In this document: positions 1-51,778 of the stretch, piece after piece
Numbering within the stretch: the first letter of the stretch is position 1
Layout of the letters: the number at the start of each line of letters is the position of its first letter
DNA from: a virus
Reading direction: 5' to 3' (one strand)
DNA: 51,778 nt
IMG/VR virus record: IMGVR_UViG_3300025767_000029
Location: 1 to 51,778 of that record
Position numbers and translations under genes: made by a program
The notes under the pieces: generated by a model
Told to the model about the DNA's origin: nothing
What the model saw: the letters and a program-made list of their open reading frames with translations, nothing else
Databases searched by the model: none

Positions 1-40
1 CTATTGCTGCTAACGAAAATTAAAAAAGGTAAAAATATAA

Positions 41-904
41 ATGCTCAACACATACGTTGTCGAAGGTGGGATAGGCAAATGTACGGCTTTTACAGCTTTA
101 GTACCAAAACTTAAGGAGAAAGCAGGGCAAGGTATACAGGTATACACGCCATATATCGACACTTGTGCTTTTAATCCAGATATAGCGATGGGGTATGAAC
201 AGACCATACCTCTCCACGACGAAAGAATACTAGCTTCGGACAATATTCTTTACTGCGAACCATACAAAAGTAATTTTATTCTTGGTAAGCAGCATATTAT
301 TGAGTCGTTCTGCGAACATTTTGGGGTTGAGTATGACCCTAGCATGAAGCCAAAAATGTATACGGATCATCTAAAAGACCGTGCAGCGGCAATGCTAAAA
401 AAACTAGGGGTTACAGGGAAATACATGTTAGTGCAGTTTTCGGGAGGGCAAGCACCTATTGGGTTTAACCCCCAAAACCCGTACAACAGTATTGACCCTA
501 GCCGAAATTACCCGCCCTACATGGCGCAAGAAGTTATAAATAAATTAAAGGCGGAGTTCCCCGATGTCACGATAATCGACTCCACTTTGCCTAACGAACC
601 AAGCTACGAAGGCACTGTAAAATTTGAAGAGCATTGGGCCGTAATACACGAAGTTTTAAAGAACGCAGAAGGGTTTATTGGTATAGATTCTTGCGTAAAT
701 CACTTTTCACCAAGTGCTGAAACTAAAGGTGTGGTGCTTTGGGGGTCTACAAGGTGGACTCAATTCGGTTACGAACAGAATGCAAATTTGCAATACCATA
801 TGGGTAGTGAGTGGGACGAAAGCAAATTTAAACCGCAAGACCCCAGAAATTTGCTTGTTGACCCCGATGTTGTGGTTACCGCATACAAAAAACTGAGGTC
901 GTAG
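41..904 (+). CDS. Glycosyltransferase family 9-like protein
   Basis: 287-residue protein. Around residues 213-246 it carries GIDSC..H.SP followed by VVLWGSTRWTQFGY, the pattern of the C-terminal nucleotide-sugar site of GT9 (heptosyltransferase-type) enzymes: Asp-Ser, His, hydrophobic strand, then G-S/T. The N-terminus has an early glycine turn (GGIGK) as in GT-B folds. Such an enzyme could transfer a sugar to host surface glycan or to a virion component; the acceptor cannot be told from sequence. The RBS is weak (AAAGG at 25-29). It sits between the tail-fibre end of the genome map and the lysis genes. Fold call moderate, substrate unknown. Confidence 0.6.
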   Translation: MLNTYVVEGGIGKCTAFTALVPKLKEKAGQGIQVYTPYIDTCAFNPDIAMGYEQTIPLHDERILASDNILYCEPYKSNFILGKQHIIESFCEHFGVEYDPSMKPKMYTDHLKDRAAAMLKKLGVTGKYMLVQFSGGQAPIGFNPQNPYNSIDPSRNYPPYMAQEVINKLKAEFPDVTIIDSTLPNEPSYEGTVKFEEHWAVIHEVLKNAEGFIGIDSCVNHFSPSAETKGVVLWGSTRWTQFGYEQNANLQYHMGSEWDESKFKPQDPRNLLVDPDVVVTAYKKLRS

Positions 905-922
905 AGTAGTAGGGTATGAGTA

Positions 923-1135
923 GTGACGCACCTATTTTTGTTATATGTACTGGTCAACGGCCAGATACAGTCTGCGGATATGTGGTTCTACGACATCAAC
1001 AGATGTAATTATTTTGCGAACGCCATCGTTAGGGGGAAAGTAGAACGGACACTTAATTACGAGCCGAGAGGCGTGGCCCTTGCTGCTTATTGTTTACCAC
1101 GAAGGGCAGACCCCGTAATAGTGAGGCCGTACTAA
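923..1135 (+). CDS. Small conserved phage protein of unknown function
   Basis: 70 residues from a GTG start; a stop lies just upstream in frame (917-919), so no longer form is possible. It begins with a hydrophobic stretch (LFLLYVLVNG) followed by a polar segment with scattered Cys (NRCNYF, AAYC). It resembles short proteins I have seen next to lysis genes in marine phages, with a signal-like N-terminus and paired cysteines suggesting a periplasmic location. Its TAA overlaps the next ATG (TAATG), so the two are probably translationally coupled. Confidence 0.5.
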   Translation: MTHLFLLYVLVNGQIQSADMWFYDINRCNYFANAIVRGKVERTLNYEPRGVALAAYCLPRRADPVIVRPY

Positions 1136-1602
1136 TGGACCCGTTAACCATAACCGCGTGTATATCTGGCGCAACCCGTGCCTATAACATGGTAGCCAAA
1201 GCGGTTAACGCAGGCCGTGAGATCGAGGATACAGCACAATACATAGGCAAGTTTTTTGACTCTAAAGAAAAACTTCTTGAAATAGAGAAAGAGAATCAGT
1301 ACGGCCCAAAGTTCCTGCGAGGCTCGTCGGTAGAGGCCCAAGCCTTAGAAATCCAGATGGCGAAGCACAAGACGCAGCAAATGGAGTCTCAGCTCAGAGA
1401 GATTATCGTACTATACGGGCCGGGCGAAGCTTTCTATAATGAGATGATGAAGACACGGCGTACCATACGCTCCTCTCGTCTCGCTGCTGCCGAAGCTAGG
1501 GCTAAACGGAAACGACTTATAATTGACGGCGCCCTTATCCTCTTAATGACGGTAGCGACAATGGGTATAATTTTTTGGATGATAAATTTAGTAGTAGGGT
1601 AA
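1135..1602 (+). CDS. Membrane-anchored helical protein in lysis block
   Basis: 155 residues. The start at 1135 is chosen over an upstream start because it overlaps the preceding stop as TAATG. The central part is charged and helical (Glu/Lys/Gln-rich, residues 35-120), followed by a basic stretch (RAKRKR) and one C-terminal membrane helix (residues about 127-153). This gives a tail-anchored topology with the helical part in the cytoplasm. Function unknown; the position ahead of lipase, holin and lysozyme suggests a role in lysis or membrane remodelling. Confidence 0.7.
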   Translation: MDPLTITACISGATRAYNMVAKAVNAGREIEDTAQYIGKFFDSKEKLLEIEKENQYGPKFLRGSSVEAQALEIQMAKHKTQQMESQLREIIVLYGPGEAFYNEMMKTRRTIRSSRLAAAEARAKRKRLIIDGALILLMTVATMGIIFWMINLVVG

Positions 1603-1604
1603 AA

Positions 1605-2306
1605 ATGAAATTAGATCCGGTTCTTCTTAACATGGCCTGTAGTTGGTCAATGAAAGCGTACAACGAGACTAATCGTGACGCGACTAAGATTGAGTCCGGT
1701 CTTACCTCTACTACAGTCTTCATTGTACAGCGCAAAACCATCGACATAATCGTGTTCCGTGGCACGCAACAAGTGGGAGATTGGGCGTTTAACCTGTTTC
1801 CTGTCCCTGTCCCGTATGCCGGGCGCTTGTGTCACGCCGGGTTTGTCGCGGCCCACGCGTCAGTGTGGGATGACATCGAGCCGTACATTGATTACAACAA
1901 GCGAACGCTGATCTGTGGTCACAGCCTTGGCGGTGCATTAGCAGAACTGTCGGCGGCTAAGCTGAATGGCAAGCACGACAACTTGCACTTGATTACGTTT
2001 GGCAAGCCCAACACTTTCTTTAAGGGCTTCAAGAAGCCGATGACGTTGGATAATCAGATTTCGGTTGTAAACGGAAGCGATTCGGTGCCTCGCGTGCCTC
2101 GCCTTTGTTACGGCCCCAGTAAGTCCCAAGATATGCTGTACTTCTCTAATGGTGGCGTAGACTATATCAACCCTTCTAAGTATCTTCGTAAAAAGGATAG
2201 GGGTATAAAAGACCGTATTTCCGACCACTTTATGGAAGGTTATAAAGAGCGACTACAAAAGTTCTTGGAGGATCAGAAAAATGGTAAGACTGGCGTTGAT
2301 ATTTAG
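1605..2306 (+). CDS. Class-3 lipase-like alpha/beta hydrolase
   Basis: 233 residues starting at the ATG just after the previous stop; an ATG 30 bases upstream lies inside the preceding gene and is less likely. It shows the lipase_3 pattern: HAGF near residue 77, the nucleophile elbow GHSLGGA with Ser107, Asp159 in NGSDSVPRVP and a candidate catalytic His208 in SDHF. The Ser-Asp-His triad therefore looks complete. Lipase_3 enzymes hydrolyse acyl ester bonds of lipids. There is no signal peptide. Being embedded among lysis genes suggests it attacks membrane phospholipid late in infection, but a virion role is possible. Confidence 0.85.
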   Translation: MKLDPVLLNMACSWSMKAYNETNRDATKIESGLTSTTVFIVQRKTIDIIVFRGTQQVGDWAFNLFPVPVPYAGRLCHAGFVAAHASVWDDIEPYIDYNKRTLICGHSLGGALAELSAAKLNGKHDNLHLITFGKPNTFFKGFKKPMTLDNQISVVNGSDSVPRVPRLCYGPSKSQDMLYFSNGGVDYINPSKYLRKKDRGIKDRISDHFMEGYKERLQKFLEDQKNGKTGVDI

Positions 2307-2499
2307 TATTGCACTGCTCATGGCTTCTTGTACTACCGTAGAGCAAGTTCGTGAAAACAAAGAGCTGTATTGTTCCGGTGTTTACAAAGGCATGCGCGCC
2401 GTAGGGCGTTCGGCTTTGTCGGCTACTACCGGCGTGGTTGTCCCGGACGTATGCGACACCATCGACGACATTGTCGAAGAAGAAAACGCTGAAGTATGA
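2281..2499 (+). CDS. Small lipoprotein (possible outer-membrane lysis factor)
   Basis: 72 residues: a short basic N-terminus, a hydrophobic stretch and a lipobox LMASC with Cys17 as the lipidation site, leaving a mature acidic protein of 56 residues with three further features (YCSG, VPDVCDT, acidic tail). It starts inside the lipase gene behind GGAGG (2265-2269). Size, lipobox and location next to holin and endolysin fit an outer-membrane spanin subunit, but no clear Pro-rich region or inner-membrane partner is visible, so this role is only a guess. Confidence 0.7.
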   Translation: MVRLALIFSIALLMASCTTVEQVRENKELYCSGVYKGMRAVGRSALSATTGVVVPDVCDTIDDIVEEENAEV

Positions 2500-2969
2500 T
2501 TAAAATAGGCGGTTTGCTTAAGACTCTGGCCCCTACTGTTGCACAAGCAGCGGGGGGTCCGATGGCCGGTATGGCCGTAAAAATGGTCGCCTCCAAGCTG
2601 GGGGTCCCTGACGCTAATGCGGAGGCCATTGAGAAAATACTGGAAACTCAGCCTGAAAAGGCCATGTTAGTAAAGCAGGCCGACGGTGACTTTAAAGACC
2701 GTATTCGCGAGATGGAGATTGACCTTGAGTCTTTTAAAACGGAGGTTGATGACCGAAAAGACGCTAGGGCTAAGTTTTCAGACGATCCTACCCCTAAAGT
2801 ATTTGCTATGTTTGCGCTATTGGGCTTTTTAGCCTATGTGTTTCTAGTGACGATCCAACCCCCAGACGCTAATGATGACGGAGTGGTTAACCTAATTTTA
2901 GGATACCTTGGCGGTTTGGTTTCGGGGATATCGGCGTTTTTCTTCGGTGGTAGTAATGGAAAGAAGTAA
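2496..2969 (+). CDS. Holin-like protein (GTA_holin_3TM type)
   Basis: 157 residues, overlapping the preceding gene by ATGA. It has an N-terminal amphipathic or weakly hydrophobic segment (residues 5-37), a charged helical linker (50-95), and two clear membrane helices (about 101-120 and 133-151) joined by an acidic turn. This layout and the following lysozyme gene match the holin family named after gene transfer agents. It would form the inner-membrane lesion that releases the endolysin. Family assignment is by layout, not alignment. Confidence 0.7.
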   Translation: MIKIGGLLKTLAPTVAQAAGGPMAGMAVKMVASKLGVPDANAEAIEKILETQPEKAMLVKQADGDFKDRIREMEIDLESFKTEVDDRKDARAKFSDDPTPKVFAMFALLGFLAYVFLVTIQPPDANDDGVVNLILGYLGGLVSGISAFFFGGSNGKK

Positions 2970-2970
2970 C

Positions 2971-3411
2971 ATGGAAAAATTACTGGAAATGCTTAAGCGC
3001 CACGAAGGCGAAGTTAAGACTAACGGCCGGCACGTGGCCTACAAATGCAGCGCTGGGTATTGGACTTTAGGTATTGGACGAAATATAGACCCCAATGGCG
3101 GCATAGGTCTGTCGGACGAAGAAATTGATTTTCTTCTGGAAGGCGACATAGCTAGGGTCATAAAAGAGCTAAGTTCTGAATATCCTTGGTTTAATGACCT
3201 TGATGATGTGCGAAAAGATGCTATGATTGACATTAGTTTTAATCTTGGTGCCACACGTCTGCGTGGCTTCAAGAAAGCGTTAGCCGCTATGGAAGTGGCT
3301 GATTATACCCTCGCAGCAAAGGAGTTCCTTGACTCAAAGTGGAGTCGGGACGTTAAAGGCCGCGCACATGAACTCGCATCCATGATCGAGACAGGTGAAT
3401 ACCTATTATGA
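2971..3411 (+). CDS. Endolysin, T4-type lysozyme (GH24)
   Basis: 146 residues. The start at 2971 is preferred over ATGs further up because AAGAAG precedes it closely and it follows the holin stop directly. Catalytic Glu12 lies in KRHEGEV; YKCSAGYWTLGIG supplies Cys26 and Thr32, so the family's D/C-5-T half is present with Cys in place of Asp, and the Glu-to-Cys gap is longer than the usual eight residues. There is no signal peptide, so export depends on the holin. It cleaves peptidoglycan at lysis. Confidence 0.9.
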   Translation: MEKLLEMLKRHEGEVKTNGRHVAYKCSAGYWTLGIGRNIDPNGGIGLSDEEIDFLLEGDIARVIKELSSEYPWFNDLDDVRKDAMIDISFNLGATRLRGFKKALAAMEVADYTLAAKEFLDSKWSRDVKGRAHELASMIETGEYLL

Positions 3412-3420
3412 GGTTAGCGA

Positions 3421-5340
3421 ATGCCCTTAGCGAAATTACAATTCAGACCCGGTGTTAACAAAGAAAACACTAGCTATTCTAACGAAGGCGGTTGGTCTGA
3501 CTCCGACAAGATCCGGTTCCGATTTGGATTTCCTGAGAAAATAGGCGGTTGGACCCGACAGTCTGACTACAGCTTTCTTGCGCCCTGTCGTGCCCTTCAC
3601 CCCTACGTAACCCTGCAAGGCTCGTTGCTCATGGCCGTGGGCACTCGTTATAAATTCTATATTAACGAAGGCGGCTTCTATTACGACATTACCCCTATCC
3701 GGGCTACCACTGCCGCGGGCGACGTGACGTTTGGCGCGACCAACGGATCAGCTACCATTGCCGTTGCAGACAATAACCACGGGGCAGCTACGGGGGATTT
3801 CGTTACGTTTAGCGGCGCGGCGTCTCTGGGTGGTCAAATCACCGCCGATATCCTGAATCAGGAATATCAGATAAACGTCGTGGACTATAATAACTACACC
3901 ATCGAAGCGCGTACGGTGTCCACGATTGCGTCTATTACAGATAATGGCGTGCTTAACCCTACGCCGGTCACGGCCGACGGATCAGACACCGGTAACGGCG
4001 GTGCAAGCGTAGTTGGCACTTATCAAATAAACAGTGGCTTGGGTGTCGTGGTTACCGGCACCGGTTGGGGTTCTGGCGTCTGGGGCCGTGGCACGTGGGG
4101 TTCTTCGACTACGTTGACCACTGTCAACAACGTACGTTTGTGGGGCATAGACAATTTTGGTGAAGATCTTTTGTTCAACGCTCGTGACGGCGGTATTTAC
4201 TACTGGGACACCAGCGCCAGCGATTACAACGTAGACAGGGCGGTTGCTTTAGCGGACTTGCCGGGAGCCGATCCGGGCACTCCTACGATTGCCAAACAAG
4301 TTATTGTCAGCGATCAGGATAGGCACACTATTGTTTTTGGGTGTGATTCTCAAAACAACGTGGGTGTCCAAGATCCATTGTTAATACGTTTCTCCTCTCA
4401 AGAATCTTTGACGGAGTGGGATGCCGAAGTAACTAATACTGCGGGCGATTTGCGGGTAGGGTCTGGCTCCGAAATTATAGTCGCCGTAGAAACGCGCAAC
4501 CAAATCTTGGTATTTACCGAAGTCTCGTTGCATTCTATGCAGTTTTTAGGTCCGCCGTTTACTTTCGGCATCGCGCAAGTTGCCGATAACATCACTGTTG
4601 CCGGTCCTTCGGCGGTTACGGCTGTGGACGACAAAGTGTTTTGGATGGGCATCGGGGACTTCTACGTCTACACCGGTCAAACTCAAAAGCTTCCGTGTCC
4701 CGTACGGGCTTATATCTTTGACGATATAAACGAAGGTCAGATAGAGCTGACGGTTTGCGCTCTGAATAGCACCTTCTCCGAGGTATGGTGGTTCTACCCT
4801 TCCGCCGGTTCTAACGAAAACGATCGCTACGTCATTTACAATTACGTAGAGAATACGTGGGCTATAGGCGCGTTGACGCGCACCGCTTGGCGTGACCGTG
4901 GTTTGTTCAACGCCCCGATTGCGGCCTCCACAGACGGTTATCTGTATAACCACGAAACGGGTCAGAACGACGGTAGTACTAATCCTCCTAGCGCCATTAC
5001 CAGCTACATACAAAGCAGCCAGATTAGCATTGGAGATGGAAACAACTTTGTCTTCTTAAGCAAGCTTATCCCGGACTTGACCTTTGAAAACTCCATTTCA
5101 ACGGCTCCAACGGTAGATTTCACGTTGCAGGCTCGAAACTTTCCCGGGGGCGCATACCTACAGACCGATACCTCTGGTGTGACGCAAAGCGCTACAACGC
5201 CGGTGGAGCAGTTTACCGAGCAAACTTGGATTAGGCTACGGGGACGGTCGTTTGCGGTAAAAGTAGAGTCCAATACGACGGACACACAGTGGCGTCTGGG
5301 TACACCAAGGGTGGATATTAGGCCAGACGGGAGAAGATAA
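3421..5340 (+). CDS. Virion structural protein, putative tail nozzle/hub
   Basis: 639 residues, beta-rich, with no membrane segments. The opening LQFRPGVNKENT..EGGW.D.DKIRFRFGFPEKIGGW is a signature I associate with a large structural protein of marine podoviruses, with repeated short strands throughout as in a beta-propeller. A Trp-Gly repeat GWGSGVWGRGTWG occurs near residues 214-226. Together with the adaptor genes at 48.3-49.9 kb it could form the tail nozzle. It heads the run of virion genes after lysis; nozzle assignment is inference. Confidence 0.7.
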   Translation: MPLAKLQFRPGVNKENTSYSNEGGWSDSDKIRFRFGFPEKIGGWTRQSDYSFLAPCRALHPYVTLQGSLLMAVGTRYKFYINEGGFYYDITPIRATTAAGDVTFGATNGSATIAVADNNHGAATGDFVTFSGAASLGGQITADILNQEYQINVVDYNNYTIEARTVSTIASITDNGVLNPTPVTADGSDTGNGGASVVGTYQINSGLGVVVTGTGWGSGVWGRGTWGSSTTLTTVNNVRLWGIDNFGEDLLFNARDGGIYYWDTSASDYNVDRAVALADLPGADPGTPTIAKQVIVSDQDRHTIVFGCDSQNNVGVQDPLLIRFSSQESLTEWDAEVTNTAGDLRVGSGSEIIVAVETRNQILVFTEVSLHSMQFLGPPFTFGIAQVADNITVAGPSAVTAVDDKVFWMGIGDFYVYTGQTQKLPCPVRAYIFDDINEGQIELTVCALNSTFSEVWWFYPSAGSNENDRYVIYNYVENTWAIGALTRTAWRDRGLFNAPIAASTDGYLYNHETGQNDGSTNPPSAITSYIQSSQISIGDGNNFVFLSKLIPDLTFENSISTAPTVDFTLQARNFPGGAYLQTDTSGVTQSATTPVEQFTEQTWIRLRGRSFAVKVESNTTDTQWRLGTPRVDIRPDGRR

Positions 5341-5642
5341 TGTCATCCAGACAGCTTACCCGTGTCTACTTTCCTAACCCGCCTGCCGAATATCAGCAGG
5401 ATACGATTGCGGCTATTCAGGAAGCGTACGAGACCCTGATCCGCCAGATACAGAACCCGGGAGATGTGCGGGCTACCGACATTACGTTGACCAACTTGCA
5501 AAGTGGCAGTGATCAAGGTCTTGAGGTCGGAGCAGTATACGAGAAAGATGGGTTCTTAAAGATAGCTTTGGCCAATTCCCCGAATGCATTAGGCGTCTCT
5601 GGGACAGGTAGCGTAGGGTCTGTTACAGTTAACACACCTTAG
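5340..5642 (+). CDS. Small virion-associated protein, unknown function
   Basis: 100 residues, overlapping the preceding stop as TAATG. The N-terminal half is helical (AIQEAYETLIRQIQ), the C-terminal half is Gly/Ser/Val-rich and ends in SVGSVTVNTP. It contains no recognisable domain. Tight coupling to the upstream structural gene suggests a minor tail component. Confidence 0.6.
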   Translation: MSSRQLTRVYFPNPPAEYQQDTIAAIQEAYETLIRQIQNPGDVRATDITLTNLQSGSDQGLEVGAVYEKDGFLKIALANSPNALGVSGTGSVGSVTVNTP

Positions 5643-5717
5643 ATAAGATGCTGTAGAATAGTGCTTTAAGTACTGATAAAATCGGGCAGAGGCCCAGATT
5701 AATCAAGGAGCGACTCA

Positions 5718-7541
5718 ATGTCCGAAACGTCCGTATATTCACGCCCCGACCCGTTTGAGGTTCCGGACGGCGGCCTTGCGTCTTTTCTGACCGCAGATGT
5801 TGGCGATTGGGCCGATGACGACGCACCGTTGCCTAATGGTGGCGTCGCTTCCGTCAAGAAGATAGCGGATGATCTGGCTAAGTTTGGCCGTTACGAAGAT
5901 ACCTACGTAGTTCACGCCGCCGAAGGCGAAACAGTTATCCCCATGGCCGTGTTCGAAGAAAACCCCAAACTTAAAGATTCTTTGTTCCGACAGATGCGTT
6001 CTATGGGCATTGACCCGGACCGTTACGTTGTGGGTAGTGAGCTAAACTCTATTAACCCTGTCACGGGTCAGCCCGAATTCTTTCTTAAGAAGCTTGGCCG
6101 ATCTATCAAGAAAGCCGTTAAGGGCGTAGTCAAAGTAATTAAGAAAGCCGCACCGATCATCCTGTCGGTTGGTTTAAACGTGTTGGCTCCGGGTCTTGGA
6201 ACCATTGCTGCCGGCGCACTAGGTAGCGGTATCGGTGCCTTAGTTCAAGGCGGAAACCTTAAAGACGCACTGAAAAGCGCGGCGTTAGGTGGCGCAATTG
6301 GCGGATTGTTTAGCGGCGTGCAGGGCGGAATTCAAGGCGCTAAAGCGGGAACAGGTTTTGGATCAGGCTTTAAAGAAGGCGTTACTGGTGCGCTACCCGG
6401 CGCGCAAGGTGCCGCACAGAATACTATTGCTGAAGTAGCTAAGAATAACGACATGATGGTCGCAGAAGTAGCTGAGGCACAGAGCGAGAATATTCTAGCT
6501 AAAGCTGCGGGCACGACACTGCCTTCTTCCGGTGCTCCGCTCACGGCTCAAGAAGCGCTTACTGCGGGTATGCGTGAGCCTCCGGTTGGAATACCAAGCA
6601 CTACTGTCACGGCTGCGGCACCTGCTCCAGCAATTCCAACACAGATGGCTAGCCTTGGCGCACAGCAACAGTCTGTTATGGCCGGTGGGGCAGGCGCTCC
6701 GGCTGCGGCAGCTACGCCCAATCAAATTGTTGCGGATCTGGCACAGCGACAGGCCGCGGCCAACGCAGCTCAAACTCAAAACGAGTTAATTAGTCAACGC
6801 GTTATTCCGGGATTCCGAGACAGCGTAAAAGACGCGTTTGCTCCGGGCGGCCGTAACTTTGGCGAAAGCATGAAGGACGCTTTTATTCCAAAACGTTATA
6901 CGGCTAAAGATTTCTTTTCTTCCCCCGAGGCTTTTGCAAACGCCTCTGCGGCTGCAAAAGAACAAGCCGCCAAGGAGGCGTTAGCGTATAACACCGCCGC
7001 GGGAATGGGTCCGGGCATCGGCGGAGCACTTCGTTCTTATGCGCCATTGGTGGCTGCCGGCACTGCGGTGTTAGGCGCTACCGGTGGTTTCAAAGCTCCC
7101 GAGTCAACCGTAGAAATGCCTTTTGGCGGCGTAACCGGACAAGATCTTCTGGAACAAAACCCTGAGTTATACCGCACCGGACCATTGAATTATGCTCCAC
7201 GTGAAACAACTCAAGTGGCGTCAGCGCCCGTTGTTCCGTATACACGTCTAGCTCGGTCTCCTGAAACTCAGGCAGCCATCGCGGCCTATCAGCCGAGACG
7301 AGTTTCTGCTCCTGTAGTTGGCGCAGCAAAAGGCGGCATAATGGACAGCCAAAATTTCCCCCGTCGTAACGGAGCTATAAATGGCCCGGGTACGGGAACT
7401 TCCGATGATATCCCTGCAATGCTTTCTGACGGCGAGTTTGTATTTACTGCCAAAGCCGTGCGCGGCGCGGGTGGCGGAGATCGCGACAAAGGCATACGTA
7501 AGATGTATCAGGTAATGAGACAATTCGAGGGAGTCGCGTAA
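5718..7541 (+). CDS. Probable internal virion (ejection) protein 1
   Basis: 607 residues behind a good RBS (AAGGAG). An acidic N-terminal domain contains HAAEGETVIPMAVF, a conserved-looking block in marine phages. A Gly/Ala-rich hydrophobic region follows (residues about 145-210) that could insert in a membrane. A long Ala/Gln region leads to the C-terminal block GPGTGTSDDIPAMLSDGEF near residue 556. Hydrophobic Gly-zipper segments plus low-complexity helices are typical of proteins ejected with the DNA to build a trans-envelope channel. Role inferred from composition and position. Confidence 0.65.
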   Translation: MSETSVYSRPDPFEVPDGGLASFLTADVGDWADDDAPLPNGGVASVKKIADDLAKFGRYEDTYVVHAAEGETVIPMAVFEENPKLKDSLFRQMRSMGIDPDRYVVGSELNSINPVTGQPEFFLKKLGRSIKKAVKGVVKVIKKAAPIILSVGLNVLAPGLGTIAAGALGSGIGALVQGGNLKDALKSAALGGAIGGLFSGVQGGIQGAKAGTGFGSGFKEGVTGALPGAQGAAQNTIAEVAKNNDMMVAEVAEAQSENILAKAAGTTLPSSGAPLTAQEALTAGMREPPVGIPSTTVTAAAPAPAIPTQMASLGAQQQSVMAGGAGAPAAAATPNQIVADLAQRQAAANAAQTQNELISQRVIPGFRDSVKDAFAPGGRNFGESMKDAFIPKRYTAKDFFSSPEAFANASAAAKEQAAKEALAYNTAAGMGPGIGGALRSYAPLVAAGTAVLGATGGFKAPESTVEMPFGGVTGQDLLEQNPELYRTGPLNYAPRETTQVASAPVVPYTRLARSPETQAAIAAYQPRRVSAPVVGAAKGGIMDSQNFPRRNGAINGPGTGTSDDIPAMLSDGEFVFTAKAVRGAGGGDRDKGIRKMYQVMRQFEGVA

Positions 7542-8695
7542 TGGCGGTAACAACCCAGATAGTTCAAGAAAACCCACAGATTGAAGCGTATCGTCTTGGT
7601 CTTCTTGCCGATGTTCAAGATTTAGTTCGTCAGCGTGTCCAAGCCGGCACAGAGGCTCTTCCTCCTGCATACCAAGTAGCGGGACTAAGCGGGTTAGAAA
7701 AATCTGCTATGGCGTTAGGCCAGCAAGGCGTTGGCGCTTTCCAGCCGTACCTTCAAGGCGGCTTGGAGCAGGTGCTTGCCGGACAAGGGGCACTGGAAAA
7801 CTTTGCACTGCCCACGGTTCAACAAGCTCAACAGTTTTATGCTGAAGCGGGTGATCTTGCTCAGCAAACACGCGATGTGCCTTACGAGTATCAACGCGCT
7901 GCGGGCGAAGCTCTTTTAGGTTCTACGGGGACATACGATCCTTCCATAAACGCATCGCAGTTTTATAACCCGTACGAAGAGCAGGTTATACAAAAAACTC
8001 AAGAAGACATTGCCAAGCAAGGTCAGCTAGCTCAAAACCAACAAGCCGCTCAAGCGGTAAGCCAAGGTGCTTTTGGTGGCGCTAGACAAGGTATCATGCA
8101 GTCAGAATTGGCAAGCAACATCTTGAAAGAGCAAGGCGACGTCGGTGCGCGTATGCGTGCGGCAGGATTTGAGTCTGCGCGTAGCGCCGCACAACAAGCT
8201 TTCGAAGCATCGCAAGCCCGTAGGCAAGCTGCCGGAACGGGTATGGGTGCGTTAGGTCTTCAGTATGGCCAACTCGGTCAGCAAGATGTAAGTCAGTTGA
8301 TGAACATAGGACAGGGCTTAGGTTCGCTTGGCACACAGGCCGCGGGCATAGCAGGACAAGCCGGGTCGTTAGGTTTGCAGCAAGCCGGTCTTGGTCAGCT
8401 AGGTCAGACTTTGACTCAGAACGACATCGCTACTTTGGGTGGCCTTGGTGCTATGGATCGTCAACAGCAGCAAGCCGAACTGGATGCCGTACGTCAGTCC
8501 AACATTGAACAAATGGCAGCGCCGTATCAACAATACGGATTCTTGTCAGACATCTATCGTGGCACGCCAAGCTCGCAGGCCACGGTTACAAGCCAAGCGG
8601 TACAACAGCCCTCTGCTGCACAGCAGGTTCTGGGTTATGGCATCGCGGGCCTCGGCGCAATGACCGGAGCCAGAACAGCAGGGTTAGGATTCTAA
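7541..8695 (+). CDS. Probable internal virion (ejection) protein 2
   Basis: 384 residues, Gln/Ala/Gly-rich and almost wholly helical by composition, starting as TAATG on the previous gene. It has a conserved-looking core (GGARQGIMQSELASN) and a C-terminal half made of short Gly-Leu-Gly-Gln repeats. No membrane segment is evident. Composition and place resemble the small ejection proteins of podoviruses. No enzyme motif is visible. Confidence 0.6.
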   Translation: MAVTTQIVQENPQIEAYRLGLLADVQDLVRQRVQAGTEALPPAYQVAGLSGLEKSAMALGQQGVGAFQPYLQGGLEQVLAGQGALENFALPTVQQAQQFYAEAGDLAQQTRDVPYEYQRAAGEALLGSTGTYDPSINASQFYNPYEEQVIQKTQEDIAKQGQLAQNQQAAQAVSQGAFGGARQGIMQSELASNILKEQGDVGARMRAAGFESARSAAQQAFEASQARRQAAGTGMGALGLQYGQLGQQDVSQLMNIGQGLGSLGTQAAGIAGQAGSLGLQQAGLGQLGQTLTQNDIATLGGLGAMDRQQQQAELDAVRQSNIEQMAAPYQQYGFLSDIYRGTPSSQATVTSQAVQQPSAAQQVLGYGIAGLGAMTGARTAGLGF

Positions 8696-8696
8696 T

Positions 8697-11342
8697 ATGA
8701 TGAACATCTATAAGCGCCCACTTTTCCGCCAAGCCGGTGGACCCGCAGCCCCAATGGCCACGGATATGCCCGCCATGGCGGTAATTCCTCCTGAGATGCA
8801 AGCTCAAGTCCAGCAGGCAGAGCAATCTGCTGCGGGTGAAATGGAAGGATACGGCCGCGCTTATGTGGATGAAATGATGACCGGGTTAGACGGCGCAGAA
8901 TCTGCGGAAGAGGTTATCAATGCCATCCGTGGAAACGCCCAGCCTATCGATTCTCGCTATGACGAACTAGCCGGCATTGTAGGTATAGAAGATGCTCGAG
9001 CCACGCCCGAATCTGTTTTAGCTTTGGTTCAGCCCACTATGATGATGACGGAGCAAGGCGCTATGGATACGGGCATTGGCGAGCTTATTCAAAGTTTAAC
9101 CGGTGGCGTGGAAATGGAAGACGAGCAAGGCATGGCAACTCCTATGGGCCAAGGCGTTGGCGAGTTGATGATGGGTGCCTCTGCGGCAGAACCTATGCCG
9201 GTTCAGCAGTACAACATGGGAGGCCCTGTTGTAAAAATGAAACTTGGTGGAGTCCCACAAGATTTTTTGACACAACAGTCCGGCTTTCAGGCTATGACCG
9301 ACTTTGACCCGAGCGCTGTGCGCCAATCGTACGAGGCCCGCGCGCCTTTGTACGAAGAGCTTCTAGGTGACACTGAAAACCGTCGCAAGCAGGCTCAGTC
9401 AAGCCTTTTTTTCGACATCGCCAAGGCAGGACTTAATCTTGCTGGTGGCGTAGACCCAAGCACTGGTCAGTCTATGACCGCAGCGCCTCTTGGCGCTCAG
9501 ATAGCTCGCGCGGCTATGCCTGTGGCAGAATCGGCACAGCGCGCAGGCGCAGAAGTAACTGACGCGCAGCGCGGAGCACGCGTCGCGGCTCTTCAGAGTG
9601 CGGAAGCGGAACAAGCTGCCCGTCTTGCGGCAGTAACCGGAGAACGCCAATCTGTTTTACAAGGACAAACAGAAGGTTCCATACAGAGTAGGCAGCAAGG
9701 TTTCCAAGCGGGTGAGTCAGCTTTAGGTCGTGAGCTTCAGCGTGACTTGGCGCAAAGTGCAGAAGACCACAACCTAGAAATGCAGAACCTCGTGAATGAG
9801 GCTCAAGTGAATTTGCAAAACATAAAAGGCGACCAAGAACAAGCGTCAATACTCGCTCGAGGAGACGTGCAATCTATTTTGCAAAGTGAAGCCAGTGATG
9901 ATGCGCTGACTTTGCTTAAGGAAGAGGGTCAAATAAGACAAGCTTTTGAGCAGCTAAGCCAAGAAGGCCGCATGGCCTTACAAAAGCTCGTAGGCGTAGA
10001 CGCGTTTAAGCGTTTAGAGTTCCAAGTTCAAGCTGAAAAAGATTTATTTACGGCAGACAGCGCGCGTCGTGCGGCTGAAATTCAAATGGGACATGAGAAC
10101 CAAGTTGAAATCCTTGGTGCTCGTCAATCTCACGAAATGGATCAATTTACTCAAAGTCTTGATCTTCAACGGGAGCGTATGGATCGCACCGTTGGTGGTG
10201 CCGACGTCTTTTGGGGAGGGGCAGACGAGACTGCTTTCGACCTTGCTCGAAAGGCTCAAGAGTTCGCTATTTCCGATAAAACACGTCAAAATTATACTAA
10301 CGATGAGTACCAAGGGCTTAATTCGGTCCTTGCCCGCGAACGTTTTGAGTTTGAGAAGCAGGGGTATTTTACAGACACGGCAATGAGAATGGCTCTTATG
10401 AACAACGAAGCTCAAATTGCGGCCTTGAACTCAATGCAAAAATCCCATTACAGCTTCGGCGATAGCTTAGCGGGCGTTACCCAGAACCTGATTTCGGACC
10501 CTTCTCTTCTTAGCCAGTACGCCGACGGATCATTAGATCAGAATAACCCTAATGCCTTTGCGATAATGAATACTGCTATCTCTACTTATATGACGCCGAC
10601 CAGTCAGTACAACGCGCAAACAGGTCAGTACGAGACTAGGATTGCTCCGATACCCATGCAGTTGCGAAATGCCTTAGACGCGAGACAGCAGCGAAACCTT
10701 ACGATGCCTTTTGCAAACGGCGGAGAAGTACGCAAGTTTCAAGCAGGTGGTCCAGTTCAAGACTACAGCCGGTTCAATAAGATATTGAACAACACAGACG
10801 ATATGTCTATCACCGAGCAAGACATTGAGCTTCCGGGAAGGATTATCCCAGAAACGCCAAACTTAACTCCGGGAGTGGGCTTGAGCACACTTCTTAATCC
10901 GGTTAGGACCACTATGTCTTATGCCCGTGAATTAGGAGTAACGGACCGAGAAGCTCCTTTTTCTGAAATAGCAGACGCTCAAACACAGTTAACTTCTTTA
11001 GCTAACGTCACACAGCGTTTTGTCAGAGAATCAGTGGGTGGAAGGGCGTTAAAGGATGAAGTAGAAGCGCTTGCCGCAGAACTGGGAAAACCGGGTATCT
11101 CTTCAGAAGAAACTACGCTTGAAAAACTTACCAACATGCGTAACCAATTGTTAGAAGTAGAGGACTTGGCAACTAGCATACTTGAGACGCCTGAAAAGTT
11201 CACTACGGCTCAAGTCACTACCGCGCGGCAAGACGTTCGACGTTTATCTCCGCTGATTGAGAATTACGACAGAGCGATAATGAACTTTGAAACAGCCTTA
11301 AATCCAAATAAGCCTGACCCCGCAATGTTTGAAGGTCGTTAA
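8697..11342 (+). CDS. Probable internal virion (ejection) protein 3
   Basis: 881 residues, mostly helical with high Gln/Glu/Ala content (residues 250-520 look like a long coiled coil). Three copies of a short Gly-Gly motif occur: FRQAGGPAAPM at the N-terminus, YNMGGPVVKMKLGG near residue 175, and FANGGEVRKFQAGGPVQDY near residue 680. The starts at 8697 and 8700 (ATGATG) are both possible. It fits a large ejection or core protein. No catalytic motif recognised. Confidence 0.6.
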   Translation: MMNIYKRPLFRQAGGPAAPMATDMPAMAVIPPEMQAQVQQAEQSAAGEMEGYGRAYVDEMMTGLDGAESAEEVINAIRGNAQPIDSRYDELAGIVGIEDARATPESVLALVQPTMMMTEQGAMDTGIGELIQSLTGGVEMEDEQGMATPMGQGVGELMMGASAAEPMPVQQYNMGGPVVKMKLGGVPQDFLTQQSGFQAMTDFDPSAVRQSYEARAPLYEELLGDTENRRKQAQSSLFFDIAKAGLNLAGGVDPSTGQSMTAAPLGAQIARAAMPVAESAQRAGAEVTDAQRGARVAALQSAEAEQAARLAAVTGERQSVLQGQTEGSIQSRQQGFQAGESALGRELQRDLAQSAEDHNLEMQNLVNEAQVNLQNIKGDQEQASILARGDVQSILQSEASDDALTLLKEEGQIRQAFEQLSQEGRMALQKLVGVDAFKRLEFQVQAEKDLFTADSARRAAEIQMGHENQVEILGARQSHEMDQFTQSLDLQRERMDRTVGGADVFWGGADETAFDLARKAQEFAISDKTRQNYTNDEYQGLNSVLARERFEFEKQGYFTDTAMRMALMNNEAQIAALNSMQKSHYSFGDSLAGVTQNLISDPSLLSQYADGSLDQNNPNAFAIMNTAISTYMTPTSQYNAQTGQYETRIAPIPMQLRNALDARQQRNLTMPFANGGEVRKFQAGGPVQDYSRFNKILNNTDDMSITEQDIELPGRIIPETPNLTPGVGLSTLLNPVRTTMSYARELGVTDREAPFSEIADAQTQLTSLANVTQRFVRESVGGRALKDEVEALAAELGKPGISSEETTLEKLTNMRNQLLEVEDLATSILETPEKFTTAQVTTARQDVRRLSPLIENYDRAIMNFETALNPNKPDPAMFEGR

Positions 11343-11364
11343 ACTGAACAAGGAGATATAACTC

Positions 11365-14300
11365 GTGGCAAACGGTTTCCCAGATAAAATTCAGTTTGAC
11401 ATAAAAAGTGCGGTAGAGGCGGGTCTTAACGAAGAAGACATCGCTCGGCATGTATCTAATCGTAGAAGTTACGATTACGATGCTGCGCGCAAAGCCGGTC
11501 TTACCGATTCCGATATTATTTCCTACAACGTAGAAGGCGTAAGGGACATTAGTCGTTTGCGCGCGTTCCGTGATGAAGCCGGACTTACTTTAGGAACCAC
11601 GGGCATTGCTTCATACCAAGGATTTACAAAAGGGGCTAAGCTCGGCAGTAAACTCGGCGGTAAACTTTCCCCAAACCCTTGGGCACAGTTGATTGGCAGA
11701 GTAGGTGGGGCACTAATAGGCGGTGCCGTCGGTGCGATAGCAGGTGAGTTCGGAAAAGAAAAGATCAAAGAAGAGCTAGATATTGACGGACAATTAACGC
11801 CTTCGCGTCGTCCCTTCGAAGTTGCCGGTGAAACGTTTGGTTTTATAGGAGCAGGAACCGCTCCTTTTGTGGCTAAAGGACTCGCTAGAAAAGTCGGTTC
11901 TTCTGCGTTGGAAAGAGTAGCCCCGGGAATGGGTGCTCCCGGCACAGTTTCAAAACCTAATTTTGGCGCGGGAGAGTTTCTTGCGGCAGCGGGGGATAAC
12001 CCCGGAATGTCGGCGGCGGTAAACCGCGTCATGGGTAAAGGCTTGGGTAAAGCCGAAAGATTTTTCGGCAAAGCTGCCGAAGGTGCTATAAATCGTCCCC
12101 TTACTACTTTAGCATCGGAAACGGTTGCGGGAGTAGGCATATCCGCCGCAGGGGGGTTATCGGAAGCAGTTCTTCCCGGGGAATTAGCGTATCGCTTGGG
12201 AGCTGAATTGGCTGCGGGAGTTGCTAATCCGGTGTCTTTTATAGCCAACCGTGGCTCTCAATTGATAAAAAATGGAATTTCTTCTTCTAGACGCGGTAAT
12301 GACGCTGAATTAAACCGCGTAGCTAGGGCTTTGAATAAAGTAATAGATGACGCTCCGGAAGACCTGCGTCCTGATATTCAAAAGCTGATAGACGACTTAG
12401 TTTCCGATTTGCCGGAAGAAGAAAAAGTTATTTTTGGAAGAGCTAGAACTCAAGCGGCGGAACCTGAGTCTCAAGTTCCTTTGTATAACAGTGCGGAAAA
12501 AACAGGCAATGAGTTTTTGCGCGCTCTTCAAGAAGTTGTAATGCAGCGTGACCCAAAAGCCGCGGCTCTTATACTGAAACGTGCGCGAGAAGGTTCCGGC
12601 GCAATAAGCAAGATGATTGACGGATTAATGGATAGCATGGATCCTTCGGTCCTAGCCACTGCGTCTAAAATGCAAAACGATCAATTCACTAAGTCCCTAG
12701 AAGGTCTTCTTAATCAATACACCGTACGAGCCTTGGACCGCGCTTCACGGGTCGCGGCCACTACCGACGAAGAATACGCTGCCGCCGGTAATGCTATTTT
12801 TGATACCGTAAACACGGCGTTATCTAAAGCGCGTGAAATCGAGGGCCGTCTTTATGGCGAGGTAGACAAGACCATAGAGTTGGACGCGGGTAATATTCTT
12901 AAAGCTTATTTAGATGAGCTAAACCCACGTACTGGGGGTCTTCCAGAAAAGTCTTTAACCTTTGATCCGGTGGTTAGGCAGTTTATTAAGCGCATTGCTC
13001 CTGAAGTAAATGATGCTCAAATAGATCAAGTAGCCAAGCTGCAAGCTGAGATTGCGGAGATTGAGTCGTCTGCCTTACCTATCTTGGATCAAGTCGATGA
13101 AACAGGCAATAGGTTGCAGCTTGCCGTAGGTAGAGCACTGGGTAATGACGGAGACACGGTAAAAACTTTAAGAAATATTCAGACGCAGGATGATTTGATT
13201 AGATTGGAAGATGAGTTGCGCTCAATGCAGACGCAAGCTCGATCCGATGACGGACAAGTGGAGGGCTTGGCTAGAGAGAGCAGACCCGCACTGACCCGTC
13301 AGAAAAATGCGGCGTTAAAACTGGCTAAGAAAAGCTTGGCACTAAACACTACGCAAAAACGAATCATAGAAGCGGCAGATCAAGTACCCGATGCGGTTAA
13401 GGTAACTTCCGGAGACCTGATCGGTTTCCGTTCGCATGTTCTTAAGCTTGCTCGACAAAGTGCCGCAGATTCCAACAGAGCTTCTGATGCCGGGTTCTAT
13501 TCTAAACTAGCTAATGCGGCTGGCGAAGATCTTGGAACACGCAGTTTGGGCCGTATGACCCCGGAAGAAATTGCGGCTATGGACCCGGCTCAGCTAGATG
13601 CCATAAAGAATTTAGACGCGGCCTACTCTTTCTCCAAGTCGCTGAACGACGTATTTACCCGAGGATTCGGTGGGACGTTGTATGCCAAAAATGCAAAAGG
13701 CGGTAACCGTTTAATACCCGAGCTGGCCGGAGATAAGCTTCGCGCCACAACCGGTCTTCCTACATCGTTGAAAATGAAAGAGCTTGATGACGCGGTAGAC
13801 TTTGTTATTCGAGAGGCTCCTGAAGCCGAACGCGCAGAGTTAGAATCATTAAAAGGAACTATGCGAGGTGCGGAAGAAGTAGTCCTGCGTCGCCTCGCTC
13901 GTGACCGAAACATTGTTAATGCGACTACCGGTGAAGTTAACGTCAATGCGTTAAACACCTTTATGCGCAACCAAGGTGAGTTGCTTCAAACTCAATTCCC
14001 TAAGCTTTTTGAAGACCTCCAAGACGCGGCTAAAGCTCAAGTTATGCTTGCGGGTCTTAGAGAAAGACAAGCCGGAGCAAACACCAAGTTAGACGCCATT
14101 GGATCGTTTAAAACTTTCTTGGGTAAGGATGAATCTCCCTCCTTAGAAATAGATAGATTGCTTGGCGTACCCGGGCAATCTCCTAAACCAAACGCAATTA
14201 AGAACCTTGTAGGGATTATTAGGTTTGCTAACTCGGCCAAGAAACCTGAAGTGGTAGAGGGCCTTAAGCAGACCATTTATGACTCCGCATGGCGTCATGC

Positions 14301-15114
14301 TGGAGGCAATACAGAAGCCGGGGTCGACTTCGTTAAGCTGCGTAACTATTTAATGGGTCCTGTCTCTCGCGGAAATCAATCGGTATTAAACGTTCTTGAA
14401 AGCCGTGGAGTGGTATCGGCCGACGAAGTTAAGAACTGGACTTCTTTCTTTAACTCCGCGGAACGTTTTCAAAAAACGTTAGATAGCGGAGACATAGGCG
14501 CAATAGATAGAGAAGTTGTAGGTAATCCCTCTATGCTTAGCGGTTTAATAAGCCGAGTTATTGGTGCTAAGGGAACCGCAGCAATCACGAGAGCATTAGG
14601 AATGGGCGGAGGAGACATACAAACTCCTGCTGCGGGTGCGCGTTATTTTAATTCCCTAGTAAATAAATTACCGTATGGCCGTTCTTGGGACATCATAACT
14701 GAAGCTACCAAAAACCCTAAACAGATGGCGGATCTTCTTAGACGAACTAAGAATCAAAGAGAAGCTACGCAAGTATACGGTAGGTTAAAAAGTGTAATAA
14801 GGACCACTGGCGGTCGTGCGTTAACCGATTCTTTAGAGTTCTCTGATTACGAAGGAGAGCCTACCGCGCAGATGCAGCCAAGAGGAACTGACTTTGATCA
14901 GCCTATGCGGCGGCCGTTGGCTAGAGACCCAATTACCCTCGAGCAACGTCCTAAGCCACAGCCCACGCCCCAAGCACAAGCTAGACCGCAGCCTGCCCCA
15001 CGGCCCGCGGCTCCCGCCCCACAACCTGCTTCATCTTCAGCAGAAAGTAGGGCAAGATTTGCGCAGATGTATCCGTTTGATATAACTAGCGATGTAATCA
15101 GGAGTGGTGGTTAA
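11365..15114 (+). CDS. Largest internal virion protein (1249 residues)
   Basis: Starts at GTG behind an excellent RBS (AAGGAGAT at 11350-11357). The N-terminus repeats a short helix pair ending AGLNEEDI / AGLTDSDI, a motif also seen in the 780-residue protein next to terL. A Gly-rich hydrophobic stretch (residues about 105-130) and another near 240-290 could cross membranes. The rest is a long helical rod, and the tail is Pro/Gln-rich. Length and layout match the giant ejection protein (gp16-like) of podoviruses, but I see no transglycosylase motif. Its TAA shares bases with the stop of the opposing helicase gene. Confidence 0.65.
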   Translation: MANGFPDKIQFDIKSAVEAGLNEEDIARHVSNRRSYDYDAARKAGLTDSDIISYNVEGVRDISRLRAFRDEAGLTLGTTGIASYQGFTKGAKLGSKLGGKLSPNPWAQLIGRVGGALIGGAVGAIAGEFGKEKIKEELDIDGQLTPSRRPFEVAGETFGFIGAGTAPFVAKGLARKVGSSALERVAPGMGAPGTVSKPNFGAGEFLAAAGDNPGMSAAVNRVMGKGLGKAERFFGKAAEGAINRPLTTLASETVAGVGISAAGGLSEAVLPGELAYRLGAELAAGVANPVSFIANRGSQLIKNGISSSRRGNDAELNRVARALNKVIDDAPEDLRPDIQKLIDDLVSDLPEEEKVIFGRARTQAAEPESQVPLYNSAEKTGNEFLRALQEVVMQRDPKAAALILKRAREGSGAISKMIDGLMDSMDPSVLATASKMQNDQFTKSLEGLLNQYTVRALDRASRVAATTDEEYAAAGNAIFDTVNTALSKAREIEGRLYGEVDKTIELDAGNILKAYLDELNPRTGGLPEKSLTFDPVVRQFIKRIAPEVNDAQIDQVAKLQAEIAEIESSALPILDQVDETGNRLQLAVGRALGNDGDTVKTLRNIQTQDDLIRLEDELRSMQTQARSDDGQVEGLARESRPALTRQKNAALKLAKKSLALNTTQKRIIEAADQVPDAVKVTSGDLIGFRSHVLKLARQSAADSNRASDAGFYSKLANAAGEDLGTRSLGRMTPEEIAAMDPAQLDAIKNLDAAYSFSKSLNDVFTRGFGGTLYAKNAKGGNRLIPELAGDKLRATTGLPTSLKMKELDDAVDFVIREAPEAERAELESLKGTMRGAEEVVLRRLARDRNIVNATTGEVNVNALNTFMRNQGELLQTQFPKLFEDLQDAAKAQVMLAGLRERQAGANTKLDAIGSFKTFLGKDESPSLEIDRLLGVPGQSPKPNAIKNLVGIIRFANSAKKPEVVEGLKQTIYDSAWRHAGGNTEAGVDFVKLRNYLMGPVSRGNQSVLNVLESRGVVSADEVKNWTSFFNSAERFQKTLDSGDIGAIDREVVGNPSMLSGLISRVIGAKGTAAITRALGMGGGDIQTPAAGARYFNSLVNKLPYGRSWDIITEATKNPKQMADLLRRTKNQREATQVYGRLKSVIRTTGGRALTDSLEFSDYEGEPTAQMQPRGTDFDQPMRRPLARDPITLEQRPKPQPTPQAQARPQPAPRPAAPAPQPASSSAESRARFAQMYPFDITSDVIRSGG

Positions 15115-16583
15115 CGCAACCAGTCACCGAAATCTTCATTGAGAACGGTGCTGGCTATGTTAATTTTGCTTCGAAGGGCTTCTAATATCTTCTCGTCCGT
15201 CGTATTGGGTGACACAAGATCAATGTACGTAACTGATTTTGTTTGCCCGATACGGTGCGCACGATCTTCTGACTGTAACCGAATTTCTAAATCGTAAGAA
15301 TTAGAGTAGTAGACCATAGTGTCTGCGGCGGTCAGAGTAATACCGTACCCTCCCGTTCTAGGTTGTCCGACAAAAAAACGCAACTCTGATTCTTCATCTT
15401 GAAACCGAGTAACAATCTCCTGCCGTTCTTCCTGCGGCGTTTCGCCGTAGTATGTTGCGACTGCTTCGTCTCCGTAACGGTCGCGCAGGGCCTGAGCTAT
15501 CGCTTGGATATCGTGTGTCCACGTTGCCCAAATTATGGCCTTACCCTGTACTTCTTCGGCTATCTCCATCAAAGCAGAAAGCCTAGAATTCTTTAGTTCC
15601 TGTATCTCACCGTCATCCGTTCGAAGATGACCACAGACTATTTGCTGCAAGCGCATTAGCTGAGTAAGTATAGATGCCGTAGTTGCAAGCTCCCCATTAG
15701 TTACTTGAGCTAACGCCAATTCTTTCATTTGATTGTAGACAGAAACTTGCTCATCGGACAATTCTACCGTACGAGACATGTAGATTTTGTCCGGAAGATC
15801 CAGACAATCGCGCTTTAGTATGCGCGCACTAAAGGTTTCAAGCTTTTCACTAAGCTCGTCCAGACGCCTGTATCCGACAAGCTTTTGGAAGCTTCTGTGT
15901 CCCATGGTTCGCTTTTGCAATACCGCATAACGACTCTGGAAGGCATAGTAATTACTAAAGCCAAGTGCTTTACTGCTTAAGAAAGCGCACTGACTAAACA
16001 AGTCCATGGGCGACTTGGTAATAGGGCTTCCTGTCAGAATACGCCTGTATTTAGCGGCTCTGCCAAGATCTATAACAGTCTTGGTACGTTTTGCTGCCCG
16101 GTTCTTTATCGTAGTGCTTTCGTCTACGATGACCATATTGTCCGGGTTAAGCTCCAAATAACGAAGCGCAGACGCCGCACCTTTCTTCGTAGACAACGCT
16201 TCAATGTTCATAACCAAAATGTGCAACGAGTCGTCGTCTTCTTCCCTCAAAGCTAATTTAGTTATGTCTTCTGTAAACTTTTTAGTGAAGTTAGGCTGCC
16301 ATCGGACAATTAATGTTTTGATTCTTTCCGGCAAATGCACTGGGATTTCTTTCTGGAACCAGTTGTCATATACGCCTTTTGGCGCAATCACCAAAGCCGT
16401 GTTAATCTCTTTCTTCTCGAATAGATAGCCCATCGTGTCGATAGCTACTTTTGATTTGCCTGTACCCATTTCCATAAGCAAGGCGTAATAATTCTCTTCG
16501 CAAGATGTATCAAAGACTTCTTGCTGGTGCTTGTACGGCGTTGTTTTGAATGTATACATAGTAATCACAAAATTAGTTGACAT
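15111..16583 (-). CDS. SNF2-type DEAD-box helicase (SF2)
   Basis: 490 residues. Walker A MGTGKSK has Gly40-Thr41-Gly42-Lys43; the Q-region is YKHQ; motif II is VIVDEST; motif III RILTGSPITKSPMDLFS; motif VI LQSEDRAHRIGQTKSV. The last is the hallmark of SNF2 ATPases, which translocate on double-stranded DNA. It is the only minus-strand gene in the replication block and faces the 1249-residue virion gene. The first ATG has no Shine-Dalgarno; a second Met at residue 9 is an alternative start. A promoter lies right at the ATG, so the mRNA may be leaderless. Role in replication, repair or recombination is inferred. Confidence 0.93.
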   Translation of the reverse strand: MSTNFVITMYTFKTTPYKHQQEVFDTSCEENYYALLMEMGTGKSKVAIDTMGYLFEKKEINTALVIAPKGVYDNWFQKEIPVHLPERIKTLIVRWQPNFTKKFTEDITKLALREEDDDSLHILVMNIEALSTKKGAASALRYLELNPDNMVIVDESTTIKNRAAKRTKTVIDLGRAAKYRRILTGSPITKSPMDLFSQCAFLSSKALGFSNYYAFQSRYAVLQKRTMGHRSFQKLVGYRRLDELSEKLETFSARILKRDCLDLPDKIYMSRTVELSDEQVSVYNQMKELALAQVTNGELATTASILTQLMRLQQIVCGHLRTDDGEIQELKNSRLSALMEIAEEVQGKAIIWATWTHDIQAIAQALRDRYGDEAVATYYGETPQEERQEIVTRFQDEESELRFFVGQPRTGGYGITLTAADTMVYYSNSYDLEIRLQSEDRAHRIGQTKSVTYIDLVSPNTTDEKILEALRSKINIASTVLNEDFGDWLR

Positions 16584-16605
16584 GTAGGATTATATGCGAG
16601 AATAT
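16577..16605 (+). promoter_or_regulatory. Candidate promoter for the SSB-like operon
   Basis: A perfect TTGACA (16577-16582) overlaps the helicase start codon on the other strand. The best -10 at 17 bases is weak (GAATAT, 16600-16605). If used, it drives the two genes beginning at 16657 and would compete physically with the minus-strand promoter. Confidence 0.4.
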
Positions 16606-16617
16606 CTTACACCGCAA
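16589..16617 (-). promoter_or_regulatory. Sigma-70-like promoter for the SNF2 helicase
   Basis: On the minus strand TTGCGG (16617-16612), a 17-base spacer and a perfect TATAAT (16594-16589). Transcription would begin at or within a base or two of the helicase ATG at 16583, leaving almost no leader. Confidence 0.6.
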
Positions 16618-16656
16618 GGGCCTAAAAAGTCCTTTAACCACGAAAGGAGACTCATT

Positions 16657-17226
16657 ATGAGTAATTTGTTTGAAACTATGGAAGCCGATCAAGCCGCAGC
16701 TTCCAACGTAGAATCCCTCGATACAGGCGGCGTATCAAGCATTGCAGAGCTTGCAAGAGCTGTTCGCAATAAGCAGGACGAAGTCTTAAAACTTGAGGAC
16801 GCCCTTAAGCAAACTAAGAAAGACCTGCTAAAACTTACCGATGAAGACCTTCCTGCATTACTGCACGAAATAGGCGTTTCTAAGATGGAGCTAGATGATG
16901 GTTCCAAAGTAGAGCTTAAGCCTACCTACGGTGCATATATCAAGGTAGAAAACCGCGACAAAGCCTTTGGTTGGCTTAAAGAAAACGGCTATGACGACAT
17001 TATTAAAAATGTTGTTACTTGCCAGTTTGGTCGTGGCGAAGAAAGTCTCGCAGAAAATCTTGTAGAGATGACTACCAAGGCCGGATTCTCTCCGGAGCAG
17101 AAAAGAGATATCCATCCACAAACTCTTAAAGCGTTTGTGAGGGATCAGGTTGAATCGGGTAACGAGTTTCCCATGGATGTATTTGGGGCATATGTAGGTC
17201 AACGAGCTAATATTAAAAAGGGTTAA
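16657..17226 (+). CDS. Conserved protein upstream of SSB-like gene, unknown function
   Basis: 189 residues. The start at 16657 has a strong RBS (GAAAGGAG); the frame is open further up but without one. Residues 25-60 form a coiled coil (ARAVRNKQDEVLKLEDAL), followed by a compact alpha/beta part with DDGSKVELKP and a C-terminal helical domain. It reminds me of a protein often paired with the next gene in marine phages. The pairing, 5 bases apart, suggests a shared role in single-strand handling or replication, but no domain is recognised. Confidence 0.7.
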   Translation: MSNLFETMEADQAAASNVESLDTGGVSSIAELARAVRNKQDEVLKLEDALKQTKKDLLKLTDEDLPALLHEIGVSKMELDDGSKVELKPTYGAYIKVENRDKAFGWLKENGYDDIIKNVVTCQFGRGEESLAENLVEMTTKAGFSPEQKRDIHPQTLKAFVRDQVESGNEFPMDVFGAYVGQRANIKKG

Positions 17227-17231
17227 TCATT

Positions 17232-18044
17232 ATGACTAAAGAAGCAGCAGTAAAAGAAAACGCAGAAGTAACTGTAGCCGGTGCAGAAGCTCAAGCTACT
17301 ACTCAACTCACCGTAGTAGACATGAATATGTTCGAAGCGGACGCCGGTGTGGGCTTAGAAAACGTAGGACAAGACGATCTTGCTCTTCCGTTTCTTAAAG
17401 TTCTCAGCCGACAGGATCCTATTCTTGACGAGCTTGAAAATGCCAAGGCGGGTGATATATACAACACCGTCACTGGCGAAGTGTATAAAGGCAAAGAAGG
17501 CGTAAGCGTTATACCTTGCGCATATCAGCGCCGCTTCATAGAATGGATGCCCCGTGGCGCAGGTTCAGGCGCACCGGTAAATATTTATACCCCGGAAGAC
17601 AAGCGACCTGAGACAGAACGCAGCAAGGACGACAACCGGGAATACGTTAAGGGCGGTGACGGAAGCTATTTAGAGGAAACTCATCAGCATTTTGTTATTG
17701 TCTTAAACCCAGATGGCACTTCGCAGTTTGCACTTGTCGCAATGAAGTCAACACAGCTAAAGAAGTCCCGCAAGTGGAACTCTATGGTCCAAAGCAGAAG
17801 CATGATTGGTAAGAACGGTCCGTTTACGCCACCGCGTTTCAGTCACGTTTATACACTCAAGACTACTTCGGAAGAAAACTCGAAGGGTTCTTGGCACGGT
17901 TGGGAAATCAGCGTAGACAAAGTTGTCTCTGAGCCTTCCCTTTACGTGCAAGCCAAACAATTTGCTGAGAGCATTTTGAAGGGCGAAGTGAGCGTGAAAC
18001 ATACGGACGATGCCGCAGCAGAAAGCCAAGACATTCCTTGGTAG
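17232..18044 (+). CDS. SSB-like protein with DIPW C-terminal tail
   Basis: 270 residues. An acidic N-terminus is followed by a beta-rich middle (DIYNTVTGEVYKGKEGVSVI, FVIVLNPDGTSQFALVAMKS, GWEISVDK) that would suit an OB-like fold. The protein ends AAAESQDIPW. Bacterial SSB proteins end in an acidic stretch plus D-I-P-F, which binds host partner proteins; Trp replaces Phe here. Position directly before primase, helicase and polymerase supports ssDNA binding. The SSB fold itself is not proven by a motif, so this call rests on the tail, size and context. Confidence 0.55.
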   Translation: MTKEAAVKENAEVTVAGAEAQATTQLTVVDMNMFEADAGVGLENVGQDDLALPFLKVLSRQDPILDELENAKAGDIYNTVTGEVYKGKEGVSVIPCAYQRRFIEWMPRGAGSGAPVNIYTPEDKRPETERSKDDNREYVKGGDGSYLEETHQHFVIVLNPDGTSQFALVAMKSTQLKKSRKWNSMVQSRSMIGKNGPFTPPRFSHVYTLKTTSEENSKGSWHGWEISVDKVVSEPSLYVQAKQFAESILKGEVSVKHTDDAAAESQDIPW

Positions 18045-18051
18045 GGACTGA

Positions 18052-18076
18052 GGGGGCGTTCGCGCCCCCCTTTTTT
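18052..18076 (+). terminator. Rho-independent terminator between SSB-like gene and primase
   Basis: Perfect 7-bp stem GGGGGCG/CGCCCCC with a TTCG loop, followed by six T. It begins 8 bases after the SSB-like stop and ends 11 bases before the primase ATG, so any transcript crossing into the primase operon must read through it. Confidence 0.9.
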
Positions 18077-18087
18077 CGGGTGAAATA

Positions 18088-19632
18088 ATGTCAGATAACG
18101 CAAAGAAATTTGCGGGAATTTTCGACGGTCTACAACAGGCATACGGCACATATCGAATTGACCGCAAAGCACAGAATGGAAAGAACACCGGTAAAGCTAC
18201 GGTACTAAAGCAACCAAGAAACGACCAAACTTGGGAAGGACACCTCTCCGGCAAGGGTGATGCAATAGGCATCATACCTATAAACGAGGACAATAATTGT
18301 AAGTGGGGCTGCATCGACATAGATCAGTACCCGCTTGATCACCTAGAGCTAGTAGAAAAAATTAGACGGATGAAGATCCCGCTTGTTGTTTGCCGCAGCA
18401 AGTCTGGGGGTGCGCATTGCTTTCTATTTACTACCGACTGGGTCAGCGCTAAACAAATGCAAGATACCTTGCAGCACATCGCAGCCGAGATGGGCTACGG
18501 GGGTTGTGAGATATTTCCTAAGCAAATCAAGCTCTTCCTTGAGCGTGGTGACGTGGGTAACTTCCTGAACCTGCCGTACTACGATGCAGAGGAAGGGCTT
18601 CGCTACGTCATTAAAGATGATGGGCAGTCCGGTACGATCGAAGAATTCTTCGCGCTTCACGAAACATATGCGCAAGACCCGGAGCAGTTACAGTCACTGA
18701 CCGTAGCTAAAGAAGAAAGCAACATCATTGTAAAGGACGGACCTCCGTGCTTGCAGACGCTTTGCACTCAGAAAATTAGTGAGGGCGGACGCAACAATGG
18801 TTTGTTTAACGTAGGCGTTTACCTGCGTAAAGCGTTCCCAGATTCTTGGGAGTCCGAGATACTCGTGTACAACGCGCGTTACTTTGACCCGCCTCTTCCG
18901 CTGAACGAAGTTAACATTGTCGCGAAGCAGCTCGGGAAAAAAGATTACGCTTACAAATGTAAAGACGCGCCTATTTGCGATTACTGTAATGCGGACGTAT
19001 GCAAAACGCGTAAGTACGGCATTGAAGCGGCGGTATCCGGTGCGACTATTGCTAACCTGCGAAAGTACAACAGCACGCCTCCGGTCTGGTTCATGGACGT
19101 TAATGGTCAGCCTTTGGAAATGGATACAGAGGCTTTGATGAATCAATCTGCGTTTCAACGATCGTGTGTCGAGCAGCTAAACTTTATGCCGCGCAGTGTA
19201 AGCAAGCAGATGTGGGAAGGACGAATAAACCAGTTGTTGACTGAGATGTCGGAAACGGATGGCGCGATTGTTGAAGTGTCTCAAGACGCAAGCTTTGCCG
19301 GACAGTTCTATGACCATCTGGAAGAGTTCTGTACGGTCATGCAGCAAGCCGAAAACAAAGAAGAAATAATCTTGAGGCGTCCCTACACAGACGAGGAAGA
19401 GGAGCGTACGTATTTCCGCCTTAAAGACTTCACTGCATACCTGCACAAGAATCGTTTCTTTGAATACAAAGGACACAAGATTGCACAGCGTCTACGTGAC
19501 ATAAACGGTGAGTCTACTGTCATGAAGCTTGCGGGCAAGAGCGTCCGTGTCTGGGGTATACCCGCGTATGACGTTAGTCATACCGCGGTAAAAGCAAAGA
19601 ACATAGGTAGCGACAAAGAGGCGCCATTCTAA
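18088..19632 (+). CDS. Archaeo-eukaryotic-type primase (TOTE/PrimPol-like)
   Basis: 514 residues. Motif I is WGCIDIDQ (Asp77, Asp79), motif II SKSGGAHCFLF (Ser106, His110), and GNFLNLPYY follows near residue 158, the order seen in AEP primase-polymerases. A C-terminal half holds a helical domain (GGRNNGLFNVGVYLRKAF) and a cysteine cluster C291-x5-C297-x2-C300-x4-C305 able to bind Zn or an Fe-S cluster. The final residues SDKEAPF look like a weak SSB-type tail. It would make primers at the fork. TAATG coupling to the next helicase supports a replication operon. No ATPase domain is fused. Confidence 0.85.
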   Translation: MSDNAKKFAGIFDGLQQAYGTYRIDRKAQNGKNTGKATVLKQPRNDQTWEGHLSGKGDAIGIIPINEDNNCKWGCIDIDQYPLDHLELVEKIRRMKIPLVVCRSKSGGAHCFLFTTDWVSAKQMQDTLQHIAAEMGYGGCEIFPKQIKLFLERGDVGNFLNLPYYDAEEGLRYVIKDDGQSGTIEEFFALHETYAQDPEQLQSLTVAKEESNIIVKDGPPCLQTLCTQKISEGGRNNGLFNVGVYLRKAFPDSWESEILVYNARYFDPPLPLNEVNIVAKQLGKKDYAYKCKDAPICDYCNADVCKTRKYGIEAAVSGATIANLRKYNSTPPVWFMDVNGQPLEMDTEALMNQSAFQRSCVEQLNFMPRSVSKQMWEGRINQLLTEMSETDGAIVEVSQDASFAGQFYDHLEEFCTVMQQAENKEEIILRRPYTDEEEERTYFRLKDFTAYLHKNRFFEYKGHKIAQRLRDINGESTVMKLAGKSVRVWGIPAYDVSHTAVKAKNIGSDKEAPF

Positions 19633-21137
19633 TGTTCCGTATTTTTGGACCTCCCGGTACAGGGAAAACAACTACGCTACTTAATTACGTAGACCAAGCT
19701 TTGGAAGAGGGGACATCCCCTCGAGAGATTGCTTTCTTGGCTTTCACCCGAAAGGCGGCAAGCGAGGCGAAGGAACGCGCCGCTCGCCGTTTTAACTTGG
19801 ACGAAAACGAAGATTTACCCTACTTCCGTACGCTACACAGTTTGTCTTACCGTCTGCTTGGCATTCGAGACAAAGACTTGATGTCGAAGGAACACTTTGA
19901 TGACTTGTCTAAAAAAATAAACGTACAGCTACATACGCGCCCGCATTATGACTTTGGTGACACCCCTAGCAAGTCAGCGGAGCATCCTGTACTGGGCGTT
20001 ATAAATCTGGCTCGCTTAAAGAAAACAGACCTAAGAAGCGAATACAATCAAACCAATATAGAACAGTCTTGGCCGGAAGTTGAATATATTGCGGACGCAT
20101 ATCGTACGTACAAGCAATTCCACGGGGTTTTAGATTATACCGACATGTTGGAAATGTTTGTGCATGAAGCGCCTCGGGTATGCCCAGAGTTTAAACTTTG
20201 TTTCCTAGACGAAGCTCAGGATCTCTCGCCACTGCAATGGGACATAGCTCATGCCATCGATAAAAAATCACACCGAATGTATTGTGCTGGAGATGACGAC
20301 CAAGCGATCTACCGTTGGGCGGGCGCAGACGTTGACCATTTCATCAACCTCCCCGGGGGTAGCGAAGTGCTTAGTCAATCCTACCGTATACCTCAGTCAG
20401 TACACAGGATTGCAGAAGGCATTGCCAAAAGAATCCACCGTCGTTTTCCTAAACAGTATAAACCGAAAGAAGAAGAAGGAACCGTAACAAGGATTTCGGA
20501 CATATCCCGATTGGATATGTCTCAAGGTACGTGGCTAATAATGGCTCAAGCTAACTACATGCTCTCTGACGTAGCGTCTCAGTTAAAAACTAATGGATAC
20601 CTATTCGAACGCAACGGCTCACGGTCCATTTCTGAAAGACTTTCTGCTGCGGTGAACGCATGGGAGCAGATGCGTAAAGGACGACCAATCACGCTTAAAG
20701 CCGCACAGGTTGTGTACAGCTTTATGTCGGGTAACGGCGTGCATATTGCGCGCGGTAAAAAGAAAATAGATGCCCCTGAAGACCAGTTGTTCACTATCGA
20801 GCTTCTGCAAAAAGATTACGGACTTCTCGTAGATGACAGCCTTATATGGCACGAAGCTATGGATAAGATTCCCGGTAACGATCGACTCTACATTACGGCA
20901 CTCTTGCGAAAGGGCGAGAAGTTTAACGCCGTGCCTCGCATTAAACTGTCCACGATTCACGGAACAAAAGGAGGCGAGGCGGAGAACGTTGTTTTGTTAA
21001 CCGACCTTACTTATGCGGCCATACAAAGTTCGCAGGTAGATGACCTCCACCGAGTTTTTTATGTGGGCGTAACTAGAACAAAAGATAATCTATATTTAAT
21101 AGACCCCGAAGATTTTTCAAGAGCATATGACGTATGA
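19632..21137 (+). CDS. UvrD/PcrA-like SF1 DNA helicase
   Basis: 501 residues with all core SF1A motifs: GPPGTGKTTT (Lys12), AFTRKAASEAKERA (Ia), CFLDEAQDLSPLQW (II), GDDDQAIYRWAGA (III), QSYRIP (IV), STIHGTKGGEAENVVL (V) and RVFYVGVTRTKDNLYLI (VI). It is shorter than UvrD (about 720), with the 1B and 2B insertions reduced. It should unwind DNA 3'-5' and is the likely replicative or recombinational helicase here, since no DnaB-type helicase is visible. It starts on the primase stop (TAATG). Confidence 0.95.
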   Translation: MFRIFGPPGTGKTTTLLNYVDQALEEGTSPREIAFLAFTRKAASEAKERAARRFNLDENEDLPYFRTLHSLSYRLLGIRDKDLMSKEHFDDLSKKINVQLHTRPHYDFGDTPSKSAEHPVLGVINLARLKKTDLRSEYNQTNIEQSWPEVEYIADAYRTYKQFHGVLDYTDMLEMFVHEAPRVCPEFKLCFLDEAQDLSPLQWDIAHAIDKKSHRMYCAGDDDQAIYRWAGADVDHFINLPGGSEVLSQSYRIPQSVHRIAEGIAKRIHRRFPKQYKPKEEEGTVTRISDISRLDMSQGTWLIMAQANYMLSDVASQLKTNGYLFERNGSRSISERLSAAVNAWEQMRKGRPITLKAAQVVYSFMSGNGVHIARGKKKIDAPEDQLFTIELLQKDYGLLVDDSLIWHEAMDKIPGNDRLYITALLRKGEKFNAVPRIKLSTIHGTKGGEAENVVLLTDLTYAAIQSSQVDDLHRVFYVGVTRTKDNLYLIDPEDFSRAYDV

Positions 21138-21313
21138 AAAAAGAAGACATAGATCCAATGTATTACAACTCCTGCGAAAAGTGCGGCAACAATAAAGCCA
21201 CTGCGGTAGTTAACGTTTCACATAACGAAAGGCTTGGTTGGTACTGCGCCGCATGCACACACTTCTCGGAAGCGATTCTTCGAGAGAAAACTTGGAGAAG
21301 CGACCGTGGTTAA
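21134..21313 (+). CDS. Zinc-ribbon protein between helicase and polymerase
   Basis: 59 residues, overlapping the helicase by ATGA. Two CxxC pairs (Cys14/Cys17 in SCEKCG and Cys38/Cys41 in YCAACT) make a classical zinc ribbon with a Trp-rich C-terminus. Its place between two replication enzymes hints at an accessory DNA-binding factor. Too short for most gene finders' default cutoffs. Confidence 0.8.
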   Translation: MKKEDIDPMYYNSCEKCGNNKATAVVNVSHNERLGWYCAACTHFSEAILREKTWRSDRG

Positions 21314-23219
21314 TAAATTACAGATGGCAATGTTTCCCCCAAAGTCTGACTGGTTACCTCCGGAGCATCCTTTTCCAGAAGGTATTCTTGACGCCAAAGA
21401 AATTGCAATTGACGTGGAGACACGCGACCCGGGCATAAAAACCATGGGGCCGGGTTGGGCTACAGGAAACGGTGAAGTCGTGGGTTACGCTATTGCTGTA
21501 GCGGGTTGGAAAGGTTACTTCCCCGTAGCGCACGCCGGCGGCGGCAACATGGACAAGCGCATCATCAACAAGTATCTGCAAAAGATCTTTGCTTCACCCG
21601 CAGACAAGATCATGCACAACGCCCAGTACGACCTTGGATGGATACGGCGGATGGGCTTTACCGTAAACGGACGCATTATTGACACCATGATGACTGCGGC
21701 GTTGATTGACGAGAACCGTTTCTCTTATAGCTTGAACGCTTTGTGCTACGACTACCTTGGTAAAACTAAGTCAGAGAAGATGCTGACCGAGGCTGCTCGC
21801 GAGTTTGGCGTCGATCCGAAGGCTGAGATGTGGAAGTTACCGGCCATGTATGTCGGCCCTTATGCAGAAGTAGATGCAGAGATTACCCTTGAGCTTTGGG
21901 ATCACTTCCGGAATATCCTAAACAAAGAAGACCTCTGGGCAATATGGACGGTTGAGACCGACCTGCTTCCTTGTCTGGTTGAGATGACTGAGCGCGGAAT
22001 ACGCGTGGACGTGGATCAGGCAGAGCGTACAAAGCAGGAGCTGATGCGGCGCGAGAAGCTTGTGCGCAAGCGCATAAAAGAAATAGCCGGCAAAGAGGTA
22101 GAGATCTGGGCCGGAGCTTCAATCGCTAAGGCTTTTGATGCCGCAAGCATCCCCTATCCCAAAACCGAAAAAGGATCTCCAAGCTTCACCAAGAAGTTTT
22201 TAGAAGATCACCCCGCGGAACTCGCGCAACGGATCGTTGAGGCCCGCAACTTAAACAAGATACAAGGCACGTTTATCGATTCCATCCTGCGCTTTGTAGC
22301 AACAGATGGCCGCGTGCATGGTCACATCAATCAGCTACGTTCAGAGGGCGGAGGTGCCGTCTCTGGCCGCCTTTCAATGAACAACCCTAACCTACAACAG
22401 ATCCCGGCCCGCGACCCGGAGCTTGGCCCCATGATCCGCAGGCTATTTCTCCCGGAAGAAGGCGAGCAGTGGGCTGCAATAGACTTCTCGCAACAGGAAC
22501 CACGGATCTTGGTTCATTACGCGCATGCGTTTGCTGAGTACAAGAACATGGATATGCCCGGAGTGACCGAGTTTGTAGAAGCCTACAACGAAAACCCCGA
22601 CATGGACTTCCATACGATGGTAGCTGAGATGGCGGACATCCCACGTAAACAGGCCAAGGTAATTAATTTGGCGATGATGTACGGAATGGGCGTCACTAAA
22701 CTGTCGGAGCAGCTAGATATAACACTGCCCGAGGCCAAAGAACTCACTAAGCAGTACCATGCCCGGGTTCCTTTTGTTAAAGGGCTGATGCAAGGCGTAC
22801 AACGATCGTTAGAAGACAAGCGTTCGAGCGGTTCTCTGCGCTCTCTGGGAGGCCGTAAGGCGCGTTTTGACATGTGGGAACCCGATGAGTTTGCCATGAA
22901 CAAAGCAATGCCGTATCAGGACGCGGTGAACGCCTACGGGCCTACTACTAGACTCAAGCGCGCCTACACCTATAAAGCGCTGAACCGGCTAATCCAATCG
23001 AGCGCCGCGGACATGACAAAGCAGGCCATGGTTGACGTGTACAAGAGCGGAACCGTGCCCCTTCTGCAAGTCCATGACGAACTGGCCTTTAGCGTAAAGT
23101 CTCCCGAACAGGCCAAGGAACTTGCCGTTATGATGCAGAATGCCATCAAGATATCGGTGCCCAATAAGTGCGATATTGAGCTGGGTCCTAACTGGGGAGA
23201 TTTTGACATTGTCGAATAA
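21306..23219 (+). CDS. polA: DNA polymerase I (family A) with 3'-5' exonuclease
   Basis: 637 residues from the GTG at 21306, chosen for the GGAGAAG upstream; the frame is open to 21234 but that part overlaps the zinc-ribbon gene. Exo I IAIDVETRD, Exo II HNAQYDLGW and Exo III YAEVDAEITLELWDHF make a proofreading domain. Polymerase motif A is DFSQQEPRIL, the O-helix RKQAKVINLAMMYGMG and motif C QVHDELAF. There is no 5'-3' nuclease domain, as usual in phages. The residue matching E. coli Phe762 is Leu (codon 22668-22670). It is the phage replicase, at the end of the primase-helicase operon. Confidence 0.97.
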   Translation: MVNKLQMAMFPPKSDWLPPEHPFPEGILDAKEIAIDVETRDPGIKTMGPGWATGNGEVVGYAIAVAGWKGYFPVAHAGGGNMDKRIINKYLQKIFASPADKIMHNAQYDLGWIRRMGFTVNGRIIDTMMTAALIDENRFSYSLNALCYDYLGKTKSEKMLTEAAREFGVDPKAEMWKLPAMYVGPYAEVDAEITLELWDHFRNILNKEDLWAIWTVETDLLPCLVEMTERGIRVDVDQAERTKQELMRREKLVRKRIKEIAGKEVEIWAGASIAKAFDAASIPYPKTEKGSPSFTKKFLEDHPAELAQRIVEARNLNKIQGTFIDSILRFVATDGRVHGHINQLRSEGGGAVSGRLSMNNPNLQQIPARDPELGPMIRRLFLPEEGEQWAAIDFSQQEPRILVHYAHAFAEYKNMDMPGVTEFVEAYNENPDMDFHTMVAEMADIPRKQAKVINLAMMYGMGVTKLSEQLDITLPEAKELTKQYHARVPFVKGLMQGVQRSLEDKRSSGSLRSLGGRKARFDMWEPDEFAMNKAMPYQDAVNAYGPTTRLKRAYTYKALNRLIQSSAADMTKQAMVDVYKSGTVPLLQVHDELAFSVKSPEQAKELAVMMQNAIKISVPNKCDIELGPNWGDFDIVE

Positions 23220-23232
23220 AGTCTTATATAAT
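23203..23232 (+). promoter_or_regulatory. Consensus sigma-70 promoter inside the polA 3' end
   Basis: TTGACA (23203-23208), an 18-base spacer and TATAAT (23227-23232), both hexamers perfect. It overlaps the last codons of the polymerase and points at the small early genes from 23255 on. Confidence 0.85.
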
Positions 23233-23248
23233 CGCACACAGAGGTGCG
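23233..23248. promoter_or_regulatory. Inverted repeat at the start of the early transcript (possible operator)
   Basis: CGCAC-N6-GTGCG directly abuts the perfect -10 box, covering the expected +1. A repressor bound here would block the promoter; the adjacent gene product looks like a ribbon-helix-helix protein, so autoregulation is plausible but unproven. The right arm also lies near the RBS. Confidence 0.45.
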
Positions 23249-23254
23249 TGTAAT

Positions 23255-23515
23255 ATGGATACATCAAAGTGGAAAAGCGTCCTGCTTCCCAAGGACGTTT
23301 ATCAAGAAATTGTGGTAATTAGCCACGTAGAAGGACGCACTATCAGCGGCCAACTACGTATCGTCTATGAGGCATGGAAGAACGCTAACCTGTCCGAAAA
23401 AGACAAACGCTACATCGCGGACGAAGTTAAAGAATTTAAAAGCCGAACAGAGTTGCCCAAGGTAGACGAAAGAGACGCAGTATTTTCTTTAAAGAAAGGA
23501 GCAGAGGGTGTCTAA
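23255..23515 (+). CDS. Small ribbon-helix-helix-like DNA-binding protein
   Basis: 86 residues. The N-terminal 45 residues read as a short strand (WKSVLLPKDVYQEI) then EEGRT-type turn and helix (VEGRTISGQLRIVYEAW), the pattern of Arc/CopG-like regulators, where GRTIS opens the second helix. The C-terminal half is charged and probably flexible. It is the first gene after the consensus promoter and palindrome, as expected of an autoregulator. Fold call moderate. Confidence 0.6.
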   Translation: MDTSKWKSVLLPKDVYQEIVVISHVEGRTISGQLRIVYEAWKNANLSEKDKRYIADEVKEFKSRTELPKVDERDAVFSLKKGAEGV

Positions 23516-23681
23516 GTCCATAGAAGAAAGTTTCCGGGTTGCATTAGAGACTGTGGAAAAGCAAATAGAAACCAAGGGTGCCGCAAACAGCGAAGACGTT
23601 GAAAAGCTGCAAATGTGGCAAGCCATGCTTGGTGTTAAACACGAAGCAGAAAAGCAAACGAGCGCAAAGAAAGTTGGGTAA
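23508..23681 (+). CDS. Small helical protein, unknown function
   Basis: 57 residues from GTG, with AAGGAG at 23495-23500. It overlaps the end of the preceding gene by 8 bases. The sequence is a single long charged helix pair (EESFRVALETVEKQIE...EDVEKLQMWQAMLG). Nothing suggests a catalytic role. Confidence 0.65.
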   Translation: MSKSIEESFRVALETVEKQIETKGAANSEDVEKLQMWQAMLGVKHEAEKQTSAKKVG

Positions 23682-23859
23682 ACGGATAATAATAGAGTTG
23701 GACGATGATGACGCAGAAGAAGTCATCTTCCAGATACAAAGACTCTCGGAGCTATTGGAAACTTTGGATTTCGATAGAATACATGATCTTCTATCGCGGC
23801 AGTCAGCTCTAGATGTGGTGCCCAAAAAGGCCAAACGGAAGTCGCGTGGTAGTGGGTAG
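23674..23859 (+). CDS. Small acidic/basic protein, unknown function
   Basis: 61 residues if started at TTG 23674, behind AAAGAAAG and overlapping the previous stop region; a GTG at 23578 would give a longer form that is nested in the previous gene and less likely. It has an acidic run (ELDDDDAEE), two helices and a basic tail (KKAKRKSRG). Its 3' end overlaps the convergent hydrolase gene by 137 bases. Confidence 0.5.
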   Translation: MGKRIIIELDDDDAEEVIFQIQRLSELLETLDFDRIHDLLSRQSALDVVPKKAKRKSRGSG

Positions 23860-24181
23860 CGCCATACGTCGGGTCATCCGTCGCACCATTCATAGCCAAT
23901 AAACTCCACATCCGCGCCTCACGCCACGCGTCCATGTCCGTTACTTCCTCCGGGCGACCATCACAGAAAAAACTAAACTGGCACCGATGACGAACGGGCA
24001 GGTTGCTTGGTGAATTAGCGTAGGTTGGGCCTTCCATGACCACGTCACACGGGTCAGAAGGGTAACGCGGATCGGCCATGCGGTTTAACACCACGTGAGC
24101 TACCGCGCTTTGTCCCGCAGGAGGCTGGTTCCGCGCTTCAAAGTACACGGCCAGCGCCAAGCAGAGCATTGAATTAATCAA
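23723..24181 (-). CDS. SleB-type cell-wall hydrolase
   Basis: 152 residues from a TTG that overlaps the upstream stop (TTGA); an ATG at 24169 is the alternative. LALAVYFEARNQPPAGQSAVAHVVLNR is the catalytic block of the SleB/Hydrolase_2 family, with Glu15 as catalytic acid, followed by CQFSFFCDG and a C-terminal ATHYHA...W block, all in family order. These enzymes cut the glycan strand of peptidoglycan. There is no signal peptide apart from a short hydrophobic start. It is a second muralytic enzyme, far from the lysis genes and on the other strand. Confidence 0.85.
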   Translation of the reverse strand: MINSMLCLALAVYFEARNQPPAGQSAVAHVVLNRMADPRYPSDPCDVVMEGPTYANSPSNLPVRHRCQFSFFCDGRPEEVTDMDAWREARMWSLLAMNGATDDPTYGATHYHATSVWPFWAPHLELTAAIEDHVFYRNPKFPIAPRVFVSGR

Positions 24182-24351
24182 TGGATAACTTCGCTGATGC
24201 CTTCTTCCGAAAAAAAGATTTCGGCAAGGCAGTCATAACAAATGATCGATTCAATTTCAGCGTCCTCTTCTTCAAGCAACCTCACTAAGAAAGGCTCTAT
24301 CTCAAAAGCTTCCTCGCACCTAGAGCAGACGTGTATCCTACTTATCTTCAT
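24178..24351 (-). CDS. Zinc-ribbon-like small protein
   Basis: 57 residues starting MKISRIHVCSRC. Cys9/Cys12 and Cys38/Cys41 (CYDC) form two CxxC knuckles separated by an acidic helix. The start at 24351 is chosen because it lies within the tail of the upstream gene (14-base overlap), as in a coupled operon. The frame is open further up, but without an RBS. It sits between an HTH protein and the SleB-type hydrolase. Confidence 0.7.
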   Translation of the reverse strand: MKISRIHVCSRCEEAFEIEPFLVRLLEEEDAEIESIICYDCLAEIFFSEEGISEVIH

Positions 24352-24517
24352 TCTTTCCACTGCGTGTACCTCTGTAGATGTAATCTCTAACGGTGTCGAT
24401 CGGAACGCCAAACTTGAGTGCAATCCACTCTATCTTGCGCTTTTCGACAAATCTAGCGTACCGTATTTGATCTACCGTGTCTTGAGGCCACTTTACCGGG
24501 CGTCCCATCTTAGCCAT
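24338..24517 (-). CDS. HTH-like small regulator
   Basis: 59 residues, with a strong AAGGAG six bases before ATG 24517. After MGRPVKWP comes a helix (DTVDQIRYARF), then IEWIALKFGVPIDTVRDYIY, which reads as a helix-turn-helix with the typical A..FGV....V spacing. First gene of the minus-strand mini-operon, 30 bases downstream of its promoter and a perfect palindrome, so it may bind that site. No longer regulatory domain is present. Confidence 0.65.
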   Translation of the reverse strand: MAKMGRPVKWPQDTVDQIRYARFVEKRKIEWIALKFGVPIDTVRDYIYRGTRSGKNEDK

Positions 24518-24546
24518 GTTATACTCCTTAGTTGAAAGACGCACAG

Positions 24547-24552
24547 ATTATA
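24547..24552 (-). promoter_or_regulatory. -10 box of the minus-strand mini-operon
   Basis: Minus-strand TATAAT. The matching -35 is poor (TTGTTT-like within the palindrome at 24554-24574, spacing 15), so a regulator bound to the palindrome would sit in the promoter core. Confidence 0.5.
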
Positions 24553-24553
24553 C

Positions 24554-24574
24554 CTTGTTTATGTAAAAAACAAG
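24554..24574. promoter_or_regulatory. Perfect inverted repeat between divergent promoters (candidate operator)
   Basis: CTTGTTT-N7-AAACAAG, 7-bp arms. It lies between the minus-strand -10 (24547-24552) and the plus-strand -35 (24575-24580), touching both. Geometry fits one dimeric regulator controlling two divergent units. Confidence 0.6.
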
Positions 24575-24604
24575 TTGCGCTTTGGTTTTATATAAGATTA
24601 GAAT
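24575..24604 (+). promoter_or_regulatory. Promoter for the 24624 operon
   Basis: TTGCGC (24575-24580), 18-base spacer, TAGAAT (24599-24604), 19 bases ahead of the next ATG. Confidence 0.5.
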
Positions 24605-24623
24605 GTGAGAACAGGCCAAAACA

Positions 24624-24806
24624 ATGGACTTAGAAAAACTTAAGCGCGACATGTACGACGATCCGCAGCTCACGTACCTGAATTCCATGGCCCCAGAAGA
24701 ATTAGCCGAACACCTTGTCGAAGTGCATCGGGCGATGATGCGGGGCGAGTATGGTATATTTGGATACTTGTACCGGCAGCAGACTTTAAAGCTTCGAGAA
24801 AAATAG
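24624..24806 (+). CDS. Small acidic helical protein, unknown function
   Basis: 60 residues, Leu/Glu-rich, with MAPEELAEHLVEVHRAMMRGEY as the central helix pair. It is the first gene behind the plus-strand side of the divergent control region. No recognised family. Confidence 0.6.
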   Translation: MDLEKLKRDMYDDPQLTYLNSMAPEELAEHLVEVHRAMMRGEYGIFGYLYRQQTLKLREK

Positions 24807-24833
24807 GTCTCTCGAAGTAAGCCCCAGCGGACG

Positions 24834-24956
24834 GTGGGTGAGTTCGAAAAACATCCGCAGCGTGTGATGCCGATTCCTTGGCTATTTTTAGTCGTAAGCG
24901 CAGGCACACGCCGCTTGGCCCACGTCACGGGCTACCTTACAAGGAGAATAATGTGA
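24834..24956 (+). CDS. Possible 40-residue ORF with hydrophobic core (weak)
   Basis: An open frame from GTG 24834 to TGA 24956 in an otherwise gene-free gap of 146 bases. It includes IPWLFLVVSAGT, a short hydrophobic segment, and a basic tail. There is no convincing RBS, and the frame is open up to the preceding stop. It could be chance. Confidence 0.22.
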   Translation: MGEFEKHPQRVMPIPWLFLVVSAGTRRLAHVTGYLTRRIM

Positions 24957-25087
24957 ACAAAGATCCCGTAATTGCGGATTTAGATCGCTACTTAGATTCG
25001 CTAGAAGAAGACTTTGTCGATGAGTTCGACAGAAAACGAGAACGAGATGAATATCTCGCTGACCAAGAAGATTCCTCGGAGGGATAA
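24953..25087 (+). CDS. Small very acidic protein
   Basis: 44 residues from GTG 24953 with AAGGAG upstream (24939-24944); the nearby ATG at 24951 is followed directly by a stop in its frame. About a third of residues are Asp/Glu (SLEEDFVDEF). No family recognised; small acidic early phage proteins are often host-protein inhibitors, but nothing specific shows that here. Confidence 0.6.
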   Translation: MNKDPVIADLDRYLDSLEEDFVDEFDRKRERDEYLADQEDSSEG

Positions 25088-25088
25088 T

Positions 25089-25247
25089 ATGACCGCTAAA
25101 GAAAAATTTGAAAGCCACGTGTTTATGATTGCTCAGGCTTTGGTAGAATCCGGCAAGCACACGAACCGTTACGACCTAGCTCGTGAGGCCGTCCTCATAG
25201 CCGCGGCCGTTACACAGGAAGTAGAGAGGTCTGTCGATAATGCCTGA
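25089..25247 (+). CDS. Small helical protein, unknown function
   Basis: 52 residues, start behind GGAGGG. The sequence is helical and amphipathic (FESHVFMIAQALVESGK, LAREAVLIAAAVTQEVE). It follows the acidic gene by one base and overlaps the next start by 8 bases. Confidence 0.6.
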   Translation: MTAKEKFESHVFMIAQALVESGKHTNRYDLAREAVLIAAAVTQEVERSVDNA

Positions 25248-25482
25248 TTATGATGACACTAACCGCGGCGCTTTCTTCCGCAACAAGAAGAAGACCAAGC
25301 CTAACCAGCCCGACTACCGCGGCCCGCTGAACTACAAAGGCCATGAGCTGGAACTCGCTGGATGGATCAAGACATCCAAGAGCGGCGATAGCTACATGAG
25401 CCTTGAGGTTAAAGAAAAAGAACCCTACCAAGAAAAAACTTCTGCCCCACTGGGGGACTTTGATAAGGATTTGCCCTTCTAA
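25240..25482 (+). CDS. Small protein with SSB-type tail (DLPF)
   Basis: 80 residues. It opens with RGAFFRNKKKTKPNQPDYRG, then GHELELAGWIKTSKSGDSYMSLEV, a short beta meander resembling small DUF736-like or OB-like proteins. The last nine residues, GDFDKDLPF, match the acidic-plus-[IL]PF end of bacterial SSB proteins. It probably binds SSB partners or works in recombination or replication. GAGAGG precedes the start. Confidence 0.65.
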   Translation: MPDYDDTNRGAFFRNKKKTKPNQPDYRGPLNYKGHELELAGWIKTSKSGDSYMSLEVKEKEPYQEKTSAPLGDFDKDLPF

Positions 25483-25661
25483 TGAGTAAGTTTTCACGCG
25501 CCGATAACGGCAAAGGCAGTAAAAGACGCCCTCAGTTGATCCCCGCCAAGACTTTCGGGGAAAACTGGGCGCGTATTTTTGAAAAAAACAAGGCTGAAGA
25601 AAAACGCAAAGCCGACCTACAGCGGAAAATTGACGCAGAGAGTCAAAAAGATGATGACTAA
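25482..25661 (+). CDS. Small basic protein, unknown function
   Basis: 59 residues starting as TAATG on the SSB-tailed gene. Basic N-terminus (SKFSRADNGKGSKRRPQ), a short aromatic patch (FGENWARIF) and a charged C-terminal helix (KAEEKRKADLQRKIDAE). Possibly nucleic-acid binding from its charge. Confidence 0.6.
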   Translation: MSKFSRADNGKGSKRRPQLIPAKTFGENWARIFEKNKAEEKRKADLQRKIDAESQKDDD

Positions 25662-25860
25662 TTACGCCATCCCCCGCTCTCCGGTGCTTACGGGCAAGGA
25701 AAAAGAACTCCGAAGAAAGGAACTCCAACGGGATATTGACGCTTTCTTAGCCAATGGCGGAAAGATCGTAGTCTATCCCCCCGGGTTCAGCGCAGAGGAC
25801 GCCGGCAACCCCAAGACCGGCTGGGAAAAAGAACTTCGTAACGATCCGGAGAAACGATGA
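25651..25860 (+). CDS. Small protein with conserved Gly-Gly-Lys block
   Basis: 69 residues from ATG 25651 (ATG 25654 also possible), overlapping the previous gene by 11 bases. The helix KELRRKELQRDIDAFLANGG leads into KIVVYPPGFSAED, a pattern I have seen in small phage proteins of unknown role. The end is charged. Confidence 0.6.
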   Translation: MMTNYAIPRSPVLTGKEKELRRKELQRDIDAFLANGGKIVVYPPGFSAEDAGNPKTGWEKELRNDPEKR

Positions 25861-26114
25861 AAACCCGTATCCACGTCAATCAGCACAACATCCGCGCCAA
25901 TTTAAAGGGCGCCGACCTGCCAGTACTCACGGTTAAAACTTATAAAGAGAATGTTAAGTGCAACCGTGTCGCGGTTCACGGCCCAAGCACCGTGGTCTAC
26001 AGCCCAGATAAACCTCTGTCCTGCGGCGCAAAAGTATGGATCGAGACGGAAGCGGAAGTAACAGTGGACGAAGAGCCACAAAGTGTACAAAAAGTATGTT
26101 ATATGGCGCTTTAA
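25857..26114 (+). CDS. Conserved small phage protein, beta-rich
   Basis: 85 residues with ATGA coupling to the previous gene. MKTRIHVNQHNIRANLKG opens it, and VVYSPDKPLSCGAKVWIETE is a strongly structured strand-turn-strand block. It looks like a known family in phages and plasmids whose function is unassigned. The repeat array begins within its last codons (26080). Confidence 0.65.
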   Translation: MKTRIHVNQHNIRANLKGADLPVLTVKTYKENVKCNRVAVHGPSTVVYSPDKPLSCGAKVWIETEAEVTVDEEPQSVQKVCYMAL

Positions 26115-26200
26115 AGTGTCGAAAAACATAGTATAAGGCGCATTAAAGTGTTTTATGTTTCATATAATGTACAAAGCAACGTATAACGCGCATTAAACGG
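26080..26200. repeat. Three imperfect direct repeats ahead of the thermonuclease-like gene
   Basis: AAAGTGT recurs at 26080, 26113 and 26145 (steps 33 and 32). Each is followed by a GTATA-rich stretch and then GCGCNTTAAA (GCGC at 26106, 26138 and 26188). The unit reads AAAGTGT...GTATAAGGCGCATT. A TATAAT (26163-26168) sits inside the third copy, without a clear -35. Iteron-like array or regulator sites. Confidence 0.6.
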
Positions 26201-26210
26201 GAAAAACAAC

Positions 26211-26618
26211 ATGTACGAATACAATTGCAAGATTGTGAGGGTAATTGATGGTGACTCAATTATTTTGGATATTGACCTTGGTTTTGGCCTGTGGATTCAT
26301 GGTGAGTCTATCCGTCTTTTTGGTGTGGATTGCCCCGAGTGTCGTAGCCGAGACAAGGAAGAAAAAGCAGCCGGACTCGCCGCAAAGGATTTTGTCAAGA
26401 GACTGCTACACGATGGCGGGACTTACACTCTCACAACCAAAGAAAAAGGAAAGTTTGGACGATACCTCGGAACAATCTTCCTAACCGATAAAACCTCGAT
26501 AAACGACGCGCTTGTAAAAGAAAGACTTGCCGTGCCTTACTTCGGCCAAAGTAAAGTCCGGGTAAAGGAGGCGCACTTAGCAAACAGAAAATTCTTAAAA
26601 GAAAAGGGGGTGTTATGA
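26211..26618 (+). CDS. Thermonuclease (SNase)-like nuclease
   Basis: 135 residues. VIDGDS, DIDLGFG and IRLFGVDCPECR put Asp20/Asp22, Arg35, Asp40 and Glu43 in the order of staphylococcal nuclease; GKFGRYLGTIF gives the second Arg (Arg84), and LVKERLAVPYFG the closing helix. The active-site set is complete. There is no signal peptide, so it acts inside the cell or virion. Likely use: degrading host DNA or processing replication intermediates. Confidence 0.9.
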   Translation: MYEYNCKIVRVIDGDSIILDIDLGFGLWIHGESIRLFGVDCPECRSRDKEEKAAGLAAKDFVKRLLHDGGTYTLTTKEKGKFGRYLGTIFLTDKTSINDALVKERLAVPYFGQSKVRVKEAHLANRKFLKEKGVL

Positions 26619-26800
26619 GGAAAGAACGAATTACCAACCAAAAGCCCTGCGAGTCCTGCCATGCGGTGATCCGAGCCACTAAAGGCAACACCTTCTGCGA
26701 CAAATGCCAGAACCTAATCCAACAACTCAACCAAAACTGGAAGACACACGAGCAGAATAACCTTGACCCCAACCCTTGGTTTAAGTACTTTACGCGGTGA
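26615..26800 (+). CDS. Zinc-finger-like small protein
   Basis: 61 residues with two CxxC pairs (PCESCH near residue 12 and FCDKCQ near residue 28) and an Asn/Gln-rich tail. ATGA overlap with the nuclease gene. Its stop codon forms the first bases of a terminator stem. Confidence 0.75.
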   Translation: MRKERITNQKPCESCHAVIRATKGNTFCDKCQNLIQQLNQNWKTHEQNNLDPNPWFKYFTR

Positions 26801-26823
26801 GGGAATGATCCCTCATTTTTTTT
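26798..26823 (+). terminator. Terminator 1 (stem includes the upstream stop codon)
   Basis: TGAGGGA-ATGA-TCCCTCA, a perfect 7-bp stem, then eight T. The first three bases are the TGA stop of the zinc-finger gene. Confidence 0.9.
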
Positions 26824-26860
26824 AACAATCTATGCTGATTGTTTTGGTTGAAGCTTATTG

Positions 26861-26887
26861 AACCCCGCCTCTGGTGGGGTTTTTTTT
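26861..26887 (+). terminator. Terminator 2
   Basis: ACCCCGCC/GGTGGGGT stem (one G-T pair), TCT loop, followed by a run of eight T. A weaker hairpin AACAATC/GATTGTT (26824-26843) stands between the two terminators. Confidence 0.85.
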
Positions 26888-26901
26888 GGCTTTTTCCTTC
26901 A

Positions 26902-27099
26902 TTAAGGAGTATCGGGGTCAGGGGCGGTAGCCTTAGCAAACGGAATCACCGACAACTTCGGCTCCTCTTCCGGCGGGACGCACAACTCGTGCAGAATGTA
27001 TCCGTGCATCGTGATAAGTTCCTCCACGTCCCACCGCCCACGGGTCATTTGTATCAGCGCCAACATCAGAGAAGCTTGGTCGTATTCTATTGTGTCCAT
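26902..27099 (-). CDS. Small protein, unknown function
   Basis: 65 residues, ATG preceded by AAGGAG on the minus strand. Helical N-terminus (LMLALIQMTRGRWDVEELITMHGYI) and a Pro/Glu-rich tail. It lies last in the minus-strand group and converges with the plus-strand nuclease operon. Confidence 0.6.
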   Translation of the reverse strand: MDTIEYDQASLMLALIQMTRGRWDVEELITMHGYILHELCVPPEEEPKLSVIPFAKATAPDPDTP

Positions 27100-27123
27100 T
27101 TTTTACTCCTTTTTACCCACGCT

Positions 27124-27654
27124 TCACGGTTCAGGGGTAGTTTTGCTGTCAAAATGCGCATGAATGTTCTTTATCCACCACAGGAACATGTCCTGACCTA
27201 ACGTGTGCTTCATGGTATTTACCCGAGCCGCGACTAACTGTACGTTTTCCCGTACGTAAGGCCCGTTGGGATTTATGCGGTCTATAGAGGCGTTGAATTC
27301 TTTTGGCTTTTTGTCGCCGTAGGTGCCGTCTCTTTGATGCGTCATGAGGACGCCAGAAAGCGCGCACTTGCCGTTTTGAGCATCCCAGAGATCTATTACC
27401 TCTTCGTTAGTTAAATCGTACTGGATGCCCTGTCTGATCCGCTGAGATTTTAACTGCGTGTTTAAGACTCGGATGTAGGCTTCAGGGGTAGCCGAGGTTT
27501 TCTTTGATCTTTGGAGGGTCACACAGTTCCGACAGACGCCCCGTACCTGCCCCTCTTTAAAAGTCTCGAACTGGGACAGCATCTTAACTTTGTTGCAGGA
27601 AGTGCATAATCGGGAGCCTTGCGACTCGGGCTTTACTTTAGGTTGTCTTGGCAT
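27124..27654 (-). CDS. HNH endonuclease with zinc-knuckle N-terminus
   Basis: 176 residues from ATG 27654. CTSCNK and CRNC form an N-terminal zinc finger; a middle helical part follows; then GKCALSGVLMTH and NASIDRINPNGPYVRENVQLV, the beta-beta-alpha HNH core. Asp-Arg stands where the first His-Asn usually would, as in several free-standing phage endonucleases. No Shine-Dalgarno precedes it, and the T-run of a minus-strand terminator ends four bases upstream. Probably a mobile homing endonuclease inserted here. Confidence 0.85.
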   Translation of the reverse strand: MPRQPKVKPESQGSRLCTSCNKVKMLSQFETFKEGQVRGVCRNCVTLQRSKKTSATPEAYIRVLNTQLKSQRIRQGIQYDLTNEEVIDLWDAQNGKCALSGVLMTHQRDGTYGDKKPKEFNASIDRINPNGPYVRENVQLVAARVNTMKHTLGQDMFLWWIKNIHAHFDSKTTPEP

Positions 27655-27658
27655 AGGC

Positions 27659-27705
27659 AAAAAAAACCCGCGGGAGCAAAGTGTGGGAGAGCGCTCAACC
27701 GCGGG
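27659..27705 (-). terminator. Minus-strand terminator directly upstream of the HNH gene
   Basis: On the minus strand CCCGCGG (27705-27699) pairs with CCGCGGG (27673-27667) across a 25-base loop that holds an inner GAGC/GCTC stem; eight T follow (27666-27659). It ends transcription of the two small genes upstream. Confidence 0.8.
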
Positions 27706-27762
27706 CGAAAGTCCTTCTCAAGGGATACTACGCCTTGAAGCTAGAACTTTTAGATTTTTTTG

Positions 27763-27963
27763 TCAACCAAAAGGGTCAACAAACTTTCTTATTTCCATAT
27801 GGAAGTTATTAAGCTCAGCCATGATCTTATCTTTATTCTTAGGCGTCATCTCTTCTTCTTCCCAACGCTCCCAATACATCATGTCGTTAAGCTCTTTATT
27901 AATTATCTGTGCGGCCAATCTTTTAGCCGTAGTCCGCCTCCCTGTATACATACACCTAATCAT
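27763..27963 (-). CDS. Small helical protein, unknown function
   Basis: 66 residues from ATG 27963, which overlaps the stop of the upstream gene by 8 bases. Basic start (YTGRRTTAKRLAAQIINKEL) and a Trp/Glu-rich middle (YWERWEEEE). No family recognised. Confidence 0.6.
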   Translation of the reverse strand: MIRCMYTGRRTTAKRLAAQIINKELNDMMYWERWEEEEMTPKNKDKIMAELNNFHMEIRKFVDPFG

Positions 27964-28168
27964 CTGAAAAGCCCTCACGACGCGCAGCAGACACAAAGGC
28001 ATCCAAACAATTCAAAAGCATGTGCGGACGATCAGAATACGATTTAATCATACGACTTATTTCTTCCCGGTCTTGCTGCCAGATCCGGTTGTGACGAGCA
28101 ATGATCTCCTGCGCCTGCGGGTCATCCGTTTCGTAGTCAATCGCCAGTAGCTGTTTTAAATCGGACAT
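27956..28168 (-). CDS. Small charged helical protein, unknown function
   Basis: 70 residues; AAGGAAAG precedes the ATG on the minus strand. Acidic N-terminus (AIDYETDDPQAQEII) and a Cys/Leu helix near the end. It starts the leftward operon from the intergenic region carrying the large inverted repeat. Confidence 0.65.
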   Translation of the reverse strand: MSDLKQLLAIDYETDDPQAQEIIARHNRIWQQDREEISRMIKSYSDRPHMLLNCLDAFVSAARREGFSDD

Positions 28169-28324
28169 CGGTTCTTTCCTTTATAATGAATTTGGGCAGT
28201 TAGTGTATCTTAGTATATGTGTAATGTGCAATAGGGGGTGTTTCAACTGTCGCGGCTCACGGCTCACGGACAAAAATGAATGCACGTTTGATTTCTGGAA
28301 GACTTTTGGCGAGATGTGGGTACA

Positions 28325-28589
28325 AAAAGCGCTCTCCTTTATATGTACTCAGAAATAAAAAAAAATAAAAAAAATTTAAAAATAGGTGTAACGGCGTAAC
28401 TTATGTAACCGAGGGGCTTGGAGGCCAGTAATGGCGCGGGTTTCAGGCGGTTTCACCTATTCTCCAAAAGGTTACAATTACTACACTTCTATATGTTCTA
28501 TTCCTTAATGTCGATATTCCGTTAATGCGTTTCAAAATGGTTTTTTTTTTTTTTTTAATTCTGAGTACATATATAGGGGAGAGCTTTAA
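28325..28589. repeat. Large inverted repeat with A/T tracts in a 475-base gene-free region
   Basis: The gap 28169-28643 holds no credible gene. Left arm GCTCTCC (28331-28337) and TATATGTACTCAGAA (28340-28354), then an A-rich tract (28356-28378). The right arm mirrors this: a run of 16 T (28541-28556), TTCTGAGTACATATA (28559-28573) and GGAGAGC (28578-28584). The 162 bases between hold a second nested inverted repeat AATAGGTG/CACCTATT and several GTAAC/GTTAC pairs. Candidate replication origin, packaging site or structured RNA. Left of it is a tandem CGGCTCA pair. Confidence 0.85.
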
Positions 28590-28602
28590 ATTAAGAGCCA
28601 TC

Positions 28603-28611
28603 TGGTATAAA
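28603..28611 (+). promoter_or_regulatory. Extended -10 promoter for terS
   Basis: TGGTATAAA fits TGNTATAAT; no good -35, as usual for extended -10 sites. It lies 33 bases before the terS start and just right of the inverted repeat. Confidence 0.4.
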
Positions 28612-28643
28612 GTTCACGCAAATTAACTGCTTTGGAGAAAAGC

Positions 28644-29285
28644 GTGACTAAAGACCGATATATCGTCCCTGCGGGTGATAGAAAGAAAAGAGGGCGCCCA
28701 CCCAAGACTATGGAACAACGTGCCGCTAACAAGCTCACACGGCGTCAGGAGTTGTTTGTGAAGGAGCTTGTGTCCAAGGATGGTCAGGTGACTATGAAGG
28801 AGGCTGCGATCAATGCGGGCTATCCTGAAAAGTCTGCTAGTAGCCGGGCATATGAATTAACTAATCCCAAACTATCTCCTCACGTTTGTAGGGCTATCCA
28901 AGAGTATCGAAGGGAGTTGGACTCTAAATACGGTATTGACTACCAGAGGCACGTCAGAGATCTTCAGCGCATTCGGGATATGGCTTTGTCTGATAAAGCT
29001 TATTCGGCAGCCGTAATGGCAGAATATCGCCGCGGTCAGGCTCAAGGCGATATCTATGTCTCCAAGTCTGAAATCAGGCACGGTACTATTGAGTCTATGT
29101 CTAAAGAAGAAGTCATGAAGGCTTTGAAAGAGATTAAGGAGCAATATGAACCAGTCACCTATTCCGTGGGAGGACAGTCCGAAGAAGACGACGAAAAGAC
29201 TCAGCGGAAAAAAACAAGAGAGCGCATTTTGGAAGTCCTTCCGGAACCAAGCGAAGAAGCACCGGCCGAACTGGCTGCTGACTAG
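28644..29285 (+). CDS. terS: Terminase small subunit
   Basis: 213 residues from GTG 28644 (GGAG six bases before; TTG 28632 is the other option). After a basic AT-hook-like KKRGRPPK near residue 14-21, LTRRQELFVKEL...TMKEAAINAGYP.KSASSRAYEL is the classic terminase small-subunit HTH. A helical oligomerisation region follows (HVRDLQRIRDMALSDKAYSAAV) and an acidic tail. It recognises the packaging site and hands DNA to the large subunit, whose gene is 6.5 kb away. The last 140 bases overlap the next gene. Confidence 0.88.
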   Translation: MTKDRYIVPAGDRKKRGRPPKTMEQRAANKLTRRQELFVKELVSKDGQVTMKEAAINAGYPEKSASSRAYELTNPKLSPHVCRAIQEYRRELDSKYGIDYQRHVRDLQRIRDMALSDKAYSAAVMAEYRRGQAQGDIYVSKSEIRHGTIESMSKEEVMKALKEIKEQYEPVTYSVGGQSEEDDEKTQRKKTRERILEVLPEPSEEAPAELAAD

Positions 29286-29607
29286 AATAGAGTCTTGGGC
29301 TGCGGCGGGTGTGCCGGATGTTTTGGGATGTGATGATCTTGGTCAATTCTTTATGATCGAGCTTAAGACCACCCAAGGTAATTCGGTACGCCTGTCGCCC
29401 CATCAAGTAAGCTTTCTGACTACCCACCAACACGCCCCTGCATGGGTGTTAGTCCACCAATCCCACCGCAATGGCGAATCTATTTTCCTGTACGCGGGAA
29501 AGGACGCCGCCGCACTGGTAAAGGATGGCCTCCGGACAGAACCGGTATTACGTCTGGATATGCCTTTTGAATGGATTGAAATATTCCCCTTGCTAACCAC
29601 ACAATAA
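29146..29607 (+). CDS. PD-(D/E)XK nuclease (VRR-NUC/Holliday resolvase-like)
   Basis: 153 residues. The core AAAGVPDVLGCDD...FFMIELKTTQG gives the PD...ELK active site, and LSPHQVSFLTTHQ follows, as in VRR-NUC and RecU-like nucleases. The start is fixed by a strong AAGGAG five bases before ATG 29146, although this lies deep inside terS. It probably resolves branched DNA before packaging. Confidence 0.85.
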   Translation: MNQSPIPWEDSPKKTTKRLSGKKQESAFWKSFRNQAKKHRPNWLLTRIESWAAAGVPDVLGCDDLGQFFMIELKTTQGNSVRLSPHQVSFLTTHQHAPAWVLVHQSHRNGESIFLYAGKDAAALVKDGLRTEPVLRLDMPFEWIEIFPLLTTQ

Positions 29608-29643
29608 TCGCATAGGATTCTAAACGAACCCGCACTGGGCGGG
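29590..29643 (+). promoter_or_regulatory. Promoter and leader hairpin of the accessory operon
   Basis: TTGCTA (29590-29595), 17-base spacer, TAGGAT (29613-29618). The leader then folds as CCCGC-ACTGG-GCGGG (29629-29643) ahead of an RBS. The same hairpin-plus-GGAATAGAAC(C/T)ATG leader recurs before the genes at 33772 and 34400. Confidence 0.55.
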
Positions 29644-29663
29644 CATAATTTAGGAATAGAACT

Positions 29664-29846
29664 ATGTCGAATAAATGGAAAGGCGCGGTAATCGTAAACA
29701 CCGCGCACCACTACACCGTTAACGCCGACTCTTACGAGGAGGCTCGCGAGCTTATCTTTAATCTTTTTTCTGAAGGCGTTCTGGCCGATTTGGTTGAGGA
29801 CGTCGAATGTTATACACAGAATGTTTCGCTAGAGGAGAATAGCTAA
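29664..29846 (+). CDS. Small accessory protein, unknown function
   Basis: 60 residues. KGAVIVNTAHHYTVNADSYEEARELIFNLF reads as a strand pair followed by a helix, a layout common in small phage/plasmid proteins. The C-terminal half is acidic. First gene of a run of six tightly packed small genes. Confidence 0.65.
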   Translation: MSNKWKGAVIVNTAHHYTVNADSYEEARELIFNLFSEGVLADLVEDVECYTQNVSLEENS

Positions 29847-30304
29847 TGTATGCCAATCAAGGGTTGATAGACGCGGTCATTGAAGAGATGAAAGTTCAAA
29901 TATCTCAGCACGATTGGTCGGTAATCGAAGATCTTCTAAGTTTTTTACCGGAAGAAAGGCTCACTGGATTTTTGCCCGATGAGGGAGTTAATTTAATGGA
30001 AAGCCGCGCTGCTGCACTGCGGCACTGGGAGAGGATGTTTCGTAATCTCTTTGTAGACGATGAGCATAGCGAGTTTATAGCGGGGATTCTGGCGGCCGCG
30101 GGTAAGAAACCATCGATGCCTGACAAATCAATCCAATACCTCAAAGCATACCTTGCGGACTTGCAGCATTGGTCAACTGGGGACGATATATCGTCTGCTA
30201 ACTTTGTTACGTGTGGAACGCCTCAAATGGATAGCATCGAGGAGCTAAAGGCTTATGCACTGGAGTTATCTTTATTAATTATTAAATTGCAGGAGAATAG
30301 CTAA
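29846..30304 (+). CDS. Accessory protein, unknown function
   Basis: 152 residues, acidic and helical. It starts on the previous stop (TAATG) behind GGAGAATAG. Blocks such as DWSVIEDLLSFLPEERLTGFLP and AIEELKAYALELSLLI-type helices are visible but not assignable. Confidence 0.65.
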   Translation: MYANQGLIDAVIEEMKVQISQHDWSVIEDLLSFLPEERLTGFLPDEGVNLMESRAAALRHWERMFRNLFVDDEHSEFIAGILAAAGKKPSMPDKSIQYLKAYLADLQHWSTGDDISSANFVTCGTPQMDSIEELKAYALELSLLIIKLQENS

Positions 30305-30510
30305 TGGCTACTTTTTATGAAGAAACAGGCACCATCGTTGATGAATGGCACGTGGACGACGTTTTGAATCAGCGTCCGGATTTAACCGAAGAGCAATCGT
30401 GCGAAGTCCTTGCCTTTATTGCAAAAAACTTTGACGCTAACATCGGTATAAACTGGTATGTCATAGATTCCGCGGCTGAGTATTTGTTTCCGGAGGAGCA
30501 AAGCGTATGA
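30304..30510 (+). CDS. Small acidic accessory protein
   Basis: 68 residues, TAATG-coupled with an identical GGAGAATAGCTAATG junction to that of the previous gene. WHVDDVLNQRPDLTEEQSCEVL is the best-defined helix pair. Many Glu/Asp; function unknown. Confidence 0.65.
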   Translation: MATFYEETGTIVDEWHVDDVLNQRPDLTEEQSCEVLAFIAKNFDANIGINWYVIDSAAEYLFPEEQSV

Positions 30511-30842
30511 GAACCATTAACCAAAGGGACGCAGCGGCCATTTACGATTCTTTACTTGGATGGCGTGAGCAATACGAATATTTCTGTACGGATGAGCAAA
30601 CAAAAGCTTTGCAGGAATTAGACCGCGGTTTGAGCGGTTCCGCGCCCGTATCGCTAACCGATAGTGCCGCGTTTCTTATCTTTTATGCACTATACGAAAT
30701 GTCGGAACAATATGGCGAGTTTGTTAATTATTTCTCAACAGATATGTCCGATATTCTAGAACGTCCGGAAGATTTTTGCCAAGCCTGTGAGGATGGCACG
30801 TGTCCTGAATTAACACCTAACGAGGATTCTATAGATGCCTAA
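30507..30842 (+). CDS. Accessory protein, unknown function
   Basis: 111 residues, ATGA-coupled. Helical and acidic, ending with a CQACEDGTC cluster (CxxC plus C) that could bind metal. Confidence 0.65.
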   Translation: MRTINQRDAAAIYDSLLGWREQYEYFCTDEQTKALQELDRGLSGSAPVSLTDSAAFLIFYALYEMSEQYGEFVNYFSTDMSDILERPEDFCQACEDGTCPELTPNEDSIDA

Positions 30843-31011
30843 ATACAGTCATGGATTTGATATTGCGTTTGAAGTTATATCTGACCAAGAGGACGGTGAT
30901 GACGTAACCCCTGAAATGGTCACCGAAGCGATTAAACGCCGATTAAAAACTAATAAGGATAACTTATTAGATATATGCCACGTGTTCGACACTGTGGAGG
31001 TAGACGAATGA
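30835..31011 (+). CDS. Small accessory protein, unknown function
   Basis: 58 residues, overlapping the preceding gene by 8 bases. GFDIAFEVISDQEDGDDVTPEM resembles a strand-acidic loop-helix unit found in small phage and plasmid proteins. Below the length most tools report. Confidence 0.6.
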   Translation: MPKYSHGFDIAFEVISDQEDGDDVTPEMVTEAIKRRLKTNKDNLLDICHVFDTVEVDE

Positions 31012-31178
31012 TCCTGTTCGGTTTGGCATGGTGGGAAAAAAAGCTTAAGGCCAAATACGAGCCTGATGCGCATATAAAGGAATTGCAGCGACAGTATTAC
31101 GAGCGCAATTACCCTAAGCCGGATGCGGTTAAAACGGAAACGTCTAAAGCCGATCCGCCGGAATCCAGAAAAAAATAA
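31008..31178 (+). CDS. Small basic accessory protein
   Basis: 56 residues, ATGA-coupled. Hydrophobic start (MILFGLAWWEKKLK), Tyr/Lys middle and a basic end. Could be membrane-associated through its first ten residues. Last gene before a terminator. Confidence 0.55.
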   Translation: MILFGLAWWEKKLKAKYEPDAHIKELQRQYYERNYPKPDAVKTETSKADPPESRKK

Positions 31179-31182
31179 AACT

Positions 31183-31210
31183 AAGGCCGCTATTGTACGC
31201 GGCCTTTTTT
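31183..31210 (+). terminator. Terminator of the small-gene operon
   Basis: AAGGCCGC-TATTGTAC-GCGGCCTT, 8-bp perfect stem then T-run. The same stem sequence is reused by the terminators at 33666, 34292 and 34848. Confidence 0.9.
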
Positions 31211-31257
31211 ATGTGTATTGTACGCGCTCAATATGTGGAAAGTTGAGGAAAATCACC

Positions 31258-31497
31258 ATGCATTCAGTTTTAAAGCTTCGCGAAAATCAATTTTCGCCAG
31301 TATCGGAAACCCTAAATTTATCTGCACGCGGCATTAAAGAAACCCAAAAAATAGCCGGATGGTACGCTGCAACAAAAGATTACGGCTATTGGGAAGTGCA
31401 ATTTCATCAATACGCGAACGATGCGCCTAGATTGGTGCGCAATGGCGCCAAGATATACGTTAATCCCTTAAACGAGGAAAAGAGGAGGTTTTTATAA
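31258..31497 (+). CDS. Accessory cassette protein, unknown function
   Basis: 79 residues, starting at ATG 31258 behind GAGG; the frame is open through the terminator upstream, so a longer form is excluded. Contains GYWEVQFHQYANDAPRLVRNG, a beta-rich patch. No known domain. Confidence 0.6.
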   Translation: MHSVLKLRENQFSPVSETLNLSARGIKETQKIAGWYAATKDYGYWEVQFHQYANDAPRLVRNGAKIYVNPLNEEKRRFL

Positions 31498-31712
31498 TGA
31501 AAGCAAACGATTTTATTCTCAATTGCATTATGCGGCCTATTCGCCGCCATGGCGTCAATACCGATGCGTTTATCGTCTATACAGATAAACAATCGCCAAT
31601 CGGCACGTATGATCCGGCCGATGTGGAATTTAAACCGGTTGATAATTGGCCGATTACCTTTTCTAAAAAATTAATCCAATCTGTATTCGAAGGGAGTGAT
31701 TCCAATGCTTAA
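31497..31712 (+). CDS. Accessory cassette protein, unknown function
   Basis: 71 residues, TAATG-coupled with GAGGAGG upstream. Beta-rich core with DPADVEFKPVDNWPI. No known domain. Confidence 0.6.
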   Translation: MKANDFILNCIMRPIRRHGVNTDAFIVYTDKQSPIGTYDPADVEFKPVDNWPITFSKKLIQSVFEGSDSNA

Positions 31713-32412
31713 AACAGTAATCTTTAGCAGCGCTAAAAAGACCGGCGGATGCGCGGTCACCTACCGATCCGGCCGCGGCGATCTTTATTCTACGTGCCCA
31801 AATACGTGCGCATTAAAACCGGCCGGTAACAGCGGCGCGGAATTTGTAGATTTGGATTATTTGGATGCCTTAGTGGATGCGGTGCCGGATGATGGCGCGG
31901 CCTTTACTTATACGCATTTTGAACCGGCGCATTGGATCGATCGATGTAAACCAAATGGAACCGTTATAAACTTTTCCGGCGATACGGTTTCCGATGCAAT
32001 TGAAGCGCGCAATAAATATGGCGTGCCCGCGACCGCGGTAGTCGATCGCAAGTATTGGAACGGCGACAAATCTAGACGCGAGGCCGATACCTTGATTGTT
32101 AGATGTCCGGCGGAATTAAGGCCGGATTCGATCACGTGTCGCAATTGCGGCGGCGGCAAACCATTATGCGCTAGACGCGATCGCGATTACGTTATCGGAT
32201 TCACCGCGCATGGTAGCGGCGCGACTAAGGCCGAAAGGCCAAATGAATCCGGCGGATGCTATGCCGGTCATGGCCACGTGGCTATACACTGGCGTGCTAC
32301 CTCTAATGCTACCGCGGCGGCGGATGATTCTGCGCAATTGCGCTCGTTTGTTAAATCATTACCGGCCGGCACCATATTGCGCCATCACGTGGCCGGCGAT
32401 ATAGGGGCATAA
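31705..32412 (+). CDS. DUF7227-like cysteine-rich protein
   Basis: 235 residues from ATG 31705 (AGGGAG upstream). GGCAVTYRSG...STCPNTCALKP near the N-terminus, CRNCGGGKPLC in the middle, and GGCYAGHGHVAIHW near residue 190 give three Cys/Gly clusters in the order I recall for a phage/plasmid family of unknown function (DUF7227). The cysteines suggest metal or Fe-S binding. Codon choice leans to GCG, CGC and GAT, unlike the virion genes. Overlaps the previous gene by 8 bases. Confidence 0.6.
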   Translation: MLKTVIFSSAKKTGGCAVTYRSGRGDLYSTCPNTCALKPAGNSGAEFVDLDYLDALVDAVPDDGAAFTYTHFEPAHWIDRCKPNGTVINFSGDTVSDAIEARNKYGVPATAVVDRKYWNGDKSRREADTLIVRCPAELRPDSITCRNCGGGKPLCARRDRDYVIGFTAHGSGATKAERPNESGGCYAGHGHVAIHWRATSNATAAADDSAQLRSFVKSLPAGTILRHHVAGDIGA

Positions 32413-32429
32413 AGTTTTATTAATTTCTA

Positions 32430-32480
32430 TTGTACTTTTGTCAATAACCCCATATTATTCGCATATAGGCATATGCCTAT
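32430..32480 (+). promoter_or_regulatory. Promoter with perfect 16-base palindrome (operator candidate)
   Basis: TTGTAC (32430-32435), 17-base spacer, TATTAT (32453-32458). Six bases later the perfect palindrome ATAGGCATATGCCTAT (32465-32480) covers the start site. It precedes the DUF932-like gene. Confidence 0.55.
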
Positions 32481-32519
32481 GATCTGTAATTTTATTAAAT
32501 TTATATAGGAATCATGATC

Positions 32520-33647
32520 ATGCAAATTGAAAATAGCTCAAACACTCTTACTCAATTACTCGAAACCGTTCGCGAGCAAGCTTCTAGAAGCGCGGATTAT
32601 CTAGCGCCTACCGATGCGTTACAGTTTAGAACGCGCGACACCGGCGGTGAGCATAAAACGTCTAGCATTATTCTAGAGGCTAATCGCGGCGAACCTACTC
32701 GCGAATTACGCGTTAACGATGTCGCCTTCGACCAAATATCTGCTAAGGCCGGAATAGACGTTCGAACGGCGCGCCGATTGCGCGACAATTACAGTAATGA
32801 GTTCGAAGGATTGGTTAACGCTATATGGCAGCGCGAACCTAGCACGCGGATGATTCGAAGCTTTATGGATGACGAAAGGAATGGAGTCGCGCGCGCGTTT
32901 GTTTCTGATAAGTTTAAAACGTTTGATAACGCGCATTTATTAAACGCGGCATTACCTCAACTGATGGAGTCTAGCGCGGGATGGCAAGTGGTTAATGGAA
33001 CGGTTACCGATCGCCGGTTATACCTCCGACTGAAATCTACTCAATACACTGGCGATGGTGCGGCAGTAGGCGATGCGATGGCGCTAGGCATAGGGTTATC
33101 GAATAGTGAAGTAGGCCATGGTTCGATTAGCGTTTACCAAATGATATGGACACTGGCCTGTTTGAACGGAATGCAAACAGAGAACCGTCACCGCAGCTCG
33201 CATATCACTAGCGCGCGTGCGGAGTCTGACACGTGGGGATTACTAACAGATGAGGCCAAGGATGCCGACAATAATGCGCTTAGTCTTAAGGTTCGCGACC
33301 TTGTTTCCGCGTACGGTTCGCGGGAGGGATTAGATAACGTGCTAGATAAGATGCGCGCGGCGGCCGGCGATATTGTCACCGGTTCGGCGCAATCTGCTAC
33401 AGAAGCGCTTGGATCGGTGTTGAAATTAACTAAGGCCGACACTAGTCGCGTGCTAGACGGTTTACTGGCAACGATCGGGCAGGCCGGTTATGCCGGCAAT
33501 CCAGTATCACGCGCGACAATGGTTAACGCGGTGACCGCGGCGGCGCATTCGGTAGATGCCGATAGCGTGGACGATTGGCAGAAATTAGGCGGCCGCGTGC
33601 TAGATCTACCGCGCGCCGATTGGCAACGGATCGCCTTAGCGGCCTAG
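32520..33647 (+). CDS. DUF932-like phage/plasmid protein
   Basis: 375 residues from ATG 32520 (AGGA nine bases upstream; ATG 32514 also possible). It reads as the DUF932 family known from phages and plasmids: helical N-terminal region, then GVARAFVSDKFKTFDNAHLL, then a beta section with DRRLYLRLKS and GLSNSEVGHGSISVYQMIWTLACLNGM. The function of the family is not established. It ends in a helical region. Neighbouring DUF7227-like gene and similar codon use suggest they travel together. Confidence 0.75.
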   Translation: MQIENSSNTLTQLLETVREQASRSADYLAPTDALQFRTRDTGGEHKTSSIILEANRGEPTRELRVNDVAFDQISAKAGIDVRTARRLRDNYSNEFEGLVNAIWQREPSTRMIRSFMDDERNGVARAFVSDKFKTFDNAHLLNAALPQLMESSAGWQVVNGTVTDRRLYLRLKSTQYTGDGAAVGDAMALGIGLSNSEVGHGSISVYQMIWTLACLNGMQTENRHRSSHITSARAESDTWGLLTDEAKDADNNALSLKVRDLVSAYGSREGLDNVLDKMRAAAGDIVTGSAQSATEALGSVLKLTKADTSRVLDGLLATIGQAGYAGNPVSRATMVNAVTAAAHSVDADSVDDWQKLGGRVLDLPRADWQRIALAA

Positions 33648-33771
33648 TGTTAACAGCTCGCAATCAAGGCCGCCGCGTGCGGCCTTTTTTGTATCTATTT
33701 ACTTTTCACATAATAAGCCGATACAATCTACGCAAGCCCGCGATTGGCGCGGCATTTTAAGGGATAGAACC
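33648..33771 (+). repeat. Intercassette spacer A: terminator plus promoter plus leader hairpin
   Basis: Contains, in order, TAACAGCTCGCAAT, terminator stem AAGGCCGC/GCGGCCTT (33666-33690), TTTACT-N18-TACAAT promoter (33698-33727), leader hairpin CCGCG-ATTGG-CGCGG (33738-33752) and RBS. Nearly the same spacer recurs at 34273-34399. Confidence 0.85.
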
Positions 33772-34272
33772 ATGTCACAGATTGAAGAAATTATTGTTGA
33801 ATTAATCGAAAGCCGAATTGCCGACTATGATTTCGGCCGAATTGTAGATGACGCCATCAGTTATAATGATGACGTGCAAGGGCATGAGAGCCGAATAGAT
33901 GACCTCGAAAATATCGATGTTGAATCGACTCTCACTGAATTCGGCGACCGAATAGATGAGCTTGCATCTTATAACGATCATGGCGCCATGCAATTAATGG
34001 TGGCAAACGTTGCCGAAATCACGCGCCGTTTAAACGAACTCGAAACCCGCAACGATACGGCCGCGGCCGATAATCCGCCGGCTAATCAGATTGATTTAAT
34101 CATGCCGCGTAATCCTATGGTGCTAGGCTATGATTCGATGGATCATCTTCGCGAGTATGTTAGCGCGACACTGGCGGGAACCGGCCAGTCTGAAGCGCTA
34201 TTGCTTGAAATGGTATTCGCGACAGCTCGAAGAATAATCGATATAGAGTTGGGAACTGATAACAAGCTTTAA
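33772..34272 (+). CDS. Cassette protein with coiled-coil, unknown function
   Basis: 166 residues, start behind AAGGGATAGAACC. Acidic helical N-terminal half with heptad-like spacing (ESRIDDLENIDVE...EITRRLNELETR) and a C-terminal helical domain. Flanked by the two near-identical spacers, so it looks like a replaceable one-gene unit. Confidence 0.65.
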   Translation: MSQIEEIIVELIESRIADYDFGRIVDDAISYNDDVQGHESRIDDLENIDVESTLTEFGDRIDELASYNDHGAMQLMVANVAEITRRLNELETRNDTAAADNPPANQIDLIMPRNPMVLGYDSMDHLREYVSATLAGTGQSEALLLEMVFATARRIIDIELGTDNKL

Positions 34273-34399
34273 TCGCTAACAGATCGCAATCAAGGCCGCC
34301 GCGTGCGGCCTTTTTTGTACCGGTTTACTTTTTACATATTATGCCGATACAATACTGGCAAGCCCGCGATTGGCGCGGCATTTAAAAGGAATCTAGACC
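34273..34399 (+). repeat. Intercassette spacer B: near-copy of spacer A
   Basis: CTAACAGATCGCAAT, terminator stem (34292-34316), TTTACT-N18-TACAAT (34324-34353), hairpin CCGCG-ATTGG-CGCGG (34364-34378), AGGAATC RBS. By eye most positions match spacer A across about 120 bases. Confidence 0.85.
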
Positions 34400-34828
34400 A
34401 TGTCAGATAATCAATTTTATTCAGTGTTAGATGAATTCGACAAGCTGTTCGCGGTATGCCCGCCGCGATCGTGCGCGCAGAAGCGCTACTATCGCGCGGT
34501 GCCCGATGGTGAGATCGTCACGCCACTGGATAACGGTGAGCCGGTTTATCACCATCCTTTAAGCGCAATCGCGGTATTTTATAAGAGCCCGACCAATACG
34601 CTAGGTGTCCGCTATTCGGTCGTTATGTCCGGCCAGCGCCGCCGATATTATGATCGCGACTATTCGCTAGACCATGGCGCCGATGCCTTCCGCGTAGCTA
34701 TTCAGTATGCGCGCGACTGCGGCCTTGGCGATCTAATCGAATCGAATAACGTAACACTGGGTGCGCTGCCTAACAGTTCTGATTATGTTCTGACTATTGG
34801 CGGATCTAAAACACATTTCGCCATGTAG
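34400..34828 (+). CDS. Cassette protein, unknown function
   Basis: 142 residues. A basic-aromatic middle (RRRYYDRDYSLDHGADAF) and LPNSSDYVLTIGGSKTHF at the end; no domain recognised. It follows spacer B and is closed by the third copy of the shared terminator. Confidence 0.65.
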   Translation: MSDNQFYSVLDEFDKLFAVCPPRSCAQKRYYRAVPDGEIVTPLDNGEPVYHHPLSAIAVFYKSPTNTLGVRYSVVMSGQRRRYYDRDYSLDHGADAFRVAIQYARDCGLGDLIESNNVTLGALPNSSDYVLTIGGSKTHFAM

Positions 34829-34847
34829 TCGCTAACAGCTCGCAATT

Positions 34848-34875
34848 AAGGCCGCCTGATCGCGGCCTTTTTTTT
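34848..34875 (+). terminator. Terminator closing the cassette array
   Basis: AAGGCCGC-CTGATC-GCGGCCTT and eight T, preceded by the shared CTAACAGCTCGCAAT. No promoter repeat follows, so the array ends here. Confidence 0.9.
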
Positions 34876-35369
34876 GCCCGTCATATATGCCGGCCGCGGC
34901 CGGCCGGTCGTGAAGCGTATCGTACGGCGCGAGAATCGCGGCCAGTTGAGCGCGGCGCGTGAACTGGGCACCAGTGCCCCAGTTGTACGTTAAAATTTTC
35001 ACTTCCACCGGCTCGCGGCCGCCGATCCACTAGATATTGTGCTAGGGAATCGACTAGACCCAGGGCAAAATCCGGACACGCCGCGTATTTACTGGCCTGT
35101 AGCGGTGCCGAATCGACAAAAAAACCGGCCGGTTTCCGCGACCACTAGATATTGTGTTTTAGTCACCGGATCGTGAAGCGCGGTCACTGGATCGCGACAA
35201 CTGGCGCATTAATCGCGGCCGCGGCGCGCGAACTGGCGCGCCAGTAGCGCGGAAAATCGCCTAGGATCCCTAGGCCAATCGAGGCTAATCGCGCAGAAAA
35301 TGCAAGATCAGTCGTGCGCGAACCGCGAGGCGCGCCCCCTCCCCCCGGAGCGCGTGCTTGTGCAGGTTT
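34876..35369. other. GC-rich non-coding block dense in palindromes and short repeats
   Basis: About 490 bases without a credible ORF. It has GGCCGGCC, GCGGCCGC twice, GGCGCGCC and CCTAGG; a hairpin AACTGGGCAC/GTGCC(C)CAGTT (34962-34984); a 14-base direct repeat CACTAGATATTGTG (near 35030 and 35141); GTGAAGCG near 34911 and 35172; and two related GCGGCGCG(T/C)GAACTGG units (about 34952 and 35219). Composition matches the cassette genes on its left, not the virion genes on its right. Could be decayed cassettes or a recombination or packaging site. Confidence 0.7.
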
Positions 35370-35397
35370 TTGACAAACAATGACCATAAAATATAAT
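35370..35397 (+). promoter_or_regulatory. Perfect consensus sigma-70 promoter for the morphogenesis operon
   Basis: TTGACA (35370-35375), 16-base spacer, TATAAT (35392-35397). Followed by a 130-base AT-rich leader with further TATAAT at 35446-35451 lacking a proper -35. First gene downstream is at 35534, then terL. Confidence 0.85.
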
Positions 35398-35484
35398 TTG
35401 AAAAAAATTTATAAAAATGAAATAATTGATATGCGATGATCGATATATAATCGTATAAAAAGAATGGTCAAATAGACTAATAAG

Positions 35485-35499
35485 TGGCGAATTTCGCCA
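35485..35499. promoter_or_regulatory. Palindrome in the leader of the morphogenesis operon
   Basis: TGGCGAA-T-TTCGCCA, 7-bp arms. It could be a protein site or a short RNA hairpin 35 bases ahead of the first ATG. Confidence 0.5.
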
Positions 35500-35533
35500 A
35501 GTAATAGCAAAACTAACCAAGGGACCCCTATCT

Positions 35534-35791
35534 ATGGATGATTTTCCTGAAATTTTACTAGCGGATGGCTTTGACAAAGCCTTTATCGGAATAGGCTCGC
35601 GGGCCGGGGACGAAGATGTTGCGGTCTATGACCTCGAAAAGTGTGTCAATATCTTGGTAAACTCCGGTATGACCCACGAAGAAGCTGCTGAATACATTGA
35701 TTACAACGTCCTTGGTGCGTATGTGGGACCCCGGACGCCACTCTTTCTTGACCCGATGGACATAGACGATGTCAGACCACCTGCCAAGTAA
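35534..35791 (+). CDS. Conserved small protein preceding terL
   Basis: 85 residues. ILLADGFDKAFIGIGSRAG...VYDLEKCVNIL...YIDYNVLGAYVGPRTPLFL has the order of a common phage protein found just ahead of terminase large subunits; its role is not known. It overlaps terL by 23 bases. Placing it here marks the left edge of the conserved morphogenesis module. Confidence 0.7.
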   Translation: MDDFPEILLADGFDKAFIGIGSRAGDEDVAVYDLEKCVNILVNSGMTHEEAAEYIDYNVLGAYVGPRTPLFLDPMDIDDVRPPAK

Positions 35792-37244
35792 CCTTGAAGA
35801 TGCCGATGAGCGCCGTTTAAAGCTAGAACTTCGTTTAGCGCAGCTAGAGCGTGTTGAGCATTGCCAGACTAGCTTTCTGACTTTTGTAAAATCCCTCTGG
35901 CCCGAGTTCATTGCGGGAAAGCATCACAAGATTATTGCCGAGAAGCTTGAAGCGGTGGCCAATGGCAAGCTGAAGCGCTTGATTGTCAACATGCCGCCTC
36001 GTCACACCAAGAGCGAATTCGCCAGTTTCTTGTTTCCGGCATGGATGGTCGGAAGGAACCCTGCGATGAAGATCATTCAGGCTACGCACACCACGGAGCT
36101 TGCGGTTGGTTTTGGCAGAAAGGTTAAGAATCTTATTGAGAGAGAGGATTATGCTGAAATTTTCCCGGAATCTAAGTTGGCGGCGGACTCTAAGGCAAGT
36201 GGTCGATGGGATACTTCTCGCGGTGGCATGTATTATGCTGTTGGGGTTGGTAGTAACCTCGCTGGTCGCGGCGCTGATTTATGTATTATTGACGACCCGC
36301 ACTCTGAGCAGACCGCTATGTCTAACTCTGGATTCGATGACGCGTGGGACTGGTACACGGGCGGACCAAGACAGCGTCTCCAGCCGGGAGGGGCAATAGT
36401 TCTGGTCATGACACGCTGGTCGGAAAAAGATTTGACGGGGCAGTTGGTGCGTCAGATGGCAAAGGATCCTTTGGCGGACCAGTGGGAAGTAGTAGAGTTT
36501 CCCATGGAGCTACCTTCTGGAGAACCTGTTTGGCCGGAATATTGGTCTCCGGATGATCTAACCGCGGTAAAGGCGTCTATTCCTCCGAGCAAGTGGAATG
36601 CGCAGTATCAGCAGCAGCCTACGGGCGACACGAACGCAATCTTGAAGCGTGAGTGGTGGAAAGTTTGGGATGAGCCTAAGATTCCTCGTTTGGAGTATGT
36701 TATCCAAAGTTACGATACCGCGTTTAGTAAACGGGAGACAGCGGACTACAGTGCGATAACGACGTGGGGTGTTTTCTATCCTGACGAGGGTCCCCAGCCT
36801 AATTTGATTTTGTTGGAGTCTAAGAAGGGTCGCTGGGATTTTCCGGAGCTTAAGGCGATGGCTTTGGAGCAGTATAAGTATTGGGACCCCGAAACGGTTA
36901 TAATCGAGGCGAAAGCTTCTGGGACCCCGTTGACACAAGAGTTGCGCAATATGGGAATCCCTGTGGTAAACTTTACGCCGTCCCGTGGCAATGATAAGGT
37001 AACTAGGGTGCATTCTATCGCTCCTCTTTTGGAAGCGGGAATGATATGGGTGCCGGACGAGCAATGGGCACAAGAATTAATCGAAGAGTGTGCTGCGTTT
37101 CCGTATGGGGAACACGACGACTTGGTAGACAGTACCACTCAAGCACTGATGCGTTATCGTCAAGGTAACTTTGTACAGTTGCCTACTGACGATTGGGAAC
37201 AAGACGAAGACCCGGCACATGTCCGGGCCGCGTATTATGGTTGA
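35769..37244 (+). CDS. terL: Terminase large subunit
   Basis: 491 residues. The ATPase has an atypical Walker A (MPPRHTKSEFAS, near residue 76), Walker B LCIIDDPH near residue 175 and the coupling motif MTRWSEKDLTG; the RNase H-like nuclease has SYDTAFSKRETADYSA, VIIEAKASGTPL and HDDLVDS as its acidic residues. It pumps DNA into the prohead and cuts it. The small subunit lies 6.5 kb upstream across the accessory island. Confidence 0.97.
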   Translation: MSDHLPSNLEDADERRLKLELRLAQLERVEHCQTSFLTFVKSLWPEFIAGKHHKIIAEKLEAVANGKLKRLIVNMPPRHTKSEFASFLFPAWMVGRNPAMKIIQATHTTELAVGFGRKVKNLIEREDYAEIFPESKLAADSKASGRWDTSRGGMYYAVGVGSNLAGRGADLCIIDDPHSEQTAMSNSGFDDAWDWYTGGPRQRLQPGGAIVLVMTRWSEKDLTGQLVRQMAKDPLADQWEVVEFPMELPSGEPVWPEYWSPDDLTAVKASIPPSKWNAQYQQQPTGDTNAILKREWWKVWDEPKIPRLEYVIQSYDTAFSKRETADYSAITTWGVFYPDEGPQPNLILLESKKGRWDFPELKAMALEQYKYWDPETVIIEAKASGTPLTQELRNMGIPVVNFTPSRGNDKVTRVHSIAPLLEAGMIWVPDEQWAQELIEECAAFPYGEHDDLVDSTTQALMRYRQGNFVQLPTDDWEQDEDPAHVRAAYYG

Positions 37245-37255
37245 GGAAGGTAGAC

Positions 37256-39598
37256 ATGGCGTTGACACTTGAAGAAGTAATGGCCGAGATTGATCGGATC
37301 AAAGAAGAGTACGCTCAAGAAGATCCCGATAATACGGCGCAGGCCATTTCTACGTACATGCAAGAAAACGAAGTTCCGGAAGATCTTTTTCGTACAGCCA
37401 TGGCCGGGGTCAACAGTGCCAACTATCGCAGCATAGCCCAGTCTGGACTTGCGGGAGGCAAAAGTTTAGGTGGTGACGGCGACGGCACGGGAGTCGTAAA
37501 GCTGACCCCTATCCGTTCTGGCCAAGGGCAAGAGTATGCTCTTCCGGATCAGTACACACTTGCCGATGTTCAAGTAGCTGGTCGTCCTATGATGAACGAG
37601 GCCCAGCTTAGTCAGTACCTGCCTTACGATCCTTACAGCATTGAACAGCGGCGTGCTTATGAAGTAGACGCCCCGCGGGCCGTGACGTTCTACGACCGCA
37701 TGTTGAACCGCCCCGTGCCGGTTGTAACTAAAGGATTCCTGCCCAGTGGCGAGCCTACTACGGGCATTACTATGGGGGACGCGGCCCTCGCGCCATCTGG
37801 CGAAATGGATATTACGTCGGTCTTCCCGTCTACTGGCATGAACATAGAAGGCAGTGGTCTTGGGGGCACGACAGTAGGGTTGTCTGCTGAGCAGGCGGCG
37901 GCAGCGGGCCTTCCTCCCGGTAGCGCTACCGGAAATATTTTATCTACCACTGGCGACAACTTTGTCACGCCCGCCGGCACGCTGACCACGGATCAAGTTC
38001 TAGGAACCACTGGAACCGGCAATTTTGTTTTTGACACGGTCACGGGTGGAACGGGCAATGACACGGTCACAGATGACACGGTTGTAGACAACCAGTCACC
38101 TGCGGAAAAATACTTACAAGATTTGTACTTAAATTCTCCTAGTACCGAAATCGCCTCACAGCGTATCGCGGACTATGCTAATTCTATTGGCGGGCTAACT
38201 TCTCAACAAGTAGTAAATGCTATCAATCCGGTTATCTCCCAAGGGGGGGCCGGACTTTTAGATACGGGTTCAGCTTTAACTACGGCGGATGTTGACGCGG
38301 CGGTTGCGGCAGGAAACTTACCTTTAGCGGGAACAGGCGCTCCTGTCACTACCAACCTAGCCGATTTATACACGCAGGACGCGGCCACCGGACAAGGGGA
38401 CTACACTACTTTAGAATCGGCCTACCGAGTTTTGGACGAAGGCTCTAGACAAGGTTTAACCTTAGACCAAATAGGCGAGGCGTTTAATTTAGGCGAAGGC
38501 CAAGCCGCAAAGGTTCTTGCGGATGTAGGAATTGACGCTTCTACTTACGAGCCCGGTGGCGTTTCTAATGTCACGGCCGCCGCCCCAAGTAATGTTTACG
38601 CAACCGGCATTGGAAGTCTGCAAGCGGGTCAAAGTGCGGTGCCTACTATCCAACAAAATCTTGCTGCTATGTACGACCCTAGTCAAAAAGGCACGGCAGC
38701 CGAAGCGCAAACTGCGCAACAGATTTTAGCACAAGGCGCTGCCGCGGGATTAAACCTCGATCAAATCGGGGCTTCGTTTAACCTAACCCCCGAACAAACT
38801 CGCCAAGAGCTAATCAGAGCGGGCTTGGATACTTCTGTAATACCCGGCTTCCAAAAAGGCGGCGCGGTAGACACGGGCGACCAAGGCGGCGGTTTTGTCG
38901 AAGGACTGCGGTCCGTGGGCCGCGGCATCTCAGGTCTTGCCCGTTACGCAAAAGACAAGATGTTTGGTGAAGTGCCCGAGTACATGGCGGACACATCCGA
39001 GATTCGTTTCTCTGGTCGCCCGGGCAGCACTTATCGTGAAGAGTATTACGGTGAAGGGCCTACGTTTGAGGAGCGGTTGATTAAGGAATACGGTTACCCG
39101 GAAAGCCCCGAGCGTCCCGGTTCAGCAGACTTTAGTCGCGAATCACGGCCCACGGATCGTATGGACATGCCGGCAACCTCTGAGATATTAGACGCCCGCG
39201 CGCATGCGTTGGGCACGGCTCTTTACGGAAACGAGTATGGTGGCGAAGCATCTACTGCGATGGGCGTTATGGGCGAAGAGTATGACCGGACAATGGATAA
39301 CGCCAGTCGAGAAGACATTGCTATGGACACCCGCAACAATGCGGTTGGTCGAAAGATACTTCGTAACGCGGGCATTATGAACACAACTCGTGATCTTACT
39401 AGGATGGTAGACCAAAAAATCTTGGATCAACTAGACCGCATTATGGATCGTCCTATTAAAGAGCGTAGGGCAGAAAGCCCTAAAGAAGGTCCGGACCTTT
39501 ACTTTTCTAGGTTAGACCCTAAAACGTTGAAGACGACTACTGATCCCAGCGGGATTGTTAACGCGACAAATTACTCTCGTCACCCCGGCGGAATTTAA
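37256..39598 (+). CDS. Large protein with internal repeats between terL and portal
   Basis: 780 residues from ATG 37256 (GGAAGG upstream); an earlier in-frame start lies inside terL. The middle holds low-complexity Gly/Thr sequence (GTGNFVFDTVTGGTGND). A repeated unit follows: LTLDQIGEAFNLGEGQAAKVLADVG-type and again LNLDQIGASFNLTPEQTRQEL, each ending in G.D.S. The C-terminal quarter starts with FQKGGAVDTGD and is charged. Virion protein by position, possibly another ejected component; no enzyme motif. Confidence 0.6.
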   Translation: MALTLEEVMAEIDRIKEEYAQEDPDNTAQAISTYMQENEVPEDLFRTAMAGVNSANYRSIAQSGLAGGKSLGGDGDGTGVVKLTPIRSGQGQEYALPDQYTLADVQVAGRPMMNEAQLSQYLPYDPYSIEQRRAYEVDAPRAVTFYDRMLNRPVPVVTKGFLPSGEPTTGITMGDAALAPSGEMDITSVFPSTGMNIEGSGLGGTTVGLSAEQAAAAGLPPGSATGNILSTTGDNFVTPAGTLTTDQVLGTTGTGNFVFDTVTGGTGNDTVTDDTVVDNQSPAEKYLQDLYLNSPSTEIASQRIADYANSIGGLTSQQVVNAINPVISQGGAGLLDTGSALTTADVDAAVAAGNLPLAGTGAPVTTNLADLYTQDAATGQGDYTTLESAYRVLDEGSRQGLTLDQIGEAFNLGEGQAAKVLADVGIDASTYEPGGVSNVTAAAPSNVYATGIGSLQAGQSAVPTIQQNLAAMYDPSQKGTAAEAQTAQQILAQGAAAGLNLDQIGASFNLTPEQTRQELIRAGLDTSVIPGFQKGGAVDTGDQGGGFVEGLRSVGRGISGLARYAKDKMFGEVPEYMADTSEIRFSGRPGSTYREEYYGEGPTFEERLIKEYGYPESPERPGSADFSRESRPTDRMDMPATSEILDARAHALGTALYGNEYGGEASTAMGVMGEEYDRTMDNASREDIAMDTRNNAVGRKILRNAGIMNTTRDLTRMVDQKILDQLDRIMDRPIKERRAESPKEGPDLYFSRLDPKTLKTTTDPSGIVNATNYSRHPGGI

Positions 39599-39613
39599 AA
39601 ACAGGACACGGAC

Positions 39614-42064
39614 ATGGCAGAACCACGGCAACCGGTAGTCTCTTTGATGGATCGCATGAATGACGATCCTGAGCTTTTGGCTATTCAAGACGAAGCGGAC
39701 TTAGCGACACCTAACGGCATGTCTTCTGCGTCGGACATTATGCCCGACGGCATTGAGATTGAGCTAGATGAGGAAGGCGGCGCTACCATAGACTTTGATC
39801 CTATGGCCGACAACATGACTGACGAGGGGGATTTCTACCGGAATCTTGCTGAGGACATGGATGACGGCGAGTTGGGGCGTATTTCAAACGATTTGGTTGG
39901 TCAGTACGACGCGAACAAAGCGTCTCGTCAGGACTGGGAAGACACCTATACCAAAGGTTTAGAGCTGTTAGGGTTTAAGTACGAAGAGCGCACGTTGCCT
40001 TTCCGTGGTGCTACTGGCGTAACTCACCCACTTTTGGCGGAATCCGCCACTCAGTTTCAAGCGCAAGCTTTTAATGAGCTTTTGCCTCCAGAAGGTCCGG
40101 TTCGTACGGCGATTGTTGGCGCGCCGGATAAGGAAAAAGAAGCCCAAGCGGGTCGTGTTCAAGAATTTATGAACTACTACATCACTAACGTGATGGAAGA
40201 GTACACGCCTGAATTCGATCAGATGCTGTTTTATTTACCCTTGGCCGGATCTACCTTCAAGAAGGTTTACTATGACGAGACCTTGGGCCGTGCGGTAAGT
40301 TCTTTTGTTCCTGCGGAAAACCTCGTTGTGCCTTACGAGACGAGTAATCTGGAAACGGCTCCGATTATTACTCACGTAGTGCCTATTTCTGCAAACGACT
40401 TGCGCAAAAAGCAGGTTTACGGGTTCTATTTGGATGTTCCGATTAACCCCGGGCAAGAAGAATCTTCGCAGCTTAACGACGAAATAGACAACATACAGGG
40501 CGTGCACCCCTCGTATGTTAACTACGACTGCACTTTGCTTGAGTTCCACGTAGAGCTGGATCTACCGGGCTTTGAGGACATGGGTGAGGACGGTGAGGAA
40601 ACGGGTATTAAAATCCCGTATATCGTCACTATTAGCGAAGAAACCGGAAAGGTTTTGGCTATTCGTCGTAACTACATTGAAGGCGATGAATCGTACAAAA
40701 AGATCCAGTACTTTGTTCACTATAAGTTCCTTCCGGGTCTGGGCTTCTATGGCTTGGGCCTTATCCATACTATTGGTGGACTCTCTAGGACCGCCACAGC
40801 GGCGCTACGCCAGCTAATAGACGCGGGTACATTGTCTAACTTACCGGCGGGCTTTAAGGCCCGTGGCATGCGCATACGTGACGATTCTGAGCCTTTGCAG
40901 CCGGGAGAGTTTAGGGACGTAGATGCGCCGGGCGGTGCTATTCGAGAAAGCTTGATGCCGCTTCCGTTTAAGGGTCCGGATCAGACTTTATTTAATTTGC
41001 TGGGTTTTGTAGTAGAAGCCGGGCAGCGTTTTGCTACGATTACTAATTTAAAAGTTGGTGACGGGAATCAAAATGCGCCGGTGGGCACTACCGTAGCCAT
41101 GCTTGAGCAAGGTACTCGTGTAATGAGCGCGGTACACAAGCGCATGCATTATGCGTTACGGCAAGAGCTAAAGCTTTTGACTCAAGTAATTGCCAATGAT
41201 TTGCCGCAAGAATATCCGTATTCTGTGGTAGGCGGTGATCAAGCCATTATGGCTCAAGATTTTGACGACCGGGTAGACGTAGTACCGGTGTCTAATCCAA
41301 ACGTTTTCTCTCAGTCACAGCGTATAGCGGTTGCGCAATCTCAGTTAGAGCTTGCTATGCAAGCGCCTCAGCTTCATAACACGCATGAGGCTTACCGCCG
41401 CATGTACGAAGCTTTGGGCGTTCGGGATATTGATAAGATTCTTAACGCACCTACTGCGGATGAGCCGTTACCTAAAGATCCTGCTCAAGAGCATATTGAC
41501 GCTATGGACGATATTGAGCTTAAGGCATTTGAAGGTCAGGACCACGATGCGCATATAACCGCGCACTTGACCTTTATGGCGTCGGGCATCGTTCAAGCTA
41601 TGCCTGCAATGGCAATGGCGTTGCAAAAGCACGTTTTACAACATGTAAAGCTTAAGGCTCGTGAGCAAGCCGCAGCGATGTTCTTGCAGCAAAACCAAGG
41701 TCAAGAGGTTACTGAAGATCAGATGCTTGACGTTGAAACGTTGGTTGCACAGATTATTGCTCAGGAAATGCAGACAGTTCGTCAGATGAGCCAGAGCATT
41801 ATGGGCGGCGAGGGCCAAGGTCCAGATCCGTTACTGGCTCTGAAAGAGAAAGAGCTACAGATAAAAGAACAAGGCACTGCCGCCGATATATCCGAAGGCC
41901 AGCGCAAGCTAGACCTCCAAGCGGCAACTTTGCAAGAACGTTCACGGCAGTTTAACGAACGCTTGGCCAGCCAAGAAGAGACTAGCAAAAGGCGAATTGA
42001 AGCCACTAATCAACGCGAACTCTTGCGCATACAAGCGCAACGAGAGCAACAACGAGGAAATTAA
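39614..42064 (+). CDS. Portal protein (large, P22-type)
   Basis: 816 residues, the long podovirus class. Acidic N-terminus; WEDTYTKGLELLGF, then PFRGATGVTHPLLAESATQFQAQAF and KVYYDETLGRAVSSFVPAENLVVPY are core portal blocks; the C-terminus is a long Gln/Glu coiled coil (QRKLDLQAATLQERSRQF). It would form the dodecameric DNA entry channel. Directly after terL and its companion, before scaffold and capsid. Confidence 0.9.
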   Translation: MAEPRQPVVSLMDRMNDDPELLAIQDEADLATPNGMSSASDIMPDGIEIELDEEGGATIDFDPMADNMTDEGDFYRNLAEDMDDGELGRISNDLVGQYDANKASRQDWEDTYTKGLELLGFKYEERTLPFRGATGVTHPLLAESATQFQAQAFNELLPPEGPVRTAIVGAPDKEKEAQAGRVQEFMNYYITNVMEEYTPEFDQMLFYLPLAGSTFKKVYYDETLGRAVSSFVPAENLVVPYETSNLETAPIITHVVPISANDLRKKQVYGFYLDVPINPGQEESSQLNDEIDNIQGVHPSYVNYDCTLLEFHVELDLPGFEDMGEDGEETGIKIPYIVTISEETGKVLAIRRNYIEGDESYKKIQYFVHYKFLPGLGFYGLGLIHTIGGLSRTATAALRQLIDAGTLSNLPAGFKARGMRIRDDSEPLQPGEFRDVDAPGGAIRESLMPLPFKGPDQTLFNLLGFVVEAGQRFATITNLKVGDGNQNAPVGTTVAMLEQGTRVMSAVHKRMHYALRQELKLLTQVIANDLPQEYPYSVVGGDQAIMAQDFDDRVDVVPVSNPNVFSQSQRIAVAQSQLELAMQAPQLHNTHEAYRRMYEALGVRDIDKILNAPTADEPLPKDPAQEHIDAMDDIELKAFEGQDHDAHITAHLTFMASGIVQAMPAMAMALQKHVLQHVKLKAREQAAAMFLQQNQGQEVTEDQMLDVETLVAQIIAQEMQTVRQMSQSIMGGEGQGPDPLLALKEKELQIKEQGTAADISEGQRKLDLQAATLQERSRQFNERLASQEETSKRRIEATNQRELLRIQAQREQQRGN

Positions 42065-42066
42065 TT

Positions 42067-42270
42067 ATGCGCACTGTAAAATGTAACGGAACTGCTCCGG
42101 GCAAAGCCCCTAAAGCCACAAACTATGCGGACATTAAAGGCCAAGGCCGTATACCGTACGCTACGGCCAAAGCTGAAAAAACACCTAATACTGAAAAAGG
42201 CGTCTGCATTACCGGCAAGAGCCGCGGCATGGGCGCTATGCTTCGTGGCGGTGATTTTCACATTTGCTAG
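42067..42270 (+). CDS. Small basic protein, unknown function
   Basis: 67 residues, 2 bases after the portal stop. MRTVKCNGTAPGKAPK start, Gly/Lys/Arg-rich, ending GAMLRGGDFHIC. Gly-rich ends and basic charge resemble minor virion components. Confidence 0.6.
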   Translation: MRTVKCNGTAPGKAPKATNYADIKGQGRIPYATAKAEKTPNTEKGVCITGKSRGMGAMLRGGDFHIC

Positions 42271-42279
42271 GAGAAAATC

Positions 42280-42480
42280 ATGCCTTTGATGCGTGGTAAT
42301 AGTTCGAAAACTATAAGCTCCAATATAAGCAAGCTTAGAGACGAGGGTTATCCCCAGAAGCAATCGGTGGCTATTGCCTTGTCTAAAGCGGGCAAGCCAA
42401 AGAAAATGGCCGGTGGCGGAGTTGTAAAAGGGTTTAGTCCCATCATTATGAAACCTCAAAGGTTTCAGGGTATCTATTAG
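42280..42480 (+). CDS. Small basic protein (DUF6496-like)
   Basis: 66 residues; AGGAG precedes the [42 protein letters not shown] is a short helical block I associate with DUF6496-type phage proteins that bear this PQKQAVAIAL core. The C-terminal part carries the [11 protein letters not shown] glycine motif. Confidence 0.65.
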
Positions 42481-42544
42481 CCTTTTTTAGAAAAATAGTA
42501 TAAGATTCACTGCAACTATATCAGATAAAATCATGGGAGGATTC

Positions 42545-42742
42545 ATGGATGATTTGGTTGTGGTGCAGTTCGTTCAAAAAAGCATTAAAGAACGCAGAAG
42601 TAACGTATTAGATATTTTAGAAAGCAACGGTATAGCCTCCATGGAGCAGTACGCTACTCTGATGGGTGAGCTAAACGCATTGAATCACATAGCACAGGAA
42701 CTCTCCTTCCTGCTAGAACAACAGGAGCAGTTGAATGATTGA
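42545..42742 (+). CDS. Small helical protein, unknown function
   Basis: 65 residues from ATG 42545 (GGGAGG directly upstream; ATG 42533 is less good). VQKSIKERRSNVLDILESNGI then a long helix ending LLEQQEQLND. Overlaps the co-chaperonin gene by 8 bases, suggesting a chaperone- or scaffold-related role. Confidence 0.6.
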   Translation: MDDLVVVQFVQKSIKERRSNVLDILESNGIASMEQYATLMGELNALNHIAQELSFLLEQQEQLND

Positions 42743-43232
42743 AGTACCCGGTTACTTAGCAAAACAGCTTGAAAAAGAAGCTGCTGAAAAAAAACCTAAA
42801 AAAAGCGAAGAGGATGTTTCACGTGAAACATCTGTTGACAGCATGTACGTCGAGCCAAAGTCTAAGGTATTAGACCCCTCAAAGGCTGACGCTTCCCTCC
42901 TAGAAAAGCTCCCAACCCCCAGCGGTTGGAGACTGTTAATACTACCTTATAGAGGCAAATCTAAGACAGACGGTGGAATTTATATACCGGACAAAGTGTT
43001 AGAGGACGGCCAAGTCCAAACTGTAGTTGGATATGTCTTGAAGAAAGGCCCACTAGCGTACAAAGACAAAGATAAATTCCCAGAAGGCGATTGGTGCCAA
43101 GAGAAAGATTGGGTAATTTTTGCTCGGTATGCTGGGTCTCGTTTCCGTATTGACGGAGGTGAGGTACGTATTCTTAACGATGACGAGATACTAGCAACTA
43201 TCTCTGATCCCGAAGATATCATCAGTTTTTAA
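42735..43232 (+). CDS. GroES-like co-chaperonin
   Basis: 165 residues. A charged N-terminal extension of about 60 residues precedes a Cpn10 core: PTPSGWRLLILPYRG, the mobile-loop-like KTDGGIYIPDK, VGYVLKKGPLAY, WVIFARYAGSRFRIDGGEVRILNDDEIL. GGI(Y)I(P) matches the GroEL-binding loop. It likely replaces or assists host GroES while the large capsid protein folds, as T4 gp31 does. It lies just before scaffold and capsid genes. Confidence 0.9.
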   Translation: MIEVPGYLAKQLEKEAAEKKPKKSEEDVSRETSVDSMYVEPKSKVLDPSKADASLLEKLPTPSGWRLLILPYRGKSKTDGGIYIPDKVLEDGQVQTVVGYVLKKGPLAYKDKDKFPEGDWCQEKDWVIFARYAGSRFRIDGGEVRILNDDEILATISDPEDIISF

Positions 43233-43244
43233 TAGGAGATAACC

Positions 43245-44144
43245 ATGGCTGAAGCACAATACGAAATTGAAGAAGACGAAAAGTCCGTAGATGTAGACGT
43301 TTCGGAAACCGAAGAAACGGAAATAGAGCTTAAATCTTCTCAAAAAGAGGACACCGAGGAATCTAATACATCTTTTGATGAGGATGACGAGCATCAAGAG
43401 TATAGCGCCGGTGTTAAAAAACGGATTGACCGTTTAACTAAGAAAATGCGAGAAGCCGAGCGGCAGAGAGAAGAAGCCGTTAAGTATGCGCAAAACGTGC
43501 AAAGCGAGGCGGAGAAGATACGTACTCGTATGCAAGCGTTAGACCAAGGCTACATGACCGAGTACGGCAGTCGCCTGAGCATGGAGCAGCAACAGGTTGA
43601 GGCCGAGTTGAAACGTGCGGTTGAAATGGGCGATTCTGACGCTACTGTAGCGGCACAAAGAAAGATGACTCAGTTGGCTGTAGCTTCGGATAGATACGAA
43701 ACTACTAAGCAAGCTCAAGCGCGTTCTTTAAAGGAACAGCAACAAGCGGCTCAGTACCAACAACAACAGCCCGCTCCGCAGCAGGCCCCTAGAGCGCCAG
43801 ACCCAAAAGCCGAGGACTGGGCAAGCAAAAATGAATGGTTTGGGTCCGATGAAGCCATGACTTTTGCTGCATTTGGCTTGCACAAGCGTTTAGTGGAAGA
43901 CGAAGGATTTGACCCAACAAGCAATGAGTATTATAGTGAGCTAGACAATCGCATACGGAAAGAATTTCCGCATAAATTTAAAGACTCTGCCGGCAAACGT
44001 CCTGTACAAAATGTAGCCGGAAGCGCCCGTGGAACCACGGGTAGAACTGGACGCAACACTAAGGTAAAACTCACGCCAAGCCAAGTCGCTATTGCGAAGA
44101 AATTAGGTGTGCCACTCGAAGAATACGCGAAATATGTCAAATAG
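43245..44144 (+). CDS. Capsid scaffolding protein (probable)
   Basis: 299 residues. Very acidic N-terminus, a long charged coiled coil (RIDRLTKKMREAERQREEA), a Gln/Pro linker (QQQQPAPQQAPRAP) and a basic C-terminus ending EEYAKYVK. This is the typical scaffolding layout, with the basic end binding the capsid shell. Position between GroES and capsid supports it. AGGAG precedes the ATG. Confidence 0.8.
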   Translation: MAEAQYEIEEDEKSVDVDVSETEETEIELKSSQKEDTEESNTSFDEDDEHQEYSAGVKKRIDRLTKKMREAERQREEAVKYAQNVQSEAEKIRTRMQALDQGYMTEYGSRLSMEQQQVEAELKRAVEMGDSDATVAAQRKMTQLAVASDRYETTKQAQARSLKEQQQAAQYQQQQPAPQQAPRAPDPKAEDWASKNEWFGSDEAMTFAAFGLHKRLVEDEGFDPTSNEYYSELDNRIRKEFPHKFKDSAGKRPVQNVAGSARGTTGRTGRNTKVKLTPSQVAIAKKLGVPLEEYAKYVK

Positions 44145-44153
44145 GAGACGACA

Positions 44154-44639
44154 ATGACTGACAAGAAATTAGGTTTTGAAGGTATTGATCGCTCTTCTCG
44201 CGCTAAAGACAGCCGGGGGAAAGAACAGCGGCGAAAGCCTTGGGCACCCCCATCCATGTTAGATGCACCGCCTGCACCCGAAGGGTACGCGCACCGGTGG
44301 ATACGTACAGAGGTTCGTGGTTTTGACGACCGCAAGAACATTTCTGCGCGTATGAGAGAAGGGTATGATCTTGTAAGAGCGGATGAGTATCCCGATTTCG
44401 AAGCACCGGTAGTAGAATCAGGTAAATATGAAGGTGTGTTTGGCGTTGGAGGACTTTTACTCGCACGCATTCCAGTAGAAACTTTGGCGGAAAGATCGGC
44501 GTATTTTTCTGGCAAAACTCAAGATCTTATGGATGCTGTCGATCACGACATGATGCGGGAAAATGCTCACTCAACTATGGCGATCAATAAACCCGATCGT
44601 CAATCTCGTGTAACTTTTGGTGGCTCTCGAAAGAATTAA
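44154..44639 (+). CDS. Probable minor virion or capsid-maturation protein
   Basis: 161 residues with a basic, proline-rich start (RKPWAPPSMLDAPPAP) and HRWIRTEVRGFDDRKN, then a helical middle. It resembles a protein commonly placed between scaffold and capsid genes in marine podoviruses. Role not known. Confidence 0.6.
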   Translation: MTDKKLGFEGIDRSSRAKDSRGKEQRRKPWAPPSMLDAPPAPEGYAHRWIRTEVRGFDDRKNISARMREGYDLVRADEYPDFEAPVVESGKYEGVFGVGGLLLARIPVETLAERSAYFSGKTQDLMDAVDHDMMRENAHSTMAINKPDRQSRVTFGGSRKN

Positions 44640-44664
44640 GCCACCCCTTTAGGAGAAATACATC

Positions 44665-45315
44665 ATGGCAAATCAAGCAACTGCCTATGGTTTACGTCCT
44701 ATTGGGCTTGTTGGCAGCGGCGTAAACAGTACTGGTGTAACCGAGTACGAAATCGCTTCTGACAACGCTAATGCTATCTTCCAGTATGGAATTGTTATTC
44801 CTACTAGTGCCGGTGTAATTGCTCGTGCAGCAGATACAGCGGGCGGTACTACCGCAGCATTAGGTGTCCTGATGGGTGTTGAATATCAAGACTCTGTCCA
44901 GAAAAAGCCTGTGTGGCTAAACTACTGGCCGGGCGCTGCTGGCGTAAGCGTGGATACAAACTATCCCGTTAAAGCTTACGTTGCAGATAATCCGAATCAA
45001 ATTTTCCAAGTTGCTTCGGATGCAACCCTTACGGATCGAGCAACTGCTCTAGCTACCGTGTTTTCAAACGCGTCTTTGGGCACTTCTGCTCAAGCGGGTT
45101 CTACAAACAACGGTAACTCTACATCGGCGTTGGGCGTAAGCACTGTTGCTACTACAGCAACGTTGCCCCTCCGTATTGTAGGCATTGTAGATGACGAAGC
45201 GAACAGTGATTACACTGCGGCGGGTATCCCGCTTAAAGTGCGTTTCAATGCTCACTTCAATTCAAATGCATCGCGGTTTGATTCAGAAACCACTTCATTA
45301 ACCACTGGCATTTAA
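44665..45315 (+). CDS. Capsid decoration/structural protein (probable)
   Basis: 216 residues, Ala/Thr/Ser/Gly-rich beta protein (YGLRPIGLVGSGVNSTG, then alternating strands). RBS AGGAG is good. Low charge and many small residues suit a capsid decoration or spike protein. It directly precedes the major capsid gene. Confidence 0.65.
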   Translation: MANQATAYGLRPIGLVGSGVNSTGVTEYEIASDNANAIFQYGIVIPTSAGVIARAADTAGGTTAALGVLMGVEYQDSVQKKPVWLNYWPGAAGVSVDTNYPVKAYVADNPNQIFQVASDATLTDRATALATVFSNASLGTSAQAGSTNNGNSTSALGVSTVATTATLPLRIVGIVDDEANSDYTAAGIPLKVRFNAHFNSNASRFDSETTSLTTGI

Positions 45316-45327
45316 GAGGGCTAAATC

Positions 45328-46230
45328 ATGGCTATATCTCGCGCACAACTAGCGAAAGAGCTGGAACCCGGACTAAATGCTTTGTTCGGGATGGAGTACG
45401 ATCGTTACGAAAATGAGCATGCAGAGATCTTTGACGAAGAGTCATCAGATCGTGCATTTGAAGAGGAAGTGATGTTGTCAGGTTTTGGCACTGCCCCTGT
45501 TAAGTCAGAGGGTGGTTCTATCTCGTTTGATGACGCGCAGGAAACATTTACTGCACGTTACACTCACGAGACCATTGCCTTGGCATTCAGTATCACTGAG
45601 GAAGCGGTTGAGGACAATCTTTACGATCGTCTTGCAGCTCGTTACACTCGTGCTCTTGCTCGTTCTATGTCACAGACTAAGCAAATTAAAGCTGCCTCTG
45701 TGTTAAACAACGCGTTCAATGCTGCGGCACCTGTCGGTGACGGCGCTGCTCTTTGTTCTGCGTCACACCCATCTTTATCTGGTAACCAGTCAAATCTTTT
45801 GGCTGTGCCAGCAGACCTTAACGAGACGTCTCTTGAGCAAATGCTCATTAACATCGCGGGTCTGACAGATGAGCGTGGTCTTAAGATTGCCGTACGTGGC
45901 ATGAAGATGATTATTCCTAAAGAGCTGCAATTCATTGCAGAGCGAGTAATCAACTCTAACCTGCGTCCCGGCACTGCCGATAACGACATCAATGCGACTA
46001 AGTCTATGGGTATGATTCCTGACGGTGCGGTGGTTAACCACTTCCTGACAGACCCAGACAACTTCTTCATCAAGACTGATGCTCCTAACGGTTTTAAGAT
46101 GTTCAACAGAACTCCGCTTAAGACTGCGATGGAAGGCGACTTCGATACTGGCAACATGCGATTCAAGGCCCGTGAGCGTTACAGCTTCGGCGTCTCAGAT
46201 TGGCGTGCTGTGTACGGTAGCGGTTCATAA
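45328..46230 (+). CDS. Major capsid protein
   Basis: 300 residues. The N-terminal acidic arm (EYDRYENEHAEIFDEESS) is followed by alternating strand/helix (YTHETIALAFSITEEAVEDNLYDRL), ASVLNNAFN, HPSLSGNQSN, LKIAVRGMKMIIPKEL and NFFIKTDAPNGFKMFNRT, reading like the Mu gpT-type HK97-fold capsid protein. Gene order scaffold-decoration-capsid and a strong terminator right behind it fit high expression. Confidence 0.85.
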   Translation: MAISRAQLAKELEPGLNALFGMEYDRYENEHAEIFDEESSDRAFEEEVMLSGFGTAPVKSEGGSISFDDAQETFTARYTHETIALAFSITEEAVEDNLYDRLAARYTRALARSMSQTKQIKAASVLNNAFNAAAPVGDGAALCSASHPSLSGNQSNLLAVPADLNETSLEQMLINIAGLTDERGLKIAVRGMKMIIPKELQFIAERVINSNLRPGTADNDINATKSMGMIPDGAVVNHFLTDPDNFFIKTDAPNGFKMFNRTPLKTAMEGDFDTGNMRFKARERYSFGVSDWRAVYGSGS

Positions 46231-46248
46231 GATTTAGGTCTTGTGTGG

Positions 46249-46279
46249 AAAAGGGGTGGCTTGTGCTGCCCCTTTTTTT
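46249..46279 (+). terminator. Terminator after the major capsid gene
   Basis: AAAAGGGG (46249-46256) pairs with CCCCTTTT (46269-46276) and a run of T continues. It closes the capsid transcript, but genes resume 70 bases on without a clear promoter, so read-through is expected. Confidence 0.8.
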
Positions 46280-46347
46280 ATCGTATCTTACAAATGTCCC
46301 TGACAGTCGCATCCCGCGGCTGACACTAGCCACGACAGGAGATCTTC

Positions 46348-46800
46348 ATGGCGACTACTACTTTTTCTGGTCCTATTAAGGCCGGTACAATTCGCAACAC
46401 TATTGGTACGACGGTTGGCACAAACGTAGCTAACACTGGTTTTGTAACAATGGCCCAGTCTATTATCGTAGATATTACCGGTGCCAGTGCTTTAAACCAA
46501 AGAGTTGCCATAGTCCCTGCAAACTCTCAAATAATCGACGTTATCTTAAACGTCACCACTGCTAATACTGACACTGGTACGGCTACCGTATCGGTAGGTA
46601 CCGCCGCAGATGCCGATGCTTTCCTAGCCACTGTGGATGCCAAAACTTTGGGTACAACCCACGGCACATTGGACGCAGAAGCCACTAATGTTGGCACTAC
46701 TGACCTAGAGGTTCTTGCGGATTTCACCGGGGCTAATGGTGATGGCACGGGTGCTGGAACGGTTACTGTTGTGTATCTTCAGAATAACAATCTTACATAA
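46348..46800 (+). CDS. Probable virion surface protein, Thr-rich
   Basis: 150 residues, Thr/Ala/Val-rich beta protein (TNIVNTGFVTMAQS-type strands, TANTDTGTATVSVGTA). GGAGAT precedes the ATG. No domain recognised; composition resembles decoration proteins. Confidence 0.6.
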   Translation: MATTTFSGPIKAGTIRNTIGTTVGTNVANTGFVTMAQSIIVDITGASALNQRVAIVPANSQIIDVILNVTTANTDTGTATVSVGTAADADAFLATVDAKTLGTTHGTLDAEATNVGTTDLEVLADFTGANGDGTGAGTVTVVYLQNNNLT

Positions 46801-46823
46801 GCTACTTTTAAGGAGAAGCGTAT

Positions 46824-47096
46824 ATGTCGGGTTCTGATACTTTAGCAAAAAGAGTAACTGGCACCGGCTCTGTCGGTGTTGGTCCCGCTCGTGTCCGTGG
46901 GTTTCAAGTAACCACGGGTGCCGGGGCGGGAAGGCTTACCATAACGCAAGGAAATGGTGGCGCTACGGCTATAGACATAGATTTCGGAGCAAGCACGTCT
47001 GATTCGGTTTTTATACCTGATGAGGGCGTAAGAGTGTCCGATATATATGTCTCGGCTTTAACCAATATAACTGCTGTAACTATATTCTATAATTAA
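46824..47096 (+). CDS. Small beta-rich virion protein
   Basis: 90 residues, behind AAGGAG. Strand-rich (GFQVTTGAGAGRLTITQGNGG, DEGVRVSDIYVSAL), few charges. Looks like a minor surface protein related in style to the preceding one. Confidence 0.55.
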   Translation: MSGSDTLAKRVTGTGSVGVGPARVRGFQVTTGAGAGRLTITQGNGGATAIDIDFGASTSDSVFIPDEGVRVSDIYVSALTNITAVTIFYN

Positions 47097-47108
47097 CTCG
47101 GGGGTTTT

Positions 47109-47393
47109 ATGGCCACTACAACGGCTGTTAAAAGAACACCTTCTGGTAGAGTTTCTTATAGAGGAGAGACGTTTTCCGGCTATAACAAGCCTAAAAGAAC
47201 GTCTGGCGGTAGCAAGAAGTTTGCCGTCTTGGCCAAAAAAGGCGATGAAGTAAAGCTTGTCCGTTTTGGGGACCCTAATATGACCATTAAAAAGGATGTC
47301 CCCGCTAGAAGAGCAAGCTTTAGAGCACGTCATAAATGCGATACGGCAAAAGACAAGTTCTCTGCACGTTACTGGAGTTGCAAGAAATGGTAG
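47109..47393 (+). CDS. Small basic protein (DUF5754-like)
   Basis: 94 residues. Basic and Ser-rich start, then KKFAVLAKKGDEVKLVRFGDP and FRARHKCDTAKDKFSARYWSCKKW, the Cys-Lys-Trp closing block I associate with DUF5754. The two cysteines may coordinate metal. Overlaps the next gene by 7 bases. Confidence 0.65.
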   Translation: MATTTAVKRTPSGRVSYRGETFSGYNKPKRTSGGSKKFAVLAKKGDEVKLVRFGDPNMTIKKDVPARRASFRARHKCDTAKDKFSARYWSCKKW

Positions 47394-47602
47394 GTAACGA
47401 GGCTTTAGAGAAGGAAGTAAACGACGTGAAGCGCCAGATGGCCGTCGTTGAAACTATTTTGCACCGCATTGAGAACAATCATCTTGACCACATGGAAGAT
47501 GATATACGTGATCTGCGGAACAAGAACTGGATGATTTTGGCCGGTATTGCTAGTCAACTCTCTGCGACATTAGTCGCGGTGGTTATGATGGTATTAGGTT
47601 AG
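47387..47602 (+). CDS. XhlA-like small membrane protein (possible second holin)
   Basis: 71 residues from ATG 47387. An amphipathic coiled coil (EKEVNDVKRQMAVVETILHRIENN) precedes a C-terminal membrane helix (ILAGIASQLSATLVAVVMMV), the layout of XhlA haemolysin-like holin partners. It lies in the structural gene block, not with the lysis genes, so a virion-entry role is also possible. Confidence 0.6.
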   Translation: MVGNEALEKEVNDVKRQMAVVETILHRIENNHLDHMEDDIRDLRNKNWMILAGIASQLSATLVAVVMMVLG

Positions 47603-47611
47603 GAGAAGGTT

Positions 47612-47773
47612 ATGAAATGCAGTCCTCGCAAAATGGAAGCCATGGGTATGATGTATGGCGGCGAAGTTAAGCCTAAGAAAATGGCTAAAGGCGGTTGTGC
47701 TGTAAAAGGCATGAAAGTTGGCGGACCAGTTAAAATGGCTAAAGGCGGTTGTGCTGTTCGAGGCATGAAGTAA
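47612..47773 (+). CDS. Small Gly/Lys/Met-rich protein with internal duplication
   Basis: 53 residues, AGGAGAAGG upstream. The motif (K)MAKGGCAVKGMK occurs twice, 17 residues apart, around VGGPV, and GGEV appears before it. The two Cys may pair between subunits. Probably a minor virion component. Confidence 0.65.
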   Translation: MKCSPRKMEAMGMMYGGEVKPKKMAKGGCAVKGMKVGGPVKMAKGGCAVRGMK

Positions 47774-47775
47774 GT

Positions 47776-48090
47776 ATGCTTAAATGCAAAGGCATGGGAA
47801 AAGTACGTAACGGATTAAAAGTTACGGGCTATGCAGATGGCGGAGCCGCCATCAAGAAAGAAAAGTTCCCGGACCTGAACAAAGACGGGAAAGTGACTCG
47901 TGCGGACGTGTTGAAAGGCCGCGGAGTCCCCGGTTTTAAAGATGGCGGTCCTACCAGTAAGGACGCTTGTTACCGTAAGGTAAAGGCGCGTTACAAGGTC
48001 TTCCCCTCTGCCTACGCTTCTGGCGCGATAGCTAAGTGCCGTAAAGTTGGTGCTAAGAACTGGGGGAATACATCCCGTGGCAGTTCGTAA
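47776..48090 (+). CDS. Small basic protein with EF-hand-like loop
   Basis: 104 residues from ATG 47776. DLNKDGKVTRADVL is a calcium-loop/dockerin-like sequence. Two GG motifs flank it (YADGGAA and FKDGGPT). The C-terminal block DACYRKVKARYKVFPSAYASGAIAKCRKVGAKNWGN is a helical, cysteine-paired unit common in marine phages. Likely virion protein; calcium binding not shown. Confidence 0.65.
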   Translation: MLKCKGMGKVRNGLKVTGYADGGAAIKKEKFPDLNKDGKVTRADVLKGRGVPGFKDGGPTSKDACYRKVKARYKVFPSAYASGAIAKCRKVGAKNWGNTSRGSS

Positions 48091-48352
48091 GACTAAGAAA
48101 GGCGCAGACCTTAAACGATGGTTTAAGGAGGAGTGGGTAGACGTTCGTACGGGAAAACCATGCGGACGCAAAGAAGGCGAAAAACGGGGAACTCCGTATT
48201 GTCGCCCTAAAAAACGTGTTTCGAGCAAAACTCCTAAGACCGCCGGTGAAATGACAGCGGCAGAGAAAAAGTCCCGGGTAGCGCAAAAGAAGCGGCAAGG
48301 GCAACCGGCGGGTAAACCTAAGCGTGTAGCATCGCTAAAAAGGAAGAAATGA
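48077..48352 (+). CDS. Small basic protein (DUF5872-like)
   Basis: 91 residues from GTG 48077, inside the end of the previous gene (14-base overlap); ATG 48047 would give a longer overlap. LKRWFKEEWVDVRTGKPCGRKEGEKRGTPYCRPKKRVSSKTPKT is the DUF5872-type block with two cysteines and many basic residues. Nucleic acid or capsid binding is possible. Confidence 0.65.
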   Translation: MAVRKTKKGADLKRWFKEEWVDVRTGKPCGRKEGEKRGTPYCRPKKRVSSKTPKTAGEMTAAEKKSRVAQKKRQGQPAGKPKRVASLKRKK

Positions 48353-49020
48353 TGGCTGTTTCCGGATCAAAGGATTTTGAATTAGACGTTTCTGATTATA
48401 TAGAAGAAGCGTTTGAGCGTTGCGGTAAAGAGATGCGTACCGGGTACGATCTAAAAACCGCCAAACGCTCTATGAATCTTTTGTTTGCGGATTGGGCTAA
48501 TCGTGGTTTGAACCAGTGGACCATTCAACAGGTCACTACCACACTAACTCAGGGCGTCTCCGAGATTAATGTAGGCGCTGACACTATTGATATTTTGTCT
48601 ATAGTTGTTCGCCGCGACGGGACTGACTACGGTATAGATCGCTTGAGTAGGGATGACTATATAAACATCCCAAATAAAACCCAGCAGTCTAGGTCGTCAC
48701 AGTGGTTTTTGGACCGCTTAATAAGCCCCGTGTTAAAGCTGTGGCCTGTCCCAGACAACAGTACTGACCAAATTATTTATAACCGTTTAGTTCGTTTAGA
48801 CGATGCGGATTCTGCAACAGACACGTTGCAAATACCGTTTAGATTTTATCCGGCACTAGCGGCAGGTTTGGCTTATTACATAGCCATTAAAAAAGCGCCG
48901 GACCGCATTCAATTGCTTAAAGCGTTGTATGAAGAAGAAATGCAACGCGCTATGGACGAGGATCGTGATAGAGCTTCGTTTAATATTGTTCCAAGCTTAG
49001 CGTATTCTAGGAATCTGTAA
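48349..49020 (+). CDS. Head-to-tail adaptor/tail accessory protein (probable)
   Basis: 223 residues; ATGs at 48349 and 48352 overlap the previous stop. Helical start DVSDYIEEAFERCGKEMRTGYDLKTAKRSMNLLFADWANRGLNQWTIQQ matches a signature I associate with the adaptor or tail-tube A protein of podoviruses, followed by beta strands. Function by context with the next two genes. Confidence 0.7.
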   Translation: MMAVSGSKDFELDVSDYIEEAFERCGKEMRTGYDLKTAKRSMNLLFADWANRGLNQWTIQQVTTTLTQGVSEINVGADTIDILSIVVRRDGTDYGIDRLSRDDYINIPNKTQQSRSSQWFLDRLISPVLKLWPVPDNSTDQIIYNRLVRLDDADSATDTLQIPFRFYPALAAGLAYYIAIKKAPDRIQLLKALYEEEMQRAMDEDRDRASFNIVPSLAYSRNL

Positions 49021-49325
49021 TGGGAAAGTTTGCTACGGGTAAAAACGCCTACGGCATTTCAGACCGCTCCGGGTTTCGTTACAAGCTTAACGACATGAAA
49101 AAAGAGTGGACCGGGATGCTGGTCGGAAGGGATGAGTTTGAAGTTAAACAGCCTCAACTTAATCCTCGCCGGAAAGTTATTGACCCGCAGGCTTTAAAAG
49201 ATGCTCGCCCGGATAGGGTAGAGCCGTTAGATGTGTACGTAGGCGTTCCTTTAGTAGAAGCGCCAAACTTAAAACCGGTTACAGGTTTTTGCCAAGTAGG
49301 TGGCGTGACGGTGGTAATTACATGA
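49020..49325 (+). CDS. Small structural-block protein, unknown function
   Basis: 101 residues, TAATG-coupled to the adaptor gene. Basic N-terminus (GKNAYGISDRSGFRYKLNDMKKEW), Pro-rich middle, strand-rich C-terminus ending VTVVIT. Perhaps a connector. Confidence 0.6.
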   Translation: MGKFATGKNAYGISDRSGFRYKLNDMKKEWTGMLVGRDEFEVKQPQLNPRRKVIDPQALKDARPDRVEPLDVYVGVPLVEAPNLKPVTGFCQVGGVTVVIT

Positions 49326-49972
49326 GTTTTACTTACGATCAATTAAAAACGGCAATACAGGATTACACGCAAAACCAAGAAACAAGTTTTGTAAATAACC
49401 TGCCGCTTTTTATACGCGTGGCCGAAGAGCGTATTTTAAAGAACGTTCAGCTTACGCTTTTTCGTAAAAACGTCACGGGTAACACGACGGCAAGTAATCA
49501 ATATCTTGCGGCACCCAGTGATTTCTTAGCACCGTTTTCGTTGTCATACACGGACGGTGACGGAAATAAAGATTTTCTTGAGTACAAAGATGTTAACTTT
49601 GTCCAAGAGTTTAATCCGGATGCGACCACTACGGGCGCGCCGCGTTACTACGCATATTTTGACGTTAGTAGTTTTTTGATAGGCCCGACGCCCGATTCTT
49701 CGTACGCGGTGGAGCTTCATTACTTTTACAGGCCCGCTAGTTTAACTTCGGGGTCGGGAAGTAGCACTACTTGGTTAAGTACAAATGCGGAAGTAGCTCT
49801 TTTATACGGTTGTTTGATTGAAGCCTACACCTACATGAAAGGTGAAGCAGATGTCATGCAAGAGTATGAGAAACGTTTTGTGGAAGCCGTAACATCTTTG
49901 AAGAACTTCGGCGAAGCAAAAGAAGTCACCGATGCCTATAGGACAGGGCTTATCATTAGAGATAAAGCCTAA
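49322..49972 (+). CDS. Head completion/neck protein (probable)
   Basis: 216 residues from ATG 49322, overlapping the preceding stop as ATGA. Helical start (YDQLKTAIQDYTQNQETSFVNNLPLFIRVAEERILKN), then beta sheets (YYAYFDVSSFLIGPTPDSSYAVELHYFYRPA) and a C-terminal helical lever. The layout resembles stopper or nozzle-adjacent proteins of marine podoviruses. Confidence 0.65.
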   Translation: MSFTYDQLKTAIQDYTQNQETSFVNNLPLFIRVAEERILKNVQLTLFRKNVTGNTTASNQYLAAPSDFLAPFSLSYTDGDGNKDFLEYKDVNFVQEFNPDATTTGAPRYYAYFDVSSFLIGPTPDSSYAVELHYFYRPASLTSGSGSSTTWLSTNAEVALLYGCLIEAYTYMKGEADVMQEYEKRFVEAVTSLKNFGEAKEVTDAYRTGLIIRDKA

Positions 49973-49989
49973 TTTAAGAGGAAAGAAAA

Positions 49990-50421
49990 ATGGCTATTAC
50001 ACAAGCTATGGCAACATCATTCAAAGTTCAAATCCTTGGTGGAGACTTTGATTTCAGTTCAGGCACAGCAGACGTGTTCAAGATCGCTTTGTTCACTTCA
50101 GCAGCTACGCTAGGTGCGACTACTACGGCGTATAGCACAACCAACGAAGCTTCTGGCACAGGGTATTCAGCAGGTGGCAACACTCTGACTATTTCCCAAG
50201 TGCCAACTTCTAGCGGCACTACAGCGTTCCTAGACTTTTCGGACACTACATGGTCTTCAGCGACTATTACAGCTCGCGGAGCTTTGATCTACAAGTCTGG
50301 CGGTGGTAACCCTGCTGTTGCGGTTTTAGATTTTGGTTCGGATAAAACGTCAACCAATGGTGACTTCACTATTGTGTTCCCTGCTGCTGATGCGAGCAAC
50401 GCGATTATCCGTATCGCCTAG
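49990..50421 (+). CDS. Tail or decoration protein, Ala/Ser/Thr-rich
   Basis: 143 residues, AGAGGAAAG upstream. Beta-sandwich-like composition (GGDFDFSSGTADVFKIALFTSAATLGATTTAYS, FTIVFPAADAS). Reads like the protein family of short phage virion surface proteins immediately before the tail fibre. Confidence 0.6.
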   Translation: MAITQAMATSFKVQILGGDFDFSSGTADVFKIALFTSAATLGATTTAYSTTNEASGTGYSAGGNTLTISQVPTSSGTTAFLDFSDTTWSSATITARGALIYKSGGGNPAVAVLDFGSDKTSTNGDFTIVFPAADASNAIIRIA

Positions 50422-50431
50422 AGGCACGTAA

Positions 50432-51778
50432 ATGCCACTTGGGTTAACGCCAGTACTAGCCACGTACTCAGGGCAGTCTGCGTCGTGGTCATTAGAGAAC
50501 CTGAATAGTGCTGTTGCAACCTATTCGGGTTCTACTGGGCGCCTTGTATTTAAGTATCTAAGTGGTACTAGCTTTACGGGTGACCTCCAACTAGATGCTA
50601 TTACCCTTGGCGGAACTACTGCTGGGTTTGAAGCGGGCGTTGACAGTTACCAAACGTCTACTAGTACAAATGGAGCTACCTCAGCTTATAGTTCAGTAAC
50701 CTCTTGGACTAATGTAACAACTTCAACACTTACTGGGCGTTGGAACCGAGACACCGGAACTACACCTTCTAGCAATACAGGCAACTTGGGTGCTTACTCT
50801 GGGTCGTGGTTTGTTTATGCAGAAACTACCTCGTCTTTCAACAGGTATTTTTGGCTACGCGGCCCTGAAATAGTTATAACCCCCGCTGTTCTTCAGTTTG
50901 CGCTAGGTAGGCAGGGTGCAACCATAGGCACCCTTGAGGTCTATTTAGACATCACTGCGGAGGGTAATACCGATGTAAGTGTGCCCGTAACTAATGTTGT
51001 AGGTACGACGGCGCTTGGGTCAGTAGGCCTAGCTATTGGGCAAAATGCACCAGTAACCGGAGTATCCGCAGCGGGTGCGGTAGGTAATGAAACCGTATCT
51101 ACTACTTCTAACGTCGTTGTACCCTATTCTGGGTGGGGGCGTAGTGGTTGGGGTGAGTTAAGTTTTGGCACGGGTAGTACAAACGGTGTCCAAGCCACCG
51201 GTGCGGTAGGGTCAGCAACTGTAAGTATTAGCAAGAACGTTTCTACAAACGTGTCTGGTGTTTCTGCAACTGCGGCTCTTGGAAACGAGACTGTCGGTAT
51301 AGGCATTAACGCTCCGGTTACCGGTGTTTCTGCTACCGGCGCTACTAACTCAGTCACCGTAGTAACCGATTTCCCTGTCGATGTAAATGTTACTGGGGTT
51401 TCTGCCACAAGTGCAGTTGGCAGTGTAACAACATCAACCGGCACCGGGGTTCTCGCAAACGCTACGGGTGTTGTCGGTACTACAGCCCTAGGCAGCGAGA
51501 CCGTTACGGCGGGTGCGGACGCTTTAACTACAGGTGTTCAGGCTACAGGCGCAGTCGGTACGGTCACAACCACCGCCGACGCTAACGTCTTTGTTACAGG
51601 TGTACAGGCTGATTTCACGCTTGGTAATGTCGAGGTTGAGGGGGATAAGAGCGGGCTAGTACTTGGTAATGCCGCTACAGCCCTTTCAGGCTCAGTTACG
51701 GTTGACGCGGAAGCCGTTGTTAATGTTACGGGTGTTCAAGCTGCTGCCCAGTTAGGCACGGTAATAGCCAAAATTGGT
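50432..51778 (+). CDS. Tail fibre/adhesin, partial, with 23-residue repeats
   Basis: 449 codons without a stop; the gene runs off the right edge. Residues about 60-180 have a MAM/LamG-like look (FEAGVDSYQTST, WTNVTTSTLTGRWNRDTGTTP, SWFVYAETTSSFNRYFWLRGPEI). Past residue 195 a beta unit of VTGVSATGAVGNETV type recurs around ten times, mostly 69 bases apart (for example near 51249, 51318, 51387). A GWGRSGWGELSFG motif interrupts it, echoed in the gene at 3421. Lectin-like ends plus Ig-like repeats fit host recognition. Confidence 0.8.
   Translation, partial: MPLGLTPVLATYSGQSASWSLENLNSAVATYSGSTGRLVFKYLSGTSFTGDLQLDAITLGGTTAGFEAGVDSYQTSTSTNGATSAYSSVTSWTNVTTSTLTGRWNRDTGTTPSSNTGNLGAYSGSWFVYAETTSSFNRYFWLRGPEIVITPAVLQFALGRQGATIGTLEVYLDITAEGNTDVSVPVTNVVGTTALGSVGLAIGQNAPVTGVSAAGAVGNETVSTTSNVVVPYSGWGRSGWGELSFGTGSTNGVQATGAVGSATVSISKNVSTNVSGVSATAALGNETVGIGINAPVTGVSATGATNSVTVVTDFPVDVNVTGVSATSAVGSVTTSTGTGVLANATGVVGTTALGSETVTAGADALTTGVQATGAVGTVTTTADANVFVTGVQADFTLGNVEVEGDKSGLVLGNAATALSGSVTVDAEAVVNVTGVQAAAQLGTVIAKIG

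Follow-up and report, generated by a model that had tools for sequence, protein, structure and literature searches.

Repeated terminator-promoter spacers seem to act as integrase-free gene-exchange joints in uncultivated, mostly aquatic phages

The window analysed here is the whole of an uncultivated virus record, 51,778 bases long (W in comparisons with relatives), whose large terminase shares 61-64% identity with its counterparts in pelagiphage HTVC027P, phage 023Pt_psg01 and phage DSL-LC04. Between its small and large terminase genes lie a DUF7227 gene, a DUF932-like gene and two small genes, ORF1 and ORF2 (Table 1), for which AlphaFold models were too poor for use (mean pLDDT 44 and 50, respectively). 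The DUF932-like gene and ORF1 are each followed by a composite spacer, A and B, in which the same parts recur in the same order.

Table 1. Features between and including the terminase genes of the window (positions count from the first base of the window; promoter-like elements and terminators are predicted).
Feature	Position	Strand	Description
Terminase small subunit gene	28632-29285	+	Pfam Terminase_2; left border of variable block
Fourth, diverged AAGGCCGC...GCGGCCTT terminator	31183-31210	+	Upstream of DUF7227 gene; weak BLAST match to third copy
DUF7227 gene	31696-32412	+	A relative of this gene stands behind a spacer downstream of DUF932 in L079-L088
DUF932-like gene	32514-33647	+	phrog_1362; Pfam DUF932 below cut-off
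Spacer A	33648-33771	+	Box, terminator, promoter-like element, leader hairpin, RBS
Box of spacer A	33650-33665	+	GTTAACAGCTCGCAAT (sequence); directly 3' of DUF932-like gene
Intrinsic terminator, spacer A	33666-33690	+	AAGGCCGC-CGCGT-GCGGCCTT plus T tract; fold z -3.2
Promoter-like element, spacer A	33698-33727	+	TTTACT-N18-TACAAT; predicted, consensus match only
Leader hairpin, spacer A	33738-33752	+	CCGCG-ATTGG-CGCGG (sequence); equivalent hairpin covaries in distant relatives
ORF1	33772-34272	+	166 aa, family C9/F31; unit absent in L012/L013/L019
Spacer B, second copy	34273-34399	+	88.6% identical to spacer A over 114 nt
Box of spacer B	34276-34290	+	CTAACAGATCGCAAT (sequence)
Intrinsic terminator, spacer B	34292-34316	+	Fold z -3.25
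Promoter-like element, spacer B	34324-34353	+	TTTACT-N18-TACAAT; predicted, consensus match only
Leader hairpin, spacer B	34364-34378	+	CCGCG-ATTGG-CGCGG (sequence); equivalent hairpin covaries in distant relatives
ORF2	34400-34828	+	142 aa, family C6/F22
Third box plus terminator	34829-34875	+	Closes array; without promoter copy behind
Terminase large subunit gene	35769-37244	+	Right border of variable block

An earlier note on this DNA had described spacers A and B as direct repeats 625 nt apart; the distance is correct and every element that it named lies where it had been placed, except that the box of spacer A reads GTTAACAG and not CTAACAG. Aligned base by base, as the note had proposed, the two spacers match without gaps over their 114 nt (E about 2.5e-38). 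The global score of 85 lies far above both the scores of 1000 dinucleotide shuffles of spacer B (mean -16.7, sd 5.3, maximum 2.5) and the maximum of 4 reached by 127-nt stretches sampled every 20 bases across the rest of the genome. A scan confirmed the TTTACT-18-TACAAT pairs as well as the terminators at 33666, 34292 and 34848, the last of which belongs to a 41-nt box and terminator copy behind ORF2 (34829-34873) that is 88% identical to spacer A. The scan thus recovers the three terminators listed in the note; a fourth, at 31183-31206, had been missed, and the accessory block may begin there. That these stem-loops terminate transcription is predicted from their sequence. The TTTACT/TACAAT pair matches the consensus at 9 of 12 positions, a degree of match that is expected by chance in the region. 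The leader hairpin, taken in the window alone, is of ordinary stability (z about -0.2), and its support comes from covariation of the equivalent hairpin in relatives. An Rfam scan gave sub-threshold matches only (Trp_leader at the terminators and one STnc50).

The DUF932-like gene of the window recurs at 95-100% identity in nine contigs, and these, apart from L020, which is cut off, show three layouts. The order A-ORF1-B-ORF2 is found in W, L007 and L016/L017; L012, L013 and L019 have a single spacer and lack ORF1; and L018 and L022, with one spacer upstream, lack spacer B, so that ORF1 and ORF2 overlap by a few bases. The single spacer of L012, L013 and L019 is a hybrid. At the terminator it is A-type, sharing 91-93% identity with spacer A of W and L017 and 84% with B, and at the RBS end it is B-type, with 84% identity to B compared with 70-71% to A; in L012 its centre resembles spacer A of L018. 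Deletion of a unit between the repeats, which the earlier note had predicted, is thus found in relatives. Since L007, with both spacers, is the outgroup on the large-terminase tree (rooted by midpoint; L020 is oddly placed on the DUF932 tree), the loss of ORF1 and the loss of spacer B look derived from the two-spacer layout, which is the simplest reading. Spacer B of L007 has B-type ends around an A-type centre (95% identity with spacer A of the same contig, 85-86% with B spacers elsewhere), as expected of gene conversion. ORF1 of W clusters with that of L007 (100/100), contrary to the terminase tree, and this conflict implies that the C-terminal part of ORF1 has been exchanged; the left border of this exchange between W- and L017-like phages lies within the gene and not in spacer A.

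Contigs whose DUF932-like gene is 63-72% identical to that of the window contain many repeats in the same region when compared with themselves. With a spacer profile built from 13 seeds, we found 192 spacer copies in 61 loci, up to 7 per contig, among the best 80 of 408 DUF932 relatives, in which all array-bearing relatives are metagenome contigs. These spacers consist of a GC-rich terminator with a T8 tract, TATGCGATA, a leader hairpin, a CTTTGGGAG RBS and a start codon, which stands at an almost fixed distance behind 189 of them. The promoter-like element is found behind the terminator at nearly every junction; in L101, TATGCGATA occurs 9 times in 20 kb against 0.08 expected, always on the coding strand, and is absent from the neighbouring 20 kb. 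In the leader stem 99.4% of cells are paired, C-G has changed to G-C in 17 of 69 sequences, and none of 500 shuffles reached its covariation score. The terminator stem is present in all 69 distinct spacers, with arms that change in step and compensating ends (stems were counted sequence by sequence; the MAFFT alignment shifts the 3' arm by one base). Such compensatory changes show selection on the RNA.

The diverged spacers of the wider clade and those of the window share one plan of terminator, promoter-like element, leader hairpin and RBS. As the 13-seed profile does not match the window clade's own spacers at E 1e-3, the kinship of the two types rests on this order of parts and on short similar stretches. 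A near-identity search for the spacers among cultured phages gave no match, and the stretches examined of HTVC027P, HTVC023P, 023Pt_psg01 and DSL-LC04 contain no such repeat family at E 1e-6. In 84,980 bacterial and archaeal genomes the exact spacer pattern gave three isolated matches (two in Flavobacterium and one in a Lokiarchaeal MAG), which stand without related phage genes and were judged to be chance.

Among the same best 80 of 408 relatives, 18 gene families start behind a spacer, the two of the window clade included, and their order varies, bearing out the expectation that different genes would be found behind the same spacers. Family C1, for example, stands before C0 in most contigs; it follows both C0 and C11 in L103 and C11 in L099, is found at both positions in L110, and lies upstream of DUF932 in L079-L088. 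The C1, C13 and C17 units are present in some relatives and absent from others, and the first unit behind DUF932 has changed at least 14 times on the DUF932 tree. The DUF932-like gene itself, which has spacers on its flanks in many relatives, is replaced in L119, L149, L159 and L160, where the slot of the 377-aa protein holds a distinct DUF932 protein of 293-303 aa (Pfam E 1.5e-20 in L160). Pfam and PHROGs identify C0 as GP88 and leave most cargo families without an assigned function. In the transcriptome of HTVC027P, gp30, gp33 and gp34 show an unusual early expression; these genes are located between the terminase genes or adjoin the small one, and the early genes of that phage are all of unknown function (PMC12753301). 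By analogy with this early expression, we infer that the units behind the spacers may be early, host-directed accessory genes.

Gains and losses of genes coincide with the spacers. Counted pairwise among contigs from the best 80 of 408 relatives, and hence not as independent events, clean indels of at least 150 bp number 254. Of these, 67 are bounded by spacers on either side, compared with 0.40 +/- 0.80 (maximum 8 in 1000) under rotation of the spacer positions. This is far above the null and agrees with the homologous gain, loss and swap of genes between spacers that the earlier note had envisaged. The 67 indels cover several units (ORF1, C1, C5+C1, C13, C17 and others), and most have tens of bases of alignment overlap; the other 187 are not spacer-bounded on both sides. 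We also observed a recurring insertion of about 169-205 bp directly 3' of the DUF932 stop (L108, L054, L099, L103, L110, L043 and others), which is not spacer-bounded and whose small gene (F20/F101) separates DUF932 from its terminator.

The two halves of the spacer have separate histories. For the promoter-leader half, the nearest spacers have the same downstream gene 105 times in 128 and the same upstream gene 12 times in 109; for the terminator half, they have the same upstream gene 47 times in 109, where permutation maxima for such sharing are 24-28%. Thus, the promoter half goes with the downstream gene and the terminator half with the upstream one. The spacers that separate DUF932 from C0 are mosaics, resembling DUF932|C1 spacers on the left and C1|C0 spacers on the right, with log-likelihood gains of 63-90 for the clear hybrids. 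Their breakpoints lie in the T tract (L026, L027 and L107), just behind TATGCGATAGT (L035 and L044) or, weakly supported, later in the spacer (L025 and L042). The class behind TATGCGATAGT could instead reflect crossing over in the T tract, the partner being a variant spacer. We count at least two breakpoint zones and probably three. The cleanest case of a switch within a spacer is the pair L027 and L031, whose sequences agree at every base for 1.4 kb, across the DUF932-like gene, the terminator and the T tract, and then differ in promoter, leader and gene.

We consider it highly likely that the block between the terminase genes is a variable region of autonomous units exchanged by homologous or annealing recombination at shared spacers. 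In the model we propose, a unit would begin with a promoter, leader hairpin and RBS, continue with one small gene or occasionally two, and end in an intrinsic terminator, so that a composite terminator-promoter spacer of about 100-127 nt would join consecutive units. Such a spacer, nearly alike at every junction, would provide shared homology: crossover between two spacers of one genome would delete a unit and leave a hybrid spacer, and crossover between spacers of co-infecting phages would insert, replace or reorder units with frames and regulation intact. As the exchange would fall within the regulatory repeat, each gene would keep its promoter and terminator. The repeat family, the unit-wise gain, loss and reordering, the breakpoints within spacers, the hybrid spacers and the separate histories of the spacer halves are all observed; the promoters are predicted to work, and the crossing over is presumably carried out by general or phage-coded annealing recombination. 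Variable crossover points, together with the lack of Phage_integrase and Resolvase domains in four genomes (the window genome and three large relatives), argue for homologous or annealing rather than integron-type recombination. The interpretation put forward in the earlier note is therefore supported and largely holds. Its autonomous single-gene units do each have a promoter-like element, but some units hold two genes and L018 and L022 have lost spacer B, so a strict rule of one gene per unit does not hold for the array. Its integron-style array without an integrase stands in that no tyrosine or serine recombinase was found, and the likeness is an analogy only, as the crossover points are not fixed.

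How much of this reflects recombination as such can be weighed against another account, in which the spacers are alike only through shared needs of regulation and the exchange of units is a by-product of any recombination plus selection for intact transcription units. We give this account somewhat less than an even chance. Conservation of the promoter-like element, the leader stem and the terminator, with compensatory changes in both stems, would be expected under it, and indels away from the spacers occur too; the mosaic spacers and the alignment overlap at indels, however, show that the repeats are crossover sites. The account is compatible with crossover in the repeats; the disagreement concerns the reason for the length and likeness of the spacers. 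A stronger reading, which we offer tentatively and regard as rather unlikely, is that the spacers are partly maintained as recombination joints and form an integrase-free cassette system, in which the terminator half would stay with the upstream gene, the promoter-leader half would travel with the cargo, and the near-identical middle would allow any two members of the clade to exchange single early genes without harm.

Homing endonucleases or other mobile elements might instead move the units, the repeats merely marking past insertions. HNH genes are present in pelagiphage relatives and one window protein (27124-27660, minus strand) looks endonuclease-like by eye, but that protein has no Pfam match and the spacer-borne families put through Pfam and PHROGs scans yielded no endonuclease, so we hold this very improbable. 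Equally slim is the chance that the missing units and hybrid spacers are artefacts of short-read assembly, which can collapse direct repeats. The relatives are indeed all metagenome contigs, and the end of L013 (4605-4764) is a second copy, 98.8% identical, of a 160-bp stretch from the DUF7227 region, probably through an assembly fault; yet the three ORF1-less contigs have spacer bases of their own rather than a mix of A and B from W or L017, collapse cannot yield changes of gene order or different genes, and the pattern recurs in many contigs. A site-specific recombinase acting on the spacer, with hairpins serving like the attC sites of an integron, would suit an array in which repeats with hairpins stand on both sides of single genes, but it is largely refuted and hardly credible given the lack of integrase and resolvase domains in the four genomes, the crossover points that differ among hybrids, and a promoter-like element in every unit.

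The exchange at spacers that we favour has its nearest described counterpart in the PeSL (promoter-stem-loop) elements of T4-like phages: the principle is the same, the phages are other ones and the element is longer. PeSL shuffling in T4-like phages was reportedly described by Arbiol et al. in 2010 and Comeau et al. in 2014. According to one account, these promoter-terminator motifs mediate modular shuffling, the composite elements are repeated between small accessory genes, and regions dense in them vary in gene content, the elements being thought to serve as homology (PMC4503421). Here too, a terminator stem-loop and a predicted promoter occur in many copies, and modules are exchanged at the motif in a hyperplastic location. 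The spacer thus works like a PeSL, yet we do not class it as one: PeSLs belong to T4-like myovirus genomes, whereas the terminase of the window is near those of pelagiphages HTVC027P and HTVC023P, and in place of a T4-type early promoter there is TATGCGATA or the TTTACT-18-TACAAT pair. The present spacers further differ in being long composites with a covarying leader hairpin and RBS, in forming arrays of up to 7 copies, and in the direct evidence for crossing over within it.

Morons of lambdoid phages are autonomous accessory genes with their own promoter and terminator, placed between phage genes, and are usually single, without a shared repeated spacer. The ORF1 unit, with its predicted promoter and terminator and its absence from some relatives, resembles a moron, as do the variable C1, C13 and C17 units, but here many units share one spacer. 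Integrons likewise have single genes head to tail beside a repeated hairpin-bearing element, with varying content and order. They use the tyrosine recombinase IntI, a fixed crossover point and mostly promoterless cassettes under one promoter, whereas we found no PF00589 match in G000-G003, at least two breakpoint zones and a predicted promoter at nearly every junction. The SAS/ESAS elements of Cluster K mycobacteriophages are also repeated ahead of many different small genes and, in the part of the source available, are described as conserved across subclusters, the ESAS having inverted repeats; the 13-bp SAS and the 17-bp inverted repeats were proposed to act in translation initiation (PMC3203893). 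The same part describes neither a terminator-promoter unit nor unit-wise exchange (PMC3203893). The SAS is of the GGGATAGGAGCCC type and lies just before the start codon, and the spacer RBS (CTTTGGGAG or AAGGGATAGAACC) differs from it by eye. In a survey of HTVC023P-type pelagiphages the words promoter and terminator are absent.

Spacers of this kind seem to act as integrase-free gene-exchange joints, and they provide direct evidence, in environmental phages unrelated to T4, that repeated terminator-promoter spacers are sites of accessory gene gain, loss and swap. The pattern CGGGN-T8-G...TATGCGATA offers a sequence handle by which the exchangeable genes of these phages, which probably act early, could be found, and it becomes possible to test at base resolution how phages can shuffle genes while expression stays intact.

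Other arrangements were seen in the same part of related genomes. Between its terminase genes, HTVC023P (11000-18800; L166) has seven single genes with gaps of 83-417 nt and only weak short repeats, AACTAACAAAGCGAG-like, before some starts. L090 contains at 4397-6800 a different array, in which five similar GTATGCGATGGATGTGTGGTA...GGAGCTAGAACGATG promoter-RBS repeats precede different genes, one of them a weak relative of ORF1 (E 2e-8). In the window, a perfect sigma-70 consensus, TTGACA-16-TATAAT (12/12), is found at 35370-35397 upstream of the small gene preceding the large terminase. Ahead of it, 34880-35350 comprises about 450 bases without a convincing gene and with many palindromes (e.g. 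GGCCGCGGCC, CGCG, GATC and CTAG); the equivalent region is variable in relatives and carries short tandem motifs, CCCGGGGATCTG in L007 and CACTGGATCGCG-like in L012 and L018.
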